From NCBI RefSeq assembly GCF_003860125.1, contig NZ_RQYL01000012.1, forward strand, positions 1-64,000: a DNA stretch of 64,000 bases. Reading direction: 5' to 3'. The translations under genes and the position numbers were made by a program. A model generated the notes under the pieces. That model saw nothing but the letters and a program-made list of their open reading frames with translations, did not search any database and was not told where the DNA came from. Of the stretch, positions 1 to 64,000 are shown one piece after another. This DNA is from Fretibacterium sp. OH1220_COT-178. Lineage in GTDB: Bacteria; Synergistota; Synergistia; Synergistales; Aminobacteriaceae. The stretch's first letter is position 1; each line of letters opens with the position of its first letter.

Positions 1-23
1 GTCGAGGGTCAGGCAGCCATCTT

Positions 24-93
24 CCACAAGGCTGTAAGCCTTGTGGGATGAGCTGATCGCTATCTCGACGACGCAACCTTTTGCGTTGTCGAG
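24..93. repeat. Hairpin-repeat cluster, left-edge copy
   Basis: Two perfect or near-perfect hairpins lie here: a 10-bp stem at 24-33/37-46 with a 3-nt loop, and a 13-bp stem at 64-76/81-93 with a 4-nt loop (one G-T pair). The second has the flank CGCTATCT on its left and ATGCAGA on its right, matching the flanks of hairpins near 15.5 kb. The first bases of the window (GTCGAGGGTCAGGCAGCC) resemble the right flank of such a unit, so the array probably continues leftwards. No gene is supported in 1-243. Confidence 0.7.
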
Positions 94-243
94 ATGCAGA
101 AATTCGGGGCCGTCGGTCGGGAAGGTCTGCATAAAAAATCAGGCTTGCCTCAGGGATTTTGAACCATACTGGAGCGAGTTGATGCGAACCGTTCCGATTC
201 GGAATAAGGTGCACTCGCAGGAATTCAAGGAGGAGCTTTCCCT

Positions 244-1197
244 ATGGTTATGAAGCATTGCTTACGGTCTTTGGCGGTTATCTTGGGTCTGACGATCTTT
301 TTTGTCCCGTCCGCCCATGCGGCCGAGGGGTTCCGGGTGGGGACGTGGAAGACGGCGCAGACCATCGCTCCGTTCTTCTACCCGGATCACCTCGTTGGCG
401 GGGCCGAGGTTTTGTCCTTCACCAACCCCGCGGACCAGAAGACCGCGCTTCTGGCGGGGAGCCTGGAGATGTGCGGGACGACCCTGGCCCACGCCATTCA
501 CTCCGCGTCCCAGGGACAGCCGGTGGTGGTCGTGGCGGCCCTGTGCAACAAGTGCTCGGCCCTGGTGGTGGCGAAGGACGGCCCGGTCAAGAGCGTCGCC
601 GACCTGAAGGGCAGAAAGATCGGCTATGTGCCGGGGACGATGCACGAGATCCTGCTCCGTGAGGCGCTGACCCGCAGCGGACTCTCCCCGGACTCGGACG
701 TCGAGCTGATGCGCGTGGACTTCTTCGATATGGGGACGGCTCTGTCCCGCGGTTCCATCGACGCCTTCCTCTCGGGAGAGCCGTTCCCCACTCTGGCGGT
801 CCACGAGGGATACGGCCGTATCCTCGCCCACCCCTATTACGAGGACAGCGTGGGGACCATCAACGCGGGAATGCTGACGACGCGGGAGAACATCGAGAAA
901 CACCCCGAGCGGGTTCTGGAGCTGGTGCGCGCCCACGTCAAGGCGACGCTGTTCTTGCAGCGGAACCCCGGGGCCTGGCTGGACAAGGCGGCCTCGTTCG
1001 GCACCGAGCGCGCGATCCTGGACCTGGCGGCGGAGAACATCGAGCTGGCCTGGCTGATCGACGAGAGCTTCGTGGAGAGGGCCAAGGCTCTTGGGGCCCG
1101 GATGGAGGCGCTGAAGGTGATCGACCGTCAGCCGGACTACGACGAGCTCTTCGACCTGAGCTTCGTCAAAAAGGTGCGGGAGGAGCTGGGGCTTTGA
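244..1197 (+). CDS. ABC transporter substrate-binding protein, NMT1/SsuA/NrtA-like
   Basis: A 317-residue exported solute-binding protein. Residues 1-26 form a signal peptide ending SAHA. The body has the pattern of the NrtA/SsuA/ThiY fold: an early TWK stretch, a GTTLAH ligand-loop region, and the VADLKGRKIGYVPGT segment that is diagnostic of this family. It should capture a small organic or oxyanion substrate in the periplasm; the sequence does not show which. An unusual CNKC pair sits at about residue 100. The start is set by GGAGGAG about 8 bases upstream; an in-frame ATG two codons later is equally possible. It overlaps the permease gene by 4 bases, so the three ABC genes are one operon. 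Confidence 0.88.
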   Translation: MVMKHCLRSLAVILGLTIFFVPSAHAAEGFRVGTWKTAQTIAPFFYPDHLVGGAEVLSFTNPADQKTALLAGSLEMCGTTLAHAIHSASQGQPVVVVAALCNKCSALVVAKDGPVKSVADLKGRKIGYVPGTMHEILLREALTRSGLSPDSDVELMRVDFFDMGTALSRGSIDAFLSGEPFPTLAVHEGYGRILAHPYYEDSVGTINAGMLTTRENIEKHPERVLELVRAHVKATLFLQRNPGAWLDKAASFGTERAILDLAAENIELAWLIDESFVERAKALGARMEALKVIDRQPDYDELFDLSFVKKVREELGL

Positions 1198-1991
1198 GGG
1201 ACACCCCCTCCTCCCTTGCCCTGCGTCTCCTGCCCTGGCTGCTGCCGGCCGTGCTGCTGGCGGCCTGGGGCCTTGCCAGCGGCACGGGATGGATGCCGGG
1301 CTATCTCCTTCCCGAACCGAGTCGGATCGTGCGCTCGTTCTCCCTCTATGTCTTTGGCCAGGCGGGGAGCGCCCCCTATGCCGGGCGTTTCTCCGCCGAC
1401 GCGGCGGCGAGCCTGACGCGGGTTCTCCTGGGGTTCGGCGTTGCCGTGCTGCTGGGCGTGCCTCTGGGCGTCCTGTCGGGAAGGAGCTTGATGGTGCGGA
1501 GCCTTCTGGGCACGACCGTCGACGGCGCACGCGCGGTCCCGGGGATAAGCTGGCTGCCCCTGGCCATGGCGTGGTTCGGCATCGGGCTGGGGACGACGGT
1601 ATTCCTGATCGCCCTGGCGGCGTTCTTCCCCGTCTACCTCAACACGGCGAGCGGCGTGCTCGGCGTCAACCCGGTCCTGTGCCAGGCCGGGGCGATGATG
1701 GGGGTGGGGCCGTTGAGAAGCGTCTGGACCATCCTGCTGCCGGCGGCCATGCCCCAGATCCTTGCCGGATTGAGGCTGGGTCTGGGAACCTCCTGGGCCT
1801 ATCTGGTGCTGGGAGAGCTCACCGGAGTTCCCAACGGCCTGGGGGCGGTCATCATGGATGCGAGGATGTTGGGCCGCGTCGACGTCATCATCGTGGGGAT
1901 CGTCGTCATCGCCGTGATGGGGCGGCTGAGCGACCTGCTGTTGACGGCCTCGATGCGGGCGTGCTTCCGATCGGCGCGGAGGTCCGCATGA
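1194..1991 (+). CDS. ABC transporter permease, SsuC/TauC-like
   Basis: A 265-residue inner-membrane permease with about six hydrophobic segments and a binding-protein-dependent transport domain. The cytoplasmic coupling loop (LCQAGAMMGVGPLRSVWTIL) has the usual form for SsuC/TauC/ThiX permeases. The TTG start overlaps the stop of the binding-protein gene, so translation is probably coupled. It forms the channel for the importer encoded with the genes on either side. Substrate unknown. Confidence 0.88.
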   Translation: MRDTPSSLALRLLPWLLPAVLLAAWGLASGTGWMPGYLLPEPSRIVRSFSLYVFGQAGSAPYAGRFSADAAASLTRVLLGFGVAVLLGVPLGVLSGRSLMVRSLLGTTVDGARAVPGISWLPLAMAWFGIGLGTTVFLIALAAFFPVYLNTASGVLGVNPVLCQAGAMMGVGPLRSVWTILLPAAMPQILAGLRLGLGTSWAYLVLGELTGVPNGLGAVIMDARMLGRVDVIIVGIVVIAVMGRLSDLLLTASMRACFRSARRSA

Positions 1992-2800
1992 GCGGGCGGC
2001 CGCTTCTCTCCCTGAGGAACGTATCCAAAGTGTTCCGAAACGGCGGGGACGTCCTGGAGGTGCTGTCCGGGGTGAGCTGCGACATCGCGGAGGGGGAGCG
2101 GGTGTGCCTGCTCGGCGGGAGCGGCTGCGGCAAGAGCACGCTGCTGAGGATCGTCGCCGGCTTTCTTATGCCCGACGCGGGGTGCGTGGAGATCGGCGGG
2201 GAGCGGATTGTGGGCCCCGGTTCGGACCGGTGCGTGGTGTTCCAGGAGGACGCCCTCTTCCCCTGGCTGACCGTCCGGGAGAACGTCGCCTTCGGTGCAC
2301 GGGGGAAGATGTCCCGCGAGGCGATGGATGCGGAGGTGAACCGCTATTTGGAGAAGGTTGGGCTGGCGTCCTTCGGCGATTATCTTCCCCGTGAGATCTC
2401 GGGGGGGATGAAGCAGAGGGTGGCCCTGGCCCGCGTGCTGATCCTGAGGCCGCAGGTGCTGCTGATGGACGAGCCCTTCGGTGCCCTGGATGCGTTGACC
2501 CGAGGGGAGATGCACGGGCTGTTCCTGTCCCTGATGCGGGAGACGAACGGGACGTCCCTTTTCGTGACCCATGATGTGGAGGAGGCCGTCACGCTGGCGG
2601 ACCGTATCCTGGTGATGGGCCGGGCGCCGGGCCGCATTCGGGCCGAGGTCCCCGTGGCGATCTCCCGGCCGCGGGATCGGTTCGACGACGCCTTCGTCCG
2701 GCTTTGCCGGGAGGTACGGGATTTGCTGGCCTCGGAGGCGGCTGCTGGGGATTGCGGCGCGGGAGAGTGTGCTGAAGGGCCTCGAGGTTCTCGGTCATAA
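1988..2800 (+). CDS. ABC transporter ATP-binding protein, SsuB/TauB-like
   Basis: A 270-residue ATPase for the importer above. It has Walker A (GGSGCGKST) near residue 40, a Q-loop (VFQEDALFPW), the signature SGGMKQR, Walker B (VLLMDEP) and the switch histidine (VTHD). The phrase DALFPWLTVRENV and the closing segment with GRAPGRI are typical of the SsuB/TauB/NrtD branch. The ATG start overlaps the permease stop as ATGA. The last 25 or so residues are Gly/Ala/Glu-rich and probably disordered. Confidence 0.92.
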   Translation: MSGRPLLSLRNVSKVFRNGGDVLEVLSGVSCDIAEGERVCLLGGSGCGKSTLLRIVAGFLMPDAGCVEIGGERIVGPGSDRCVVFQEDALFPWLTVRENVAFGARGKMSREAMDAEVNRYLEKVGLASFGDYLPREISGGMKQRVALARVLILRPQVLLMDEPFGALDALTRGEMHGLFLSLMRETNGTSLFVTHDVEEAVTLADRILVMGRAPGRIRAEVPVAISRPRDRFDDAFVRLCREVRDLLASEAAAGDCGAGECAEGPRGSRS

Positions 2801-2829
2801 TTTTGAGTTCAGCAAAGGAGATGCTTGAG

Positions 2830-3354
2830 ATGAGGAAATTTCTGATCGGATTTGCGTTGGTTCTGCTGGCGGCCGGGGCGAGTTTTGCGGCCAGTTTCGA
2901 TGTTGCGGCGAAGGCCGATGTCCTGGACGCCGTCGCCTCGAGCGCCCGTTTCTACACCATCCGTCTCTTGCCGGGCACGGACGTGGTGCAGGAGCTGCTG
3001 GCCTTCGTCGAGAGGAAGGGCATCAAGGCTGCCGCGATCGTGTCGTCGGTGGGCAGCCTCTCCGAGGCGCACCTTCGATTTGCCAACCGCAAGGAGGGGA
3101 CCCTGCTGAAGGGGGACTTCGAGACGATTTGTCTGAGCGGCACGCTCGAGCCGGGAGGGCGGCACCTGCACCTCTCCATCGCCGACGGGGACGGCAGGAT
3201 GTGGGGCGGACACATGATGAAGAGCGGCAGCATCACGCGTACCACGATGGAGATCGTCATCATGGAGCTCTTGGATGTCGTCTACAAGCGTGAGAAATGC
3301 CCCGTCTCCACCTACAACGAGCTGGTCGTCGCCCCCAGGGAGCCCGCGAAATAG
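2830..3354 (+). CDS. Exported PPC (DUF296) domain protein
   Basis: A 174-residue protein with a signal peptide (about 1-20, ending ASFA) followed by a PPC/DUF296 domain. The domain is recognised from GGRHLHLSIADGDGRMWGGH, which carries the family's paired histidines and GGH motif. PPC domains are usually cytoplasmic or fused to AT-hooks in plant DNA-binding proteins; this one is predicted to be exported. The start at 2830 fits AAGGAG at 2815-2820; the ATG at 2821 abuts that site and is too close. It follows the ABC ATPase by 29 bases and is probably in the same operon, which suggests a periplasmic role linked to the imported compound. Function unknown. Confidence 0.8.
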   Translation: MRKFLIGFALVLLAAGASFAASFDVAAKADVLDAVASSARFYTIRLLPGTDVVQELLAFVERKGIKAAAIVSSVGSLSEAHLRFANRKEGTLLKGDFETICLSGTLEPGGRHLHLSIADGDGRMWGGHMMKSGSITRTTMEIVIMELLDVVYKREKCPVSTYNELVVAPREPAK

Positions 3355-3401
3355 GGGCGGGCGGCAGGTGACTTTTCCGGAAGGGTTCGTGTAAAGATGC
3401 C

Positions 3402-4154
3402 ATGACTGTCCCGGGCGACCCTTTTGTACGGATACGCGGCCTGGAAAAGCGTTTCGGCAGCGTCGAGGCGCTGCAGGATGTCTCGCTCGAAATTCGGCTG
3501 GGGGAGGTTCTGGCGATCGTCGGCACGAACGGTGCGGGCAAGTCGACGCTGGTCAAGATCGTCTCGGGAGTCCTTCGCCCGGACAGGGGAGAGTTGTCTC
3601 TGGGGGGAGAGCGTGTGGAGAACCTTACTCCGGCGCTCTCCCTGAAGAAGGGGGTGGCCGTCGTGTATCAGGACCTCGCGCTGGCGGATACGGGAAGCGT
3701 GTCCTTCAACGTGTTCCTGGGCGAGGAGCCGGCCCGATGGGGGCTGTGCCTCGACAGGCGTGCCATGGACGAGGGAGCGGAGGCTCTGCTGAAGAAAATG
3801 GATGTCGTTTTGCCGGATGTCCGCAGCGAGGTTCGTTTTCTCAGCGGCGGTCAGAGGCAGGCTGTCGCGATCGCGAAGGCCCTTCAGCGGGGCGGAAGGC
3901 TCCTGATTCTGGATGAGCCGACTGCCGCGATGGGGCCTGTCGAATCCGGCGCTGTCCTTCGTCTGCTGAAACGTCTGGCCGGGGAAGGTCACGGCATCGT
4001 CCTGATCTCCCATAATCTGCACGCGGTGTTTGGGATCGCCGATCGGATCTGTGTGATGCGGCAGGGCAGAATCGTGGCGCAGCGTCCCGCTTCGGAGCTG
4101 AACCCCGAACGCGTCGTCGCTCTCATGACCGGGGCGGAGGGGGAGGCGTTGTGA
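3402..4154 (+). CDS. Ribose-type ABC transporter ATP-binding protein, single domain
   Basis: A 250-residue ATPase with Walker A (GTNGAGKST), Q-loop (VVYQDLALAD), signature LSGGQRQ, Walker B (LLILDEPTAA) and switch His (LISHNL). The sequence resembles the first half of RbsA/XylG-type sugar ATPases, but it has one nucleotide-binding domain instead of the usual two (about 500 residues), as in FrcA-like systems. It would work as a homodimer with the permease that starts 4 bases before its stop. First gene of a six-gene run to 9364. Confidence 0.92.
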   Translation: MTVPGDPFVRIRGLEKRFGSVEALQDVSLEIRLGEVLAIVGTNGAGKSTLVKIVSGVLRPDRGELSLGGERVENLTPALSLKKGVAVVYQDLALADTGSVSFNVFLGEEPARWGLCLDRRAMDEGAEALLKKMDVVLPDVRSEVRFLSGGQRQAVAIAKALQRGGRLLILDEPTAAMGPVESGAVLRLLKRLAGEGHGIVLISHNLHAVFGIADRICVMRQGRIVAQRPASELNPERVVALMTGAEGEAL

Positions 4155-5098
4155 AGCGTCTTCTGCGGAACATCGGGAACCCGAACCCTCATATCCTTTT
4201 TGTCGGATTGCTGGTCCTGAGCCTCGGACTGAGCCGGGCCTCGCCGTATTTCTGGACGGGGCGCAACATCGCGAATATCTTCGATCAAGCCTCCGCCGGC
4301 ATCATCCTGTCGGTGGGCATGACCTTCGTGATTGCCGCAGGGGGTATCGATCTTTCCATAGGCGCCAACATCGCGCTCTCCTCCCTGGTGACGGCCCTGC
4401 TCCTGAAGCAGGGATGCGCTTTTTCGCTCTCGCTCGTGGCCGGGCTGCTCCTGGCCTCCGGGGGCGGGGTCCTGAACGGATGCCTCATCTCCTCCGTTCG
4501 ACTGAACCCGTTCATCGTGACCCTTTGCACGATGTCGGTGTTTCGCGGGACGGCCCTGATGCTGACCGACGGACGCCCCGTATTCGATTTTTCGGAGTCC
4601 TTCATGGCCCTTGGGGGGACACTTCCGGGCGGGCTGAGCGTTCCCGCCCTGTTGGCCTTGTCCGTCGCCGGGATGGGCGTATTCCTGATGCGTTTCACGA
4701 AGTTCGGGGCCTACGCCTGTTTCATGGGCTGCAACGAGGAGGCCCTGTCCCGCAGCGGGGTGAGCGTCCATCGCTGGAAGCTGGCTTTCTACGCCCTGTC
4801 GGGTCTCTGTTCCGGGCTCGCCGGCCTGGTCCTCTGCGCTCGACTCAACACGGCGGAGCCGCTTGCCGCAGTCGGCATCGAGATGGAGGTCATCGCCGCA
4901 GTCGTTCTCGGCGGTACGGATATTCGCGGCGGACGGGGCAGTGCCGCGGGGAGCCTGCTTGCCTGCCTCTTTCTGGCACTGCTCCGGAACGGCTTCGTCG
5001 TCCTAAACGTATCGGCCCGATATCAGCAGCTTTTGATGGGGCTGATCGTCCTTGCCGCGGTCTCCGTGTCGGAAATCCGTCACGGAAGAAGAACTTAG
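4151..5098 (+). CDS. Ribose-type ABC transporter permease
   Basis: A 315-residue RbsC-family membrane protein with eight to ten hydrophobic segments. The GIDLSIG motif and the VVLGGTDIRGGRG segment near the end are hallmarks of ribose/xylose/autoinducer-2 permeases. The GTG start overlaps the ATPase stop (GTGA). With its neighbours it should import a pentose, nucleoside or ribosylated compound; the exact substrate cannot be read from the sequence. Confidence 0.93.
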   Translation: MKRLLRNIGNPNPHILFVGLLVLSLGLSRASPYFWTGRNIANIFDQASAGIILSVGMTFVIAAGGIDLSIGANIALSSLVTALLLKQGCAFSLSLVAGLLLASGGGVLNGCLISSVRLNPFIVTLCTMSVFRGTALMLTDGRPVFDFSESFMALGGTLPGGLSVPALLALSVAGMGVFLMRFTKFGAYACFMGCNEEALSRSGVSVHRWKLAFYALSGLCSGLAGLVLCARLNTAEPLAAVGIEMEVIAAVVLGGTDIRGGRGSAAGSLLACLFLALLRNGFVVLNVSARYQQLLMGLIVLAAVSVSEIRHGRRT

Positions 5099-5144
5099 GG
5101 GAGCGGGCTGCGCAGGCGTGGAACATTGTGGAGGGAGGAAAGGA

Positions 5145-6107
5145 ATGAAGGGCATTTCGGTTCTGTCCCTGGGGGTGATGGCGATGGATACGGTGATCTC
5201 GGTCTCGGAACTGCCGAGGGCGGACGGTTTCGGCTTCATCGATGCGGAGCGGATGGTCCCGGGCGGAAGCGCCTCCAATACCTCCGTCGCCCTGGTGCAG
5301 CTGGGGGCGTCCGTCCGGCAGGCCGGTAAGGTGGGCGATGACCTCATGGGGGGACATCTGGTCCGGTCGCTCACCGATGAGGGGATCGACGTCAGCCGTC
5401 TGGTGACTCTCAAGGGCGGAACGACGTTCCATACCTATGTCTTTGCCGCCCCGGGCGGGGAACACTGTATCTTCGCCAACATCGGGGATTGCGTTACGAA
5501 GCTGAGTCCCCTGGAGCTTCCGTCCGGACTGTTGGATGGCATCGACGTCTTCTACACGGATTTCTTCGCCCCCGAGGCGGCTCTGTACCTGGCGGAACAG
5601 TCGAGGAAAAGGGGGATCAAGGTCGTGTTCAACCTCCAGTGTCCGCCCCTCTTCATGGAAAGGATCGGGGCGTCGCGGGAGGACATCGGGAGGATGATGG
5701 CCCTGTCCGACCTCTTTCTGATGGGACGGGCAGGCTATGGAGGGCTTTGTGGAGGCGGCTTGGGAGAGCAGGCGGTTTTTTCGGCCCTCTCCTCTATCTT
5801 GGGGCGTTTCGGTCCTGCCGACGGCGTCGTCCTGACCTGCGGGGAGGACGGAGCCTTCTGGTGCGACCGCGAGGGGATGTTGCATGTGAAAGCCTATCCC
5901 GTCTCCGTCGCGGATACGACGGGAGCCGGGGATTGTTTCAGTGCCGGCCTGATCTGCGGGTTTTACGGAGAGGGCATGGGCAGGGCGGCCTCGCTGCGTT
6001 TTGCGGCCGCAGCTGCGGCCCTGAAGTGTACGCAGCACGGGCCGCGCGTCAGGACCTCCCGGGAGGAGGTCCTCGGGTTTGTCGGAGAATGGGAGCAAAA
6101 AGTTTGA
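5145..6107 (+). CDS. PfkB-family carbohydrate/nucleoside kinase
   Basis: A 320-residue ribokinase-like kinase. The N-terminal PGGSASNTSVALVQLG and G-K-VGDDLMG motifs bind the sugar, and TTGAGDCFSAG holds the catalytic Asp and anion hole. It phosphorylates a sugar or nucleoside hydroxyl with ATP. It lies between the permease and the binding protein of a ribose-type importer and before two ADP-ribosylglycohydrolase genes. The same pairing (PfkB kinase with ADP-ribosylglycohydrolase) occurs in the E. coli yegTUV locus. The start at 5145 has a strong GGAGGGAGGAAAGGA site. Likely substrate: ribose or a nucleoside; not determined. Confidence 0.9.
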   Translation: MKGISVLSLGVMAMDTVISVSELPRADGFGFIDAERMVPGGSASNTSVALVQLGASVRQAGKVGDDLMGGHLVRSLTDEGIDVSRLVTLKGGTTFHTYVFAAPGGEHCIFANIGDCVTKLSPLELPSGLLDGIDVFYTDFFAPEAALYLAEQSRKRGIKVVFNLQCPPLFMERIGASREDIGRMMALSDLFLMGRAGYGGLCGGGLGEQAVFSALSSILGRFGPADGVVLTCGEDGAFWCDREGMLHVKAYPVSVADTTGAGDCFSAGLICGFYGEGMGRAASLRFAAAAAALKCTQHGPRVRTSREEVLGFVGEWEQKV

Positions 6108-6147
6108 ATTTTTTCGGAAAACACATCATTTCAAGGAGGTTAGGGTT

Positions 6148-7203
6148 ATGCGCGGAGGAAAACGTTTTTCTGCGTTTGGGATGACGATGGTCCTGGGATT
6201 TGCTCTTGTCCAGGGTTCTTTTGTCCCGGCCTGGGCCGCCGATGCCGGTCCGGAAGGAGCGCAGGCGATGCTTGAGGCGGAAAAATCGTTGATGGATGCC
6301 CTGAAGCCCCTGCCTGAAAAGGGGATGAATGCGAGGCTGGGGGCCATTGAAAGCACCCTTTCCAACCCTTTCTGGATCACCATGGAGGAGGGGTACCGGG
6401 ATGCGGCGAAGGAGTATGGAGTGACCATCGATGTCCAGGCCACGGCCACCGAGACGGACCTGGCAGGACAGCTGGACATCCTGAAGCAGATGATCGGGAA
6501 GCAATACGATGCCGTGTCCGTCTCTCCGCTTACGGAGCAGAATCTGCTTCTGGGCGTCGTCGAGGCCAACAAGAGCGGGGTGAAAATTGTCACCGTCGGA
6601 AACGGCGTGAACAGGGAGGCCCTGGAAAAACTGGGCGGGCGGATAGATGTCCACGTGACGACGGATTTCAGGATGCAGGGTGAGCTGGGGGCCGAGTACA
6701 TCGTCGGCAGGACCGGTGGCAAGGGTAAGGTTGCGGTCATCGAGGGCATTCCGGGGGCTACTCAGAGCGAGGCGCGGAAGAACGGGGCGGTGGAGGCCTT
6801 CAAAAAGGCGGGGATGGAGGTCCTCGCGGTTCAGGCCGCGAACTTCGACCGCCGTCAGGCTTACGATCTGGCCGCCGCTTTGATCGACGCCAATCCGGAT
6901 CTGGCCGGCATCGCCTGCGGCAACGACGTCATGGCCCTGGGGGCGGTCGAGGCCCTGAAAAGGAAGGGGATGAAGGACAAGGTCGTCGTCGTCGGGGTGG
7001 ATTTCATCGAGGAGGCGAAAGCATCCATCGAAAGGGGGGAGCTGGATGCGACCGTCGCCATGTCGCCCTACCTTCTGGGGAAGGCGGGGACGATCCTGTC
7101 CCTGAAGGCGCTTCGCGGCGACACGTTTGTCGAGGATGTCGTGTGGACCCCCATCAAGCTGGTGGATAAGGCAAACGTCGCCTCCATGGAAGGATGGAGA
7201 TGA
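6148..7203 (+). CDS. Ribose-type ABC transporter substrate-binding protein
   Basis: A 351-residue periplasmic binding protein of the RbsB/Peripla_BP_4 family. A signal peptide covers about 1-31 (ending PAWAA). Family features include NPFWITMEEGYRDAAKEYG, the SPLTEQNL stretch, and GIACGNDVMALGAVEALK in the second lobe. The start at 6148 follows AAGGAGGTTAGGGTT. It is separated from the kinase by 40 bases and overlaps the next gene by ATGA. It is the specificity subunit for the ABC genes at 3402-5098. Confidence 0.92.
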   Translation: MRGGKRFSAFGMTMVLGFALVQGSFVPAWAADAGPEGAQAMLEAEKSLMDALKPLPEKGMNARLGAIESTLSNPFWITMEEGYRDAAKEYGVTIDVQATATETDLAGQLDILKQMIGKQYDAVSVSPLTEQNLLLGVVEANKSGVKIVTVGNGVNREALEKLGGRIDVHVTTDFRMQGELGAEYIVGRTGGKGKVAVIEGIPGATQSEARKNGAVEAFKKAGMEVLAVQAANFDRRQAYDLAAALIDANPDLAGIACGNDVMALGAVEALKRKGMKDKVVVVGVDFIEEAKASIERGELDATVAMSPYLLGKAGTILSLKALRGDTFVEDVVWTPIKLVDKANVASMEGWR

Positions 7204-8267
7204 GGGAACGACCTTCGTTGCGTTCGAAAATTCTGGGGAGCCTGATCGGTTCAGCGGCCGGGGATGCAATGGGGGCCGCCACGGAGGCGCGCACCACGGA
7301 GCAGATCCTCGAGCGTTTCGGGCACAGGGTGACCGATTTCGAGACTCCGCCGCCGGACACCTTCGCCGCCGGCAGCGTCGCGGGACAGGTGACGGATGAC
7401 TTCAGCTCCGCCTATTTCATCGTCCGGAGCGTCGTCCGGAACGGGGGCAAGGTGGATGAAAATGAGGTGAAGGCAGCCCTTGTCGAGTGGTCGGAGCACG
7501 AGGTGTTCTTCGACCGTTTCGCCGGCCCGACCACGCGGATGGCGATCGAGCGCTTCAAGACGGGAGAGGACCCCTCCTTCCGGGGGATCAACCTCTCCTC
7601 CCGGCAGGCGACGAATGGCGCGGCTATGCGGATCGCTCCGATCGGGCTCCTGTTCCCCGGGGCCGTTGACCTTGCCGTCGAAAACGCCTTCCGTGTCGCG
7701 CGCCTCACCCACGACAACGTCCTTGCCCTTTCGGGGGCCTGTGCCGTGGCGGCGGCCGTGAACCGGGCCTTGTCGCCCGACGCCGGGCTTTACAGCGTCC
7801 TGGAGGCGGGGCTTTATGGAGCCCTCGAGGGAGAGCGGCTCGGCAGGGAACGGTCGCACGACGTGGCCGGTCCCCGGGTTGTCAACAAGCTGGAGCTGGC
7901 CCTGGATATCGGCCTGGGCCCGCTCGCGCCTGAGGACAAGGCGGTCGAGATACGGGATCGGATCGGTACGGGACTTCACATTGCCGAGGCGGTCCCTGCG
8001 GCTTTCGGCATCCTGGCCTCTCGGCGCGGGGACGCCATGGAGACCTTGATCGACTGCGTCAACATCGGCTACGACACGGATACTCTGGCGACCATCGCGG
8101 GAGGCATCGCCGGAGCCCTGTCGGGGGCGGAGGCCTTTCCCCGCCATTTCCTTTCGGTCCTGGAGAGCGTGAACGGTTTTGAGATCGCGTCTCTGGCGGA
8201 CCGCATTCTCGAACTCGCCCTTCAGGACACCGGCCGTTCAGGGGGGAAGGAGGGGGAGGTGGAATGA
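7200..8267 (+). CDS. ADP-ribosylglycohydrolase family protein
   Basis: A 355-residue ARH-fold protein. The metal-site elements are visible: GDAMGAATE near residue 20, VTDD near 65, and GYDTDTLATIAGGIAGA near 285, so the binuclear magnesium site looks complete. Family members remove ADP-ribose from proteins or small molecules or cleave related N-glycosidic bonds. Here the importer and kinase context suggests action on an imported ribosylated metabolite, possibly a nucleoside; this is inference. The ATG at 7200 overlaps the binding-protein stop and has GGAAGGA 6 bases upstream, so it is preferred over the ATG at 7194. Confidence 0.88.
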   Translation: MRERPSLRSKILGSLIGSAAGDAMGAATEARTTEQILERFGHRVTDFETPPPDTFAAGSVAGQVTDDFSSAYFIVRSVVRNGGKVDENEVKAALVEWSEHEVFFDRFAGPTTRMAIERFKTGEDPSFRGINLSSRQATNGAAMRIAPIGLLFPGAVDLAVENAFRVARLTHDNVLALSGACAVAAAVNRALSPDAGLYSVLEAGLYGALEGERLGRERSHDVAGPRVVNKLELALDIGLGPLAPEDKAVEIRDRIGTGLHIAEAVPAAFGILASRRGDAMETLIDCVNIGYDTDTLATIAGGIAGALSGAEAFPRHFLSVLESVNGFEIASLADRILELALQDTGRSGGKEGEVE

Positions 8268-9364
8268 GCGTAAACCTGAAGGAGAAGGTGCTGGGGGCCT
8301 TTTACGGCGCTGCGATTGGGGACGCGATGGGCGCCGCGACGGAGACCTTGTCGCGCCGCCGTATCGAGGAGGTTTACGGGGGCCGGGTGACGGCATTTCG
8401 AAAACCCGCCCCGGAGACGCCCGCCTCCGGCAGAGAGGCGGGACAGATTACGGATGCCTTCGGCATTCCGTGGGCACTGGCTCGGCAGATCGTGCGCCGT
8501 GGGGAGGTGGACGCCCGGGCAGGGGTCGATGCTCTTCTTGAGTGGAGCGCAGACGCGGATGTGTTCGAGCGTTTTGCGGGGATGACGACGAAAAAGGTGA
8601 TCCGCCAGTTGAACGATGCCGCCGGGACGATGAACTATTGGGAGTACGCCGGCAGGCTCGGCAACAAGCTCTTCAAGAGCCACTTCTACGCGCTTTCCTC
8701 CAACGGCGCTGCGGTGAAGGCCTTTGTCCCCGGAATACTGAATCCGGGGGACCCCGACCGGGCGATCCGTGAGGCGATGACGATCTGCATGACCTCCCAC
8801 GACGACCGGATCAGCATCTCGGGAGCCTGTGCCGTCGCCGCCGCGGCAAGCCGGGCTATGGAGGATGGGGCGAGCGTCGAGGATATGGTCGACGCCGCTT
8901 TTTACGGAGCCGGGAGGGGCTTGGAGTGGGCCCCGTCCAATGCGATGAGCTATCCGGGGCCCTCCGTACCGAAGCGTATGGAGATGGCGATTCGGCTGGT
9001 TATGAAGGGACTGCCTAAGGAGGAGCGGATAGCCCTTCTGGCGGATACCCTGGGCACCGGCCCCGCCATCGCGGAGACGGTCCCTGTGGCTCTCGCCATT
9101 CTGGTCTGCAACAGCGGGGAGACCATGCCCTCGATCTTCGATGCGGTGAATGTCGGAGACGAGACCAGTGCCATTGCGACCCTTGCCGGAGCTTTGGCCG
9201 GAGCCTTATTGGGAGCGAAGTCGACGCGCGCGGAGGATCGCCGCACGATCCAGGAAAAGAATCCTTTGGATATCGAGGAGACGGGCGCGCGCTTCTGCGA
9301 GCTGATCCAAGCGCGAAGCCTGGCGCGTGATGGCGGTGTGGCGCATGAGCTGCAGGAACGATAG
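8264..9364 (+). CDS. ADP-ribosylglycohydrolase-like protein with altered metal site
   Basis: A 366-residue paralogue of the preceding gene, joined to it by an ATGA overlap. The first motif is intact (GDAMGAATE), but the TDD element reads TDAFG and the C-terminal DTDT element reads DETS. Three expected magnesium ligands are therefore substituted. The fold is otherwise well kept (SISGACAVAAAASRAM, GTGPAIAETVPVALAIL). It may be a regulatory or substrate-binding subunit for the first copy, or an enzyme with different chemistry. Last gene of the importer operon. Confidence 0.85.
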   Translation: MSVNLKEKVLGAFYGAAIGDAMGAATETLSRRRIEEVYGGRVTAFRKPAPETPASGREAGQITDAFGIPWALARQIVRRGEVDARAGVDALLEWSADADVFERFAGMTTKKVIRQLNDAAGTMNYWEYAGRLGNKLFKSHFYALSSNGAAVKAFVPGILNPGDPDRAIREAMTICMTSHDDRISISGACAVAAAASRAMEDGASVEDMVDAAFYGAGRGLEWAPSNAMSYPGPSVPKRMEMAIRLVMKGLPKEERIALLADTLGTGPAIAETVPVALAILVCNSGETMPSIFDAVNVGDETSAIATLAGALAGALLGAKSTRAEDRRTIQEKNPLDIEETGARFCELIQARSLARDGGVAHELQER

Positions 9365-9505
9365 GGCTGCTTACGGGCTTTTGCCCGTGTAAGCCGTCCT
9401 CCGGATGTCGGATGCCCGATGGATCGTGCGGTTGGGCCTGAATTGCGAGCACCGGCCGAAAGCCGGTGCTCGATATCTCTCCAACTCAACTTTCACGTCT
9501 AACAT
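9365..9505. repeat. Intergenic hairpins after the importer operon
   Basis: Two hairpins are visible: one at about 9366-9391 (GCTTACGGGC, 4-nt loop, arm with a 2-base bulge) and a perfect one at about 9449-9473 (GAGCACCGGC pairing with GCCGGTGCTC). Neither is followed by a T run. They may act in mRNA 3'-end formation, or belong to the genome's repetitive hairpins, although the flanks do not match the 15.5-kb family. Confidence 0.5.
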
Positions 9506-10260
9506 TTAGTCATGAAAAGTTCTGACATTAGCTCGTTGAGCGGAGCCGAATCGTTTCAGAAAATCGCTTGAGCGGACAGTTTCAGCCTTTTCCTCGAGGG
9601 AACCGGAAGGGAGGTCGGAAAGACTTCGAGCCTTGCACTCGGCCCTTCCTCCGACAGACACAGCTTCTCCGACACATACGCCACCCACCCCCCACCAAGA
9701 GCTCGAAGGCTTCCGGCAACGTGATATCCGCAAGCTCGTCACAAGCACAATGAAACGATTCTCCTCCGCCGAAAGAGAAACATCCGAACTGAGCGGAACC
9801 AGATGCTCCTTGTAAAGGGGGCGGACTTTTGACGTCTCCTTCACCATAGCGATGACGTCGAGCTCCAGCTCCTTCGGAGCCAGAATGTTCGCGGGCGTCG
9901 AGAACCAGGAATCGAAGAGCACGTAAGACGCCTTCAGTCCCGTGGCGAGTGCGCCGCGGAGCAATTCCGTCATCGCGTCGGGAGCCCTGTCCTGAGAGAT
10001 CGGAGGGCTTCGAACGGGGTTTTGTGGATGAACGCCGGTTCGAAGAGTTTGCGGAAGATGTCGAGTACCGGAACATCTTCTTCCTTGTAGGCTCCGCTTC
10101 TCTTCAGAATAGAACCTGCTTTGAAGGAACGGAAGAAGGACTCGATGATGGAGGATGTCTCGTTCGGGGCAGCGGTGGTTTGTGTTATGCTTTGCGTGGC
10201 GTGGACCTCCAGGGGATTGTGTTTTTGGACGATGCAATTTTGCCCAAAAGGCTCCCATGC
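9506..10260 (-). pseudogene. Decayed IS4-type transposase
   Basis: On the minus strand one frame reads SSIIESFFRSFKAGSILK...IFRKLFEPAFIHKTPFEALRSL and stops near 9985. A second frame continues as ALATGLKASYVLFDSWF, ILAPKELELDVIAMVKETSK and ENRFIVLVTSL. YVLFDSWFS followed by a DVIAMVK strand is the pattern of IS4-family DDE transposases and includes the second catalytic Asp. At least one frameshift separates the halves. The region that should carry the catalytic Glu and the C-terminus is not recognisable, so the gene is inactive. No clean terminal inverted repeats were found. Confidence 0.75.
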
Positions 10261-10410
10261 CGTTTTTTCTGGCTCGTTATTCTGTTTTCACGCTGCAAGA
10301 TCGCTTTTTCAGCCCTCTTTCCCTGCGAAAGTCGCGAAGAAGAGAAACCGGGCAAAAAATATCCGCCAAAATGCTCTACCGTCAGTGAAGGGCTTTCTCT
10401 GCTGTAAAGC

Positions 10411-10446
10411 AAAAAAAAGGGTTCGGGAGAAAATCCCCTGAACCCT
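10411..10446 (-). terminator. Rho-independent terminator of tRNA-Thr
   Basis: Read on the minus strand, AGGGTTC then GGG pairs with CCC then GAACCCT around a short AT-rich loop. It is followed by seven T residues, 10 bases after the tRNA 3' end. This is a textbook intrinsic terminator. Confidence 0.88.
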
Positions 10447-10455
10447 TGCTATTTC

Positions 10456-10530
10456 TGGAGCCGGCGAACAGATTCGAACTGTTGACCTGCGCATTACGAG
10501 TGCGCTGCTCTACCCCTGAGCCACGCCGGC
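10456..10530 (-). tRNA. tRNA-Thr (CGU anticodon)
   Basis: The minus strand folds into a complete cloverleaf: acceptor GCCGGCG/CGCCGGC, D arm GCTC/GAGC, anticodon stem GCGCA/TGCGC with loop CTCGTAA (anticodon CGT, reads ACG), T arm AACAG/CTGTT with loop TTCGAAT, discriminator T and an encoded CCA. Length 75 nt including CCA. It has its own promoter and terminator. Decayed transposase DNA lies directly downstream. Confidence 0.96.
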
Positions 10531-10578
10531 TTCTACGATCCTGCGGAGTCAGACGCAGTCTTTCCGCTACGGCGAAAA

Positions 10579-10607
10579 ATTTTATCAGGTTCTTGAAGCT
10601 TTGACAA
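10579..10607 (-). promoter_or_regulatory. Sigma70-type promoter for tRNA-Thr
   Basis: On the minus strand TTGTCA (10602-10607) and TAAAAT (10579-10584) are separated by exactly 17 bases, about 50 bases upstream of the tRNA. GC-rich sequence between them and the tRNA may serve as discriminator or 5' leader. Confidence 0.75.
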
Positions 10608-10935
10608 GCCCCCGCCCCATTTTCAGTAGAGAATGGGAATGTCCGAGGTCCTCTTCCCCGAATTCCCTTCAGGGAAGTCGAAATTGGATTGAGAGGGACC
10701 TGTTCCGTCGGAACGGGCGGCGCAAGATGTCGCATCGGGCGCTTTCGGAGCCTGTGCTACGTCCTTCAAGGAGAGGGGCCGAGCTTTGAGGAAGCTCGAT
10801 CCCGTGAAGGAATCCGAACCGGGTCGAGGGAGCCTCGTGGCGAAGGGCCGTTGTCCTTCTGGAGAAAAAGGGGGCGCAGGTCATTGCCGACGACTTTGGG
10901 GCCCCCTTTGGCGATGACGCAAGCTCGAGAGCTTT

Positions 10936-10964
10936 TTGACCGTTGTTTTCGTTTGAGGTAAAAT
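10936..10964 (+). promoter_or_regulatory. Sigma70-type promoter for speH
   Basis: TTGACC (10936-10941) and TAAAAT (10959-10964) are 17 bases apart, in an AT-rich pocket about 60 bases before the speH start. The rest of 10608-10935 shows no gene or clear structure. Confidence 0.75.
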
Positions 10965-11023
10965 AAAAAGAGCCGGCGTTTGACGAATCCCTATGTTACG
11001 ACGATGCGGGGTGCAGGGCGACA

Positions 11024-11488
11024 ATGGCGTCTATCTCGAACACAAGGGGGTTTGGTGAGTTGTCGCCAAAAGGGGTTCATTTTATCGTGGAAGCTTCCGG
11101 GTGCGGCGAGGTCATTACGGATGTCGTCAAGTTGCAGGATATTCTGGTGGAGGCGGCGAAACAGGCCAACGCCCAGGTATGGTCCGTTTCCTTCAACCGT
11201 TTTCCGCCCAACGGGGTCAGCGGCGTGGTGGTGATCAGCGAGTCGCATCTGTCGGTCCACACCTGGCCCGAGGCCAATTACATGGCCCTCGACATCTACA
11301 CCTGCGGCGTCAACAGCAAGCCTTTCAAGGCGGTGGAATACGTGCTGAAGATGATCGACGCCAAGCGCAGCCACATAACCGAAATTTCCCGCGGACTGGA
11401 CGACGACGACCACGTTTTTTACCACTCCTTCATCACCTGGGAGGAGATCCTCAGAAAGAACGGCGACACCGAGAAGGCAAACGCCTGA
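11024..11488 (+). CDS. speH: S-adenosylmethionine decarboxylase proenzyme (class 1B)
   Basis: A 154-residue proenzyme that self-cleaves to form a pyruvoyl cofactor and decarboxylates S-adenosylmethionine to give the aminopropyl donor for spermidine. The processing site is seen in ISESHLSVHTWPE: cleavage is expected before Ser74, which becomes the pyruvoyl group. His79 and a Cys in IYTCGVNSKPF are the other catalytic positions of the class. Length is slightly above the usual 120-140. No spermidine synthase gene adjoins it. It is monocistronic, with a promoter upstream and a strong terminator downstream. Confidence 0.95.
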   Translation: MASISNTRGFGELSPKGVHFIVEASGCGEVITDVVKLQDILVEAAKQANAQVWSVSFNRFPPNGVSGVVVISESHLSVHTWPEANYMALDIYTCGVNSKPFKAVEYVLKMIDAKRSHITEISRGLDDDDHVFYHSFITWEEILRKNGDTEKANA

Positions 11489-11522
11489 GAATTTTTTTCC
11501 AAATCCTTGTTCTGTGTTGGAG

Positions 11523-11550
11523 GCCGGTCCGGAGGGACCGGCTTTTTCGT
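11523..11550 (+). terminator. Rho-independent terminator after speH
   Basis: GCCGGTCC pairs perfectly with GGACCGGC around a GGAG loop and is followed by TTTTTCGTTTT. Confidence 0.93.
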
Positions 11551-11643
11551 TTTGGGAGAGGACGGTCCTTTTCCCTTTGGCGGGGCCGAGTCCCTTGCGG
11601 TAGAATGGGTCCGTGTTCCCATGCCTTAAGGGAGGTTGGCGCA

Positions 11644-13038
11644 ATGGACAAAGGTCTGAGGCGTATTCCCCGCCTTCTCGTCGCAGCAACGCAGAGCGGG
11701 TCCGGCAAGACGACGATCGTCAGCGGGCTCTTGGCTGCCCTTCGGCGGAGGGGGCTTCGCATTTGCGGATACAAGGTGGGGCCCGATTACATCGATCCCG
11801 GGCATCATCGGCTGGCGGGGGGCTGCCCGGTCTTCAATCTGGACACCTGGCTGACCGACGAACGGACGATGGCCGGCCTGTTCGCTCGGACGTCGGAAGA
11901 AGCCGACGTCGCTGTCGTGGAGGGCGTCATGGGCCTGTACGACGGCGGGCGGGGCGGAGTGAGCAGCAGTGCGCAGATCGCGAAGCTTCTGGGCCTCCCC
12001 GTGGTCCTGGTGGTCGATGCGCGCTCCATGGGGGAGAGCGCGGCCGCGGTCGCCCTGGGTTTTCGGGAATACGACCGTGAGGTGGATCTTCGGGGCGTCA
12101 TCCTGAACCGCCTGGGCTCCGAATCCCACGCTACGATGATCCGCGAGGCGCTGGACCGGGTCGGCATTCCCCTCCTTGGAGCACTGAGGCGCGACGAGGC
12201 GCTGGTCATGCCCGAACGGCATCTTGGGCTGGTCCCGGCCGGAGAGGGGCTGGACGCCGGCCGCATCGACCGCATCCGCGCTGCGGTCGAGAACGATGTC
12301 GATGTCGAGGCCCTGCTTGCGGCCGCGCGCTCGGCGGGGCCGCTTGCCCTGGAGCCCGTCCCTTCCCCCCGCCCCTTCGCGCGGAGGGTCGTCGTTGCGG
12401 TGGCTAGGGACGATGCCTTCTCCTTCTACTATCCGGACAGCCTCTCCGCTCTCGAGGACCGTGGGGCGGAGCTGGTCTTCTTCAGCCCGATACGGGACGG
12501 GACGCTGCCCGATGCGGATGCCCTGATCCTGGGCGGCGGCTTCCCGGAGGTTTTTGCGCGCGAGCTCTCGGCCAACGCGGCCATGCGTTCTGCCGTGGCG
12601 GCGGCGGCGGAGCGGGGGATGCCGATCCTCGCGGAATGCGGAGGATTCATGTACCTGACGCGGTCGATCACGGACTTTCGGGGCGAATCCTTCGAGATGG
12701 CGGGAGTCGTTCCCGCACGTTGCCGCATGAACGACCGGCTCCAGACCGTGGGGTATGTGGAGGCCCTCGCCCTGAGGGAGACGGTGCTTTGTTCCGAGGG
12801 GACAAAGCTGCGCGGGCACGAGTTCCATTTCTCTTCAGTGGAGCCCGAATCCTCCGGAGACGCGTTCCCCCATGCCTTCTCCCTGGAGAGGAAGCGTACG
12901 GGCGTCCGCTGCCCCGGGGGGTACGCGAACGGGGATATTCTGGGCTCCTACCTGCACCTCAACCTGGCGGGCAACCCCTCGGCAGCCGACCATTTCCTGG
13001 GGCGCTGCCTTGCCTTCAAGGAACGCCGCACCTTGTAG
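11644..13038 (+). CDS. cbiA: Cobyrinate a,c-diamide synthase
   Basis: A 464-residue enzyme that amidates the a and c carboxylates of cobyrinate (or hydrogenobyrinate) with glutamine and ATP in cobalamin synthesis. The N-terminal dethiobiotin-synthetase-like domain has the P-loop ATQSGSGKTT and YKVGPDYIDPGHH. The C-terminal class I glutamine amidotransferase domain has the nucleophile Cys in ILAECGGFMYL and the closing His in LGSYLHLNL. The ATG at 11644 follows GGGAGGTTGGCGCA; the reading frame is open further upstream, but that part overlaps speH in another frame. No other cobalamin gene is adjacent. Confidence 0.94.
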   Translation: MDKGLRRIPRLLVAATQSGSGKTTIVSGLLAALRRRGLRICGYKVGPDYIDPGHHRLAGGCPVFNLDTWLTDERTMAGLFARTSEEADVAVVEGVMGLYDGGRGGVSSSAQIAKLLGLPVVLVVDARSMGESAAAVALGFREYDREVDLRGVILNRLGSESHATMIREALDRVGIPLLGALRRDEALVMPERHLGLVPAGEGLDAGRIDRIRAAVENDVDVEALLAAARSAGPLALEPVPSPRPFARRVVVAVARDDAFSFYYPDSLSALEDRGAELVFFSPIRDGTLPDADALILGGGFPEVFARELSANAAMRSAVAAAAERGMPILAECGGFMYLTRSITDFRGESFEMAGVVPARCRMNDRLQTVGYVEALALRETVLCSEGTKLRGHEFHFSSVEPESSGDAFPHAFSLERKRTGVRCPGGYANGDILGSYLHLNLAGNPSAADHFLGRCLAFKERRTL

Positions 13039-13145
13039 GCGGGCTCGACGGCCGAGGGAAGAGGTGGGAGGACGTGTCCCTTTGGCGTGGTGCGTTTACA
13101 CGCTTCGGCCGAGCCCGAGAATTTTCCATTTCCCCCACCCCTTTC

Positions 13146-13175
13146 TTGACAAGGCCCCTTCCCTGAGCGTAAACT
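13146..13175 (+). promoter_or_regulatory. Sigma70-type promoter for the YheO-type regulator
   Basis: A perfect TTGACA (13146-13151) is followed 18 bases later by TAAACT (13170-13175), then AT-rich DNA. It is about 100 bases upstream of the regulator start and could drive transcription into the purine cluster. Confidence 0.7.
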
Positions 13176-13275
13176 TTTATTGGAGTAAGAAAAAATTATC
13201 ACGTCATTAAAAAAATCGCAGTCCTGCTTTCCAGGAGGGGGTCAAGGGGCTGTGCTCCGTTTGGGAGGTGTGGCT

Positions 13276-14049
13276 TTGGCTTCCGAAAGATTGGAGAAAA
13301 AAGATCATGTGAGCGTCGCCGAGACCGCATCGGGCGAGCCCACCGGTTCCGATATCGTCGCTTCCTACCTGCCTCTGGTCGACTTTCTGGCGGAGGCCCT
13401 GGGTCCGACCGCGGAGATCGTCCTTCACGACCTCCGCCGTGAGGAGCATTCCATGATCGCCATCCGCAACGGGGAGCTGACCGGACGCAGGGTGGGGGAC
13501 GCCACCGCGACGGAGTCCGCCCTCAGGATGGTGCGCCGGGCCGAGGAGCGAGGCAAGTCCTACATGGCCAATTATTTCGGTCAGCCGGCGGGCGAGAAGA
13601 TCCTGCGCTCCTCCTCCTATTTCATTCGGGACGAGGACCGGAGCGTCGTGGGGATCCTGGGCATCAACGTCGACCTCACGCAGCTTCTGGCGGCGCGCCA
13701 GACGATGGACCGCCTTCTGGCGCTTTCGGAGGCCGATCCTGCCGGAGGCTCTCTGCCTCCCTCCATCGCCTCCCTTTTTCCGGGGCGCCCCGGGGCGGCT
13801 TCCTCGCCCGACGGAGCCCTTCCGCCTCCCGAGTCCTCGCGCGACATCGAACACATGGTCTACTCGGTTCTCGACCGGGTGCTGTCCGCCTGCAAGGCGG
13901 ACCCCGTGCGGCTCACGGCACGGGAGAAGCGCGAGGTGGTGGACGAGCTCAATGCACGGGGGGTCTTCCTGCTGAAGGGCGTAATCACGGAGGTCGCACG
14001 GCGCCTTGCCGTGTCGGAGCAGACGATATACCGGTATCTGAAGAACTGA
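13276..14049 (+). CDS. YheO-type PAS/HTH transcriptional regulator
   Basis: A 257-residue DNA-binding regulator. The N-terminal half is a YheO-like PAS domain (VDFLAEALGPTAEIVLHDL, SYFIRDEDRSVVGILGINVDLT). The C-terminal 50 residues form a helix-turn-helix (KREVVDELNARGVFLLKGVI then VARRLAVSEQTIYRYLK). A Pro/Ser/Gly-rich linker joins them. TTG at 13276 has GGGAGGTG 7 bases upstream; GTG at 13252 is an alternative giving eight more residues. It lies 73 bases upstream of ssnA on the same strand and is the obvious candidate controller of the purine genes. Its ligand is unknown. Confidence 0.87.
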   Translation: MASERLEKKDHVSVAETASGEPTGSDIVASYLPLVDFLAEALGPTAEIVLHDLRREEHSMIAIRNGELTGRRVGDATATESALRMVRRAEERGKSYMANYFGQPAGEKILRSSSYFIRDEDRSVVGILGINVDLTQLLAARQTMDRLLALSEADPAGGSLPPSIASLFPGRPGAASSPDGALPPPESSRDIEHMVYSVLDRVLSACKADPVRLTAREKREVVDELNARGVFLLKGVITEVARRLAVSEQTIYRYLKN

Positions 14050-14122
14050 GCGCGAACGGGTTTGTCCGAAAAATTTTCTCCCCGCCTTGGATGGGGGGAG
14101 GCTGGGTGGGGAGGTAACGACC

Positions 14123-15448
14123 ATGCTCTTGATCGGAAACGGAATGCTGGTGACGCGCGATCCCGAAAATCCGTGGTTTCCCGACGGCTGTGTGGCGGTC
14201 GAGGACCGGCTGATCGTGTCGGTGGGACCGACGGCCGAGCTGCGGACCCAATACCCCGAGGCCCGATTCCTGGACGCGCGGGGCGGGCTGATCATGCCGG
14301 GCTTCATCAACGCCCACATGCACCACTACAGCGCGTTCTCGCGCGGGATGTTCACGAAGGACGCGCCGGCGCAGAACTTCATGGAGGTGCTGGAACGGCT
14401 CTGGTGGCGCCTGGACAAGGCGCTGAGCCTGGAGGACTGCTACTACAGCGGTCTCATCTGCATGATCGACTGCATCAAGAACGGAACGACGACGGTGCTG
14501 GATCACCACGCCAGTCCCCATGCGGTGAGGGGCAGCCTGTTCGAGCTGGCCCGTGCCGCCCGCGAGACCGGGATACGGAACTGCCTCTGCTACGAGGTGT
14601 CCGACCGGGACGGGCCGGAGATCCTGCGCGAGGGCATCGAGGAGAACATGGAGTTCATCCGCGCCGCGGCCAAGGAGGACGACCTGCTGGCCGGTACCTT
14701 CGGGCTCCACGCCTCCATCACGCTCTCGAACGAGTCCCTGGCGGCCTGCCGGGAGGCGATGGGGGATGCGGACGCGGGCTTCCACGTCCACGTGGCCGAG
14801 GGGCCGACCGATGAGACGGACTCCGAGGCGAAGTACGGCAAGCGCATCCTGGAACGTTTCCGCGATTTCGGGCTTTTGGGGGAGAAATCCATCGCCGTGC
14901 ACTGCATCCATGTGAACGAGCGCGAGATGGACATCCTGAAGGAGACGGGGACGGCCGTCGTCCACAACCCGGAGTCCAACATGGGCAACGCCGTGGGTAC
15001 GTCGCCCGTCCTGGAGTTCTGCCGCCGCGGCCTCCTGACCGGCCTCGGGACCGACGGGTACGTCAGCGACATGCTCCAGTCCTACAAGATGGCCAACGCC
15101 CTGCAGAAGCACGCCAACGGGCACCCCAACGTGGCCTGGGGGGAGATCCCGCAGATGCTCTTCGAGAACAACGCGCGCATCGCGGAGCGGTACTTCGGCG
15201 TCCCGCTGGGCCGTCTGTCGCCCGGATACTCGGCCGACGTCGTGGTGTCCGACTACGCGCCGCCGACCCCGTTGTCCGACGTCAACATCAACGGACATCT
15301 GCTCTTCGGGACATCCGGCCGGAGCGTCGTCACCACCGTCGCGCGGGGCAAGGTGCTGATGGAGAACCGCGTGCTCCAGGGGATCGACGAGAAGGCCGTC
15401 GCCGCCAAGGCCCGCGAGCTGGCGGTCAAGACGTGGGAGAGGTTCTAG
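14123..15448 (+). CDS. ssnA: SsnA-type amidohydrolase (purine catabolism)
   Basis: A 441-residue amidohydrolase of the SsnA branch, related to chlorohydrolases and guanine deaminases. Metal ligands are visible in INAHMHHYSAF near residue 68, the HVHVAEG histidine near 227, the AVHCIH segment near 260, and the Asp of GLGTDGY near 310. In E. coli ssnA lies beside ygfK and xdhD, and the family belongs to clusters for anaerobic urate/purine breakdown; the exact reaction here is inferred from that link. Start chosen from GGTGGGGAGGTAACGACC directly upstream. It is followed by a 400-base hairpin-rich gap before ygfK. Confidence 0.88.
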   Translation: MLLIGNGMLVTRDPENPWFPDGCVAVEDRLIVSVGPTAELRTQYPEARFLDARGGLIMPGFINAHMHHYSAFSRGMFTKDAPAQNFMEVLERLWWRLDKALSLEDCYYSGLICMIDCIKNGTTTVLDHHASPHAVRGSLFELARAARETGIRNCLCYEVSDRDGPEILREGIEENMEFIRAAAKEDDLLAGTFGLHASITLSNESLAACREAMGDADAGFHVHVAEGPTDETDSEAKYGKRILERFRDFGLLGEKSIAVHCIHVNEREMDILKETGTAVVHNPESNMGNAVGTSPVLEFCRRGLLTGLGTDGYVSDMLQSYKMANALQKHANGHPNVAWGEIPQMLFENNARIAERYFGVPLGRLSPGYSADVVVSDYAPPTPLSDVNINGHLLFGTSGRSVVTTVARGKVLMENRVLQGIDEKAVAAKARELAVKTWERF

Positions 15449-15735
15449 CAGACGGCCAGCTCTCCGCGGGCGAAGCCCGCGGATGCTGTGCCGGTCGCTA
15501 TCTGGCCAGCGCAACAGTTTGCGCTGGCCAGGCGTGAATGACCGGCCCTTTGCGGCCTTTTAGGCCGCAAATGCCGTGTCTGTCACTATCTCGACGGCAC
15601 AACAGTTTGTGCCGTCGAGGCGCAGACGGCCAATCTGGGGAGTCGGATAGGCGCTGGTCAGGCGTGAATGACTGGCCCTTTTGGACCGTGACTGGCCAGG
15701 CGCAGACGGCCAGCCCGGCTCTTCGTTCAGAGCCG
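15449..15735. repeat. Hairpin-repeat array between ssnA and ygfK
   Basis: At least five hairpins follow one another: 15463-15483 (9-bp stem, GAA loop), 15502-15531 (13-bp stem), 15549-15571 (9-bp stem), 15590-15619 (13-bp stem) and 15717-15734 (6-bp stem). The two 13-bp hairpins share the left flank TC[G/A]CTATCT and the core CAACAGTTTG but have different outer stem sequences with matching partners. The motif GCAGACGGCC or a close form recurs at 15449, 15621 and 15701. Similar units occur at 24-93. The rest of the gap to 15857 shows no gene. Confidence 0.8.
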
Positions 15736-15857
15736 TCGAGGCGCAGACGACCGTGAAGCGCTTCGGCGCAGGCGTTTTTAGTGCTCGGCAGCTTTGATTC
15801 CTCTTTGCCCGGCAGGAGGGGCGAGGGGGGACGGATATTGAAGGAGGGGGTGTGCGC

Positions 15858-18800
15858 ATGTCTCACTTCATGAGACCTCAGAGTTTTTCCGCGCTGCTGC
15901 ACTGGATCGAGAGGGAGTACAGGGAGAAGGACTCCATCTTCGGGATCCACAAGTCGCTCTTCTGGCAACCCCGAAGGGAGCGGTTCTTCGTCCCGGACCT
16001 CTTCGGCGGTCCGGTATCCTCGCCCATCGGCCCGGCTGCCGGCCCCAACACGCAGCTGACGCAGAACATCGTCGCCTCGTGGCTGTGCGGAGCCCGCTAC
16101 ATGGAGCTCAAGACCGTTCAAATCATGGACGAGCTGGAGTTCGGCCGGCCCTGCATCGACGTCGAGGACGAGGGCTACAACGCCGAGTGGTCGCAGGAGC
16201 TGAAGCTGGAGCAGTCCGTGAGGGAGTACGTCAAGGCTTGGCTGCTGATCCCCGTCCTGGAGCGCCTTCTGGGCTGGGAGGGGTCGGAGGGGGCCGGCGG
16301 CCTCATCTTCAACATGAGCGTCGGCTACAACCTGGAGGGCATCCTTCAGCCCCGGATGCAGACCTTCATCGCCAAGATGCTGGACGCCTCCGAGGAGCTG
16401 GCCGAGTACCGCGCCGTGCTGAAGCGGGAGTTCCCGCAGTACGCGGACATTACCGCGCCGAGCGCGCTGGTGAACAGCGTCACGCTCTCGACCATGCACG
16501 GATGCCCGCCCGACGAGATCGGCAAGATCGCCCGCTACCTGCTGGAGGAGCGCAAGTTCCACCTCTTCGTCAAGATGAACCCGACCCTTCTGGGGCGGGA
16601 CGAGGTGCGCTCCATCCTGAACGAGACCCTGGGCTACGAGGACATCCAGATCCCCGATCCCGTCTTCGACCACGACCTCAAGTACCCGCAGGCGGTGGAG
16701 ATCATCCGGATGATGAAGGAGGCGTCGGCGAAACACGGCCGCTTCTTCGGCGTCAAGCTCACCAACACGCTGGCGATGTACAATTACCGCCGCATCATGC
16801 CGGGCGAGGAGATGTACATGTCCGGCCGCGCGCTCTACCCCGTCTCGATGAACCTGTGGAACCGCCTGAACCGGGAGTTCGGCGGAGACCTCAACGTCTC
16901 CTACTCCGCGGGGGCGGACGCGGAGAACATCGCCCGCATCTTCTCCTGCGGGGCCCTGACCGTGACGATGGCGTCCGACCTGCTCAAGCCGGGCGGCTAC
17001 GCGCGTATGGGACAGTGCCTGGAGAACCTGAAGGCCGCGATGGAGAAGGAGGGGGCTTCCGACCTTCGGGAGTTCGCGCGCGACGCGGCCTCAAACCTGG
17101 AGAGGGCCGCGGCGGACGCCCTGACCGACCGGCGCTACAAGAAGAGCTATTATCCCGGGGCGCCGAAGGTCCCGTCGGAACTGGGCTTTTTCGACTGCGT
17201 GACGGCGCCCTGCATGGCGCAGTGCGCCGTCTGCCAGGACGTGCCGGAGTACGTGGGACTGATCGCGCGCGGCGACTACGATGGGGCGTTGTCCGCGATC
17301 CTGCGCCGAAACCCGCTTCCCGGTCTGACGGGCTACATCTGTACGCACCTGTGCCAGACCCGCTGCACGCGGTCGAACTACGACGAGGCCGTGGAGATCC
17401 GGGCCCTCAAGCGTTTTGCCGCGGAACGCGGCAAGGTGGCGACGCCGCGGGTGGAACGGAGCGCGCGGAAGGTCGCCGTGATCGGCGGCGGTCCCTCCGG
17501 TCTGGGGGCGGCGATGCGGCTGGCTCTGGCCGGCGTTCAGGTGACGCTCTACGAGGCGCGCAGCCGGGTGGGCGGCATGATGGCGATCGCCCCGGTCTTC
17601 CGCCTGCCCCACGACGTTCTGGATAAGGACGTGCAGCGCCTGAAGGATCTGGGCGTCACGTTCGTCCTGAACCATCGGGTGACGGAACCGCCGGAGCGGC
17701 TGCTGGAGCAGGGGTTCGACGCGGTGTACGTCGCCACGGGGTTCCCCTACGATCTGCCGCTCAAAATCGAGGGGGCGGAGGCCGAGGGCGTCTGGACGGC
17801 CATGGGACTGCTCGAGGCCACCATGGACGGCTCGCGGCCGAATCTGGGGAAAAAGGCCCTGATCATCGGGGGGGGGAACACGGCGATGGATGCGGCGCGG
17901 ACCGCACAGCGCCTGACCGGTGCTCCCGTCACGGTGGTGTACCGCCGGACGCGTTCGGAGATGCCCGCCATCGAGGAGGAACGTCACCTGCTGTTCGAGG
18001 AGGGGAACCTTCTGGAGGAGCTGGCCTCGCCGGTGCGCGTCGTCGTGAGGGACGGCCGCGTCGCGGGGCTCGAGTGCGAGCGCAACGCGCTGGGCGAGGC
18101 GGACCTGGACGGTCGCCCCACCCCGGTGCCGACGGGGGAGAAGTTCATCCTGGAGGCGGACTCCATCGTGATCGCCATCGGGCAGAGCCCCGACCGGGAA
18201 CTGTTCGGGGACGGCCGCGTCGCGCTGCGACGCAACGGATCCGTCATCACGACCCGGGAGGGACGCACCAGCCGCAGCGGGATCTACGCGGGCGGGGATC
18301 TCATCTCGGGGCCGGACATCGTGATTCGCGCCTGTGCCGACGGCACCCGGGCGGCGGAGGCCATCTGCCGGGACCTCGGCGTGGAGCTGCCGCCCCTGCC
18401 GAGCCTGCCGGGACTGACTCGGGAGGAGATCCTGGAGGCCAAGCGGGCCCGGGCCCGCCGGGCCGATCCGCACAAGGAGGAACACCTGCCGGTTGCGGAT
18501 CGCAAGGGCTTCGAGCTGGTGGAGCGGACCCTCGGCGAGGCCGAGGCTCGGAGCGAGGCCAGGCGCTGCCTTCAGTGCACGTCGCACTGCGACAAGTGCG
18601 TGGAGGTCTGCCCCAACCGCGCCAACTACACCTACGTGGCCCTGCCGGCGGCGTTCGAGGTCCCGGTCGTCGCGATGCGCGGGGATGCGCCCGCGATCGT
18701 CGCCCACGAGCGCTTTGCCGTGACGCAGCCGCGCCAGATCCTGCACGTCGAGGATTTCTGCAACGAGTGCGGCAACTGCGCCACGTTCTGCGTCCATCAG

Positions 18801-19112
18801 GGCAGGCCCTATATGGACAAACCGCGCATCTGCCTGAACGAGGAGGACTTCGCGTCGCAGGATGACAACGTCTGGCGCGTCTCGGACGGGCTCCTGAGGC
18901 GCCGCGAGGGCGGTGCGGAGATGCGGCTCTCGGTCACGGACCGCGGCTACCGCTACGAGGACGGGGACCTGGAGGTCACCTTCGACCGCGGTTTTGCGGT
19001 GGAGTCCCTGAAGGCGAAAAAGCCGTTCGAGGGGGAGCGGTCGCTGGTCCGCGCGGCGGAGATGCGGGTGGTGTACGAAGGGGTGGCGGACGCGCTCCCC
19101 TGGCTGCTGTAA
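15858..19112 (+). CDS. ygfK: YgfK: putative selenate-reductase-like Fe-S flavoprotein of purine catabolism
   Basis: A 1084-residue multidomain oxidoreductase. Residues of about 50-420 resemble a dihydroorotate-dehydrogenase-like barrel (PIGPAAGPNTQL, STMHGCPPDEIG). Cys motifs near 450-500 (CMAQCAVCQDVPEY, CTHLCQTRC) and a GltD-like FAD/NAD(P) module follow, with dinucleotide motifs VIGGGPSG near 540 and IIGGGNTAMD near 665. The C-terminus has clusters CTSHCDKCVEVCP near 905 and CNECGNCATFC near 970 for [4Fe-4S] centres. YgfK is linked to selenium-dependent and anaerobic urate metabolism in other bacteria. ATG 15858 is favoured over GTG 15852 because GGAGGGGG lies 9 bases upstream. Confidence 0.93.
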   Translation: MSHFMRPQSFSALLHWIEREYREKDSIFGIHKSLFWQPRRERFFVPDLFGGPVSSPIGPAAGPNTQLTQNIVASWLCGARYMELKTVQIMDELEFGRPCIDVEDEGYNAEWSQELKLEQSVREYVKAWLLIPVLERLLGWEGSEGAGGLIFNMSVGYNLEGILQPRMQTFIAKMLDASEELAEYRAVLKREFPQYADITAPSALVNSVTLSTMHGCPPDEIGKIARYLLEERKFHLFVKMNPTLLGRDEVRSILNETLGYEDIQIPDPVFDHDLKYPQAVEIIRMMKEASAKHGRFFGVKLTNTLAMYNYRRIMPGEEMYMSGRALYPVSMNLWNRLNREFGGDLNVSYSAGADAENIARIFSCGALTVTMASDLLKPGGYARMGQCLENLKAAMEKEGASDLREFARDAASNLERAAADALTDRRYKKSYYPGAPKVPSELGFFDCVTAPCMAQCAVCQDVPEYVGLIARGDYDGALSAILRRNPLPGLTGYICTHLCQTRCTRSNYDEAVEIRALKRFAAERGKVATPRVERSARKVAVIGGGPSGLGAAMRLALAGVQVTLYEARSRVGGMMAIAPVFRLPHDVLDKDVQRLKDLGVTFVLNHRVTEPPERLLEQGFDAVYVATGFPYDLPLKIEGAEAEGVWTAMGLLEATMDGSRPNLGKKALIIGGGNTAMDAARTAQRLTGAPVTVVYRRTRSEMPAIEEERHLLFEEGNLLEELASPVRVVVRDGRVAGLECERNALGEADLDGRPTPVPTGEKFILEADSIVIAIGQSPDRELFGDGRVALRRNGSVITTREGRTSRSGIYAGGDLISGPDIVIRACADGTRAAEAICRDLGVELPPLPSLPGLTREEILEAKRARARRADPHKEEHLPVADRKGFELVERTLGEAEARSEARRCLQCTSHCDKCVEVCPNRANYTYVALPAAFEVPVVAMRGDAPAIVAHERFAVTQPRQILHVEDFCNECGNCATFCVHQGRPYMDKPRICLNEEDFASQDDNVWRVSDGLLRRREGGAEMRLSVTDRGYRYEDGDLEVTFDRGFAVESLKAKKPFEGERSLVRAAEMRVVYEGVADALPWLL

Positions 19113-19125
19113 CGGATGACGACGC

Positions 19126-19170
19126 GGGGGCGCCGCCCCCGTCCCCCGTCCGGGGAGCAAGCTCCCCGGA
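19126..19170. repeat. Two intergenic hairpins between ygfK and ygeY
   Basis: GGGGGCGCCGCCCCC at 19126-19140 is a perfect palindrome. At 19149-19170 TCCGGGGAGC pairs with GCTCCCCGGA around a 2-base loop. No T run follows, so they may protect or punctuate the transcript instead of ending it. Confidence 0.6.
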
Positions 19171-19209
19171 ACCCCATATAACAAAAATACGCAAAGAGGT
19201 GCATGGGTT

Positions 19210-20451
19210 ATGGACTACGCAAAGATTCTGGAGAAGGCGAAATCGTACGAGAAGGACATGACGAAGTTCCTGCGGGACATGATCGCGATCCCCAGCGAGA
19301 GCTGCGACGAGAAGCGCGTCATTCACCGCATCAAGGAGGAGATGGAGAAGGTCGGGTTCGACAAGGTCGAGATCGACCCGATGGGCAACGTCCTGGGCAC
19401 CATCGGGCACGGCAAGCACCTGATCGCGCTGGACGCGCACATCGACACGGTGGGCGTGGGCGAGCGCGCCAACTGGAAGTTCGACCCCTACGAGGGGATG
19501 GAGGACGACCAGGTGATCGGCGGCCGCGGCGCCAGCGACCAGGAGGGCGGCATGGCCTCCATGGTCTACGCGGGCAAGATCATCAAGGACCTGGGGCTCG
19601 AGGACGACTACACCGTGGTGATGGTCGGGTCCGTCCAGGAGGAGGACTGCGACGGCCTCTGCTGGCAGTACATCATCAAGGAGGACAAGCTGCGCCCGGA
19701 GTTCGTCATCAGCACCGAGCCGACGGACGGCGGCATCTACCGCGGGCACCGCGGCCGGATGGAGATCGAGGTGGTCATCAAGGGCGTGAGCTGCCACGGT
19801 TCCGCACCGGAGCGGGGCGACAACGCCATCTTCAAGGCGGGGCCGATCCTGAACGAGCTCAAGGCGCTGCACCCGAACCTGAAGGACGACGCGTTCCTGG
19901 GCAAGGGGAGCCTGACGGTGTCCGAGATCTTCTTCTCCTCGCCCTCGCGCTGCGCGGTGGCCGACGGCTGTCGGATCTCCATCGACCGGCGCCTGACGCG
20001 CGGCGAGACGGCGGAGTACGCCATGAACCAGATCCGCCGGCTTCCCGCGGTTGAGGCCGCGGGCGCCGAGGTGCGCATGTACAAGTACGAGCGCCCGTCC
20101 TGGACGGGGCTGCTCTATCCCACGGACTGCTACTTCCCGACCTGGGTCATCGAGGAGGATCACCCCGTCTGCGAGACGCTGATGGAGGCGTACTCCAGCC
20201 TCTTCAACAAGAAGGCCCGGCTCGACAAGTGGACCTTCTCGACGAACGGCGTCTCCATCATGGGCATGCACGGGATCCCCTGCATCGGGTTCGGGCCGGG
20301 GCACGAGAACCAGGCCCATGCGCCCAACGAGGTGACCTGGAAGGAGGAGCTGGTGGCCTGCGCGGCGCTCTATGCCGCCGTCCCTGGGCTCTACGTCCGG
20401 AAGTACGCCGACAAGATGCCCGAGCACACGGAGAACATCGTCGAGCGCTGA
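19210..20451 (+). CDS. ygeY: YgeY-type M20 hydrolase (purine catabolism)
   Basis: A 413-residue M20-family metallohydrolase. Zinc-site motifs are [11 protein letters not shown], the SDQEGG segment with its bridging Asp, the EED pair in [10 protein letters not shown], and the late His in [11 protein letters not shown]. It closely follows the pattern of YgeY, a hydrolase always found with ygfK/ssnA/hyuA and implicated in anaerobic urate degradation; the physiological substrate is inferred from that link. It starts with ATG after AAAGAGGTGCATGGGTT, 97 bases after ygfK. Confidence 0.92.
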
Positions 20452-20471
20452 GAGCGTTTCCCTTTCAAAAA

Positions 20472-20575
20472 GCCGGGGCGCCGTTTTGCGCTCCGGCCCA
20501 AGCTCTTCGATGCGGTTGTTTCCGAGGCTTCGAGACGCTTCCTTAAAAATTGTCCTCCTCCCGGGGGAGGAGGAC
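20472..20575 (+). promoter_or_regulatory. Leader hairpins before the purine permease
   Basis: A 10-bp stem (20472-20481/20488-20497) is followed by an 11-bp perfect stem (20552-20562/20565-20575) whose left arm, GTCCTCCTCCC, resembles an anti-Shine-Dalgarno sequence. The permease's own site GAGGGAGGGGG begins only a few bases after the second hairpin and could pair with the same arm. That would allow a switch controlling translation; this is inference. Confidence 0.4.
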
Positions 20576-20594
20576 GAGGGAGGGGGAATGCGGA

Positions 20595-22004
20595 ATGAAC
20601 GGCGCTACGGAAAGAAATTTCGAGAATACCGTCTCGGCGGACGGGACCGATGCCGCCACAGATCCCCGTTCTGCAATCTACCGGCTTCACGGCATCCCGC
20701 CGTTGAAGCTTGCCTTGCCTCTGGGACTTCAGCATGTTTTGGCCATGTTCACCTCGAATCTGGCTCCCTGTTTCATCCTGGCGGGCGTTCTGGGGATGAG
20801 CGGTGCGGACAAGGTGATCATGGTGCAGTGCACCATGCTGATCTCGGGAGTCACGACGTTTCTGCAGCTCTATCCCATATACCTCTTTGGTCGCAGGCAG
20901 GGGCGCCCGCGCATCGGGGCCGAGCTTCCCATCGTGATGGGAACCTCTTTTGCCTTCGTTCCCACGTCGGTCACGATCGGCCGGCTCTACGGGCTCCCCG
21001 CCATTCTGGGCGGCGCGTTGCTGGGCAGTCTGGTGGAGTTCTTCATGGGTTTTTTCATCAAGCCGCTCAAGCGCTTTTTCCCACCGCTGGTTATCGGAGC
21101 GGTGTTGATGGCGATCGGTGCCAATCTTCTCACGACGGGTATGCACTACTGGGCCGGCGGGATCGGCAGCCCGGATTACGGCAGTCCGGCCAATCTGTGC
21201 GTCGGGCTGGTCGTGTTTCTGACGGTACTGGCGTGTCAGCGGTTCGGCAGAGGGATGGTGGCGCTCTCTTCGCTCCTGATCGGGCTCCTTGTAGGCTACA
21301 TTCTCTCGTTCTTCATGGGAACCCTCGACTTCTCTCCGCTGCTGGATGCCGCTTGGGTGGACATTCCCCTGCCCTTCCGTTTCCGGTACGCATTCCATTG
21401 GGATGCCGTCCTGGGCTTTGCCGCGCTCTACGTGGTCTCCGGGCTCGAGACCATCGGCAACACGTCGGGCATCACCGTCGCGGCCTTCGACCGCGAGGCC
21501 ACGGTGGATGAGACGGCGGGGGCGATCCTTGCGGACTCGTTCGGATCCATGCTGGCGACGGCCTTCAATACGCTGCCGAACACCGCGTTCGGCCAGAACG
21601 CGGGCATCGTGGCAATGACCGGGGTCGTCAACAAATTCTGTATCGCCCTGGGAGCCTCCGTCTTGGTGATTGCAGGGTTTCTGCCGAAGGTGGGAGCGCT
21701 CTTCTCCATGATGCCGAACCCGGTTCTGGGTGGGGCGTTGCTTATGGTCTTCGCGATGATCACCATCAACGGCATCAAACTGATTGCCAAAACGGGCTTC
21801 AGCCAGCGCAACGTCATCGTGCTGGGAATAACCTTGGCGCTGGGAATGGGGTTCGGTGGTGCGCCCGATGCGGTGCTGGCCCGCCTTCCTGGGCCGATTC
21901 AGTATGTTTTCCGAGATTCCGTCGTGGCGGTCTGCGTCGTGGGAATCCTGGCAAATGCCGTGTTCCCAAGAGAGGAGCAGGATCTGGCGGTCATAGATAT
22001 CTGA
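20595..22004 (+). CDS. NCS2-family xanthine/uracil/urate permease
   Basis: A 469-residue inner-membrane symporter with about 12-14 hydrophobic segments. The family is clear from KLALPLGLQHVLAMF at the first membrane helix, the NTLPNTAFGQNAGIVAMTG motif, and the VSGLETIGNTSG helix with the substrate-site Glu. It has an N-terminal cytoplasmic extension of about 35 residues. The start at 20595 has GGAGGGGGAATGCGG. Placed between ygeY and the XdhD-like gene, it most likely imports xanthine or urate. Confidence 0.93.
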   Translation: MNGATERNFENTVSADGTDAATDPRSAIYRLHGIPPLKLALPLGLQHVLAMFTSNLAPCFILAGVLGMSGADKVIMVQCTMLISGVTTFLQLYPIYLFGRRQGRPRIGAELPIVMGTSFAFVPTSVTIGRLYGLPAILGGALLGSLVEFFMGFFIKPLKRFFPPLVIGAVLMAIGANLLTTGMHYWAGGIGSPDYGSPANLCVGLVVFLTVLACQRFGRGMVALSSLLIGLLVGYILSFFMGTLDFSPLLDAAWVDIPLPFRFRYAFHWDAVLGFAALYVVSGLETIGNTSGITVAAFDREATVDETAGAILADSFGSMLATAFNTLPNTAFGQNAGIVAMTGVVNKFCIALGASVLVIAGFLPKVGALFSMMPNPVLGGALLMVFAMITINGIKLIAKTGFSQRNVIVLGITLALGMGFGGAPDAVLARLPGPIQYVFRDSVVAVCVVGILANAVFPREEQDLAVIDI

Positions 22005-22351
22005 ATTTCAACATCAAGTCAGCCGTGCAGGTTGCTGTTTTTTTGTCGTCTCGGCCGCTTCGCGACCCTTTGCCGGCGTGCTGTGGATGCGCCCGGTGAA
22101 GCTCCCGTGCGATCCGCAAAACGCGCCTTTCGCTTGTCGGCGGTCCGTCTGCTCCCGCTCGTAAAAGCCGCCCGGCGAAGAACTTGAGTTCGTCGACGCG
22201 CAACTCAAAGATCTGCTGTCGATTTTATCGTCGAATTGATTGGGCATGATTTGGTATCGGACTGAGCATCGGAATATATGGAGCAGAACCTCGCTCCGTC
22301 CTTCGGAGGGGAGAGGCCTGGTTTACGATTGAGGAGAGGGGGGGATGGTGC
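22005..22351. other. Unassigned 347-base gap with possible gene relic
   Basis: A weak CAGC/GCTG hairpin followed by seven T residues at about 22021-22045 may end the permease transcript. On the minus strand, 22014-22247 holds overlapping short frames (77 and 70 codons) without recognisable domains. Whether they are a degraded gene or chance is unclear. The last 25 bases hold the ribosome-binding site of the next gene. Confidence 0.35.
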
Positions 22352-24934
22352 ATGTACCGGCTGACGATCAACGGCAAGGTCCATGATATTGAAGAGGACG
22401 GATCGCTGCTGGATTACCTGCGCGACACGGCCGACATCACGTCCGTGAAGAACGGCTGTGCCGAGGGGGCCTGCGGAGCCTGTACGGTCCTGATCGACGG
22501 ACGCACGGCACGTGCCTGTGTCCAGAAGGTCTCCCGATTGGACGGCAGGACGGTGGTGACGGTCGAGGGGCTCTCCGGCCGCGAACGGGAGATCTACGCC
22601 TGGGCCTTCGGGGCCGCGGGGGCGGTGCAGTGCGGCTTCTGCATCCCCGGCATGGTGATGAGCGCAAAGGGCCTTTTGGACGCCAACCCGAGCCCGACCG
22701 TGCCGGAGATCAAGGAGGCGATCAAGGGGAACCTCTGCCGCTGCACGGGGTACGCGAAGATCGAGAGGGCCGTGGCGATGGCCGCGGAGGCCCTGCGCGA
22801 CCCCGATTTTGTCCCTCCGCGGGACCCCTACGGCCGTCCCTATGCGCTGAGCGAGCGGATGCCGCGCCTCGACGCCCGCGAGAAGGTCCTGGGCACGGGC
22901 AAGTACGTCGAGGACCTCAAGATGCCGGGGATGCTCTACGGCGCCGCGCTGCGCCCCAAGACGCCGCGCGAGCGGATCCTGAGCATCGACACGAGCGCCG
23001 CGGAGGCGCATCCGGGCGTCGTGGCCGTGCTGACGGCCAAGGACGTGCCGGGCGAGCGGTACATCGGGCACATCGTGCACGACTGGCCGGTGCTGATCGC
23101 GCCGGGCGAGGTGACCCGATACGCGGGCGACGCTCTGGCCCTGGTCGCCGCAACCGGCAAGAAGGCGCTGAAGGAGGCCCTGGCGCTGATCCGGGTGGAG
23201 AGCGAGGTCCTGAAGCCCATGCTCACCATCGAGGAGTCCCTGGCCCCTGACGCGGAGCCCATCCATCCCTTCGGCAATCTCGTGAAGGTCAATGCGGTCG
23301 TCAAGCGGGGCGATGTGGACAGGGCCCTGGCGGAGTCCGCGCATGTGGTGAGCCACTCCTACAGCTCTCCTGTCGGGGAGCATGCCTTTCTGGAGCCGGA
23401 GACCGCTCTGGCCTACCCCGATGAGGGCGGAAGGCTGGTGCTGCGCACGTCCGGGCAGAGCGTCTACGACGAGTACCGTGAGGTGACGCGGATGCTGGGC
23501 TGCGGGGAGGGGCAGGTTCGCGTGATCTCGGCGCTGGTCGGCGGCGGGTTCGGCGGCAAGGAGGACATGTCCGTCCAGCACCACGCCGCGCTTCTGGCGT
23601 GGCACGTCAAGCGGCCGGTCCAGGTGTCCCTCTCCCGCCAGGAGAGCATGATCGTGCATCCCAAGCGGCACCCGATGTTCATGGACTACACCGCCGGCTG
23701 CGACGCGGAGGGGCGCATCACGGCCATGAGGATCCGGATCCGGGGGGACACGGGCGCCTACACGTCCCTGGGCGGCCCCGTGATGCAGCGCGCCTGCACC
23801 CACGCCACGGGGCCCTACCGCGTCCCGAACGTGGACATCGAGGGGACGAACGTCTACACCAACAACCCGCCGAGCGGGGCGTTCCGCGGGTTCGGCGTCA
23901 CCCAGTCCGCCTTCGCGGTGGAGTCCACGCTGAACCTGCTGGCGGAGAAGGCCGGCCTCTCGTACTGGGAGATCCGGGACCGCAACGTCGTGGAGCCGGG
24001 CGACGTGCTGGGCAACGGCCAGATCGCGGCTCCGAACACGGGGATCCGCGAGTGCCTGAAGGCCGTCAAGCCGCATTTCGATTCATCGCCCCGCGCCGGC
24101 CTGGCCTGCGCCTGGAAGAACAGCGGCCTGGGGGTCGGCGTCCCCGACACGGGGCGGATGCGCCTCGTGGTCCGTGACGGCGGCATCCGGCTCTTTACCA
24201 GCGCGGCCTGCATGGGGCAGGGCGTGGCGACGACGATGGTGCAGATCGCGTCCTTCACCACGGGGCTTCCCGTGAACCGGATCGCCTTCAACGAGCCCGA
24301 CACCGCCCTGACGCCGGACAGCGGGACCTCGACGGCCTCGCGCCAGACCCTGTTCACGGGCGAGGCGACGCGGCGGGTCTGCATGAAGTTTATGGAGGCC
24401 CTGAAGGAGGAGGGGGGCGACATTGCCCGACTGGAGGGGCGGGAGTTCTACGACGAGTTCCTGTTCGTAACGGACCCGATGGGCTCGGACAAGCCGAACC
24501 CGGTCAGCCACGCGGCCTACAGCTTCGGGGTCCACGTCTGCATCCTTGATGAGGACGGCCGGTTGGAGAAGTACGTCGCCTGCCACGATGTGGGGCAGGT
24601 CATCAACCTGAACAGCGTGGAGGGGCAGATCGAGGGCGGCGTCGTGATGGGGCTGGGCTATGCGCTGACCGAGGACCTGCGCCTCGAGGGCGGTATTCCG
24701 CGCGCACGGCTGGGGACGCTCGGGATGTTCCGCGCCCCGGACGTCCCGCCGATCGAGTGCATCCTCCTGGACTGCAAGGATCCGCAGGGCGCGGGCGCCT
24801 ATGGGGCCAAGGGGGTGGGCGAGGTCGTTCTGGTCCCGCCGGCGCCGACCCTGGCCCTGGCCTATCAGCGGTGGGACGGCAGGTTCCGGGACAGCCTTCC
24901 GCTCGAGGGGACGCCGTACAGCCGGAAGAAGTAG
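22352..24934 (+). CDS. xdhD: XdhD-like molybdenum hydroxylase (fused Fe-S and Mo subunits)
   Basis: An 860-residue xanthine-dehydrogenase-family enzyme. Residues 1-150 carry two [2Fe-2S] centres: Cys36, 41, 44 and 56, then Cys94, 97, 129 and 131 (CGFC and CRC). The rest is the molybdopterin subunit, with GGGFGGKED near 395, GAFRGFG near 510 and the catalytic Glu in GVGEVVL near 825. It resembles XdhD and selenium-dependent molybdenum hydroxylases, which act on purines such as hypoxanthine, xanthine or urate-related compounds. The separate FAD subunit of classical xanthine dehydrogenase is not encoded nearby, so YgfK could be its electron partner; this is inference. The stop is 5 bases from ddl. 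Confidence 0.9.
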   Translation: MYRLTINGKVHDIEEDGSLLDYLRDTADITSVKNGCAEGACGACTVLIDGRTARACVQKVSRLDGRTVVTVEGLSGREREIYAWAFGAAGAVQCGFCIPGMVMSAKGLLDANPSPTVPEIKEAIKGNLCRCTGYAKIERAVAMAAEALRDPDFVPPRDPYGRPYALSERMPRLDAREKVLGTGKYVEDLKMPGMLYGAALRPKTPRERILSIDTSAAEAHPGVVAVLTAKDVPGERYIGHIVHDWPVLIAPGEVTRYAGDALALVAATGKKALKEALALIRVESEVLKPMLTIEESLAPDAEPIHPFGNLVKVNAVVKRGDVDRALAESAHVVSHSYSSPVGEHAFLEPETALAYPDEGGRLVLRTSGQSVYDEYREVTRMLGCGEGQVRVISALVGGGFGGKEDMSVQHHAALLAWHVKRPVQVSLSRQESMIVHPKRHPMFMDYTAGCDAEGRITAMRIRIRGDTGAYTSLGGPVMQRACTHATGPYRVPNVDIEGTNVYTNNPPSGAFRGFGVTQSAFAVESTLNLLAEKAGLSYWEIRDRNVVEPGDVLGNGQIAAPNTGIRECLKAVKPHFDSSPRAGLACAWKNSGLGVGVPDTGRMRLVVRDGGIRLFTSAACMGQGVATTMVQIASFTTGLPVNRIAFNEPDTALTPDSGTSTASRQTLFTGEATRRVCMKFMEALKEEGGDIARLEGREFYDEFLFVTDPMGSDKPNPVSHAAYSFGVHVCILDEDGRLEKYVACHDVGQVINLNSVEGQIEGGVVMGLGYALTEDLRLEGGIPRARLGTLGMFRAPDVPPIECILLDCKDPQGAGAYGAKGVGEVVLVPPAPTLALAYQRWDGRFRDSLPLEGTPYSRKK

Positions 24935-24939
24935 CGGCG

Positions 24940-25887
24940 ATGTCCGTCGGAAAGGTTGCCGTGCTCTGCGGCGGGGACGGCGCGGAGCGGGAGGTCTCCC
25001 TGAACAGCGGGGCGGCGGTGTGTGCGGCACTGCGTTCCGCGGGGCTCGAGGCGGAGACGATCGATCTGCAAAGCCTCGATGGGGCGAATGCGCTTGCCGG
25101 GCGCTTCGACGTCGCCTTCGTCGCGATGCATGGAGATTGGGGCGAGGACGGGACGCTTCAGGCGGTCCTGGAGGAGATCGGGCTTCCCTACACGGGGTCG
25201 GGCCCCTCGGCCTGTGCCCTCGCCATGCACAAGGGCCGGTCGCTCGAGCGGTTTGTCCGGGCGGGGCTGACAGTCCCGAGGGGGATGTTGCTCGCCCCGG
25301 GCGAGCCCGCGGACTTTCGGAGTGTCGTCGGCTCACTGGGCGAAGACCTGGTCGTGAAGCCCTGTTCGGGCGGCAGCACCGTCGGGGTGACGATCCTCCG
25401 GTCGGCGTCGGAGGGCGACTTTGGGGGGGCGGTCGAGTACGCGCGCCGCTATGGGCCCGAGGTCCTGGTGGAGTCCTACGTGGCGGGCCGCGAGCTGACC
25501 GCCGCGGTTCTGGAGCGGGGCGGGACGGCGGCCGTGCTGCCGGTAGTCGAGATCGTCCCGCGCCGGGGGTTCTACGACTACGCCAACAAGTACACCGAGG
25601 GGGCGACCGACTACCGCGTCCCCGCCCCCCTGGAGCCCGAGGTGCTGCGCCGTGTCGAGGCCGCCGCGCTTGCGGCCCATCGGGTGCTGGGTTGCCGGGC
25701 CTACAGCCGGGCCGATTTCCGTCTCTCGGAGGAAGGAGTGCCCTTCATCCTGGAGGTCAACACCGCGCCCGGGATGACTGGCACGAGCCTGGTCCCCAAG
25801 GCGGCCGGGGCGGCCGGCCTGAGCTTTCCCGAGCTCGTCCGGGCGATCGTGGAGGCCTCTTTGGACCAATGGTCCGCCCCTCGATGA
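24940..25887 (+). CDS. ddl: D-alanine--D-alanine ligase
   Basis: A 315-residue ATP-grasp enzyme that joins two D-alanines for peptidoglycan. Motifs: VLCGGDGAEREVSLNSG at the start, AMHGDWGEDGTLQ, VKPCSGGSTVGV, and the metal-binding end FILEVNTAPGMT. A Lys-Tyr pair (YANKYTEGA) matches the family. It lies 5 bases behind xdhD and is probably co-transcribed, although its cell-wall role is unrelated. A terminator follows. Confidence 0.95.
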   Translation: MSVGKVAVLCGGDGAEREVSLNSGAAVCAALRSAGLEAETIDLQSLDGANALAGRFDVAFVAMHGDWGEDGTLQAVLEEIGLPYTGSGPSACALAMHKGRSLERFVRAGLTVPRGMLLAPGEPADFRSVVGSLGEDLVVKPCSGGSTVGVTILRSASEGDFGGAVEYARRYGPEVLVESYVAGRELTAAVLERGGTAAVLPVVEIVPRRGFYDYANKYTEGATDYRVPAPLEPEVLRRVEAAALAAHRVLGCRAYSRADFRLSEEGVPFILEVNTAPGMTGTSLVPKAAGAAGLSFPELVRAIVEASLDQWSAPR

Positions 25888-25927
25888 GCTCCCGAAACCT
25901 GAAAGCCCGCCCCACAGCGGCGAACAC

Positions 25928-25966
25928 AAAAAGAGTTCCTTCGCCCGGGACGAAGGAACTCTTTTT
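25928..25966. terminator. Bidirectional terminator between ddl and the PH-domain gene
   Basis: AAAAAGAGTTCCTTCG pairs with CGAAGGAACTCTTTTT around CCCGGGA. The flanking A and T runs let it work on both strands for the two convergent genes. Confidence 0.93.
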
Positions 25967-26011
25967 GTGTTGTTTGTGTTGTGTGCGTCGGTTCGCGGCC
26001 CGATTTGCCGA

Positions 26012-26494
26012 TCAGGCTTCGGCCTTGTTGGCGTCCGCCTGCTTGTCCTCGGCGCGCTCGCGGTCCTGGATCTGGTTCCGGATCTCGTGCGGGGAGGGCA
26101 TGTTGGCGATGCGGATCTCGTAGTTGTCGGTTCCCGAGGAGGCGATGGAGATGTCCCCGATGTTCAGCATACGCTGCACGATTCCCTGGGTCACCTGGAC
26201 CGTTCGGATGCTGCGGGCTCCGATCTCTATGGATTCCCGCTTCAGGATGCCCTTCTCCAGCGCGACCTCGTCCGGGCGCACGATCAGCGTGGTGGAGAGG
26301 CGCTTGACGGCCATGTCCAGGAGGGCGGCGAGGACGAACAAACCCAGGAACCACCACAGGACCTTTTGATAGGTCGGGGTCAGGGTCACCTTGACCGATA
26401 TCAGGATCACCAGGACCAGGCAGGCGATCATTGCGGCGATATGCAGATAGAAACTTCTCCACGCGGGTTTGTACGTATGGCTCTCCAAGCTCAT
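26012..26494 (-). CDS. Membrane protein with bacterial PH domain
   Basis: A 160-residue protein with two N-terminal membrane helices (about 14-34 and 44-62) and a YdbT/DUF304-type PH domain (LSTTLIVRPDEVALEKGILKR, GARSIRTVQVTQGIVQRMLNIGDISIASSG). The C-terminal 30 residues are charged and polar. Function of this family is not established; roles at the membrane or in stress have been suggested for relatives. The start has GAGGGAGGCAAATGAC upstream on the minus strand. Transcribed alone and divergently from the MacB-like permease. Confidence 0.85.
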   Translation of the reverse strand: MSLESHTYKPAWRSFYLHIAAMIACLVLVILISVKVTLTPTYQKVLWWFLGLFVLAALLDMAVKRLSTTLIVRPDEVALEKGILKRESIEIGARSIRTVQVTQGIVQRMLNIGDISIASSGTDNYEIRIANMPSPHEIRNQIQDRERAEDKQADANKAEA

Positions 26495-26624
26495 GTCATT
26501 TGCCTCCCTCTCGGGTCTGTTTTGATGCCTAGCGCCTTCATTATAGCAAGAACGGAGGCTTTTTGACGACCCGGACGCGATTTCGGGTGTTTTGTGGCTG
26601 AGGAAAAGCGCGCGTTCGCCGCCG

Positions 26625-26653
26625 TTTCCATCCGAGGAGCCATCGCGTATACT
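26625..26653 (+). promoter_or_regulatory. Probable promoter of the MacB-like gene
   Basis: TTTCCA (26625-26630) and TATACT (26648-26653) are 17 bases apart, about 50 bases upstream of the proposed start. The -35 box is a poor match; the -10 box is good. Confidence 0.5.
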
Positions 26654-26703
26654 TTTGGGGCGCGATGAGGCCGCGTTCACCCCGCGCGTCAGGAGGGAAG
26701 CCC

Positions 26704-27924
26704 TTGTTCGAGATCGTCAAAACCGCGCTGCGGTCGCTTCTGGCCAACCGCACCCGCTCGCTGCTCACCATGCTGGGCATCATCATCGGGGTCGGTGCCG
26801 TAATCACGATGGTGGCCATCGGGCGCGGCGCCGCGTCCCGGATGGAGCAGTTCATATCGGGCGTCGGCTCGAACCTGCTCCTGGTGTTTCCCGGCGCGCC
26901 GCGGTCCGGCGGTGCCCGTCATGCCGCAGGGACGGGGGCCTCTCTGACGCTGCAGGACGCCCAGGCGCTGATGGACGAGGGCGTGCTGATCGCGAGGGTG
27001 GTCCCGGAGGTGTACGGGGCGGGACAGGTCGTCTACGGAAACAGCAACTGGAACACCATGACCCTGGGCAGCACCCCCGACCTCACGACGGTTCGGGAGT
27101 GGCGCGTGTCCGCCGGGCAGCCCTTCTCGGACTCGGACGTGCGGGCCGCGGCCAAGGTCTGCCTCCTCGGAGCCACCGTCGCGCGGAACCTCTTCGGCGG
27201 CGCCGATCCCGTGGATGCCGTCGTTCGCATCCGCAGGGTGCCCTTTCGTGTGATGGGGGTCCTGGCGCCCAAGGGACCGAGCCCCTGGGGCAGCGATCAG
27301 GACGACTTCGTCGTGGTGCCCATCACCACGGCCCAGAGAAACCTCTTTCGCTTCGGAACGCGCGGCTCCGTTCGGAGGATCACCGTCCAGGCGGCGAGCC
27401 GGGAGTCCATGGAGGCCGTCCAGCAGGAGGTGCGGTCGATCCTTCGTCAGAGGCACCGCATCCCCGAGGGCGGGGAGGACGACTTCGACATCCGGGACAT
27501 GACGCAGATCCTGGAGAACGCCGCGAGCTCCACGCGCGTCATGGGGCTGTTGCTGGGGACGGTCGCCTCGATCTCGCTGCTGGTCGGCGGGATCGGGATC
27601 ATGAACATCATGCTGGTCTCGGTGAGCGAGCGCACGCGGGAGATCGGGATCCGCATGGCCGTCGGCGCCCGGCCCTCGGATGTACGCATGCAGTTCCTGA
27701 CCGAGGCCGTGGTGCTCTCGCTGCTGGGTGGGGGGATCGGGATCGTTGGGGGCGTCGGCGTCTCGCGGGCCGTCACGGAGCTCCTGGAGTGGCCGACGAT
27801 CATCACCGCCGAGTCGGTGTTGGTGGCCGTGGGGTTCTCCGCGGCCGTGGGGGTGTTCTTCGGGTTCTGGCCCGCCTGGAAGGCGTCGAACCTCGACCCG
27901 ATCGACGCCCTGCGCACGGAGTGA
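26704..27924 (+). CDS. MacB/FtsX-type ABC transporter permease
   Basis: A 406-residue membrane protein: an N-terminal helix (SLLTMLGIIIGVGAVITMVAIG), a periplasmic MacB core domain of about 220 residues, and three C-terminal helices with the conserved SERTREIGIRMAVGARPSD loop. Relatives drive mechanotransmission for lipoprotein, peptide or antibiotic export. The usual partner ATPase and adaptor are not adjacent, so it must pair with genes elsewhere or act as an orphan. TTG at 26704 follows AGGAGGGAAGCCC; ATG at 26665 would add 13 residues without a good site. Confidence 0.87.
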   Translation: MFEIVKTALRSLLANRTRSLLTMLGIIIGVGAVITMVAIGRGAASRMEQFISGVGSNLLLVFPGAPRSGGARHAAGTGASLTLQDAQALMDEGVLIARVVPEVYGAGQVVYGNSNWNTMTLGSTPDLTTVREWRVSAGQPFSDSDVRAAAKVCLLGATVARNLFGGADPVDAVVRIRRVPFRVMGVLAPKGPSPWGSDQDDFVVVPITTAQRNLFRFGTRGSVRRITVQAASRESMEAVQQEVRSILRQRHRIPEGGEDDFDIRDMTQILENAASSTRVMGLLLGTVASISLLVGGIGIMNIMLVSVSERTREIGIRMAVGARPSDVRMQFLTEAVVLSLLGGGIGIVGGVGVSRAVTELLEWPTIITAESVLVAVGFSAAVGVFFGFWPAWKASNLDPIDALRTE

Positions 27925-27959
27925 AGGCCGGCAGGCCGTGAAGGGGGACGGAGAAAAAC

Positions 27960-28002
27960 GAAGGGAGCCCGACGCGGGGCTTTGCAGCGTCGGGCTCCCT
28001 TC
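27960..28002 (-). terminator. Terminator between convergent genes
   Basis: GAAGGGAGCCCGACGC pairs perfectly with GCGTCGGGCTCCCTTC (16 bp). On the minus strand it is followed by GTTTTTC, so it chiefly serves the lipoprotein gene. Confidence 0.85.
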
Positions 28003-28067
28003 GGGTTGGCCGTTCCCTTTGCCGTTCGGAGCGGCGACAGGGGGCCATGGGGCGGCCCCGGGGAACG

Positions 28068-28715
28068 TCAGTTGATGTAGGCGTCGTACTCCAGCTCGTA
28101 CTCGTACCACACTCCGCCGATCGAGTACTCTCCGTCCTCCTTGACGCGGACGCTCTTCTTGTCCGCCGACAGCCTGAGGTCGTACTCCTGCTTGCGGCCG
28201 CGGGGATAGTCGATCTCCAGCTCGTTCCCCCTCAGCTTGTAGCCGGGCGCCCGGATCGTCTCGGGCTCCGCGGTGGTGAAGGTATGCCCCGCCCCTGCGG
28301 TGGGCGCCGTCCAGCTGTTCGTTCCGGAGACGAGAAGGGACGGGCTTGCCCCCGCACCGACCTCGATCTTCAGATGATAGTCCATGCCCTCGATCAGCGG
28401 TTTCAGCGGATAGCGTTGCATTTCGGTCGACTTGTCCTTGGTCTGTCCGCGCAGCGAGGCCATGTTGATCTTCCAGTTCCCCTCGAAGTCCTTCAGCTGC
28501 ACCGCTCCGGGGTTGGTGGAGGGCGGAGGCGTCTGCCCGGGCTGGGAGGGCTGATTGGGGGAGGGCGGAGGTGTCTGTCCGGGCTGGGAGGGTTGATTGG
28601 GGGAAGGCCGATTTCCTTCTCCTCCTCCGCCACCGCCTCCGCAGCCGCCGAGCGTCAGAAGCAGCGAAAACGCCAAAAGAGCCGCACATGCGTACACAGC
28701 CAAATTCTTCTTCAT
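28068..28715 (-). CDS. Proline-rich lipoprotein of unknown function
   Basis: A 215-residue lipoprotein. Residues 1-25 form a signal peptide ending in the lipobox LGGC, followed by seven glycines. A 14-residue unit (SPNQPSQPGQTPPP) occurs twice in tandem as a spacer near residues 37-65. The C-terminal domain of about 145 residues has an early FEGNWKI and alternating strands, suggesting a lipocalin-like or similar beta structure; no family was recognised. The start is set by AGGAGGAACCACAACA. Monocistronic. Confidence 0.8.
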   Translation of the reverse strand: MKKNLAVYACAALLAFSLLLTLGGCGGGGGGGEGNRPSPNQPSQPGQTPPPSPNQPSQPGQTPPPSTNPGAVQLKDFEGNWKINMASLRGQTKDKSTEMQRYPLKPLIEGMDYHLKIEVGAGASPSLLVSGTNSWTAPTAGAGHTFTTAEPETIRAPGYKLRGNELEIDYPRGRKQEYDLRLSADKKSVRVKEDGEYSIGGVWYEYELEYDAYIN

Positions 28716-29045
28716 TGTTGTGGTTCCTCCTGTGAAATGTCTTCTCCTGAGGGAAAAACGGTCACGCGCTTTCCACCCCGGCGTCGCCCCGGAAGCCCGA
28801 ACGGCACGATCCCCCTCCTTCAGGAGTGCTGAGCCGCACTTCGCCATCGATTTAGCCAAAAGCCGGCTCATGGCCAATAGTTTATAAAGAGGCAATTTTT
28901 TGTCAAGCGGAGAATCTATCAGGGGCTTTTGAGTAAAAATCGGGTTGCAGGTCTTCCTGACTTTTGAAAAGCGGTTGCCGGAGGAGAAACGTCGGGACGG
29001 AATCGGCGGTGTCGTGTTAAAGTAGGGAAGGGAGGTGGTGGCGTA

Positions 29046-30329
29046 ATGGATTGGAGGAGGCTGGAACAGGACCTGATCGCCCTGCGGCGCGATCTGCATC
29101 GATATCCCGAGGCGGCCTGGACGGAGTTCCGGACGTCCTCGCTGGTTGCGGAGCGCCTGGAGCGTCTGGGCTACAAGCCGGCGGTCGGTCTGGAGACCGT
29201 GGAGGTCGACGCCGTCATGGGACGTCCCTCGGAGGAGGAGATCGACCGCCACATCGGGCGCGCGGTCACGCAGGGCGGCAACGTCGGCTGGATCGAGGCG
29301 ATGGGGCGCTATCCGGGGGTCGTCGCGGTGCTGGAGACCGGCCGCCCCGGTCCGGTCGTGTCGCTGCGGTTCGACATGGACTGCGTCGACGTGGACGAGG
29401 ACGAATCGCCCGACCATCGTCCGAGGCGGGAGAACTTCGCCAGCGTCAATCCCCACCTCATGCACGCCTGCGGTCACGACGCCCACACGGCGATCGGTCT
29501 TGGGGTCGCGGAGGTGCTGATCGCCAGGGAAGGGCTGCTGAACGGGACCGTGCGGCTGATCTTCCAGCCGGGCGAGGAGGGATGCCGAGGGGCCTACGCC
29601 ATGGTGCAGAAGGGCGTCGTCGACGGCTCGGACTACTTCCTGGCCATGCACATCGGCGGCGGGGTGCCGTCCGGGACGTTCGGGCTGAACTCGCTGGGGT
29701 ACCTGAGCACGACGAAGTTCGACGCGCACTTCACGGGCCGTCCGGCCCACGCGGCGGGCGCGCCGCACGAGGGGCGCAACGCCCTGCTGGCCGCGGCTGC
29801 TGCGGCGTTGGGGCTCCATGCCATCGCGCCGCACCGGGACGGGGCGATGCGGGTCAACGTCGGGGTCCTGAACGCCGGGACGGGCCGCAACGTCATCGCC
29901 GGCAGCGCCACGATGAAGGTGGAGACCCGGGGCGAGAACCAGGAGATCGCCGACTACGTCTACGAACGCGCAGTCGAGGTCCTGAACGGTGCGGCGGCCA
30001 TGTACGGGACGACGGTCGAGCTGGAGAGGACCGGTGCCGGAACCACGGCCTGCGGGGACGCGGAACTCGTGTCCTTGGCCGGGGAGGCCGTGCGCGCCCT
30101 GAACTGCTTCGAGGAGGTCGTCGAGACCGTTCGGGGCGGGGGCAGCGAGGACGCGACCTGGATGATGCGCCGCGTTCAGGAGGGCGGGGGCCAGGCCACG
30201 TACATGGCTCTGGGCTCGGACATCGCCGCGCCGCACCACAACGGGCGGTTCGATCTGGACGAGCGCAGCATCGTGCCGGGCGTGCGTGCGATGGTCGCGG
30301 TCACGGAGCGTTTGCTGAATTCGAAATGA
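29046..30329 (+). CDS. abgA: M20 amidohydrolase, AbgA-like
   Basis: A 427-residue M20D metallohydrolase. Metal ligands appear in MHACGHDAHTAIGLG near residue 140, PGEEGCRGAYAM near 177, and the His of FTGRPAHAAGAPHEG near 237. The N-terminal block RRDLHRYPEAAWTEFRTSSL and the length match AbgA, the p-aminobenzoyl-glutamate hydrolase subunit (436 residues in E. coli). Its neighbour AbgT transports the same substrate in E. coli, so folate breakdown-product salvage is likely; a partner AbgB is not seen. The start has GGGAGGTGGTGGCGTA. Confidence 0.85.
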   Translation: MDWRRLEQDLIALRRDLHRYPEAAWTEFRTSSLVAERLERLGYKPAVGLETVEVDAVMGRPSEEEIDRHIGRAVTQGGNVGWIEAMGRYPGVVAVLETGRPGPVVSLRFDMDCVDVDEDESPDHRPRRENFASVNPHLMHACGHDAHTAIGLGVAEVLIAREGLLNGTVRLIFQPGEEGCRGAYAMVQKGVVDGSDYFLAMHIGGGVPSGTFGLNSLGYLSTTKFDAHFTGRPAHAAGAPHEGRNALLAAAAAALGLHAIAPHRDGAMRVNVGVLNAGTGRNVIAGSATMKVETRGENQEIADYVYERAVEVLNGAAAMYGTTVELERTGAGTTACGDAELVSLAGEAVRALNCFEEVVETVRGGGSEDATWMMRRVQEGGGQATYMALGSDIAAPHHNGRFDLDERSIVPGVRAMVAVTERLLNSK

Positions 30330-30399
30330 TCGCGTTCCGGGGCCTCCGGCCCCGGGCGGGGGGAAGCCCCCGGATTTTTGATCCTTGGGAGGTCTCGTC

Positions 30400-30975
30400 A
30401 TGAAGAAGAACATCGGTCCCAGAACGGTCGGTTTTCCCACGCCCGTCGTGCTGGTGGGGACGACGGACGGGGAGGGGCGCCCCAACCTCGTCACTCTGGC
30501 CTGGGTCGGCATCTGCTGCTCGGAACCGCCCGCGGTCCAGGTCTCGCTTCGCCCCAGCCGCTACAGTCACGCCGCCATCGTCGGCCGGGGGGCCTTCAGC
30601 GTCTGCGTTCCCTCGAAGCGTTACATGGACCAGACGGATTTCTGCGGCATCGCGTCCGGGCGCAGCTGCGACAAGTTCGCCGCGGCGGGCCTGACGGTCG
30701 AGTCCGGCCCCGAGCTGGGGCTTCCCTTGGTGGCGGAGTTTCCCGTCTGTCTCGAGTGCCGGCTGCTGCACACCTTCACCGTCGGGTCGCACGACCTGTT
30801 CGTGGGGGAGATCGTCTCCTGCTCCGCCGAGGAGTCGGTGCTCGACGCGCGGGGCCGGCTGGATCCGAATGCGCTTGAGGCGCTGGTCTATATGCCCGGG
30901 GACGGCTATTACGACCTCGGGCCGCGTCTGGGTTCGAGCTTCGAGGTCGGTAAGCGCCTGATGCCCCACGAATGA
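30400..30975 (+). CDS. Flavin reductase-like FMN-binding protein
   Basis: A 191-residue protein of the flavin reductase/flavoredoxin family. Features include PTPVVLVGTTDGEGRPNLVTLAW at the start, a VQVSLRPSRYSHAAI segment and a C-terminal half with HTFTVGSHDLFVGEIVS. It binds FMN and passes electrons to an unknown partner. The start at 30400 has GGAGGTCTCGTC upstream. Between it and abgA lies a G/C-rich hairpin followed by ATTTTTG at about 30357-30380, possibly a partial terminator. Confidence 0.88.
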   Translation: MKKNIGPRTVGFPTPVVLVGTTDGEGRPNLVTLAWVGICCSEPPAVQVSLRPSRYSHAAIVGRGAFSVCVPSKRYMDQTDFCGIASGRSCDKFAAAGLTVESGPELGLPLVAEFPVCLECRLLHTFTVGSHDLFVGEIVSCSAEESVLDARGRLDPNALEALVYMPGDGYYDLGPRLGSSFEVGKRLMPHE

Positions 30976-31021
30976 GCGGTGGCTCGGGGGCTGCCTCCCC
31001 TTGACGTTGGCGCCCCGGACG

Positions 31022-31054
31022 CGAACGGGGACGCCCCGTGGGGCGTCCCCGTTT
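31022..31054. terminator. Bidirectional hairpin terminator
   Basis: AACGGGGACGCCCC pairs with GGGGCGTCCCCGTT around a 3-5 base loop, between the convergent flavin reductase and abgT genes. T runs are short, so efficiency is uncertain. Confidence 0.65.
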
Positions 31055-31078
31055 CGTGTGGGGTCGTGGATCGAGCGG

Positions 31079-32629
31079 CTACTTGAGGAAGATCCCCACG
31101 CCGGGGCCCAGGGGCAGGTCGAAGCCGAACCAGACGGCCATGAGCGTCGACCAGGCGATGAGGAAGCAGACGGAGTAGGGCAGCATCATGGAGATCAGGG
31201 TGCCGATCCCCGCGTCCTTGTCGTACTTCTGGACGCAGGCCACGATGAAGGCGAAGTAGGTCATCAGGGGGGTGATGATGTTGGTGCTGGAGTCCCCGAT
31301 GCGGTAGATGCACTGGGTGAACTCGGGCGAGAAGCCGATGCCCATGAACATGGGGACGAAGACCGGCGCCATGATGGACCACTTGGCCGAGGCGGAGCCC
31401 ATGAAAAGGTTGATGAAGGCGGAGATCAGGATGAAGGCGATGACCAGGGGGGTCCCCGTGAAGTTGATGGCCTTCAGGAAGATCGCGCCCTCGACCGCCA
31501 GGATGGTGCCGAGCTTGGAGACGTTGAAGACGTAGAGGAACTGCGCGGCGGCGAAGGCCAGCACCAGGTAGCCGCCCATCGTGGACATGCTCTTGCCGAT
31601 CATCGCCACGGCCTGCTTGTCGCTGCAGATGCTGCCGCTCCCGATGCCGTAGGCGAGGCCCGGCACGAGGAAGAAGAACATGATGAAGGAGACCAGGCCG
31701 GTCATGAAGGGGCTGCGCAGAAGGTCGCCGGTCTTGGGGTCCCTGAGGAGTCCCCAGGACGGGACGGTCGCCAGCAGGGTGAGCGCGATGAAGACCAGCA
31801 TCGTGATGCCGGCGTAGCGCAGGCCCTTCTTCTCCGACTCGGTGATGGCGGCGGAGATGTCGACGGAATCTCCCTTGTACTCGCCCAGCCTGGGCTCGAC
31901 GATCTTCTCCGTGATGAAGGTTCCGATGAGGGTGATCAGGAGGGTGGAGGCGATCATGAAGTACCAGTTGGCGGTGGCGTGGACCACGTAATCGGGGCTC
32001 AGCAGCCGTGCGGCCTCGGTGGAGATCCCTCCCAGAAGGGGATCGATGGTGCCGATCAGGAGGTTGGCGGAGAAGCCTCCGGAGACGCCCGCGAAGGCTG
32101 CTGCCATGCCGGCCAGGGGATGGCGCCCGAAGTTCATGAAGACGATCGCTCCGAGGGGCACCAGAACCACGTAGCCGGCGTCGGACGCAATGTTGGACAT
32201 GACGCCCGCGAAGACCATGATCAGGGTGACGAGCCGCTTGGGCGTGCTCAGGACCATCTTGCGGATGAGTGCGGAGAGGAGCCCCGATCCGTCGGCCAGG
32301 CCCACTCCGATCAGGGCCACCAGGACGGTCCCCAGGGGCGCGTAGCCCGTGAAGTTCTTGACCATGCTGGTGTAGAAGCCGCGCAGGCCGTCGGCCGTCA
32401 GCAGGGACACGGCCTTCACGGTCAGCATCTTGATCTCGTTGTTGGACGCCCGGTCGACCCCTTCGTAGGTCACCGAGAGCCCGAAGTGGGCGCAGATGGC
32501 CGAGAGCACCATCACGAACAGGGTCAGGATGACGAAGATCGTCACCGGGTCGGGCAGCCTGTTGCCCCCGCGCTCGACGGCGTCCAGAAAACGGTAGAGC
32601 AGTCCTTTTCTCCTTTGCAGTTCAACCAT
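31079..32629 (-). CDS. abgT: AbgT-family transporter
   Basis: A 516-residue inner-membrane transporter with about 12 helices. The family is identified by the N-terminal block RFLDAVERGGNRLPDPVTIF, SNIASDAGYVVLVPLGA, GGFSANLLIGTIDPLLGGIS and SAKWSIMAPVFVPM. AbgT imports p-aminobenzoyl-glutamate in E. coli; other members export sulfonamides. Convergent with the AbgA-like hydrolase. The start follows AAGGAGGTCTTTCATTCGC on the minus strand. Confidence 0.95.
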   Translation of the reverse strand: MVELQRRKGLLYRFLDAVERGGNRLPDPVTIFVILTLFVMVLSAICAHFGLSVTYEGVDRASNNEIKMLTVKAVSLLTADGLRGFYTSMVKNFTGYAPLGTVLVALIGVGLADGSGLLSALIRKMVLSTPKRLVTLIMVFAGVMSNIASDAGYVVLVPLGAIVFMNFGRHPLAGMAAAFAGVSGGFSANLLIGTIDPLLGGISTEAARLLSPDYVVHATANWYFMIASTLLITLIGTFITEKIVEPRLGEYKGDSVDISAAITESEKKGLRYAGITMLVFIALTLLATVPSWGLLRDPKTGDLLRSPFMTGLVSFIMFFFLVPGLAYGIGSGSICSDKQAVAMIGKSMSTMGGYLVLAFAAAQFLYVFNVSKLGTILAVEGAIFLKAINFTGTPLVIAFILISAFINLFMGSASAKWSIMAPVFVPMFMGIGFSPEFTQCIYRIGDSSTNIITPLMTYFAFIVACVQKYDKDAGIGTLISMMLPYSVCFLIAWSTLMAVWFGFDLPLGPGVGIFLK

Positions 32630-32855
32630 GCGAATGAAAGACCTCCTTGTGAAAATGAAAATATGAGTTGCAAATTATAGTATCAATAGCCCCGGGGATA
32701 TTCAAATATATTTTTGAGTGAAATACTTACGTTAAAAATCCCCTCGGGGGAACAATGTTTTCCTGCTGTGGGGGCGTCGGACCTCTTATTGGGGAGGGGC
32801 GGGTATTGTATCATAAAGAAAGCGGCAGCCGCATCGGAAAGGATGGATCGAAGAG

Positions 32856-33680
32856 ATGGAGACGACAAATCTAGGCAACGTGTTTTTCGCCTTTGGGCTG
32901 ACCCTGTTCGCGGGGCTCTCCACGGGTATAGGCAGCGCCATCGCCTTTTTCGCACGCAGGACCAACACGCGTTTTCTGGCGTTCTCCCTGGGGTTCTCCG
33001 CCGGGGTGATGATCTACGTATCCATGACGGAGATCCTGACCAAGGCGCAGGCGGCCCTGGCGGAGGTCGTCGGGGAGAGGACGGGAGCCTGGCTGTCGGT
33101 GGTCGCCTTTTTCTGCGGCATGGTGGTCGTGATGCTGATCGACAAGTTCGTGCCCTCCTACGAGAACCCGCACGAACTGCATCGTGTGGAGGAGATCCAG
33201 GGAGCGGCCGCGGAGAAGGGGCGGGAGCGGGCCCTGATGCGTATGGGGATGTTGACGGCTCTGGCCATCGCGATCCACAACTTCCCCGAGGGCATCGCCA
33301 CCTTCATGGCGGGGCTGCACGATCCGCACCTGGCCGTGCCCATCGCCCTGGCCATCGCGATTCACAATATTCCGGAGGGGATAGCCGTATCGGTGCCGGT
33401 CTACTACGCCACGGGAAGCCGCGCCCGGGCCTTCCGCCTGTCCTTCCTGTCGGGCCTGGCGGAGCCCCTCGGGGCGCTCCTGGCGTGGCTGGTGCTGGCC
33501 CCGTTCCTGAACGGGGTGCTCTTTGGCCTGATCTTTGCGGGGGTGGCGGGCATCATGGTGTTCATCTCCGTGGATCAGCTCCTGCCCTCGGCCCGCAAGT
33601 ACGGGGAGCACCACGTCTCGATCTACGGCCTGATCGTCGGGATGGCGGTCATGGCGGTCAGCCTGCTGCTGTTCCTGTAG
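32856..33680 (+). CDS. zupT: ZIP-family metal transporter ZupT
   Basis: A 274-residue eight-helix ZIP transporter. The metal-binding helix motifs HNFPEGIATF and HNIPEGIAVSVPVYYATG are exactly those of ZupT. A cytoplasmic loop of about 30 residues (HELHRVEEIQ onwards) lies between helices 3 and 4. It takes up zinc and other divalent metals into the cytoplasm. Its ribosome-binding site is weak. The last 23 bases overlap the end of the convergent DUF3870 gene. Confidence 0.95.
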   Translation: METTNLGNVFFAFGLTLFAGLSTGIGSAIAFFARRTNTRFLAFSLGFSAGVMIYVSMTEILTKAQAALAEVVGERTGAWLSVVAFFCGMVVVMLIDKFVPSYENPHELHRVEEIQGAAAEKGRERALMRMGMLTALAIAIHNFPEGIATFMAGLHDPHLAVPIALAIAIHNIPEGIAVSVPVYYATGSRARAFRLSFLSGLAEPLGALLAWLVLAPFLNGVLFGLIFAGVAGIMVFISVDQLLPSARKYGEHHVSIYGLIVGMAVMAVSLLLFL

Positions 33681-34044
33681 AGGGAAGCCCATCCTTCCGT
33701 GCCCCCCGCCCGAGCTCCCGGAACTTTTTCAGGGCGTCCTTGTAGCACACGACGATCGCCTTTCGGGAGGAACCGTGGTAGCGGGCCTCGAGGTCGGCCA
33801 GAATCAGCGGCTCGTCCCCGGTCAGGGAACGCCCGATGAAGAGGTCCCGGATGAAGCGGTCGGTCAGGGGGAGCACCACGGACGAGCTGCACTCCAGGAC
33901 CGTGCCAGCGGCGGAGAGGATGAAGGTGATGAAGAAGCCGTTGTAGCGATGGCTGATGGGGTTGTCCCCGGATACCTGCGCGTTGCCGACGATCAGAAGG
34001 GAGTCCTTCGGGAACTCCCGCGTCGCTGTCGTGTTTTCGCCCAT
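33658..34044 (-). CDS. DUF3870-family protein
   Basis: A 128-residue cytoplasmic protein whose core (SLLIVGNAQV near 15, SSVVLPLTDRFIRDLFIGRSL near 60, ARYHGSSRKAIVVCYKDALKKFREL near 86) matches DUF3870. No biochemical role is known; family members often sit next to purine/amino-acid catabolic genes. It is divergent from the hydantoinase gene with a 112-base spacer, so shared control is possible. Confidence 0.75.
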   Translation of the reverse strand: MGENTTATREFPKDSLLIVGNAQVSGDNPISHRYNGFFITFILSAAGTVLECSSSVVLPLTDRFIRDLFIGRSLTGDEPLILADLEARYHGSSRKAIVVCYKDALKKFRELGRGARKDGLPSTGTAAG

Positions 34045-34156
34045 CTTTCGATGTCCCGCCTCTTCGTAGTGGCGAAGGCGTTCGGCCCTCCGCCCTGCGC
34101 CCTAGCATAACACAGGCGGATGCGTGGATGGCGAGTCGAATCTGGAGGAGTTTACG

Positions 34157-35512
34157 ATGTACGACCTTGTTTTGAAAAATGGCATGCTGGTGCTGCCCGA
34201 CGACGTGTTCGCCGGGGATCTGGCCGTCAGGGACGGGCGGGTCGCCGCGCTGGGAGCCGATCTCGCCGGAGCGGCGGCCGAGACGGTCGACGTGTCCGGG
34301 ATGTTGGTGCTGCCCGGCGCCGTCGATCCCCACGTCCATATGGAGCTCCCCGTCGGGGGTACGCGCTCCTGCGACGACTTCCTGACGGGCACGCGCGCCG
34401 CGGCCGCCGGGGGTGTCACCACGATTCTGGATTTTACCGTGGGCAGCCGCGAGACGTCGATGACGGACGACCTGACCGCCCGGTTGGAGGCGGCGGCGGC
34501 CTCGATCGTCGATTACGGGCTCCACGCCGAGGTGGTGGGCTGGACGCCTGCGCGCCTCGTCGAGATGCGCGAGGTCGCGGAGCGGGGCGTGCGCAGTTTC
34601 AAGTTCTTCACGGCCTACGCGGCGTCGGGCCGCAGGACCGGGAACGGCCCCCTTTTCGAGTCCATGAAGGTCCTGGCGGAGCTGGACGCCGTCGCCTCCG
34701 TCCACGCGGAGGACGAGAGCCTGATTCAGGCGCGCCTGGAACTGATGGGGGACGGGGAGAAGGGCTGCATGACGGCGCTCGGGCTCTCGCGCCCCGACCT
34801 CTGCGAGGCCTCGGCGGTGCGCGAGGTGGCCTGGCTGGCGCGCCGTGCCGGGGCCAGGGTCCACATCATGCACCTGAGCTCCGCACTGGGGCTGGAGGAG
34901 GTGCTGGAGGCACGGCGGGACGGCGCGGACATCACCGCGGAGACCTGTCCGCACTACCTGCTGCTGACGGATGCGGTCTACGGACGCGAGGACGCGCGGT
35001 TCTACTCGGCGTCTCCGGCGCTACGGAAGGACGGGGACCGGGAGGCCCTGTGGGGCGCGCTGGGATCGGGGGACGTGGATTTTCTGTCCACCGACCACTG
35101 CCCCTTCACCTGCGCCCAGAAGGAGTGGAGGGGGACGTTCGACCGCCTGCCCTACGGGATGGGGAGCGTCGAGCTGATGCTGCCGCTGGCCTACTCCGAG
35201 GGGGTGCTGGGGGGGCGTTTCTCCCTCTCGGATCTGGCGGAGCGGACGGCGGCCGCGGCTGCCCGTCGTTACGGGCTCTGGCCGCGCAAGGGCAGCCTGC
35301 TGCCGGGGGCCGATGCGGACATCGCGGTGCTGGACCCGACGGAGGAGTGGACGGTCTCCGCGGAGGGCCTGCATTCGAGCTGCGATTTCTCGCCCTACGA
35401 GGGCCGTACGGTGCGGGGCCGGGTCCGGGAGACGTATTCCCGTGGGGAGTGCGTCTACCGGTCGGGAACGTTCCCAGCCCGGCCCGGCCGGGGGCTCTTC
35501 CTGGCGCGATGA
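34157..35512 (+). CDS. hyuA: D-hydantoinase/dihydropyrimidinase family (HyuA-like)
   Basis: A 451-residue cyclic amidohydrolase. The binuclear metal ligands are visible: DPHVHMELP near residue 58, the carboxylated Lys of SFKFFTAYA near 150, HAEDE near 180, HIMHLSS near 237, and the Asp of LSTDHCPF near 312. It opens hydantoin or dihydropyrimidine rings. In urate-degrading clusters HyuA works with YgeY, SsnA and YgfK, which lie 12-20 kb to the left here. GGAGGAGTTTACG sets the start at 34157. A small membrane-protein gene follows. Confidence 0.9.
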   Translation: MYDLVLKNGMLVLPDDVFAGDLAVRDGRVAALGADLAGAAAETVDVSGMLVLPGAVDPHVHMELPVGGTRSCDDFLTGTRAAAAGGVTTILDFTVGSRETSMTDDLTARLEAAAASIVDYGLHAEVVGWTPARLVEMREVAERGVRSFKFFTAYAASGRRTGNGPLFESMKVLAELDAVASVHAEDESLIQARLELMGDGEKGCMTALGLSRPDLCEASAVREVAWLARRAGARVHIMHLSSALGLEEVLEARRDGADITAETCPHYLLLTDAVYGREDARFYSASPALRKDGDREALWGALGSGDVDFLSTDHCPFTCAQKEWRGTFDRLPYGMGSVELMLPLAYSEGVLGGRFSLSDLAERTAAAAARRYGLWPRKGSLLPGADADIAVLDPTEEWTVSAEGLHSSCDFSPYEGRTVRGRVRETYSRGECVYRSGTFPARPGRGLFLAR

Positions 35513-35555
35513 GCTTCCGGGGATCGGGACGCGCGGGGGCCGGGGGAGGATGCCG

Positions 35556-36014
35556 ATGAGGCGCGACAGGGCGATGCGATGGATTTTGTTCGGTGCGGGG
35601 ATGCTCTGCGGCGCCGAGGCCGGGCACCTCTTCTACCTCGACAGGGCGGCGGCCGGAGGGGCGTTTGTGGCCCTGTCCGCGATGTTTCTGTTCTTCTCCC
35701 TGGCGGGGGACCGCGGGATGCGCGACGAGGAGGAGCCGTTCGTCGAGGAGCGTCCGGAGTCCGGCGAAATTCTGACGGAGCTGGGGCTCTTCCTCGCGGA
35801 CGAGGCGCTCAACGGCTTCAAGCGGATCGGGCGCACGATGCCGCCGTCCCCCATGGAGGTGGCCCAGCTGGAGGATCGGCTGGATGCGCTTCTCGTCCGC
35901 CTGGGGGCCCCGGCCGCGGAGCGGGCGCGTCTGGCCGAGGAGTTCGAGAGGATCAAGGGGCATGCCCGAAGGAACGAGGGGCGCAGAGCGCTGAGCCGAA
36001 GCGCCCGACTTTAG
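35556..36014 (+). CDS. Small two-helix membrane protein
   Basis: A 152-residue protein not recognised as any family. Two adjacent hydrophobic stretches (about residues 8-27 and 33-50) form a membrane hairpin; the remaining 100 residues are acidic and helical, with the stretch MEVAQLEDRLDALLVRLGAP suggesting a coiled coil. GGGGGAGG 6 bases upstream supports the ATG at 35556 over one at 35550. It lies 43 bases after hyuA and 19 before ftsH, so it may be co-transcribed with ftsH and act at the membrane with it. Confidence 0.65.
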   Translation: MRRDRAMRWILFGAGMLCGAEAGHLFYLDRAAAGGAFVALSAMFLFFSLAGDRGMRDEEEPFVEERPESGEILTELGLFLADEALNGFKRIGRTMPPSPMEVAQLEDRLDALLVRLGAPAAERARLAEEFERIKGHARRNEGRRALSRSARL

Positions 36015-36033
36015 ACGCGAAAGGAATGAGGGA

Positions 36034-37911
36034 ATGAACAAGGGACAGAAGTTCTCCGCCGGGTATTTTCTGCTGACGCTCCTGGTGGTGTGGCTCTTCG
36101 GGGATCTCGTCTACAAACCCTATATCGCGAGCCAGACCGAGGTGCCGTACAGCACCTTTCTGTCGGATCTCGAGAGGGGCGCCATCGCCGACGTCAGCCT
36201 GGCCGACGACCGCGTGGTCTACTCCCTGAAGCCGGCGAGTGACGACGGGGTCCGAAGGGCCTCGCCCGTGCGGAGCGTGGTCCGGGTGCCGGACGTTCTG
36301 CTGGTCGAGCGGCTGGCGAGCGCCGACGTCGCCTTCGGCGGCGTCGCCCAGACCCAGAGCCTGCTGGACACGCTCTTCAGCATCCTGCTTCCCTTCCTGC
36401 CCCTGGCCCTGATCTGGTACTTCATCTTCAGGCGGATGCAGGGCGGCGGGGGAAGCGTCATGTCCCTGGGGCGCAGCAAGGCCCAGGAGCTTCAGGGCGA
36501 GATGACCGGGGTGCGCTTCGCCGACGTCGGAGGCGTGGGGGAGGCGGAGGTCGAGCTCCGCGAGATCATCGAGTTCCTGAAGGAGCCCGAGCGCTTCAAC
36601 CGGTTCGGGGCGAAGCTGCCCAAGGGGATCCTCCTGGTGGGGCCCCCCGGCACGGGCAAGACCATGCTGGCGCGGGCGACGGCGGGCGAGGCGGGGGTGC
36701 CCTTCTTCTACATCACGGGATCGAGTTTCGTCGAGATGTTCGTCGGCGTGGGGGCGGCGCGGGTGCGCGACCTGTTCGAGCAGGCCAAGAAGAAGGCGCC
36801 CTGCATCATCTTCATCGATGAGATCGACGCCATCGGACAGTCCCGCGCGCGTGCGGGCGTCATGGGGACGAACAGCGAGCAGGAGAACACGCTGAACCAG
36901 CTCCTGGCGGAGATGGACGGCTTCACCCCCAACACGGGCGTCGTCATCATGGCGGCGACGAACCGGCCGGAGATCCTGGACCCGGCGCTGCTGCGTCCGG
37001 GGCGCTTCGACCGGCAGATCCAGGTGGTGCTGCCGACGGAGGAGGGGCGCAGGGAGATCCTCGCGATCCATACGGCGTCCATGCCCCTGGACCCCGACGT
37101 GGACCTGGCGGCGATCGCGAAGGTCACCCCGGGGTTCTCCGGGGCGGACCTGGCCAACATCGCCAACGAGGCGTCGCTGCTGGCGGTGAGGCGCAAGGCC
37201 GAGACCGTCGCGATGGCGGATTTCGACCTCGCCATCGAGCGGGTGGTGGCCGGCCTCCAGCGCAAGACGCCGCTGACCCCCGACGTGAGGCGGAAGGTGG
37301 CCTACCACGAGATCGGCCACGCCCTGGTGGCCTGCTACCTGCCCTGCACGGACCCGGTGCACAAGGTCAGCATCATCCCGACCGCAAAGGGCGCGCTGGG
37401 CTACACGATGCAGATGCCCACCGAGGACCAGTACCTGATCGGGGAGATGGAGCTGAAGTCGCGCATGGCCGTCATGCTGGGCGGCCGGGCCGCCGAGCTG
37501 TTCGTCTTCGGGGAGCCCTCGACGGGCGCCTCCAACGATCTGGAGCGCGTTACGGACCTGGCGCGGAGGATGGTGACCGAGTTCGGCATGTCGGAGCGCC
37601 TGGGGCCGGTCCGCTACGCCGGCTCCGCCGCGACCTACCTGAGGAGCGCCTCGGGCAGCCGGACCGACCTGGGCCCCGAGACGGTCGCCGCGATCGACGG
37701 GGAGATCCGCGCGCTCGTGACCGAGGCTCAGGAAAGAGCGGGAACGGTCCTCCGCGAGCACGAGGCCGTACTGCACGAGGTGGCCCGCATCCTTCAGGAG
37801 AAGGAGGTCATCGGCGGGGAGGAGATCCGGGCGGTCGTAAAGCGCATCGAGGGGGTGGACATCGTCCCGCACTGCCCGTCGGTCCCGTGGAGGCAGCCCC
37901 GGGACAGCTGA
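36034..37911 (+). CDS. ftsH: ATP-dependent zinc metalloprotease FtsH
   Basis: A 625-residue membrane-anchored AAA+ protease. Two N-terminal helices (about 10-28 and 114-130) flank a periplasmic domain. The AAA+ domain has Walker A GPPGTGKT near 208, Walker [12 protein letters not shown] near 262, and the second region of homology ([20 protein letters not shown]). The protease domain has the zinc motif HEIGH near 425 and the downstream [20 protein letters not shown]. It degrades misfolded membrane proteins and short-lived regulators. The N-terminal periplasmic part is rather divergent. A long inverted repeat follows. Confidence 0.96.
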
Positions 37912-37917
37912 ACTTTC

Positions 37918-37975
37918 AAGAGGAGAGCTCCCTGAGGAATGCGGCGAACGCGTTCCTCAGGGAGCTCTCCTCTTG
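37918..37975. terminator. Long inverted-repeat terminator after ftsH
   Basis: A 23-bp perfect inverted repeat (CAAGAGGAGAGCTCCCTGAG and onward) with a 12-base loop separates the convergent ftsH and diguanylate cyclase genes. Its 3' flank on the plus strand is TTTGGG, on the minus strand AAAGTT, so it is not a classic T-run terminator but probably stops transcription both ways. Confidence 0.7.
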
Positions 37976-37993
37976 TTTGGGCTTGTTTGGGCC

Positions 37994-39754
37994 TCAGCAG
38001 GGGGCGTAGCCGGATTCCAGCTCCATTCGGTTGCGCCCCTCTTTCTTTGCCCGGTAGAGGGCGTCGTCGGCACGCCTGATCAAGGTTTCGGGGGTGTCTC
38101 CGGGGTGGAACAGGGAGATGCCCAGGGAGACGGTCAGGGTCTTGTCCGCGCCCAGGGTGCTGGAGTGCTCCTCGCAGCTGAGGCGGATGCGTTCCGCGAC
38201 GATGCAGGCGATGGGCAGGCTCGCGCCGGACAGGATGACGCTGAACTCCTCGCCCCCGTAACGCGCGGCGACGTCCTGCTCCCTGAGGGAGTCCCGGATG
38301 ACCCTGGCGACCAGGGTGAGGGCCCGGTCGCCCTCCTGGTGCCCCCAGGTGTCGTTGTAGCGCTTGAAGTGGTCGATGTCCAGCATGATGAAGGCGAGGG
38401 CCTTGCCCGTCTTCCGGGCCTGTTTGACGCTCTCCTCCAGGACGTGCTCCAGGTACGACCGGTTGTACAGCCCCGTCAGGCCGTCCCTCTGGCTGAGCTC
38501 CCGATAGTGCGAGCTCTGGGCCTTCAGAAGGTTGTAGCTGTCGAAACGGACCCGGCTGCCGGAGAGCAGCAGCCAGACGAGCAGGAACGGGGAGATCACC
38601 AGAAGGACCATGTAGATGAGGTCCGGATAGGACAGGCGGGTGAAGTAGTGGGGGGCGTAGTACGTGCACGCGAACATCCCCCCGATGCCGAGAAAAAAGG
38701 TGGTGTGTGCCCCTGCATAAAGGGCCAGAGCCCGAGGGGGTGTCTTTTTGCGGAGCTGGGAGACGAACAGGAGCAGCGAACCCGCGAAGCTCAGGCTGAA
38801 CGCCGTCAGGGCCCCGAGAAAAACCCAGAAAAAACGGTCGCTCATGGCGAGGACGAGCACGGCCGGGGCCATGGCGGACTGGAAGTAGAGGGCCGGCCGG
38901 TACAGCCGATGGGCTCGGGGCCTGTCCTGAAGCTCTCCGAGAAAGAAGCGGGTCCCGACGATGTTCATCAGGCCGAAGGCGCCCCAGGTCATGAACGTGG
39001 AGACCGGCATCGGCAGCTTCAGATAGGCGTGAAGGTGCCCGTTGAAGGCGGAGATGAGCAGGGTCATGCCCAGCTGGATCAGCATGAAGGTCCGGTACAC
39101 CTTTTCCCCCGTCATCATGTAGAACAGGAAATAGGTGACCGTGAAGGAGATCATGATCCCGAGGAACCCGAGCTGGATGATCAGGGAACGGAAGAAGAAG
39201 CGGATGAAGGTGCGCGGGGCCAGCAGATAGAGCTGGGCGGATACGGGGTAATCCGACCGCACGTTCAGGTAGACGTAGCCGTCCTCCATGAAATTTTTCA
39301 GGGACGGCATCCAGAGGACCGGATAACGGGTGTAAAGAAAGTGAAGAACGTTTCCCGAGGCGTTTCCGAAGGTGTAGCGCGCGTATTTGGTCGGCGTCTC
39401 GGGGATGAAGCAGTCCACGTGGGTGACGTGAGGGTTGGCGAACATCAGGATGCCCTCCTCCTCCGGATAGGAGGGCAGCTTTTCGAGCCCTTGGATCAGG
39501 TCTTTCATGGAGATTCGGAACCAGCGCGAATTGTTGAAGGACCCCATTTTGATGACGCCACCGGAGACGGGCTCGAAGAGGATGTCCTTTCCCGGGTTCC
39601 GGAGGGGCGCCGATGGGGCCAAAACCATTTCTTCGGCCCCCTGCAGAAGCGAAAAGCCGGAGTCCTCGGGGCCGGCTTCGGCCTCGAAGGAGAAAATGCC
39701 GGCCACAAGAAAGAGGCAGACGAGAAAAGACGTCAGAAGACGGTATCTGCGCAT
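37994..39754 (-). CDS. Membrane diguanylate cyclase with 7TM-DISM sensor
   Basis: A 586-residue signalling protein. A signal peptide (about 1-27) is followed by a periplasmic 7TMR-DISM extracellular domain to about 190 and seven transmembrane helices (about 195-390). The C-terminal GGDEF domain has SQRDGLTGLYNRSYLE near 425, DIDHFKRYNDTWGHQEGD near 460, and an intact GGEEF active site near 508. It should make cyclic di-GMP in response to a periplasmic, possibly carbohydrate, ligand. The start at 39754 has AAAGGACT 9 bases upstream; upstream codons in frame lack a site. Confidence 0.93.
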   Translation of the reverse strand: MRRYRLLTSFLVCLFLVAGIFSFEAEAGPEDSGFSLLQGAEEMVLAPSAPLRNPGKDILFEPVSGGVIKMGSFNNSRWFRISMKDLIQGLEKLPSYPEEEGILMFANPHVTHVDCFIPETPTKYARYTFGNASGNVLHFLYTRYPVLWMPSLKNFMEDGYVYLNVRSDYPVSAQLYLLAPRTFIRFFFRSLIIQLGFLGIMISFTVTYFLFYMMTGEKVYRTFMLIQLGMTLLISAFNGHLHAYLKLPMPVSTFMTWGAFGLMNIVGTRFFLGELQDRPRAHRLYRPALYFQSAMAPAVLVLAMSDRFFWVFLGALTAFSLSFAGSLLLFVSQLRKKTPPRALALYAGAHTTFFLGIGGMFACTYYAPHYFTRLSYPDLIYMVLLVISPFLLVWLLLSGSRVRFDSYNLLKAQSSHYRELSQRDGLTGLYNRSYLEHVLEESVKQARKTGKALAFIMLDIDHFKRYNDTWGHQEGDRALTLVARVIRDSLREQDVAARYGGEEFSVILSGASLPIACIVAERIRLSCEEHSSTLGADKTLTVSLGISLFHPGDTPETLIRRADDALYRAKKEGRNRMELESGYAPC

Positions 39755-40016
39755 CGAAGCTACAGTCCTTTCGTTCTTCGAGGAACGTTTCCTCCCCATT
39801 TTATAAAAATAGCGGCAAAAGGCAATACGCGAATGAGGCGAAAGGGGGCCGAACGGCGCGGGATCTTCGGGGCGAGACGCTCCGCAGGCGGAGCCGCTGC
39901 ATTTTTTTCCGGGCCCGAATATGATAAACTCCGTTATGGATGGAATGCTTTGGAGATGAAGGTTGCGGTTGGGATCGAAGTAGAACATCACACTTTCGGG
40001 AAATGGGGCTGGTAAC

Positions 40017-41027
40017 GTGAGGGGAAAGGGTTTCAAGTCTGTGTTCCTGATTTTTGCCGTTGCGTTCGTCTGCGTTATGGGCTCGTCCGCCGTCGCGGCC
40101 GAGCCGGACAGGGCCGGCTGGCCCGATCAGCTGCGCTTCATGGCGGGGCCTCCGGGCGGGAACTGGTTTGCGCTGGGCACGGCCCTGGCGGACATGTGGA
40201 CGGGGGCGAAGCTGCCTCAGACCACCAGCAGCTCGGGCGGCGGCGTGGCCAACATCCTCAACGCCAGCTCCCGCAAGGGGGACCTGGGCTTCTCCGTCAC
40301 CTCCCTGGTGGGCGCGGCCGTGCAGGGGGCGGCCGACTTCGAGGGCAGGACCGTCGACAACGCGGTCATCATGACCAACCTCTACACCCAGTACACCTAC
40401 TTCATCATGCGCAAGGACTTCGCGGAGAAGAACGGGATCAAGGCCCTGGGCGACGTGATCGCCAAGAAGCTGCCGCTGCGCTTCGCGACCCTCAAGCCGG
40501 GGACGTCCTCGGAGTTCGTCGTCAAGGCCCTGTTCGACAAGGGCTACGGCCTCGACTACAAGGAGGAGTTCAAGAAGTGGGGCGGGTCGATCGAGTACGC
40601 CTCCTACGAGGGCGGCGCCGACCTGCTGGCCGACAATCACCTGGACTGCTTCGCCTTCTCCGTGGGCAAGATCGCCTCCATCGTCATGAACATCGAGAGC
40701 AAGGTCGACGTCGTCATCCTGCCGGTGGACCAGGAGGCCCTGGACTCCCTCTCCGACGCCTACGGGACGGAGACCTTCACGATCGAGCCGGGGACCTACA
40801 AGGCGGCCAAGGAGCCCATCAAGACGGTGGGGGACTATACCTGCATCGTCATCCGCAGGGACCTTCCGGAGGGTCTGGTGTTCGAGCTGAACAAGGCGGT
40901 CTGGGAGCACAAGGACGCCCTGGTCGCCGCGGTCAAGGACATGCAGGAGCTGGATCCCTCCATCGCGCTGCCCGCCAAGGTTCCGGCCCACCCCGGCTCC
41001 GAGAAGTTCTGGAAAGGGCTGAAGTAG
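40017..41027 (+). CDS. TAXI-type TRAP transporter substrate-binding protein
   Basis: A 336-residue periplasmic protein with a signal peptide (about 1-28, ending SSAVAA). RFMAGPPGGNWFALGTALADMW is the TAXI-family opening, and TSSSGGGVANILNASSRKGDLGFS the ligand-lobe signature. It captures a carboxylate or other small organic anion; relatives bind glutamate or unknown ligands. The start is GTG. A strong terminator lies between it and the permease, which would favour excess binding protein over membrane component. Confidence 0.92.
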   Translation: MRGKGFKSVFLIFAVAFVCVMGSSAVAAEPDRAGWPDQLRFMAGPPGGNWFALGTALADMWTGAKLPQTTSSSGGGVANILNASSRKGDLGFSVTSLVGAAVQGAADFEGRTVDNAVIMTNLYTQYTYFIMRKDFAEKNGIKALGDVIAKKLPLRFATLKPGTSSEFVVKALFDKGYGLDYKEEFKKWGGSIEYASYEGGADLLADNHLDCFAFSVGKIASIVMNIESKVDVVILPVDQEALDSLSDAYGTETFTIEPGTYKAAKEPIKTVGDYTCIVIRRDLPEGLVFELNKAVWEHKDALVAAVKDMQELDPSIALPAKVPAHPGSEKFWKGLK

Positions 41028-41056
41028 CGCTCCGCGAGCAAGGCTCGTTTCGGCAC

Positions 41057-41092
41057 GGGGAAGGGGACGGACGTCTCCCTCCCCATTTTTTT
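41057..41092 (+). terminator. Intercistronic terminator/attenuator
   Basis: GGGGAAGGGGACG pairs with CGTCTCCCTCCCC (one mismatch) and is followed by ATTTTTTT. It stands between the TAXI binding protein and its permease gene. Confidence 0.85.
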
Positions 41093-41109
41093 GACGAGGG
41101 GGATGTCGG

Positions 41110-43137
41110 TTGAGGAAACTGCAGGGATCCGTGTCAAAGGCGATCTACGTCTACGTGCTTCTGATGGGCGTCTTTCATCTGTTCACCGCCGAGGCCGGAA
41201 ACTACGAGGCCTTTTTGCAGCGCACCATCCATCTGGCCTGGGTTCTGCCCCTGGCCTTCGTGCTCTATCCCATGACGTCCCGTTCGCCCATGGACAGGAC
41301 GCCCCTTTACGACTGGGTCCTCGCGGCCCTGGCCGCCGTTCCGGGGATCTACTCGATGCTTCACTACTCGGAGATCGCCGAGCGCATCCAGCAGGTCGAC
41401 CCCCTGACGACCGCGCAGCTGGTCCTGGGGACGCTGCTGGTCGTGCTGCTGCTCGAGGGGACGCGGCGGATCGTCGGCCTCCCCCTGGCCCTCATCGCGG
41501 GGCTGTTCGTCGTCTACATGCTCTACGGCTACAAGCTGCCCGGCCTGCTCCGCGGGGCCGCGTTCTCCTACCCGGAGGTCGTCGAACAGCTCTTCCTCAC
41601 GGACGAGGGCATCTTCTCCATGCCGCTCGGGGTCTCGGCGACCTTCGTCATGATCTTCCTGATCTTCGGGGCCTTCCTGGAGAAGAGCGGCGCGGGGGAG
41701 TGGTTCATGAACGTGGCCCAGGCCTTCACGGGCACGACCCCGGGGGGCCCCGCCCAGATCGCCGTGGTCAGCTCGTGCCTGTTCGGCTCCATCAGCGGAT
41801 CGGCGGTCGCCAACGTCTACGGGACGGGATCGTTCACCATCCCGTTGATGAAGAAGATCGGGTACGCGCCCTTTTTTGCGGGGGCCGTCGAGGCGGTGGC
41901 CAGTTCCGGCGGGCAGATCATGCCGCCCATCATGGGGGCCGGAGCGTTTCTGATGGCCTCCTTCCTCGGGCTCCAGTACCGGGACATCATGATCGCCGCC
42001 ATCTTCCCCGCCCTGCTCTACTACGGGGCGCTTTTCCTGATGGTGCGTCTGCGCGCGCTCAAGATGGGGCTGACGGGGCTCTCCGCCTCCGAGCTGCCCT
42101 CCAGGCGGGACGTCCTCAAGCGCTTTCACATGATCGCCCCGATCGTCGGGCTGGTGGGGTTTCTGCTTGCGGGCTACACGCCGATGCGGGCGGCGCTTCT
42201 GGGGATCGCCCTGGCCTGGTTCGTGGCCTTCTTCAACTTCGCTCCGGACGAGACCGCCGGGTCCAAGCGCGCGGCCTGCCTGACGGCGCTCGTCACGGCC
42301 GTGCTGGCGGCCGTTCTCGTCCATAGGCCGGAGCTTCTGCACGGCCTTTCCAGCGGCGTCCGGTTCGTCGCCTTCAGCGCCTACATCCTCATCGCGTCCT
42401 GCTTCAATCCGGGGATGAGGCCCCGCGAGGTGATCGACGCCGTGGAGAGGGGGGCCCGCAACATTCCGCTGGTCTGCGTGGCCTGCGCCACCGCCGGGAT
42501 CGTCCTGGGGGCCGTCGCCCTGACGGGCATCGGCGGCAAGCTCGTGGGGTTCGTCATCTCCTTCGCGGGCAACACGCCCTTCCTGGCCCTGATTCTGGTG
42601 ATGCTCATCGCCACGTTCCTGGGCATGGGGCTGCCGACCACGGGGGCCTACATCCTGGCCGCCGCCCTGGGGGCGCCGATCCTGATCAAGCTCGGGTTCC
42701 AGCCGATCGCGGCGCACATGTTCGTGTTCTATTACGCCATCATCTCCAACATCACGCCGCCCGTGGCGCTGGCGGCCTACGCGGCCAGCTCGATAGCCGG
42801 CGCGGACCCCAACAGGACGGGCTTTCAGGCCATGCAGCTCGGGTTTCTGGCCTACGTCGTCCCCTTCGCCTTCTGCTACGACCCGGGGCTCCTGATGCAC
42901 GGCAGCGCGGTGGAGATCGCCTGGTCCGTGGTCAGCGGGGTGGGGTCGGTGGTCGCCTTCGCCAGCATGTGGATGGGGTACATGAAGTCGGCCATTCCGC
43001 TCTGGCTGCGGGTGCTGCTGGGCGTCGCGGGGGTGCTCTGCCTCTCCCCGGTCAACGCCGCGGTCGTCGCCGGCCTGGTCGTCGTCGCCGGGGCCTGTCT
43101 GTACTCGAAAAAACTGTCGGAGAGGGCTGCCGTCTGA
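41110..43137 (+). CDS. TRAP transporter fused permease (DctQM)
   Basis: A 675-residue membrane protein with about 16-18 helices. The N-terminal quarter resembles the small DctQ subunit and the rest the large DctM subunit, the fused form usual for TAXI systems. Diagnostic stretches are IFGAFLEKSGAGEWFMNVAQ, SGSAVANVYGTGSFTIPLMK, SSGGQIMPPIMGAGAFLMA and GMGLPTTGAYILAAALGAP. It couples import to a sodium or proton gradient. The TTG start follows GAGGGGGATGTCGG. A hairpin-rich spacer separates it from adenine deaminase. Confidence 0.93.
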   Translation: MRKLQGSVSKAIYVYVLLMGVFHLFTAEAGNYEAFLQRTIHLAWVLPLAFVLYPMTSRSPMDRTPLYDWVLAALAAVPGIYSMLHYSEIAERIQQVDPLTTAQLVLGTLLVVLLLEGTRRIVGLPLALIAGLFVVYMLYGYKLPGLLRGAAFSYPEVVEQLFLTDEGIFSMPLGVSATFVMIFLIFGAFLEKSGAGEWFMNVAQAFTGTTPGGPAQIAVVSSCLFGSISGSAVANVYGTGSFTIPLMKKIGYAPFFAGAVEAVASSGGQIMPPIMGAGAFLMASFLGLQYRDIMIAAIFPALLYYGALFLMVRLRALKMGLTGLSASELPSRRDVLKRFHMIAPIVGLVGFLLAGYTPMRAALLGIALAWFVAFFNFAPDETAGSKRAACLTALVTAVLAAVLVHRPELLHGLSSGVRFVAFSAYILIASCFNPGMRPREVIDAVERGARNIPLVCVACATAGIVLGAVALTGIGGKLVGFVISFAGNTPFLALILVMLIATFLGMGLPTTGAYILAAALGAPILIKLGFQPIAAHMFVFYYAIISNITPPVALAAYAASSIAGADPNRTGFQAMQLGFLAYVVPFAFCYDPGLLMHGSAVEIAWSVVSGVGSVVAFASMWMGYMKSAIPLWLRVLLGVAGVLCLSPVNAAVVAGLVVVAGACLYSKKLSERAAV

Positions 43138-43164
43138 TCCTTTCCCCGGCATGCTCCGGAGTGC

Positions 43165-43214
43165 GAGCCGGATGAGGTCCCTGACGGCCTCTCTGAGCTC
43201 AGGGACGTCGGCTC
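43165..43214. repeat. Hairpin in the spacer before adenine deaminase
   Basis: GAGCCG pairs with CGGCTC and, inside it, GTCCCTGA with TCAGGGAC, forming a two-part stem. More G/C-rich potential stems follow to 43330 (for example CGACC/GGTCG near 43280). There is no T run and no purine-riboswitch core that I could recognise in 43138-43391. Confidence 0.5.
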
Positions 43215-43391
43215 GGAGAGCTGCCGCTCGGCTTATGGCGGTTCGTGCAGCGGATGCCGAAGCCGGGTGATCGGCACGACCATGCTCGCTGGTCGCCGGC
43301 TCGTCGCTGCGCTTTTCGGCCTCGCGGCTTATGACCTGCGGATGATTGGGAAACGAAATTCAGGACGATTCGGGATGGATGGAGGAAGGAC

Positions 43392-45173
43392 ATGAGAAGA
43401 AGCGTCGAGGAGTTGCGGGAGCGGGTTCGGGCGGGCAGGGGATTGATCCCGGCCCATGTGGCGATACAAAACGGCCTTCTGGTCAACGTCATGAGCTCCG
43501 AGATCTACCCTGCGGACGTCGCGATCTACAAGGAGATGATCGTGGCCGTCGGGGACGTGGAGGATTATATCGGGCCCGAGACCCGCGTGTTCGACGCCGG
43601 CGGGAGGTATCTGGTCCCGGGCCTGATCGACGGGCACATCCACAGCGAGTGCAGCAAGCTGAGCATCACCGGCTTCGCCAAGGCGGTGGTCCCCTGCGGG
43701 ACCACGAGCATCGTCTCCGGCCTGGACGAGTATATTTCGGTCTCGGGGCTCGAGGGGCTCAGGGAGATCTTCGAGGAGGTGGCCGGCACCCCGCTCAAGG
43801 TGTTCTGGGGGGCTCCTTACAAGACGCCCTACACCTTCCCCCCCTCGACCGTCGCCTTCAACTTCACCAAGGAGGTCCATGCCGAGGTGCAGCGGTGGCC
43901 TCAGTGCTATGGGGTGTGGGAGACCGTGCGCGAGTTCGTCCAGGAGGGGGACGAGGACACCCTCGGCGCCATAGCGGAGGCCATGAAGAACCGGCTTCCG
44001 GTCCTCGGTTGCGCCCCCATGGCGCGGGGAAAGGACCTGAACGGCTATCTCTGTGGCGGCGTGAGGCTGGATCACGAGAGCTACGACCACGAGGAGGTCG
44101 TGGAGAAGATGCGCAAGGGGATGCACATGGTGATCCGCGAGTCCTCCGTAACGCATTTTCTGAAGGAGAACATCCGCGCGGTGACCGAGGTGAACCCGGC
44201 CTTTGCCCGTCGCGTCAGCTTCTGTACGGACGACGTGACGGCCTCCGACGTCCTGGAGAAGGGACACCTCGACAACCTGGTGCGCCTGGCCATCGCCGAG
44301 GGGGTCGAACCGATGACCGCCATCCAGATGGGATCGATCAACAGCGCGGAGGCCTACCGCATCGATCACCTGGTCGGTTCCATCTCTCCGGGCCGCATCG
44401 CGGACATCCTGTTGGTGGACGATCCCCGTACGTTCCGCGTGGGCGCCGTCTTCAGCAACGGACGCCTTGCGGCTCAGGACGGAAAGCTGATCGGGGAGCT
44501 CAGGGCCCCGAGGCGGAGCGCGGTCCTCAGCGGTGTCCTGAAGTGTCCTCCCGTCACCGAACGGGACTTCCAGTATCGCGTGGACATCGAGGAGGGGGAG
44601 GCCCGGGTGCTGGCCATGGAGGTCAAGGGTCCCTTCGTCCGCAAGAGGCGGGACGTCACCCTCCAGGTTCGGGGCTCCGTGGTGCTCCCCGATACGGAGC
44701 AGGACGTCCTCATGGTCTCGGTGCTGGAGCGCTTCGGGCGCAATGGAAACCGGTCGCTGGCCTTCTGTTCGGGATGGCGGCTCAAGAGGGGGGCCATGGC
44801 CTCGTCCGCCGCGCCCGACGACAACAACATCATCGTCATCGGGGCCTCGGCATCGGACATGGCCTTTGCCGTCAATCATCTCATCGCCCACGGAGGAGGG
44901 CAGGTGGTCGTCGCGGACGGCGAGGTGATGGAATTTCTGCCCCTGCCCGTGGGGGGCATCGCCAGCGACGACGAGCCGGAGGAGATCGCCCGCCGCGAAA
45001 AACTGTTGTCCGATGCCGCCAGGGCGTTGGGCTGCGACCTTCCCGAGCCGCTCATGTACATGTTTTTCCTGCCCATAACGGCCATACCCGACTACGCCAT
45101 TACCGACGTGGGGCCGGTGGACTGCATCGCCCTGAGGACGTTCGATCCCATACTGAACCTGAAAGGGCGATAA
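43392..45173 (+). CDS. ade: Adenine deaminase
   Basis: A 593-residue amidohydrolase that converts adenine to hypoxanthine and ammonia. The metal motif GLIDGHIHSECSK near residue 79, the FCTDDVTASDVL region near 280, and the C-terminal SSAAPDDNNIIVIGAS domain identify the family (usual length about 580-600). Position 4 of the HxHxES motif region reads C for the usual S (HIHSEC). Fifteen bases separate it from a purine permease gene, so the pair imports and deaminates adenine, feeding purine catabolism. Confidence 0.93.
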   Translation: MRRSVEELRERVRAGRGLIPAHVAIQNGLLVNVMSSEIYPADVAIYKEMIVAVGDVEDYIGPETRVFDAGGRYLVPGLIDGHIHSECSKLSITGFAKAVVPCGTTSIVSGLDEYISVSGLEGLREIFEEVAGTPLKVFWGAPYKTPYTFPPSTVAFNFTKEVHAEVQRWPQCYGVWETVREFVQEGDEDTLGAIAEAMKNRLPVLGCAPMARGKDLNGYLCGGVRLDHESYDHEEVVEKMRKGMHMVIRESSVTHFLKENIRAVTEVNPAFARRVSFCTDDVTASDVLEKGHLDNLVRLAIAEGVEPMTAIQMGSINSAEAYRIDHLVGSISPGRIADILLVDDPRTFRVGAVFSNGRLAAQDGKLIGELRAPRRSAVLSGVLKCPPVTERDFQYRVDIEEGEARVLAMEVKGPFVRKRRDVTLQVRGSVVLPDTEQDVLMVSVLERFGRNGNRSLAFCSGWRLKRGAMASSAAPDDNNIIVIGASASDMAFAVNHLIAHGGGQVVVADGEVMEFLPLPVGGIASDDEPEEIARREKLLSDAARALGCDLPEPLMYMFFLPITAIPDYAITDVGPVDCIALRTFDPILNLKGR

Positions 45174-45188
45174 GGAGAGGGGTGCATC

Positions 45189-46757
45189 ATGGAAAAGCGT
45201 GCGTTTGTCCCGTTGTTCTGCCGCGGCGATGTCGGAGGCATGACGTACATCATCACGAACAATATCGTGAACTACCTCATCGTGATCGCCACCCTGTCCG
45301 GCGTTCTGGGGTGGCCGGACGCCATCGTCTACGGCCGCGTCATCCCGGGCATGTCCATCGGCCTGATGCTGGGCGGCCTGTACTACGCCTTCATGGCGTA
45401 CCGCCTTTCGAGGAAGGAGGGGCGGAGCGACGTGACGGCCCTGCCCTCCGGGGTCTCCACGCCCGCCATGTTCGTCATCCTGTACGGGGTCATCATGCCC
45501 ATCCACTACGCGCTCGGGGACCCCGAGCTGGCCTGGTCGGCCGCCCTCGCGGCCTGTTTCATAGGGGGGGCGATCGAGTTCGTCGGCGGCTTCGTCGGAC
45601 CCTGGATGAAGAAAAGCCTGCCGCGTGCCGTACTGCTCGGGACCGTGGCCGGGATCGGCTTCATCTGGATGGCGACGCAGGGGGTGTTCGACGTCTACGG
45701 CGATCCCCTCGTGGGGCTGCCCATCCTGGTCGTGGCCATGATCGGGGTGTTCGGCGGCTATCTGTTCCCGCGCAGGATCCCTCCGATCGTGGTGGCGATC
45801 CTCGGGGGGATCGTCTATGCCTACGCCCTGGGCCGGACGCGCTTCGACTTCTCCGGGGTCGGGTTCTATTTCCCGGACCCGGCCGGCTGCCTGGAGTCGC
45901 TCGCCAACGGCTTTGCCGTCGTCGTTCCCTACCTGACCATCATCATCCCCGTCGAGATCTACAACTTCATCGAGACGATGGACAACGTCGAGGGGGCCAA
46001 CGCCGCCGGGGACAACTACAGCGTGCGGGAGGCCCAGTTTGCGGATGGCGCCTGCACGATGGTCTCCGCCCTCTTCGGCGGGGTCGTCCCGAACACCGTC
46101 TGGCTGGGGCACGCCGGCCTGAAGAAGTCCGGGGCCGGCATGGGATACTCCTGGCTCTCCGGGCTCGTCCTGGGAGGCGCCGGGATGTTCGGGCTGTTCA
46201 CCTTCCTCAGCGGCCTGGTGCCCCCGGCCATCTGCGCCGTGACGTTTCTGTGGTGTGCGGTCGTCATGCTGGCACAGGCGTTCAAGGCCTGCGAGAAGAG
46301 GCATTATGCCGCTATCGGAGTGGCGATGGTCCCGCCGGTGGCCGAATACCTGTTCACCCAGGTCTCCGGCGCGGTCGGGGTGGCGAAGGTATGGCCAGAG
46401 ACCCTGGCCTCGGGCCTGTCCGGCTACAACGAGGAGATCACCAGGCTCCTCCTGGAGAACGGCGTGATGTGGAACGGCGTTCCGGCGGTGAAGCACGGGG
46501 CCATCATCGTCGGTCTGCTGCTGGGCGCCATGACGGTCTTCATCATCGACAGGCGTTTGGACAAGGTGGCCTGGACCGCGTTGAGCGCGGCTCTTCTCTC
46601 CTTTTTCGGCTTCATCCACAGCGCGGCCCTCGGCGTCTATCCCTCCTCGCCCTACATGATGGGGTACCTTCTGGTCGCCGTCCTGTGTGCCGTCCTGCAC
46701 CGGGCGGAGAAGAACAAGTGGCTCGAAGCGCCGGACGACGATTTCGAGTACGTTTAG
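45189..46757 (+). CDS. NCS2/AzgA-like purine permease
   Basis: A 522-residue membrane transporter of about 12-14 helices. The motif IPVEIYNFIETMDNVEGANAAGD and the early GDVGGMTYIITNN segment place it in the NCS2 superfamily near the adenine/guanine/hypoxanthine (AzgA) branch. A long loop (KVWPETLASGLSGYNEEITR) sits near residue 400. As part of the ade operon it most likely imports adenine. The start has GGAGAGGGGTGCATC. Confidence 0.88.
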   Translation: MEKRAFVPLFCRGDVGGMTYIITNNIVNYLIVIATLSGVLGWPDAIVYGRVIPGMSIGLMLGGLYYAFMAYRLSRKEGRSDVTALPSGVSTPAMFVILYGVIMPIHYALGDPELAWSAALAACFIGGAIEFVGGFVGPWMKKSLPRAVLLGTVAGIGFIWMATQGVFDVYGDPLVGLPILVVAMIGVFGGYLFPRRIPPIVVAILGGIVYAYALGRTRFDFSGVGFYFPDPAGCLESLANGFAVVVPYLTIIIPVEIYNFIETMDNVEGANAAGDNYSVREAQFADGACTMVSALFGGVVPNTVWLGHAGLKKSGAGMGYSWLSGLVLGGAGMFGLFTFLSGLVPPAICAVTFLWCAVVMLAQAFKACEKRHYAAIGVAMVPPVAEYLFTQVSGAVGVAKVWPETLASGLSGYNEEITRLLLENGVMWNGVPAVKHGAIIVGLLLGAMTVFIIDRRLDKVAWTALSAALLSFFGFIHSAALGVYPSSPYMMGYLLVAVLCAVLHRAEKNKWLEAPDDDFEYV

Positions 46758-46819
46758 ATCGCCCTCCCCGGGGCTCGGGGACCCGAACGGCGGCGGCCCT
46801 CCAAACGCGTATTTTTATC

Positions 46820-46848
46820 TTGACGGTGAGCCCCCGAGCCCCTATACT
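46820..46848 (+). promoter_or_regulatory. Sigma70-type promoter of the fatty-acid operon
   Basis: TTGACG (46820-46825) and TATACT (46843-46848) are separated by 17 bases, predicting a start near 46855, just before the FapR operator. Confidence 0.85.
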
Positions 46849-46872
46849 GCACTCAGGTTAGCGTAACAGCTA

Positions 46873-46889
46873 TTGATACCTGGTGTTAA
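46873..46889 (+). promoter_or_regulatory. FapR operator
   Basis: The 17-base near-palindrome TTGATACCTGGTGTTAA matches the established FapR box (consensus close to TTAGTACCWRGTACTAA). It lies about 20 bases downstream of the predicted transcription start and 60 bases ahead of fapR. Bound FapR should block the operon until malonyl-CoA releases it. Confidence 0.85.
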
Positions 46890-46950
46890 ATCGTGATTGG
46901 GTCGTCCCGGCCGGAGCTGCCGCCGGATTGGGCGTGCGCAAATCCGAGCC

Positions 46951-47538
46951 GTGGGACATCTCGATGAGGGGGCGTTTGTCATCAAGACCGCGAAGAAACT
47001 CCGCCAGGAACGTCTTGCCGGGATCATCGAGGGCAATCCTATGGCCACGGACCAGGAGCTCGCGGCGACGCTCGGTGTGAGCGTCAGCACGGTGCGCCTC
47101 GACCGTGCCCTGATGGGCGTCCCGGAGCTTCGAGAGCGGGTGCGCTGCATGGCCCAGAGGGCCAGCAGCCGGCTGCGCTCCCTGAGCCAGAGCGAGATCG
47201 TCGGGGAGCTGCTGGAGCTGGAGCCCGACCGCTGGGCCCTCTCCGTCCTGCGCACCGCGCGGGAGATGGCCTTTCGCTCCACCGACATCATCTGGGACCA
47301 CTACATCTATGCCCAGGCCAGCTCGATAGCGGTCGCCGCCATCGAGGCGGAGGTCGTCATCGTGGATTCCATGCGGGGGGAGTACAAGGGCCACGCCCGG
47401 GTGGGGGATGTCCTGATCGCGCGGGCCAAGGTCGGCGTGAGCCGGGACGGCCGCCGGATCGTCAGTGTCCGTACCCGGGTGGGCGACAAGGAGATCTTCG
47501 TCGGACGCTTCATCGTGGAGGTCCGGGACCGGTCCTGA
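46951..47538 (+). CDS. fapR: Transcription factor FapR
   Basis: A repressor of fatty-acid and phospholipid genes that senses malonyl-CoA. The N-terminal helix-turn-helix is MATDQELAATLGVSVSTVRLDR near residue 30. A linker helix (LRERVRCMAQRASSRL) and a hotdog-fold effector domain follow (ASSIAVAAIEAEVVIVDS, VGDVLIARAKV). Homology to known FapR begins at about KTAKKLRQERL. GTG 46951 gives 195 residues; TTG 46897 is another possible start. Neither has a strong ribosome site, so the exact start is uncertain. Its own operator lies upstream, implying autoregulation. Confidence 0.9.
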   Translation: MGHLDEGAFVIKTAKKLRQERLAGIIEGNPMATDQELAATLGVSVSTVRLDRALMGVPELRERVRCMAQRASSRLRSLSQSEIVGELLELEPDRWALSVLRTAREMAFRSTDIIWDHYIYAQASSIAVAAIEAEVVIVDSMRGEYKGHARVGDVLIARAKVGVSRDGRRIVSVRTRVGDKEIFVGRFIVEVRDRS

Positions 47539-47643
47539 GGGCTGGGACGCGCTGTTTTTGTTGCGACTCGCCTCCGTCTTGTCCGTGTCTGGGCGCGAGG
47601 TGCGATCCTATCCTGAGAGTCTTGAAGGGATTTCGTTCATAAC

Positions 47644-48669
47644 ATGAAAAAGATGACCGTAGCTCTGGACGCGATGGGCGGCGACAACGCACCGCAGGAG
47701 ATATGCAAGGGTGCGATCGACGCGTGCAAGGCGTTCCCCGATCTCGAGGTCGTGCTGACCGGGGACGAGGAGAGGGTACGTCCTCATCTCGACTCCGCTC
47801 CCGCCGGGGTGCGGGGCCGTATCGGGGTCGTGCATGCTCCCGAGGTGGTGGGGATGGACGAGCAGCCCGCCGTGGCCATCCGGAGGAAGCGGAACTCCAG
47901 CCTGCGCATCGCCATGGAGATGGTGCGGAGCGGGGAGGCGCAGGGCTGCGTCTCCGCGGGCAACACCGGCGCCATCGTGGCGGGAGGGGTCCTGGTGGTG
48001 GGGCGCCTGGCGGGCATCGACCGCCCGGCCCTGGGGGCTCCCCTGCCCACCATCGAGCGCTGCACCTTTCTGCTGGACGTCGGCGCGAACGTGCGGTGCC
48101 GGCCGGAGAACCTCTACCAGTTCGCCCTGATGGGCAGCGTCTACTCCCGGAAGATTCTGGGGGTGGCGAACCCCGAGGTGGCGCTTCTTTCGAACGGCAC
48201 GGAGGAGATCAAGGGCGACGAGTCGGTGTCCGGGGCCCGGGCCCTGATCGCGGAGAGCCCGCTGAACTTCAAGGGGTACGTGGAGGGCGACGACATCGCC
48301 TGGGGGCATGCGGACGTGGTGGTCTGCGACGGCTTCATGGGCAACGTGATCCTCAAGTTCGGCGAGGGGCTCATGCACGGCGCCAAGTCCATCATCGGCC
48401 AGGAGATGGGGCAGCGCCTCCTCCCCAAGCTCGGGATGCTCTTCATGATCCCGATGGTGAAGGCCCTCTGGGCCCGCTTCAACTACGAGAAGTACGGCGG
48501 GACGCCGCTCCTGGGCGTCCGGGGGACGGTCATCAAGGCGCATGGCCGGTCGAAGGCCCCGGCCATCCTGGGGGCGCTCTCGGCGGCGCGCAACTTCATC
48601 GCCGAGGACGGCGTGGGGCAGATTCGCGAGGAACTGGGCGAGGAGCTGCATCATCCCTCGGGCGCGTGA
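47644..48669 (+). CDS. plsX: Phosphate acyltransferase PlsX
   Basis: A 341-residue enzyme converting acyl-ACP and phosphate into acyl-phosphate for glycerol-3-phosphate acylation by PlsY. The opening VALDAMGGDNAPQEICKGA, the SAGNTGA motif near 105 and GFMGNVILKFGEG near 230 are characteristic. It lies 105 bases after fapR and is the first enzyme gene of the regulon. It associates with the membrane surface in known bacteria. Confidence 0.96.
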   Translation: MKKMTVALDAMGGDNAPQEICKGAIDACKAFPDLEVVLTGDEERVRPHLDSAPAGVRGRIGVVHAPEVVGMDEQPAVAIRRKRNSSLRIAMEMVRSGEAQGCVSAGNTGAIVAGGVLVVGRLAGIDRPALGAPLPTIERCTFLLDVGANVRCRPENLYQFALMGSVYSRKILGVANPEVALLSNGTEEIKGDESVSGARALIAESPLNFKGYVEGDDIAWGHADVVVCDGFMGNVILKFGEGLMHGAKSIIGQEMGQRLLPKLGMLFMIPMVKALWARFNYEKYGGTPLLGVRGTVIKAHGRSKAPAILGALSAARNFIAEDGVGQIREELGEELHHPSGA

Positions 48670-48739
48670 AACTCGAAGGTTATCGTCAGGCATTTACACG
48701 AAAAGGGGTCCGTCCCCTGGATTGAGGTGAAGGCTTTCC

Positions 48740-49699
48740 ATGATCGTAAACAACCGCGTGTGCAAGCTACTGGGAACGGAGTACCCGCTTCTTCAGGGGG
48801 GCATGGCCTGGGTCGCCAACGCGCCCCTGGCTGCGGCCGTGAGCAACGCCGGAGGGATCGGGATAATCGCAGCGGCGGCCACCCCGCCGGATATTCTGGA
48901 TAAGGAGATCCTCAAGGCCAAGAGCCTGACGGACCGGCCCTTCGGGCTCAACATCATGCTGATGTCTCCGACGGCTCCGGATGCCCTGGAGCTGGCGGCC
49001 CGACACCGGCTGCCGATCGTGACGACGGGCGCGGGCAGCCCCGGGAAGGTCCTGGAGCGTCTGAAGCCGCTCGGCACCATCGTCATTCCCGTCGTCGCCT
49101 CGGTCTCCCAGGCGCGCCGCGTCGAAAAGCAGGGCGCGGACGCCGTGGTGGCGGAGGGCATGGAGGCCGGAGGGCACATCGGCGAGCTGACGACGATGGT
49201 CCTGGTCCCGCAGATCGCGGAGGCCGTGAAGATCCCGGTCGTCGCCGCGGGCGGGATCGCCGACGGGCGCGGCGTTGCGGCCGCCTTCGCCCTCGGGGCC
49301 GAGGGCGTGCAGCTGGGGACGCGCTTCATCTGCTGCACGGAGTGCACCGTCCACCCGAACTTCAAGCAGGCGGTCCTGGACGCCCGGGACCGAAGCACCG
49401 CGGTCACGGGCCAGCGCACGGGGCATCCCGTCCGTTGCCTGAGCAACAAGCTGACCGCGGAGTTCGACAAGCTGGACGCACGCCTCGCGCCCCTGGAGGA
49501 GATCGAGGCCCTGGGGACGGGGCGCCTCCGCGCCGCCGTGGTCGACGGGGACGTCGACTGGGGGTCCCTGATGTCGGGGCAGTCCGCGGCCATGGTCAAC
49601 GACATCCTGCCCGCGCGCCAGATCCTCGAAAGGCTCTTCGGCGAGGCGCGCGAGGTGCTGCGAAAGATCCAGGGAAGCTGTGACCTGGAACCGAAATAG
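48740..49699 (+). CDS. fabK: Enoyl-ACP reductase II (FabK)
   Basis: A 319-residue FMN enzyme for the last step of each fatty-acid elongation cycle. It has the nitronate-monooxygenase-like barrel: YPLLQGGMAWVANAPLAAAVSNAGG at the start, AEGMEAGGHIGE near 135, VVAAGGIADGRGVAAAFALGAEGVQLGTRF near 165-195. It is unrelated to FabI and gives intrinsic triclosan resistance in other species. Here it stands between plsX and fabD, a place usually held by fabH. Confidence 0.95.
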   Translation: MIVNNRVCKLLGTEYPLLQGGMAWVANAPLAAAVSNAGGIGIIAAAATPPDILDKEILKAKSLTDRPFGLNIMLMSPTAPDALELAARHRLPIVTTGAGSPGKVLERLKPLGTIVIPVVASVSQARRVEKQGADAVVAEGMEAGGHIGELTTMVLVPQIAEAVKIPVVAAGGIADGRGVAAAFALGAEGVQLGTRFICCTECTVHPNFKQAVLDARDRSTAVTGQRTGHPVRCLSNKLTAEFDKLDARLAPLEEIEALGTGRLRAAVVDGDVDWGSLMSGQSAAMVNDILPARQILERLFGEAREVLRKIQGSCDLEPK

Positions 49700-49732
49700 C
49701 CCGCTTGGACAAACGATTTGGGAGGAACCTAC

Positions 49733-50680
49733 ATGAAGTACGCATTGTGTTTCCCCGGACAGGGGGCTCAGGAGGTCGGGATGGGCAGGGCCCTCTACGA
49801 GTCCTTCCCCTCCGCCAAGGCCGTCTTCGACGAGGCCGACGACGCCCTGTCCATGCACCTGACGAAACTGATCTTCGAGGGGCCGGATGAGGTGCTGAAG
49901 CTGACGGCCAACACCCAGCCCGCGATCATGACGACCAGCGTCGCCGCGCTGCGGGTCCTGGAGGGGGAGATGGGAGCGGAGCTCGCCCCCGCCTGCGGGG
50001 CCGGGCACAGCCTCGGCGAGTACACGGCCCTCGTGGCCTCGGGCGTCCTTGCGTTTCGGGACGCGGTGGACCTCGTGAACAAACGGGGCCGCTGGATGCA
50101 GGAGTCCGCTCCGGAGGGCGTGGGGGCGATGGCCGCCGTCATGGGGCTGGAGCCCGACGATATCGTGGCGGTCTGCCGGGAGGTCGCGCCGAACGAGGAG
50201 TGCCAGGCGGCGAACTTCAACTCGCCGGGACAGGTCGTGATCTCCGGCGTCGCGGAGTACGTCGACAAGGCGGTGGCCGCGGCCAAGGCCAGGGGGGCCC
50301 GCAAGGCCGTGATGCTGAACGTCAGCGCGCCCTTCCACAGCCGCCTCATGATGCCGGCGGCCGAGAAGCTCAAGGCGCAGTTCGAGACGTATTCCTGGTC
50401 GGACCCCCGCTGGCCGATCGTTGCCAACGTGAGCGCGCGGCCCGTATCCACTGCGGCCGACATCAAGGCGGCGCTCTATGCCCAGACCTTCAGCCCCGTG
50501 CTGTGGTCGGACTCGGTGACGTACATGGCCGACGACGGCGTGGACGCCTTCCTGGAGCTCGGGCCCGGCGAGGTGCTCAGTGGCCTGAACAAGAGGATTC
50601 GCAAGGGGCTGACGCAGATGGCCGCCGGGACGCCCGAGGCGCTCGAGGCCATGGCCGCCGCCCTGGGGGCCTCCCGATGA
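49733..50680 (+). CDS. fabD: Malonyl-CoA:ACP transacylase
   Basis: A 315-residue enzyme that loads malonate onto acyl-carrier protein. The nucleophile Ser is in GAGHSLGEYTALVASG near residue 90, and the catalytic His in NVSAPFHSRLM near 200. The N-terminal FPGQGAQEVGMG is the oxyanion motif. The start follows GGGAGGAACCTAC. The stop overlaps fabG as ATGA. Confidence 0.96.
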   Translation: MKYALCFPGQGAQEVGMGRALYESFPSAKAVFDEADDALSMHLTKLIFEGPDEVLKLTANTQPAIMTTSVAALRVLEGEMGAELAPACGAGHSLGEYTALVASGVLAFRDAVDLVNKRGRWMQESAPEGVGAMAAVMGLEPDDIVAVCREVAPNEECQAANFNSPGQVVISGVAEYVDKAVAAAKARGARKAVMLNVSAPFHSRLMMPAAEKLKAQFETYSWSDPRWPIVANVSARPVSTAADIKAALYAQTFSPVLWSDSVTYMADDGVDAFLELGPGEVLSGLNKRIRKGLTQMAAGTPEALEAMAAALGASR

Positions 50681-51414
50681 GCCGTCTGGCCCTGGTTACC
50701 GGGGGCTCGCGCGGGATCGGCAGAGCCGTCGCTGCGGCTCTGGGGAGAAGCGGGTTCGATGTGGCGGTGAACTACAACAACAGCGCGGGCCCCGCGGAGG
50801 AGCTCTGCGGCGAGCTGGCCGCTCTGGGCGTGCGGGCGTCGGCCTTCAAGGCGGACGTCTCGGACCGGGCCCAGGTCGAGGCGCTCTTCAAGGCGGTCGA
50901 GGCCGGGATGGGGCCGGTCGAGGTGCTCGTCAACAACGCGGGAATCACGCGGGACAACCTGCTGATGCGCATGAAATGCGAGGAGTGGGACTCCGTTCTG
51001 GCGGCGAACCTGAACTCCGCGTTCTACTGCACCCGGGAGGCCATCCGGGGCATGGCGAAGGCCCGATGGGGCCGCATCGTCAACATCGCCTCGGTGGTGG
51101 GGCTCATAGGCAACGTCGGTCAGGCCAATTACAGCGCGTCCAAGGCGGGGCTGATCGGCTTCACCAAGTCCGTGGCGCGGGAATATGCCGCGCGCGGCGT
51201 GACGGTCAATGCCGTCGCGCCCGGGTTTGTGGCGACCGACATGACCGGGGTGCTGAAGGACCAGGTCAAGGAGGCGATCCTCGGCCAGATCCCGATGGGC
51301 CGTATGGGGGCTCCCGAGGATGTGGCGAGGGCCGTTGTCTTTTTCGCCTCGGAGGAGAGCTCCTACGTCACCGGTCAGGTTTTGGCTGTTGACGGCGGAA
51401 TGACAATGTGTTAA
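50677..51414 (+). CDS. fabG: 3-oxoacyl-ACP reductase
   Basis: A 245-residue NADPH-dependent short-chain dehydrogenase. It has the cofactor motif TGGSRGIGRAVA, NNAGITRDNLLMRMK near 90, and the catalytic Ser and Tyr-x-x-x-Lys (NIASVVGLIGNVGQANYSAS then KAG). It reduces the beta-keto group during elongation. The start codon overlaps the fabD stop, so the two are translationally coupled. Confidence 0.96.
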   Translation: MSRLALVTGGSRGIGRAVAAALGRSGFDVAVNYNNSAGPAEELCGELAALGVRASAFKADVSDRAQVEALFKAVEAGMGPVEVLVNNAGITRDNLLMRMKCEEWDSVLAANLNSAFYCTREAIRGMAKARWGRIVNIASVVGLIGNVGQANYSASKAGLIGFTKSVAREYAARGVTVNAVAPGFVATDMTGVLKDQVKEAILGQIPMGRMGAPEDVARAVVFFASEESSYVTGQVLAVDGGMTMC

Positions 51415-51446
51415 GGATATACGTTGCCGGAGGGAGGTGAAGAAGA

Positions 51447-51698
51447 ATGAAGAAGGAGGAAGTCCTTTCCAGGCTGAAGGAGATTATCACCGAGCGCCTC
51501 GATGTCGAGGAGGATCAGATCGTCCCGGAGGCCACGTTCGTCGAGGACCTCGGAGCGGATTCGCTGGACATCGTCGAGCTGATCATGGGCATCGAGGAGG
51601 AGTTCGACATCGAGATTCCGGACGAGGATGCCGAGAAGCTGACCTCGGTGGGCGAAGCGCTGAACTACACGCTGAGCAAGATTGGGGTCGACGAGTAA
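51447..51698 (+). CDS. acpP: Acyl carrier protein
   Basis: An 83-residue acidic carrier. Ser39 in the DSL motif ([10 protein letters not shown]) receives the 4'-phosphopantetheine arm. The ribosome site GGAGGGAGGTGAAGAAGA is very strong, consistent with high ACP demand. It lies 32 bases after fabG; a stem-loop with a short T run follows. Confidence 0.97.
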
Positions 51699-51707
51699 TG
51701 CAGGGCC

Positions 51708-51744
51708 GAGGGGGGGAGGGGAGCAACGCCTTCCCCCTCTTTTC
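51708..51744 (+). terminator. Possible attenuator after acpP
   Basis: GAGGGGGGGAGG can pair with CCTTCCCCCTC around GGAGCAACG, followed by TTTTC. Partial termination would give more acpP than fabF mRNA. The 165-base acpP-fabF gap also has TATAG/GTATAA stretches near 51810-51835 that might be a weak internal promoter. Confidence 0.5.
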
Positions 51745-51863
51745 AAAAAGTAAGCTCGGGAACGCCACGAAAGGGATTTGCGGCCGCGCCGTGCGGACGG
51801 CGGGCCTTATGACTATAGAGCAAGGCAAGTATAACGGCACAGCCGGGGAGTGAAACCAATACT

Positions 51864-53099
51864 ATGAGAAGAGTGGTCGTAACGGGCCTTGGGCCCCTGA
51901 GTCCCATCGCCACGGGGAAGGACGCCTATTGGCAGGCGCTCCGTGAGGGACGTAACGGGATCGGTCCCATCACGACGTTCGAACTGGGGGATTGTCCCGT
52001 CACGTTCGGCGCCGAGATCAAGGACTTCGACCCCGCGCGCTGGATGGACGGCAAGGAGGCCAAGCGCTCCGACCGTGCGATCCAGTTTGCCGTGGCCGCC
52101 TCCAAACTGGCGGTCGAGGATGCGAAGCTGGACACCGGAAGCCTCGATCCCTATCGCCTGGGCGTCTACATCGGCACCGGTCAGGGCGGCATCGAGACCT
52201 CGTTCAACAGCTTCAAGACGATGATGGAGAAGGGGTCGCGCCGGGTCAGCCCGTTCTTCATCCCGATGATGATCAGCAACATGTCGACGGCCTACGTCGC
52301 GATCGTGCACGGCGCCAAGGGGCCGAACCTCTGCGTCGTCACGGCCTGCGCGACGTCGCTGCACAGCCTGGGCGAGGCCTACCACACGATCGTGAGGGAC
52401 GATGCGGACGTCATCCTGGCGGGCGGCACCGAGGCCGCGCTGCGCGCCATCAGCATCGCGGGCTTCGCCTCGATGAAGGCGCTGTCCACCCGCATGGACT
52501 CGCCCGAGACGGCCAGCCGCCCCTTCGACAAGGACCGCGACGGGTTCGTGATGGGCGAGGGGGCCGGGGTGCTGGTCCTCGAGGAGCTTGAGCATGCCAA
52601 GGCCCGGGGCGCGCACATCTACGGAGAGTTCGTGGGCTACGGCACCTCCTGCGACGCCGGGCACATCACGGCGCCGGACCCCGAGGCCGCGGGTGCCCTT
52701 TACGCCACGAGGCACGCCATGAAGATGGCGGGATGGTCCCCCGAGCAGGTGGACTACATCAACGCGCATGGGACCTCCACCGACCTGAACGACAAGATGG
52801 AGTCCATGATGGTGCACAAGGTGTTCGGGGACCGGGCCAAGGAGGTCGTCGTGACCTCCACCAAGTCCCTGATCGGGCACTGCCTGGGTGCGGCCGGGGC
52901 GCTCGAGACCATCGCGGCCTTCCAGGCCATCGAGCAGAACTACATCCATCCCACCCTCAACTACACGACCCCCGATCCCGAGTGCGACATCAACCTGTCG
53001 ACGGGCAAGGGCGTGGAGAAGAAGGTCGACAGGCTTCTGGTGAACAGCTTTGGGTTCGGCGGGCACAACGGGGTTCTCGCCTTCCAGCGGTACGTTTAG
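51864..53099 (+). CDS. fabF: 3-oxoacyl-ACP synthase II
   Basis: A 411-residue condensing enzyme that extends acyl-ACP with malonyl-ACP. The catalytic triad is visible: Cys in VVTACATSLHS near 163, His in INAHGTSTDLND near 303, and His in KSLIGHCLGAAGA near 338. Elongation only; initiation would need FabH, which is not in this window. The end overlaps the rnc reading frame. Confidence 0.96.
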   Translation: MRRVVVTGLGPLSPIATGKDAYWQALREGRNGIGPITTFELGDCPVTFGAEIKDFDPARWMDGKEAKRSDRAIQFAVAASKLAVEDAKLDTGSLDPYRLGVYIGTGQGGIETSFNSFKTMMEKGSRRVSPFFIPMMISNMSTAYVAIVHGAKGPNLCVVTACATSLHSLGEAYHTIVRDDADVILAGGTEAALRAISIAGFASMKALSTRMDSPETASRPFDKDRDGFVMGEGAGVLVLEELEHAKARGAHIYGEFVGYGTSCDAGHITAPDPEAAGALYATRHAMKMAGWSPEQVDYINAHGTSTDLNDKMESMMVHKVFGDRAKEVVVTSTKSLIGHCLGAAGALETIAAFQAIEQNYIHPTLNYTTPDPECDINLSTGKGVEKKVDRLLVNSFGFGGHNGVLAFQRYV

Positions 53100-53817
53100 C
53101 CCCTTCCTCCGTGCGGGGGAGGCCGCCCGCATCGCCGGGCGGGACCTGGGAGCGCTCCAGGAGGCGCTGGGCTATCGTTTCAAGGACGGAGGGCTTCTCG
53201 AGGAGGCCCTCTGTCATTCCTCGTTCGCCCACGAACATGGCCTGGACCTCAGCAACCAGCGCCTGGAGTTCCTGGGGGACTCCGTGCTGGGGTTTCTCGT
53301 CGCGCGCGTCCTGTACGAGCGGTACCCGGGCGCTGCGGAGGGCGAGCTCTCGCGGAGGCGCTCGGATCTCGTCTGCGGGGCCTCCCTTCGCCGTCGGGCC
53401 GAGGCCCTGGGGCTCACGCAGTTCCTCCTCTGCGGCCGCTCCATGAAAAGGCGGGACCTTCCCCCGTCCCTCTGCGAGGACGCGCTGGAGGCCCTGATCG
53501 GCGCCGTCTGCCTGGACGGCGGTGTCCCCGAGGCGGAGCGCGTGGTGCGCCGTCTGTTCTTCGAGGACGAGCCGGTCCCCGCTTCGGGGCCGGACGCCAA
53601 GTCCCGGTTGCAGATCCTGCTTCAGGCCCGGGGCATGGGGGAGGCCCGCTATCGGGTGGAGTCGGTCTCGGGGCCGTCCCATGCGCCCCGATTCCGGGTG
53701 CGGCTTCGGGTTGGAAACATCGATCGGGTCGGCTTCGGGGGCAGCCGCAAGGAGGCGGAGACCTCGGCCGCGGAGCTGGCTCTGCAGGATGTCGAGGGCG
53801 TGGAGGGAAGCGTGTGA
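53050..53817 (+). CDS. rnc: Ribonuclease III
   Basis: A 255-residue double-strand-specific endoribonuclease. The catalytic signature NQRLEFLGDSVLGFLV is near residue 68, a second metal cluster (EDALEALIGAVCLDGG) near 142, and a double-stranded-RNA-binding domain occupies the last 75 residues (DAKSRLQILLQARG to the end). The start is uncertain: TTG 53050 lies inside fabF, and no in-frame ATG or GTG precedes the conserved part. fabF-rnc order is common in many bacteria. It overlaps the next gene as GTGA. Confidence 0.9.
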   Translation: MGSAGTTGFSPSSGTFSPFLRAGEAARIAGRDLGALQEALGYRFKDGGLLEEALCHSSFAHEHGLDLSNQRLEFLGDSVLGFLVARVLYERYPGAAEGELSRRRSDLVCGASLRRRAEALGLTQFLLCGRSMKRRDLPPSLCEDALEALIGAVCLDGGVPEAERVVRRLFFEDEPVPASGPDAKSRLQILLQARGMGEARYRVESVSGPSHAPRFRVRLRVGNIDRVGFGGSRKEAETSAAELALQDVEGVEGSV

Positions 53818-54683
53818 GGGGGCTTCGTCTCGCGGTCCTTCTGGGGCTGCTCCTCACGGTTCCCCTGCGTGCGGCCGCCGAGAGCGTGAACGTCGTCGTG
53901 ACGCTCCCCTGGCTGGCCCTTCTGACCTCCTTTATCGGAGGCCCCAACGTCACGGTTGCGCCCCTCCTGGAGTGGAACGCGGATGGGGACATGGTGCGGG
54001 CCGCGGGGGGCAGGACGCTCCGTTCCCTGCCCAGGGACGCCCGGGTCATGGCGCTCGACTCCGGAGACGCGCAGCGCGCCAGGCTGGACGTCCGGAAGTT
54101 CCCCAACCTCAGAACCCTGTATCGGCCCTTTCCCGTCGAGGAGCCGCGGATCGACGCCGCGCTGTCGGACCCCTCGGTGCTCCCCTTCGTCGCCCAGCGC
54201 GTGCTGACCGTGCTGGCGGACTGGGACCCCGCGAACTATCCCTATTACCAGCGCCGCCTGGCGGAGTTCCAGGCGCGGCTCTCCAGCTCCGTGCTCGCGG
54301 GGCGCCAGATTCTTCGGGACGTTCCGGTCTACGATCTGACCGGCTGCAGCGGCGTGCTCCTTCGGGCGGCGGGCTGTCGGATCGAGCGCCCGGCCTCGGC
54401 GGACTGGGCCGCGTGGAGCGCCGGAAAGGAGCAGGATCTTCTGGTCCAGGAGCTCGACCGGAGGCGGGAGGATAAGGTGACGGTGGTCATGGACGGGGGG
54501 ACGCCCAGGGCGCTGCGCCGGCTTCTGGCCTCCCGGCCGGAGGTCTTCTCGTTCGGGCGCCCGCCCATGACCCAGGACTACCCTGCCTTTCTGCACGCCC
54601 AGTACATCTCGCTGTGGCTCAAGATCACGACGAAACCCCTTCCCGTTCCGGAGAAGCCCAAACCGAGGCCCAAGCGGCGTTGA
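53814..54683 (+). CDS. Exported ZnuA-like protein lacking metal-binding histidines
   Basis: A 289-residue protein with a signal peptide (about 1-22, ending RAAAE). VNVVVTLPWLALLTSFIGGPNVTVAPLL followed by WNADGDMVRA follows the layout of metal-ABC substrate-binding proteins (ZnuA/TroA), where a PHDYEP-type loop would hold the first His; here it reads ADGDMVR. Other expected His positions are also absent. No ABC partners adjoin. It may bind a different ligand or act as a structural protein. The C-terminal 15 residues are Pro/Lys/Arg-rich. Translationally coupled to rnc by the GTGA overlap. Confidence 0.65.
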   Translation: MRGLRLAVLLGLLLTVPLRAAAESVNVVVTLPWLALLTSFIGGPNVTVAPLLEWNADGDMVRAAGGRTLRSLPRDARVMALDSGDAQRARLDVRKFPNLRTLYRPFPVEEPRIDAALSDPSVLPFVAQRVLTVLADWDPANYPYYQRRLAEFQARLSSSVLAGRQILRDVPVYDLTGCSGVLLRAAGCRIERPASADWAAWSAGKEQDLLVQELDRRREDKVTVVMDGGTPRALRRLLASRPEVFSFGRPPMTQDYPAFLHAQYISLWLKITTKPLPVPEKPKPRPKRR

Positions 54684-54752
54684 CGAGGGAGGGCCCCGCT
54701 CCACCGGGCTCCTTCACGGTTTTTTGGGGCCCCATTCTCCATTCCCCCCAGG

Positions 54753-54780
54753 TTGCGGCAGAAACATAAAATGGTAAGAT
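54753..54780 (+). promoter_or_regulatory. Possible promoter of the HMA-domain gene
   Basis: TTGCGG (54753-54758) and TAAGAT (54775-54780) are 16 bases apart in AT-richer DNA, about 110 bases upstream of the next gene. Confidence 0.45.
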
Positions 54781-54890
54781 GAGGCGAGAGAGAGCGCGGA
54801 CCGTGTCCCGATGGATTCCGGGGGCTCCGGTGTCTGCGCTCCGCGATGGCGCCGATATGGCGAAAGGCCCTTTCTGAAGGAGGTCGCAAG

Positions 54891-55088
54891 GTGAAAAAGA
54901 CGTTGGGTGTTGCGGACATGGCTTGCCAGCATTGCGTGGGGCGTATAGAAAAGGCCCTGAAGGCCGCGGGGGTGACGGACTACGAAATCGTGCTCGAGGC
55001 CAAGGAGGTCCGGGTCGCAGAATCTCAGGCGGCCCTTGCCGCTTCGGCACTTTCGGAGGCCGGCTATCCCTGTGTTCCGAAGGATTAG
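54891..55088 (+). CDS. Heavy-metal-associated (HMA) domain protein
   Basis: A 65-residue CopZ-like metallochaperone. The metal site MACQHC is at residues 10-15, within the beta-alpha-beta-beta-alpha-beta ferredoxin-like fold. It should bind copper(I) or a similar soft metal in the cytoplasm. GTG at 54891 has AAGGAGGTCGCAAG upstream; an upstream ATG at 54846 would add 15 unconserved residues. No copper ATPase adjoins it. Confidence 0.85.
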   Translation: MKKTLGVADMACQHCVGRIEKALKAAGVTDYEIVLEAKEVRVAESQAALAASALSEAGYPCVPKD

Positions 55089-55138
55089 CGCAGTCACGTT
55101 TTTCAGGCCGTGATGTCATGACGGGAGGAGAGGCGACG

Positions 55139-56326
55139 ATGACGAATCGTGAGGAGATCGCAGCCCGGGCCCTGAAGGTCCACAGAGATGCGAGGGGAAA
55201 GCTCTTTACGGGGAGCAAGGTGCCCGTGGAGACGATGGCGGACCTGGCCCTGGCCTATACGCCCGGCGTGGCCGAGCCGTGCCGCGAAATCGTGCGCAAC
55301 CCCGACGCGGTCTACGAGGTGACGTCCAAGTGGAACACCGTGGCCGTCATCACCGACGGCAGTGCGGTCCTGGGTTTGGGGGACATCGGCCCGGAGGCCT
55401 CTCTTCCGGTCATGGAGGGCAAGAGCGTCCTGTTCAAGCGCTTTGCGGACATCGACTCCTTTCCCCTGGCCCTGCGGACCCAGGATGTGGATGCCATCGT
55501 GGAGACGGCGTGGCTGCTGACGCCGGGGCTGGGCGGCATCAACCTCGAGGACATCTCCGCCCCGCGCTGTTTCGAGATCGAGCGGCGTCTCCAGGAAAAG
55601 TGCGACATTCCCGTGTTCCACGACGACCAGCACGGTACGGCCGTGATCTCCCTGGCGGGGCTGCTGAACGCCCTGAAGATCGTCGAAAAGAAGCTGGAGG
55701 ACGTCAAGATCGTCCTGAACGGGGCCGGGGCGGCCGGCGGCGCGATCTGCCGCTACCTCATCGCGGCGGGAGCCCGGAACGTCGTGCTCTGCGACCGGGC
55801 CGGAGCCCTCTACAGGGGCAGGGCCGAGGGCATGAACGCCGCCAAGGAGGAACTGGCCGCTCTGTCGAACCCGGCGGGTGAGCGTGGAAGCCTGGCCGAC
55901 GTGATCCGGGGCGCGGACGTCTTCATGGGGATCTCCGCGCCCGGCACGGTGACGGGCGAGATGGTGAGGTCGATGGGGAAGCGGCCGGTCGTCTTCGCCA
56001 TGGCGAACCCGACGCCCGAGATCTACCCGGACGAGGCCAAGGCGGCCGGGGCGGCGGTGGTCGCCACGGGGCGCAGCGACTTTCCGAACCAGGTGAACAA
56101 CTGCCTGGGGTTCCCCGGCATCTTCCGCGGGGCGCTCAACGCCCGGTCCCGCTGCATCAACGAGGAGATGAAGCTGGCCGCCACCTACGCTCTGGCCGAG
56201 CTGGTGGGAGAGAAGGAACTGAATCCGGACTACATCCTTCCCGAGGCTCTGGACGCCCGCGTCGTCCCCGCCGTGGCGGAACGGGTGGCCGAGGCCGCCC
56301 GCAGGACGGGCGTCGCGCGCGTATAG
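55139..56326 (+). CDS. NAD(P)-dependent malic enzyme
   Basis: A 395-residue enzyme that oxidatively decarboxylates malate to pyruvate. It is the short form without the C-terminal phosphotransacetylase domain. Motifs: YTPGVAEPCREI near 40 with the catalytic Tyr, VPVFHDDQHGTAVIS near 155 with metal-binding Asp, and the Rossmann loop VLNGAGAAGGAIC near 188. The start follows GGGAGGAGAGGCGACG. It supplies pyruvate and reducing power in fermentative or amino-acid-using anaerobes. Confidence 0.93.
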   Translation: MTNREEIAARALKVHRDARGKLFTGSKVPVETMADLALAYTPGVAEPCREIVRNPDAVYEVTSKWNTVAVITDGSAVLGLGDIGPEASLPVMEGKSVLFKRFADIDSFPLALRTQDVDAIVETAWLLTPGLGGINLEDISAPRCFEIERRLQEKCDIPVFHDDQHGTAVISLAGLLNALKIVEKKLEDVKIVLNGAGAAGGAICRYLIAAGARNVVLCDRAGALYRGRAEGMNAAKEELAALSNPAGERGSLADVIRGADVFMGISAPGTVTGEMVRSMGKRPVVFAMANPTPEIYPDEAKAAGAAVVATGRSDFPNQVNNCLGFPGIFRGALNARSRCINEEMKLAATYALAELVGEKELNPDYILPEALDARVVPAVAERVAEAARRTGVARV

Positions 56327-56365
56327 CCGCCTCGCCGGGGGAGTTTCGATGGAGGTGTCGGATCA

Positions 56366-57268
56366 ATGAAGGGTGCGTCGTTGTCGGCGGACAACAAATG
56401 GGAGGTCGTCGTTTTTTCTCTGGGCAAGGATGCGTTCGCCATCAACGTCAACAAGACGCGGGAGATTCTGCGCTGGACGGGGTGCCGTCCGGTCCCCCAT
56501 ACGGCTCCGGCCTTCGTGGGCATCACCACGGTTCGGGGGATGACTTTGCCCCTGATCGACCTGCGCCTTTTTCTGGGGATCGACTCCCCGGTGCCGATGG
56601 AGCAGACCAAGGTGATGATCGTGGAGTTCAACGATGTCCGCCTGGGCTTCCTGGTCGACTCCGTGGAGCGCATCCACCGGGTGAGCGCCGACGACCTGGA
56701 CGCCTCCCTGTCGGATACCTGTGCCGGCCCCTGGGTGCTCTACGTCATGAAGCGGGATTCCCGGAACATCCTGCTTCTGGACTATGAGGCGATCGTCCAG
56801 GCTACGGCCCCCTCCGTTGCGGAGCGGATGCTCGACGAGGGCAAGCTGGAGGCGCTGCACTCCAGGGTCGGGAACGCCCAGAATTTTCGCATCCTGGTGG
56901 CGGACGACTCCCCCCTGCTTCGTCAGCAGGTCCGCGACGTCCTGACGAGGGCCGGTTTCGAGCGGATCGTCCCCGTCCGGGACGGTGCCGAGGCCTACGA
57001 GCTGCTGCTGGAGAAGGGCGAGGCGTTCGACCTGCTGATCTCGGACATCGAGATGCCCCGAATGGACGGGCTGTCCCTGATGGAGGCCCTGAGGAAGGAT
57101 CCTCGAACCCAGTCCATGCCCATCGTTCTGTTCTCCTCCATCATGGTGAGGGACCTGCTGGCCCGGGCGGAGAGCCTGGGGGCCCATGCCCGCATCCTGA
57201 AGCCGGACGTCTACGGGCTGGCGGAGAGCGTGGTGGCGGTCTACAAGGGCGAGCCCTGTCCGAAGTAG
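56366..57268 (+). CDS. cheV: Chemotaxis coupling protein CheV
   Basis: A 300-residue fusion of a CheW-like domain (about 10-165; FVGITTVRGMTLPLIDLRLFLG is the core) and a response-regulator receiver (about 175-297) with phospho-accepting Asp227 in SDIEMPRMDG. It couples receptors to the CheA kinase and adapts by phosphorylation. It lies apart from other chemotaxis genes. The start has GATGGAGGTGTCGGATCA. It implies that the organism is motile or descends from a motile line. Confidence 0.95.
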   Translation: MKGASLSADNKWEVVVFSLGKDAFAINVNKTREILRWTGCRPVPHTAPAFVGITTVRGMTLPLIDLRLFLGIDSPVPMEQTKVMIVEFNDVRLGFLVDSVERIHRVSADDLDASLSDTCAGPWVLYVMKRDSRNILLLDYEAIVQATAPSVAERMLDEGKLEALHSRVGNAQNFRILVADDSPLLRQQVRDVLTRAGFERIVPVRDGAEAYELLLEKGEAFDLLISDIEMPRMDGLSLMEALRKDPRTQSMPIVLFSSIMVRDLLARAESLGAHARILKPDVYGLAESVVAVYKGEPCPK

Positions 57269-57297
57269 CCGAGGCGGGTTCTGCGGCGAGGAGGAAG

Positions 57298-57332
57298 GCG
57301 CTCGTCCCTGCGGGGGCGGGCGCTACTTTTTT
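57298..57332 (+). terminator. Terminator after cheV
   Basis: GCGCTCGTCCC pairs (with G-T pairs) with GGGCGGGCGC around TGCGG, followed by TACTTTTTT. It overlaps the last codons of the convergent minus-strand gene. Confidence 0.7.
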
Positions 57333-57946
57333 CCGTCGAGGTCCACGGTGTGTGCGGGGATGTTGATGTGGAGCCGAACGCCGTCGCCCTGCGGGCGGAT
57401 CCTGGCCTTGTCGGGACGGGCGACGTCGCCCAAGGCGCGCCGGGAGGCGGAGAGCGCGGCGTCGTCCACGGCCTTCACGATCTTTCGCGCCCCGCGGGCG
57501 ATGTCGCCGAGCAGGCCGTGGTCCTTGTCGTCCGAGGCGGACTTGGGGGCAAGCTGGCCCTCGAGTTGGGCTGCGGAGAGGCTCCTGTCCCTGGGCAGAT
57601 AGCTCTCGCCCTCCGCGCTTCGGGCCCGAACGCCGTAGGCCGAGAGATCGGCCGGGGCTTTTCGGGGAGCCGTCGCGGCCTTGGGGCGTTTGGACGGGGG
57701 GTGAGCGCGCGCGTCCTCGGCAGGGGGCGAGGACGGGATGTCCCCGGCGACGGGCGCCGCCACGGACGGATCGGAGACCGCCGGGCGCGGGACGCGCGGG
57801 GCGACGGATGTCCGTCTCGGCGGGGTCGGTCCCGGGGCGGAGGGGGCATGCCGTAGGCTCAGAAGCCCTCCGGCAACCAGTGCGGCGGCACAGCACAGAA
57901 GGAGCACCACGCGCCGAAACGCCCGTTTTTTTCGTCCGGTCCGCAT
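57323..57946 (-). CDS. Exported or membrane-anchored Pro/Ala-rich protein
   Basis: A 207-residue protein with a positively charged start and one hydrophobic segment (about 11-30), serving as a signal anchor. Residues 33-100 are Pro/Ala/Arg-rich and probably disordered; the rest has helix-forming stretches (GLLGDIARGARKIVKAVDDAALSASRRALGD) and a final strand-like VRLHINIPAHTVDLDGK. No family recognised. The start at 57946 has AAGGAGGGACAACACG. Possibly an envelope protein. Confidence 0.65.
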   Translation of the reverse strand: MRTGRKKRAFRRVVLLLCCAAALVAGGLLSLRHAPSAPGPTPPRRTSVAPRVPRPAVSDPSVAAPVAGDIPSSPPAEDARAHPPSKRPKAATAPRKAPADLSAYGVRARSAEGESYLPRDRSLSAAQLEGQLAPKSASDDKDHGLLGDIARGARKIVKAVDDAALSASRRALGDVARPDKARIRPQGDGVRLHINIPAHTVDLDGKK

Positions 57947-58053
57947 CGTGTTGTCCCTCCTTCTCCCGAGTTTTACGGCGTTCAAAATCGTAGTGGTAAG
58001 ATATTATATCGAAAAGCGGAAACACATTCCATCCCCGAGAGGAGAACGCTTTT

Positions 58054-59241
58054 ATGGCATACGATTTCGACAGGGTCATCGAGAGGCGGGGCACCCACTG
58101 CTCCAAGTGGGATACGGATCCCCGTGCGATCGAGGGCGTGGACTATCCGGTCGGCAACCCGCTCCCGCTGTGGATCGCGGACATGGACTTCGAGGTGGCG
58201 CCGGAGATCACGCAGGCGCTGGTGGAGCGGGCCCGGCACGGCATCTTCGGCTACACGGCCGTCCCCGATTCCTGCTACGATGCGATCATCGACTGGCAGG
58301 CCCGGCGCCACGGGTGGAGGATAGAGAAGGAGTGGATCCATTTCGCCCCCGGTGCGGTTCCCGCGGCCCACATGGCTGTTCAGGCCTTCTGCCAGCCGGG
58401 CGACCGGATCATCATCCAGCGGCCGGTCTACTATCCCTTCTTCCGGACGGCGCTCAACAACGGCGCCCAGATCGCCAACAATCCCCTGCGTCTGCGCGAC
58501 GGGCGCTACGAGATGGACTTCGAGGGCTTCGAGCGCCTGGCCCGGGACCCCCGGACGACGCTCTTCATCCTCTGCAGCCCGCACAACCCCGTAGGGCGCG
58601 TCTGGAGCCGGGAGGACCTGGAGCGCATCGGCGACATCTGCGCCCGAAACGACGTCCGCGTGTTTGCGGACGAGCTGCACTGCGACATCCTGATGCCCGG
58701 TCACAAGCACCATCCCTTCGGGAACGTCAACGAGGTCTGCCGGGACAACTCCATGACCGTGATCGCGCCCAGCAAGACCTTCAACCTCGCGGGGCTCCAC
58801 GCCACGGTCGTCATCACTCCCGATCCCCGGATGCGGCGGCGCTTCGGGAACGTCCTGACGCAGAACAGCATTTCCCAGCCCAACCTCTTCGCCATAACGG
58901 GGCTCGAGGCCGCGTACAAGCACGGAGAGCGGTGGCTGGACGAGCTGCTGGTCTACATCAAGGGCAACTACGACTTCCTGGTGGACGATCTGAAGAGGCG
59001 CCTGCCTCAGGTGCGGGTGATGCCGCTCGAGGGGACCTTCCTGGCCTGGATGGATTTCAGCGCTCTGGAGGCGGACACCTATGCGCTGCAGAAGCGGATG
59101 TTGACCGAGGCCGATGTCTGGCTCGACGAGGGCTGGATCTTCGGCCCCGAGGGGAACGGGTTCGAGCGCATCGTTCTGGCCTGTCCCCGAAGCATCCTCA
59201 AAGAGGCGGTGGACCGTATTGTGAGGGCGTTCGGAAAATAG
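58054..59241 (+). CDS. patB: MalY/PatB-type pyridoxal-phosphate C-S lyase
   Basis: A 395-residue fold-type I aminotransferase-like enzyme. LPLWIADMDFEVAPEI at the start, CSPHNPVGRVW near 173, FADELHCDI near 205, and the PLP-binding Lys in APSKTFNLAGLH near 238 identify the MalY/PatB branch. These enzymes cleave cystathionine or cysteine conjugates to pyruvate, ammonia and a thiol. The start has GAGAGGAGAACGCTTTT. A perfect hairpin follows. Confidence 0.92.
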   Translation: MAYDFDRVIERRGTHCSKWDTDPRAIEGVDYPVGNPLPLWIADMDFEVAPEITQALVERARHGIFGYTAVPDSCYDAIIDWQARRHGWRIEKEWIHFAPGAVPAAHMAVQAFCQPGDRIIIQRPVYYPFFRTALNNGAQIANNPLRLRDGRYEMDFEGFERLARDPRTTLFILCSPHNPVGRVWSREDLERIGDICARNDVRVFADELHCDILMPGHKHHPFGNVNEVCRDNSMTVIAPSKTFNLAGLHATVVITPDPRMRRRFGNVLTQNSISQPNLFAITGLEAAYKHGERWLDELLVYIKGNYDFLVDDLKRRLPQVRVMPLEGTFLAWMDFSALEADTYALQKRMLTEADVWLDEGWIFGPEGNGFERIVLACPRSILKEAVDRIVRAFGK

Positions 59242-59264
59242 GGGCCGCGTTCCCGCGGTTTTTC

Positions 59265-59290
59265 GAGGGGCCGCCGGAGCGCGGCCCCTC
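59265..59290 (+). terminator. Hairpin after patB
   Basis: GAGGGGCCGC pairs perfectly with GCGGCCCCTC around CGGAGC. No T run follows, so termination is doubtful; read-through into the exporter gene is possible. Confidence 0.5.
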
Positions 59291-59324
59291 GGCTTATGGG
59301 GCGAAAGACGGGAGGAGATCTTCG

Positions 59325-60224
59325 ATGCCCTTTCCGACTCGGCTCGTGGTTGCGCTGGTTTCCGTTTACGTATTCTGGGGCGGGAATTTCCTGGCGGCGC
59401 GTTTTGCGGTCGAGACGATCCCGCCGGTCTCCGTGACCGCCATGCGTTTTTCTCTGGTCGGCGTCCTTCTCTACGTCTTCCTGGCTTTGAGGGGGGTGGC
59501 CAGGGCGGGCTGGGGGGAGTGGCGCGACGCCGCCGTCACGGGGGCCCTGCTTCTGACCCTGGCCAACGGCGGGCTGGTCTGGTCCCAGCAGTTTCTGCCC
59601 AGCGGGATGGCATCCGTCCTCCTGGGGACGACCCCCATGTGGCTCGTGACGATGGACTGGCTCTGGAAGAGGGGGCCCAAGCCGCGGCCCGCAGTTTTTG
59701 CCGGACTGTTCGTGGGGTTCCTGGGAATCCTCCTCCTGGCGCGCCACGTGGTTCTGAAGGGGGACGGAGCCTATCTTCTGGGGGGAACCGTCCTCATGGG
59801 GGTCTCCTTTTGCTGGGCGCTGGGGTCGATCTATTCGCGCACGGCGCGCAAGCCGCCAAACCCTCTGCTGGGGGTCGCGATGCAGATGCTGTGCGGCGGC
59901 GGACTGCTCTGGTGCGTGGCGATCCTCTCCGGGGCCTGGGGAAGGACGGACTTCTCCGCGGTTTCCCTCAAATCCTGGATGGGGCTCCTTTATCTGACCT
60001 TCTGCGGTTCCCTTTTGGGATACGCCGCGTACATCTGGCTGCTGAACAACGCCCCCGTCTCCCTGGTCGCCACCTACGCCTACGTCAACCCCATGGTGGC
60101 CGTCCTGCTGGGCTGGCTCTTCGCGGGGGAGACCCTGGGGCTTCGCGAGGGGGTCGCCGCGCTGCTGATCCTGGCGGCCGTGGTGCTGATCACCTATGGA
60201 AACCGAAGGACGCCGCGGAAATGA
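59325..60224 (+). CDS. EamA/DMT-family transporter
   Basis: A 299-residue membrane protein of ten helices formed by two EamA repeats. The opening VSVYVFWGGNFLAARFAVETIPP and the second-repeat YLTFCGSLLGYAAYIWLL...YVNPMVAVLLGWLFAGE are typical of YedA/RhaT-like exporters for amino acids and metabolites. GGGAGGAGATCTTCG precedes the ATG. Its position after a C-S lyase hints at amino-acid or thiol efflux, which is inference. Confidence 0.92.
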   Translation: MPFPTRLVVALVSVYVFWGGNFLAARFAVETIPPVSVTAMRFSLVGVLLYVFLALRGVARAGWGEWRDAAVTGALLLTLANGGLVWSQQFLPSGMASVLLGTTPMWLVTMDWLWKRGPKPRPAVFAGLFVGFLGILLLARHVVLKGDGAYLLGGTVLMGVSFCWALGSIYSRTARKPPNPLLGVAMQMLCGGGLLWCVAILSGAWGRTDFSAVSLKSWMGLLYLTFCGSLLGYAAYIWLLNNAPVSLVATYAYVNPMVAVLLGWLFAGETLGLREGVAALLILAAVVLITYGNRRTPRK

Positions 60225-60259
60225 TCGGGAGATCGGAGGAAGGTTTAGGGACGACAAAA

Positions 60260-60288
60260 GGGGCCCTTCCATCGTCCGGAAGGGCCCC
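60260..60288. terminator. Bidirectional terminator
   Basis: GGGGCCCTTCC pairs perfectly with GGAAGGGCCCC. On the minus strand it is followed by TTTTGTC, on the plus strand by TCTCTTGTC. It separates the convergent EamA and DUF4230 genes. Confidence 0.85.
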
Positions 60289-60302
60289 TCTCTTGTCATC
60301 CC

Positions 60303-60965
60303 TCAGGCCTTTGGGGCCAGAGCCCTCTCGCTCTCCGCGGCCTCGTGGACCGGCGGGAGGTTCAGGTGCAGGGTGTCCCGTTCGCCGTCGTCGAAGACGA
60401 TCTCGGCCTCCATCCCTGTGGCCGCGACGATGGACGTCAGGATGCGGCGGGTGTTCTCGTCCGCCTGGCCCAGGATGCCGCCCTTGAGCGCGTTGGCCCG
60501 CACCTCCTCCAGATCGGCGGTCACCTCGCGATTCTGGTCCTCCAGCCGGACGGAGGTGAAGATCCCCGCCTGCTGGTCGTAGACCTCGAAGCTGTGGATG
60601 TCCGCGTAGATGTCCAGAATGCGGCTGCGTGGGACGACCACGCGGACGCGGTTGACGGCGAAGCGCTCGGAGATGTCGATCTTGGAGAGGTCGTTGCCGC
60701 AGACGATGGTTCCGGAGTAGCGCATCATGAACTTGCGCGTGGTCCCCGGCAGGTTGAAGCCCAGGAAGGGCATCTGCTTGCCCTCGGAGAAGGAGACGAT
60801 GGACTGAAATCGCTCCCGGACGGTCGCGAGCTCGTTGACGTTCTGGATTCCCATCAGAATGGCGGAACGGACCGACTTTTTGCGGGGGGTGTTCTTCTTC
60901 CGCGTCAAGAGCAGGACGTTGAGGACGATGGATAGGATGAGCAGCATCACTACGACAATCGACAT
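60303..60965 (-). CDS. DUF4230 membrane-anchored protein
   Basis: A 220-residue protein with an N-terminal helix (about 2-22) and a DUF4230 domain (NELATVRERFQSIVSFSEGK, RYSGTIVCGNDLSKIDIS, VVVPRSRILDIYADIHSFEVYDQQAG). Biochemical function unknown; members are thought to lie on the outer face of the membrane. The start has TCAGGAGGTCTTTCC. It is first in position on a minus-strand trio with larC and comB but is separated from larC by a 41-base gap. Confidence 0.82.
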   Translation of the reverse strand: MSIVVVMLLILSIVLNVLLLTRKKNTPRKKSVRSAILMGIQNVNELATVRERFQSIVSFSEGKQMPFLGFNLPGTTRKFMMRYSGTIVCGNDLSKIDISERFAVNRVRVVVPRSRILDIYADIHSFEVYDQQAGIFTSVRLEDQNREVTADLEEVRANALKGGILGQADENTRRILTSIVAATGMEAEIVFDDGERDTLHLNLPPVHEAAESERALAPKA

Positions 60966-61006
60966 GGAAAGACCTCCTGAAACTTGAATTTGTAGCGCGG
61001 CGGCGC

Positions 61007-62182
61007 TTACAGTTCGCGCGCCACGCGGCGGCGTATCTCGGCCATCGGCAGGCGGTGCTCCGCGGAGAGGCGCTTCAGGTCCTCATACTCCGGGGTTCGG
61101 CGCAGCGGGGCGTCCCCCAGCAGCGCGGTCTTGACGTCCAGCTCCCCCAGGGAGGTGGCGACCCGGTCGATGCGCCAGTTCAGTCGGGTGCGTTCCACGG
61201 CGAGGTGCCGGACGCCCTGAGACGTGGTCTCCTTCAGCATCGTCATGGCCAGGGCCTGGGCCTTTGCCGGGTCGGCGAGGCAACAGAACCGAACGGCCGG
61301 TCGCCCCTTCTTCATGTATATGGGCTCGGTCCAGACGTCCAGGGCGCCTTCCCCGAAGAGGCTCTCGGAGACGGGTTCGAAGTCCTGAGGGTTCATGTCG
61401 TCGATGTTGCACTCCAGCAGGGTGAGGCGCTCGTGCACGACGCCCTCTTCCTCCTGGCCCGCCTCCATCAGCAGGACCCGAAGGACGTTCGGCATGTCCT
61501 CCGAGTCCCGGTTGCCCAGCCCGTAGCTCGAGGCCACGATCCGACCCGGAGGCACGGAGCAGAAGGCCGAGGCCAGGGTCCTGGCGAGCAGGGCGCCGGT
61601 CGGGGTGGTGCGCTCCATGGGCGCCCCCTGGGAGAAGACCGGCAGCCCTCGCAGCAGCAACGCCGTGGCCGGGGCCGGGACGGGCAGGAGGCCGTGAGCG
61701 CAAGCCACCGTCCCGGAGCCCACGTTGAGCGGGGAGCAGAGGACCCGGGGCCAGCCCAGGAGGTCCATCAGAACGAAGGTGCCCACGATGTCCACGATGG
61801 AGTCGATGGCCCCGACCTCGTGGAAATGGATCTTGTCGGGCGTCGTCCCGTGCACTTGCGCTTCGGCCTCCGCGAGGAGGGCGAAGGCCCGGAGGGCCTC
61901 CCGGCGGATGCGCTCGGAGAGCCCGCTGCCGCCGACGATCGCCTCGATCTCGCGCAGACCGCGATCCGGATGGTGTTCATGGGTGCGGACGTCGAAGTTC
62001 GTCCCCGCGATGCCGTTTTTCAGGCCCCTCTCGATGACGAGCTCGTAATCGTTTGCGGAGAGGGCCGTCAGCTTGCGCATCTCCGACCGGAACCGCTCCG
62101 GATCGGGAAGGAGGCCCAGCAACGCGCCGACCAGCATGTCTCCCGCTATGCCCGCGAAGCAGTCCAGGTAAAGTGTCCTCAT
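61007..62182 (-). CDS. larC: LarC: nickel-pincer cofactor nickel chelatase
   Basis: A 391-residue protein of the LarC family, which inserts nickel into the pyridinium-dithiocarboxylate cofactor of lactate racemase and related enzymes using CTP. The motifs LDCFAGIAGDMLVGALLGL at the start, HFHEVGAIDSIVDIVG near 120 and ECNIDDMNPQDFEPVSE near 260 are diagnostic. In Lactobacillus the gene is split by a programmed frameshift; here it is one continuous frame. No larA, larB or larE is in the window. The start is set by AAAGGAAATACGACAG. Confidence 0.93.
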   Translation of the reverse strand: MRTLYLDCFAGIAGDMLVGALLGLLPDPERFRSEMRKLTALSANDYELVIERGLKNGIAGTNFDVRTHEHHPDRGLREIEAIVGGSGLSERIRREALRAFALLAEAEAQVHGTTPDKIHFHEVGAIDSIVDIVGTFVLMDLLGWPRVLCSPLNVGSGTVACAHGLLPVPAPATALLLRGLPVFSQGAPMERTTPTGALLARTLASAFCSVPPGRIVASSYGLGNRDSEDMPNVLRVLLMEAGQEEEGVVHERLTLLECNIDDMNPQDFEPVSESLFGEGALDVWTEPIYMKKGRPAVRFCCLADPAKAQALAMTMLKETTSQGVRHLAVERTRLNWRIDRVATSLGELDVKTALLGDAPLRRTPEYEDLKRLSAEHRLPMAEIRRRVAREL

Positions 62183-62249
62183 CTGTCGTATTTCCTTTCG
62201 AGTCCGGCGAAGGTCTTCATCTGCGGCGGGGGAGAGAAGGTGCCCGTCG

Positions 62250-63188
62250 TCACTTGCCTTTCCTGTGTCGGCCTCCGCCCAGAAAGACGTGGTCCGCGTC
62301 GCTTCGGGCGTACTGGAGAAGGGGGGCGAAACGGTCCGCCCCCGTCGGTGCCGTCCGGTCCCCCTGAGGGGCGGCGGGCACACGGGCCGTTCTGGGAAGG
62401 GGCGGGCGGGCCCCCGGGGGGATGGCGTCTGCAGGAACGCGGCGCAGAACGGCCCGCATCCCGTCCTCATCCGGCAGCTCGTGCAGTTCCGGCACGACGT
62501 CCGTGGCGTCCTGGCGGCAGGCGAAGGCGATGTCCGCCCCGTAGCCGATCTTGTTCAGGAAGACGGCATGGTCCGCGCTCTCGAGAGACGCGTGAAGGTC
62601 GGAGGAGGACTGCCACGCCAAAAGCGCCAGGCGGGCGCCGTCCGCGAGCCTCAGGCCGGGCTGCCGCCGTTCGAGGTCCGCCAGCAGGAGCCCCGCGCAG
62701 AGGGTGTCGTCCCAAGCGGGACGCCCCTTGCGCCCGGAGCAGAGGATACCGATCCGCGATCCCCTCGACAGGGCGCAGTCGAGCACCGAGAGGGCGTTGC
62801 GGGCACAGGCGACCAGGACGGGGACCCCCGTCGCGGCCGCCTTCAGGAGGGCCTTGGTTCCGTTGGTGGTCGCCATGACGGCGCACGGCCGCGAGACGAC
62901 GAGCTCTCGGGTCAGATCGGTGGGGGAGTTGCCCAGATCGAAGCCCCTGGGGGCTATGGCGTTCTCCTCCCCCATCAGGAGGGGGGGACACCCCTCCTGC
63001 GCCAGAGCCTGGGCCAGCCGCCGTGCGGACTCGACCGAGTCCACGGGATAGAGCTCCTCGCCTCCGAGCTCGAACCAACGAACGATGACGGTCGTCGCTC
63101 GAAGCACGTCGACCACCAGCCAGACGTCCACCGCCGGCAGGTGCTCGCTGCAGGATAAAACGACATCGGCTTCTATAGGTTTTGCCAT
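62250..63188 (-). CDS. comB: 2-phosphosulfolactate phosphatase family protein (ComB-like)
   Basis: A 312-residue protein. The family core is clear: VVDVLRATTVIVRWFELGGEELYPV near 25, GEENAIAPRGFDLGNSPTD near 72, and MATTNGTKALLKA near 104. ComB removes phosphate from 2-phosphosulfolactate in coenzyme M synthesis; bacterial homologues have less certain roles. Usual length is 230-250; here about 70 extra C-terminal residues, rich in Pro, Ala and Arg, follow the domain. The start has GAGGAGGAAATCGC. It is 67 bases upstream of larC on the same strand. Confidence 0.88.
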   Translation of the reverse strand: MAKPIEADVVLSCSEHLPAVDVWLVVDVLRATTVIVRWFELGGEELYPVDSVESARRLAQALAQEGCPPLLMGEENAIAPRGFDLGNSPTDLTRELVVSRPCAVMATTNGTKALLKAAATGVPVLVACARNALSVLDCALSRGSRIGILCSGRKGRPAWDDTLCAGLLLADLERRQPGLRLADGARLALLAWQSSSDLHASLESADHAVFLNKIGYGADIAFACRQDATDVVPELHELPDEDGMRAVLRRVPADAIPPGARPPLPRTARVPAAPQGDRTAPTGADRFAPLLQYARSDADHVFLGGGRHRKGK

Positions 63189-63218
63189 GCGATTTCCTCC
63201 TCGTTTCCGTCGGCTTAC

Positions 63219-63224
63219 ATTATA
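63219..63224 (-). promoter_or_regulatory. -10 element upstream of comB
   Basis: A perfect TATAAT on the minus strand about 30 bases before the comB start. The -35 region 17 bases further is weak (TCTGAA), so an activator may help. Confidence 0.5.
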
Positions 63225-63430
63225 GCCTAAAGAAGCGCCGATTCAGAAAGGGCGCGGCGCAAAACGTGAAGCGGGTCCGTCCGGGCCGGCTCCGTTTGGG
63301 ACGGAAACGGGGCTTCCGTTCTTTTCTGTGCTATCATATCTCAAAAGAGTGGTAAACCGACTCCTAAATAATGAAAATGGCGTCGGTCCCGATCGGTTTC
63401 GAGCGATTGGCTTCGATTGGAGGAGTTTCT

Positions 63431-63907
63431 GTGTTGGGCAGCGTTATCGCCATATCGGAGGCCGTTTCCCTGGGCGTACACGGTATGGGGCTTTTGGCGG
63501 CGTCGGGCCGTCGTCTCAGCGCCAGGGATATGGCGCAGGCCTTGGGCGTCTCCGAGGCGCATCTGACGAAGGTCTTTCAGCGGCTGGCGCGCGCGGGGCT
63601 GGTGCGTTCCGTCCGCGGCGTGGGGGGCGGGTTCGAGCTGAAGCTGGCCCCTGCCGACATATCGCTTATGGCGGTCTACAAGGCGATCGAGGGGATTCCC
63701 GACCCGTCGGCGGCGCTCTGTTCGTGCTGCGCGCAGTGTCCCTTCCGGCGCTGCATCTTCGACACCGTGCTGGAGGAGTCGGCGCGGCACTTCCTGAAGT
63801 ATCTGTCGGAGACCACGCTGGACACGGTGCTGCTGAAGTTCGACGCCGGGGAGCTCTTTTCCCGAAACGGGCGGGAGGCGTGTCCGGCGCCCGCCCTTCA
63901 GCAATAA
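63431..63907 (+). CDS. Rrf2-family transcriptional regulator
   Basis: A 158-residue winged-helix regulator. The HTH is LSARDMAQALGVSEAHLTKVFQRL near 30-53, followed by the wing SVRGVGGGFEL. A cysteine cluster (CSCCAQCPFRRC, about 96-107) sits where IscR-type members hold a [2Fe-2S] cluster, so it probably senses redox state or Fe-S supply. GTG at 63431 has GGAGGAGTTTCT upstream; an earlier ATG at 63371 would add 20 residues lacking homology to the family start. Probable target: the gene beginning 55 bases downstream. Confidence 0.9.
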   Translation: MLGSVIAISEAVSLGVHGMGLLAASGRRLSARDMAQALGVSEAHLTKVFQRLARAGLVRSVRGVGGGFELKLAPADISLMAVYKAIEGIPDPSAALCSCCAQCPFRRCIFDTVLEESARHFLKYLSETTLDTVLLKFDAGELFSRNGREACPAPALQQ

Positions 63908-63961
63908 GATCCGTCTCCCGCACTGCGGGAGGATACTGAGATAGGGAGGTACGCGATTCAG

Positions 63962-64000
63962 ATGAGGAAGATGAAGGTGCTTTTGCTTTTGGCGGTTGCG
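63962..64000 (+). CDS. Start of an exported protein (cut by the window edge)
   Basis: ATG with AGGGAGGTACGCGATTCAG upstream begins a frame reading MRKMKVLLLLAVA, a signal-peptide-like start, open to the window end. Just before it, CTCCCGCACTGCGGGAG (about 63915-63931) forms a small hairpin. Identity unknown. Confidence 0.6.
   Translation, partial: MRKMKVLLLLAVA

Follow-up and report, generated by a model that had tools for sequence, protein, structure and literature searches.

A tandem pair of ADP-ribosylglycohydrolase-family paralogues in a sugar-importer operon: the metal site is intact in the first and altered, in a conserved manner, in the second

The window, a stretch of 64,000 nucleotides from Fretibacterium sp. 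OH1220_COT-178 (Synergistota), contains six plus-strand genes separated by overlaps or short gaps, in the order ATPase-permease-PfkB-SBP-GH-A-GH-B. The first (3402..4154) encodes a 250-aa single-domain ATPase of a CUT2-type sugar ABC importer (Pfam ABC_tran); its nearest NCBIfam models are the N-terminal halves of YtfR, XylG, AraG and RbsA, all below cut-off, and the same gene stands first in orthologous operons. The CUT2-type permease (4151..5098, 315 aa, Pfam BPD_transp_2), whose gene overlaps the ATPase gene by 4 bases, is nearest to ribose/allose permeases, also below the NCBIfam cut-off. A ribokinase-like PfkB-family kinase follows at 5145..6107 (Pfam PfkB, 121 bits; start codon inferred in a reading frame open from 5052); its translation contains the motif DTTGAGD, and its closest solved structures are the ribokinases 6znx/8cqx. 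The SBP of the importer, of allose/ribose-binding type, occupies 6148..7203 (start inferred; Pfam Peripla_BP_4, 179 bits), and its top solved relative is the D-allose-binding protein 1gub (E 4e-57).

The last two genes are the subject of this report. GH-A (7194..8267, 357 aa) is an ADP-ribosylglycohydrolase-family protein with a complete set of metal ligands, and GH-B (8264..9364, 366 aa) is its degenerate paralogue. They match Pfam ADP_ribosyl_GH (PF03747) at 206 and 142 bits, far above the cut-off of 26.2 bits, share 36% identity, and are the sole members of the family in the source genome. An earlier note, written from the DNA letters, had placed tandem ADP-ribosylglycohydrolases at 7200-9364, which is right within 6 bases, and had called the second gene intact and translationally coupled; both reading frames are indeed intact, and they overlap in an ATGA. 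A plus-strand hairpin (9369..9394; fold of 9366-9400, -15.8 kcal/mol) lies directly 3' of the GH-B stop and a second at 9446-9472 (fold of 9440-9480, -24.2 kcal/mol). The hairpin after GH-B likely marks the end of the operon, and because both hairpins lack a U-tract its role as a terminator is putative.

AlphaFold2 single-chain models (six-row alignment) scored pLDDT 82.9 and pTM 0.87 for GH-B and 84.5 and 0.88 for GH-A. In Foldseek searches the top hit of both models is MJ1187 (1t5j), with ARH3 and DraG next, and the GH-B model aligns with 1t5j at TM 0.72/0.87. By profile score and modelled ARH fold, both proteins belong to PF03747, and the claim that GH-B preserves the rest of the fold agrees with its model.

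What has become of the metal site in each twin? In ARH3, MgA is held by T76, D77, D78 and D316, and MgB by D314, D316 and T317 (PMC8141533, Table 2). The mutants D77A, D78A, D314A and D316A are each inactive or nearly so, and D314E eliminates MgB (PMC8141533); a binuclear metal centre is required by all characterised ARH enzymes (PMC7050489). When ligand positions are mapped through the HMMER match to ARH3, GH-A retains every one: T67-D68-D69 at 7392..7400 (+; ARH3 T76-D77-D78), and D294, D296 and T297 of the motif D294-T295-D296-T297 at 8073..8084 (+; ARH3 D314-T-D316-T317), together with the catalytic Glu E31 (ARH3 E41). These residues lie in the motifs QVTDDF and NIGYDTDT, so the VTDD and GYDTDT reported earlier for the first copy are there. 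The complete ligand set and the catalytic Glu are present in 12 GH-A sequences, and from its family and intact site we infer that GH-A is a metal-dependent hydrolase.

In GH-B the corresponding motifs read QITDAF and NVGDETSA. The first contains T63-D64-A65 (8450..8458, +; TDD to TDA) and the second E300-T301-S302-A303 (9161..9172, +; DTDT to ETSA), so that four of six ligands are changed (D78A, D314E, D316S and T317A in human ARH3 numbering). The earlier description of the second copy as "stripped" of its ligands was slightly too strong: D78 (A65), D316 (S302) and T317 (A303) are lost, T63 and D64 are kept, and E300 is conservative for D314. Of the canonical active-site residues T63, D64, H179 and E271 are still in place, and the window copy has E27 at the catalytic Glu position. 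Most likely GH-B is unable to hold a binuclear Mg/Mn centre and would have lost hydrolase activity, to judge by the ARH3 mutants. One metal could still bind, since the T, the D and an acidic residue at the D314 position are retained.

GH-B has also acquired a conserved loop of its own, residues 126-148 (W..AGRLGNKLFKSHFYALSSNG; 8639..8707, +). Residues W126, L132, G133, K135-K138, H140, Y142 and A143 were found in 7/7 GH-B proteins and are absent from canonical members, and the core K-L-F...A-SSN is present in all 11 orthologues, with S/A replacing the second K and D replacing H in L109 and L110. Most of the loop lies within residues 121-145, where model confidence is low. It immediately precedes the NG motif, in the same region of the chain as ARH3 F143 and Y149, the adenine-stacking aromatics (PMC7050489), and one may speculate that it binds a nucleobase or an effector. 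The polar K, H and Y of the loop could instead be catalytic, a point that counts against a partner role for GH-B.

GH-B is not limited to the source genome. Pattern searches of GTDB genomes found it in L006 (a Tissierellia MAG) and L007 (Mobilibacterium timonense), and profile searches, run through the phylum, through several groups within Bacillota and through a sample spanning Bacillota, added L027, L052, L053, L060, L107, L108, L109 and L110. The 11 orthologues thus comprise the window copy from Synergistota and ten from Bacillota; they come from sampled genomes, so this distribution is a lower bound. Neither 60 sampled relatives from the same order nor a broader sampling of the phylum yielded a GH-B. 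Compared with the window copies, the GH-B orthologues are 42-56% identical and the GH-A proteins 55-66%. In G773 the GH-B reading frame is intact, the stop within its match being the gene's own.

Every one of the 11 GH-B proteins is altered at the same four ligand positions, D78 being A/S/V, D314 E, D316 S/C/A and T317 A, so that none has a complete binuclear ligand set. Across 31 columns invariant in all 24 canonical relatives, the GH-B clade (n=11) differs throughout at 4/6 ligand columns versus 2/25 others (Fisher p = 0.006); an earlier 15 versus 7 set gave 4/6 versus 3/47 (p = 0.0016). The catalytic Glu drifts in GH-B (D in L007 and L060, A in L110). From the few unsaturated close pairs, dN/dS is 0.097/0.732 and 0.148/1.162 for GH-B (about 0.13) and 0.065/0.623 and 0.112/0.960 for GH-A (0.10-0.12). 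By these comparisons of sequence the loss of ligands in GH-B is neither chance nor decay, and GH-B is under purifying selection in its altered state, about as strong as that on GH-A. A ratio of about 0.13 therefore argues that GH-B is no pseudogene, and together with the substitutions shared by 11 orthologues it rules out random decay.

The tree and the gene order tell of joint inheritance. GH-B forms one clade of 11 members (97/95), and the GH-A proteins form a separate clade together with P1 of L028 (98/95). In L028 the intact P1 lies beside P2, a partner still more degenerate than GH-B; P2 joins GH-B in a wider clade (100/98), a placement made less sure by its long branch. The sub-groups (window, L006), (L007, L060), (L052, (L053, L027)), (L109, L110) and (L107, L108) recur in both clades, which mirror each other as expected if GH-A and GH-B were co-inherited from one duplication; GH-B tips are about 1.7 times as long as GH-A tips. 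GH-B lies directly behind GH-A in 11/11 cases and was never found without it, and the order ATPase-permease-PfkB-SBP-GH-A-GH-B is identical in seven of the 11 operons. Of the others, the L107 operon meets a contig end inside the SBP gene, in L108 an HGD-D gene separates SBP from GH-A, and the L109 and L110 operons open with the pair and continue with ATPase, permease, a PsuG-like gene, PfkB and SBP, so that the two genes have stayed together despite rearrangement of the operon. GH-A relatives without GH-B are common, in operons of other types (PTS, Bmp-type nucleoside ABC, or PfkB only), and the importer is also found where both GH genes are missing, in most cases together with a PsuG-like gene. 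Since GH-B always follows GH-A and GH-A relatives exist without GH-B, GH-B would depend on GH-A and not the reverse. Plasmid matches were weaker relatives, under 35% identity; the Salmonella plasmid that was inspected among them carries just one copy, of canonical type, next to genes for an MFS importer and a kinase.

The pair therefore has the genetic features of an enzyme/pseudoenzyme pair, namely residues lost in one paralogue, conservation of that loss, purifying selection and constant linkage. The earlier note had suggested that one protein is active and the other inactive, or that catalysis has changed, within an importer operon, and had proposed that orthologues lacking the second gene, or carrying it in random decay, would speak against this; all 11 operons contain an intact second gene with changes at the same four ligand positions, and conserved loss, selection and gene order support that suggestion in either of its two forms.

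What compound the operon handles can be narrowed by its neighbours. The CUT2 importer, the ribokinase-like PfkB protein, and the PsuG-like or nucleoside-importer genes found elsewhere lead us to infer that a riboside or ribose-like compound is salvaged, and the operon probably serves the uptake and breakdown of a ribose-containing compound. A riboside would be favoured by what lies beside relatives, namely nucleoside-type importers (as at L054, where a Bmp-type importer adjoins a GH-A relative) and PsuG-like Indigoidine_A genes. The allose/ribose-type SBP would favour a plain sugar or sugar conjugate. The riboside reading is a weak one, because the SBP is closer to monosaccharide than to nucleoside binders and the genome has no PsuG-like gene. 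As in PsuK/PsuG systems, several relatives have a PfkB kinase and a PsuG-like glycosidase beside the same importer, unlike the window genome; the PsuG-like proteins of these relatives have diverged, matching E. coli PsuG structures at E about 2e-6. A search of the source genome for PsuG (PF04227) gave no match, which speaks against pseudouridine itself. Regulation of protein ADP-ribosylation by a DraG- or Tri1-type ADP-ribosyl-arginine hydrolase was likewise set aside: against NCBIfam cut-offs of 337 and 490 bits for DraG and Tri1, GH-A scores 81 and 58 and GH-B 40 and 30, and the operon showed no ADP-ribosyltransferase gene. A lead towards Salmonella RikA was dropped, as PMC13432705 describes no adjoining ARH gene.

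We consider it somewhat probable that an old duplication produced an obligate, co-translated pair, serving to take up and degrade a riboside or similar ribose-like compound, in which GH-A hydrolyses and GH-B is a non-catalytic partner of GH-A. Both proteins would derive from one old duplication inside the ADP-ribosylglycohydrolase family. The compound would be imported by the CUT2 ABC system, to judge by homology; GH-A, with the intact two-metal centre typical of its family, would cut the glycosidic bond at the ribose anomeric carbon (C1); and the PfkB kinase, as its homology to ribokinase suggests, may phosphorylate the sugar or the imported compound. GH-B would remain bound to GH-A without hydrolysing, as ligand loss, selection, adjacency and co-inheritance suggest, and would stabilise, activate or restrain it, possibly binding the same ligand without cutting it. 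A scaffold, activator or ligand sensor for GH-A is the most likely role of GH-B, and changed chemistry is its main rival.

According to that rival, GH-B would be an enzyme in which the former two-metal centre gave way to a site with one metal or none, formed by D64, D180/D181, D299/E300 and the new K/H/Y loop; it would attack another bond, or an intermediate further along the same pathway. The strict change of D to E, the near-strict A/S, the new conserved polar loop near the pocket, the strong purifying selection and the metal-capable D64 and E300 are all consistent with it. We nevertheless find it rather doubtful, in view of the replacement of the catalytic Glu in three orthologues and of the loop K and H in L109/L110, the faster evolution of GH-B relative to GH-A, and the strict adjacency to GH-A, which indicates a partner. 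That GH-B is an ordinary ADP-ribosylglycohydrolase tolerating altered ligands agrees with its Pfam score and its modelled fold, yet single aspartate substitutions kill ARH3 (PMC8141533) and GH-B has four ligand changes together, making this highly improbable. A decaying duplicate without function is barely conceivable: active-site residues are lost and branches are longer than those of GH-A, but in 11 genomes, at identities as low as 42%, the gene is intact, with dN/dS about 0.13, the same substitutions and a loop of its own.

GH-B might also be a ligand-sensing or chaperone-like protein serving the kinase or the importer ATPase rather than GH-A. By gene layout all of these partners are co-transcribed, and GlnK and an ammonium transporter keep DraG at the membrane (PMC7050489), so ARH folds can work through transporters. 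The L028 pair, however, accompanies an ABC importer of another type, so that the constant neighbour is GH-A and not the importer; we regard such a role as unlikely. Returning to a partnership with GH-A, a more specific proposal, which we put forward tentatively, is that GH-B represents a new ARH-fold subfamily in which the two-metal centre was exchanged for the K/H/Y loop. Obligately linked to an active ARH hydrolase, it would serve as a regulatory subunit that senses a ligand, or else as an enzyme with a new chemistry, in riboside salvage across Bacillota and Synergistota.

GH-A and GH-B have fold and family in common with ARH3, ARH1 and DraG (PF03747), and GH-A also has their full TDD...DTDT set and catalytic Glu, whereas GH-B is without four of the ligands. 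The neighbours of the pair are sugar-uptake genes and a kinase gene; nitrogenase and ADP-ribosyltransferase genes do not adjoin it. Neither ARH3 nor DraG is known to form an obligate heterodimer, which counts against the partner reading. ARH2 (ADPRHL1) is a suspected inactive vertebrate ARH paralogue (PMC7050489) and, like GH-B, an ARH member thought non-catalytic yet kept; it differs in belonging to another, vertebrate lineage and in having no operon with an active sister. ARHL, of the chloroplast FtsHi motor complex (PDB 8xks, 8xqw), has an ARH-like fold as a complex subunit in an unrelated setting. The E. coli operon yegTUV, whose function is unknown, encodes a nucleoside symporter together with an ARH homologue and a PfkB-type sugar kinase (PMC10819704), and so resembles the window operon in its importer, ARH-family protein and sugar kinase, but has an MFS rather than an ABC importer, and its only ARH gene lacks a degenerate partner. 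The yegTUV repressor responds to ADP-glucose. The trypanosome AdoMetDC prozyme, a catalytically dead paralogue, is likewise retained together with the intact enzyme that it activates (PMC5201418). It differs in fold and kingdom, and its heterodimer is proven; a GH-A/GH-B heterodimer is predicted. Enzyme/pseudoenzyme pairs as such are known, and for ARH2, ARHL and yegTUV no neighbouring pair of an active and a degenerate member, inherited together, is known. No description of an ARH active/inactive pair or of an ARH nucleoside hydrolase was found in the literature searched, which included few subscription journals.

Finally, at least ten further genomes have kept the pairing, and the "dead" twin is therefore a maintained working part. 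The locus offers a clean bacterial case of a family split into an intact twin and one without the metal site, long inherited together, and a testable system for the control of live paralogues by dead ones within the ADP-ribosylhydrolase family. It indicates a metabolic, probably riboside-cleaving, role in a family annotated "ADP-ribosylglycohydrolase", and genes of the GH-B type should not carry the hydrolase annotation.

Immediately 5′ of the importer operon that carries the glycohydrolase pair (intact GH-A and degenerate GH-B), window positions 244-3354 contain genes for an SsuABC/NMT1-like ABC importer and, after them, one for a PCC-domain (DUF296-like) protein; the related loci examined showed no matches to any of them. 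Between the operon and the tRNA-Thr gene (10456-10530), short overlapping ORFs on the minus strand (9506-10258) read like a decayed transposase, and no Pfam match was found for them.

Intact and degenerate ARH paralogues also occur together elsewhere. At locus L028, a still more degenerate paralogue (5121-6149), in which TDD is replaced by SGE, Asp314 (human ARH3 numbering) by Ala, and GDA by GSA, lies immediately behind an intact one. This pair, which is associated with an ABC importer of another kind, is a second form of the intact-plus-degenerate arrangement. The family also forms another kind of tandem: in genome G061 (contig 4, 22613-25614; loci L010 and L012), two ADP_ribosyl_GH domains adjoin an ABC permease and are carried in long reading frames of about 700 aa.

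What other metabolic genes lie nearby? The window containing the GH pair also contains a purine breakdown region (14087-22004 and 43392-45173) encoding an SsnA-like amidohydrolase, a YgfK-like oxidoreductase, a xanthine/uracil permease, and adenine deaminase. Immediately 5′ of the operon and on the same strand, L027 encodes purine nucleoside phosphorylase, MtnA, and a class II aldolase (12724-15250), resembling a 5′-deoxynucleoside salvage set. In four genomes, genes for HGD-D (2-hydroxyacyl-CoA dehydratase D-component) and a BcrAD_BadFG ATPase adjoin the operon or lie inside it (L027, 57-1989; L053, 11917-13910; L108, 8695-9831 and 14152-14937; L111, 1965-2726 and 7627-8766), a hint that the operon's pathway may include a reduction.

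Finally, in many Bacillota the CUT2-type importer of the GH-pair operon is accompanied by a divergent PsuG-like (Indigoidine_A) gene, often immediately 3′ of the SBP gene, encoding a protein of about 260 aa ('FLVETALLGHGL'). The genes in L007 (2297-3076), L028 (7221-8072), L052 (11947-12729), L060 (11823-12605), and L109 (13174-13980) were examined with Pfam; those in L110 (3312-4109), L111 (6837-7595), and L086-L092 were assigned by eye from N-terminal sequence. Together, the importer and PsuG-like gene may serve to salvage C- or N-ribosides independently of the GH pair.
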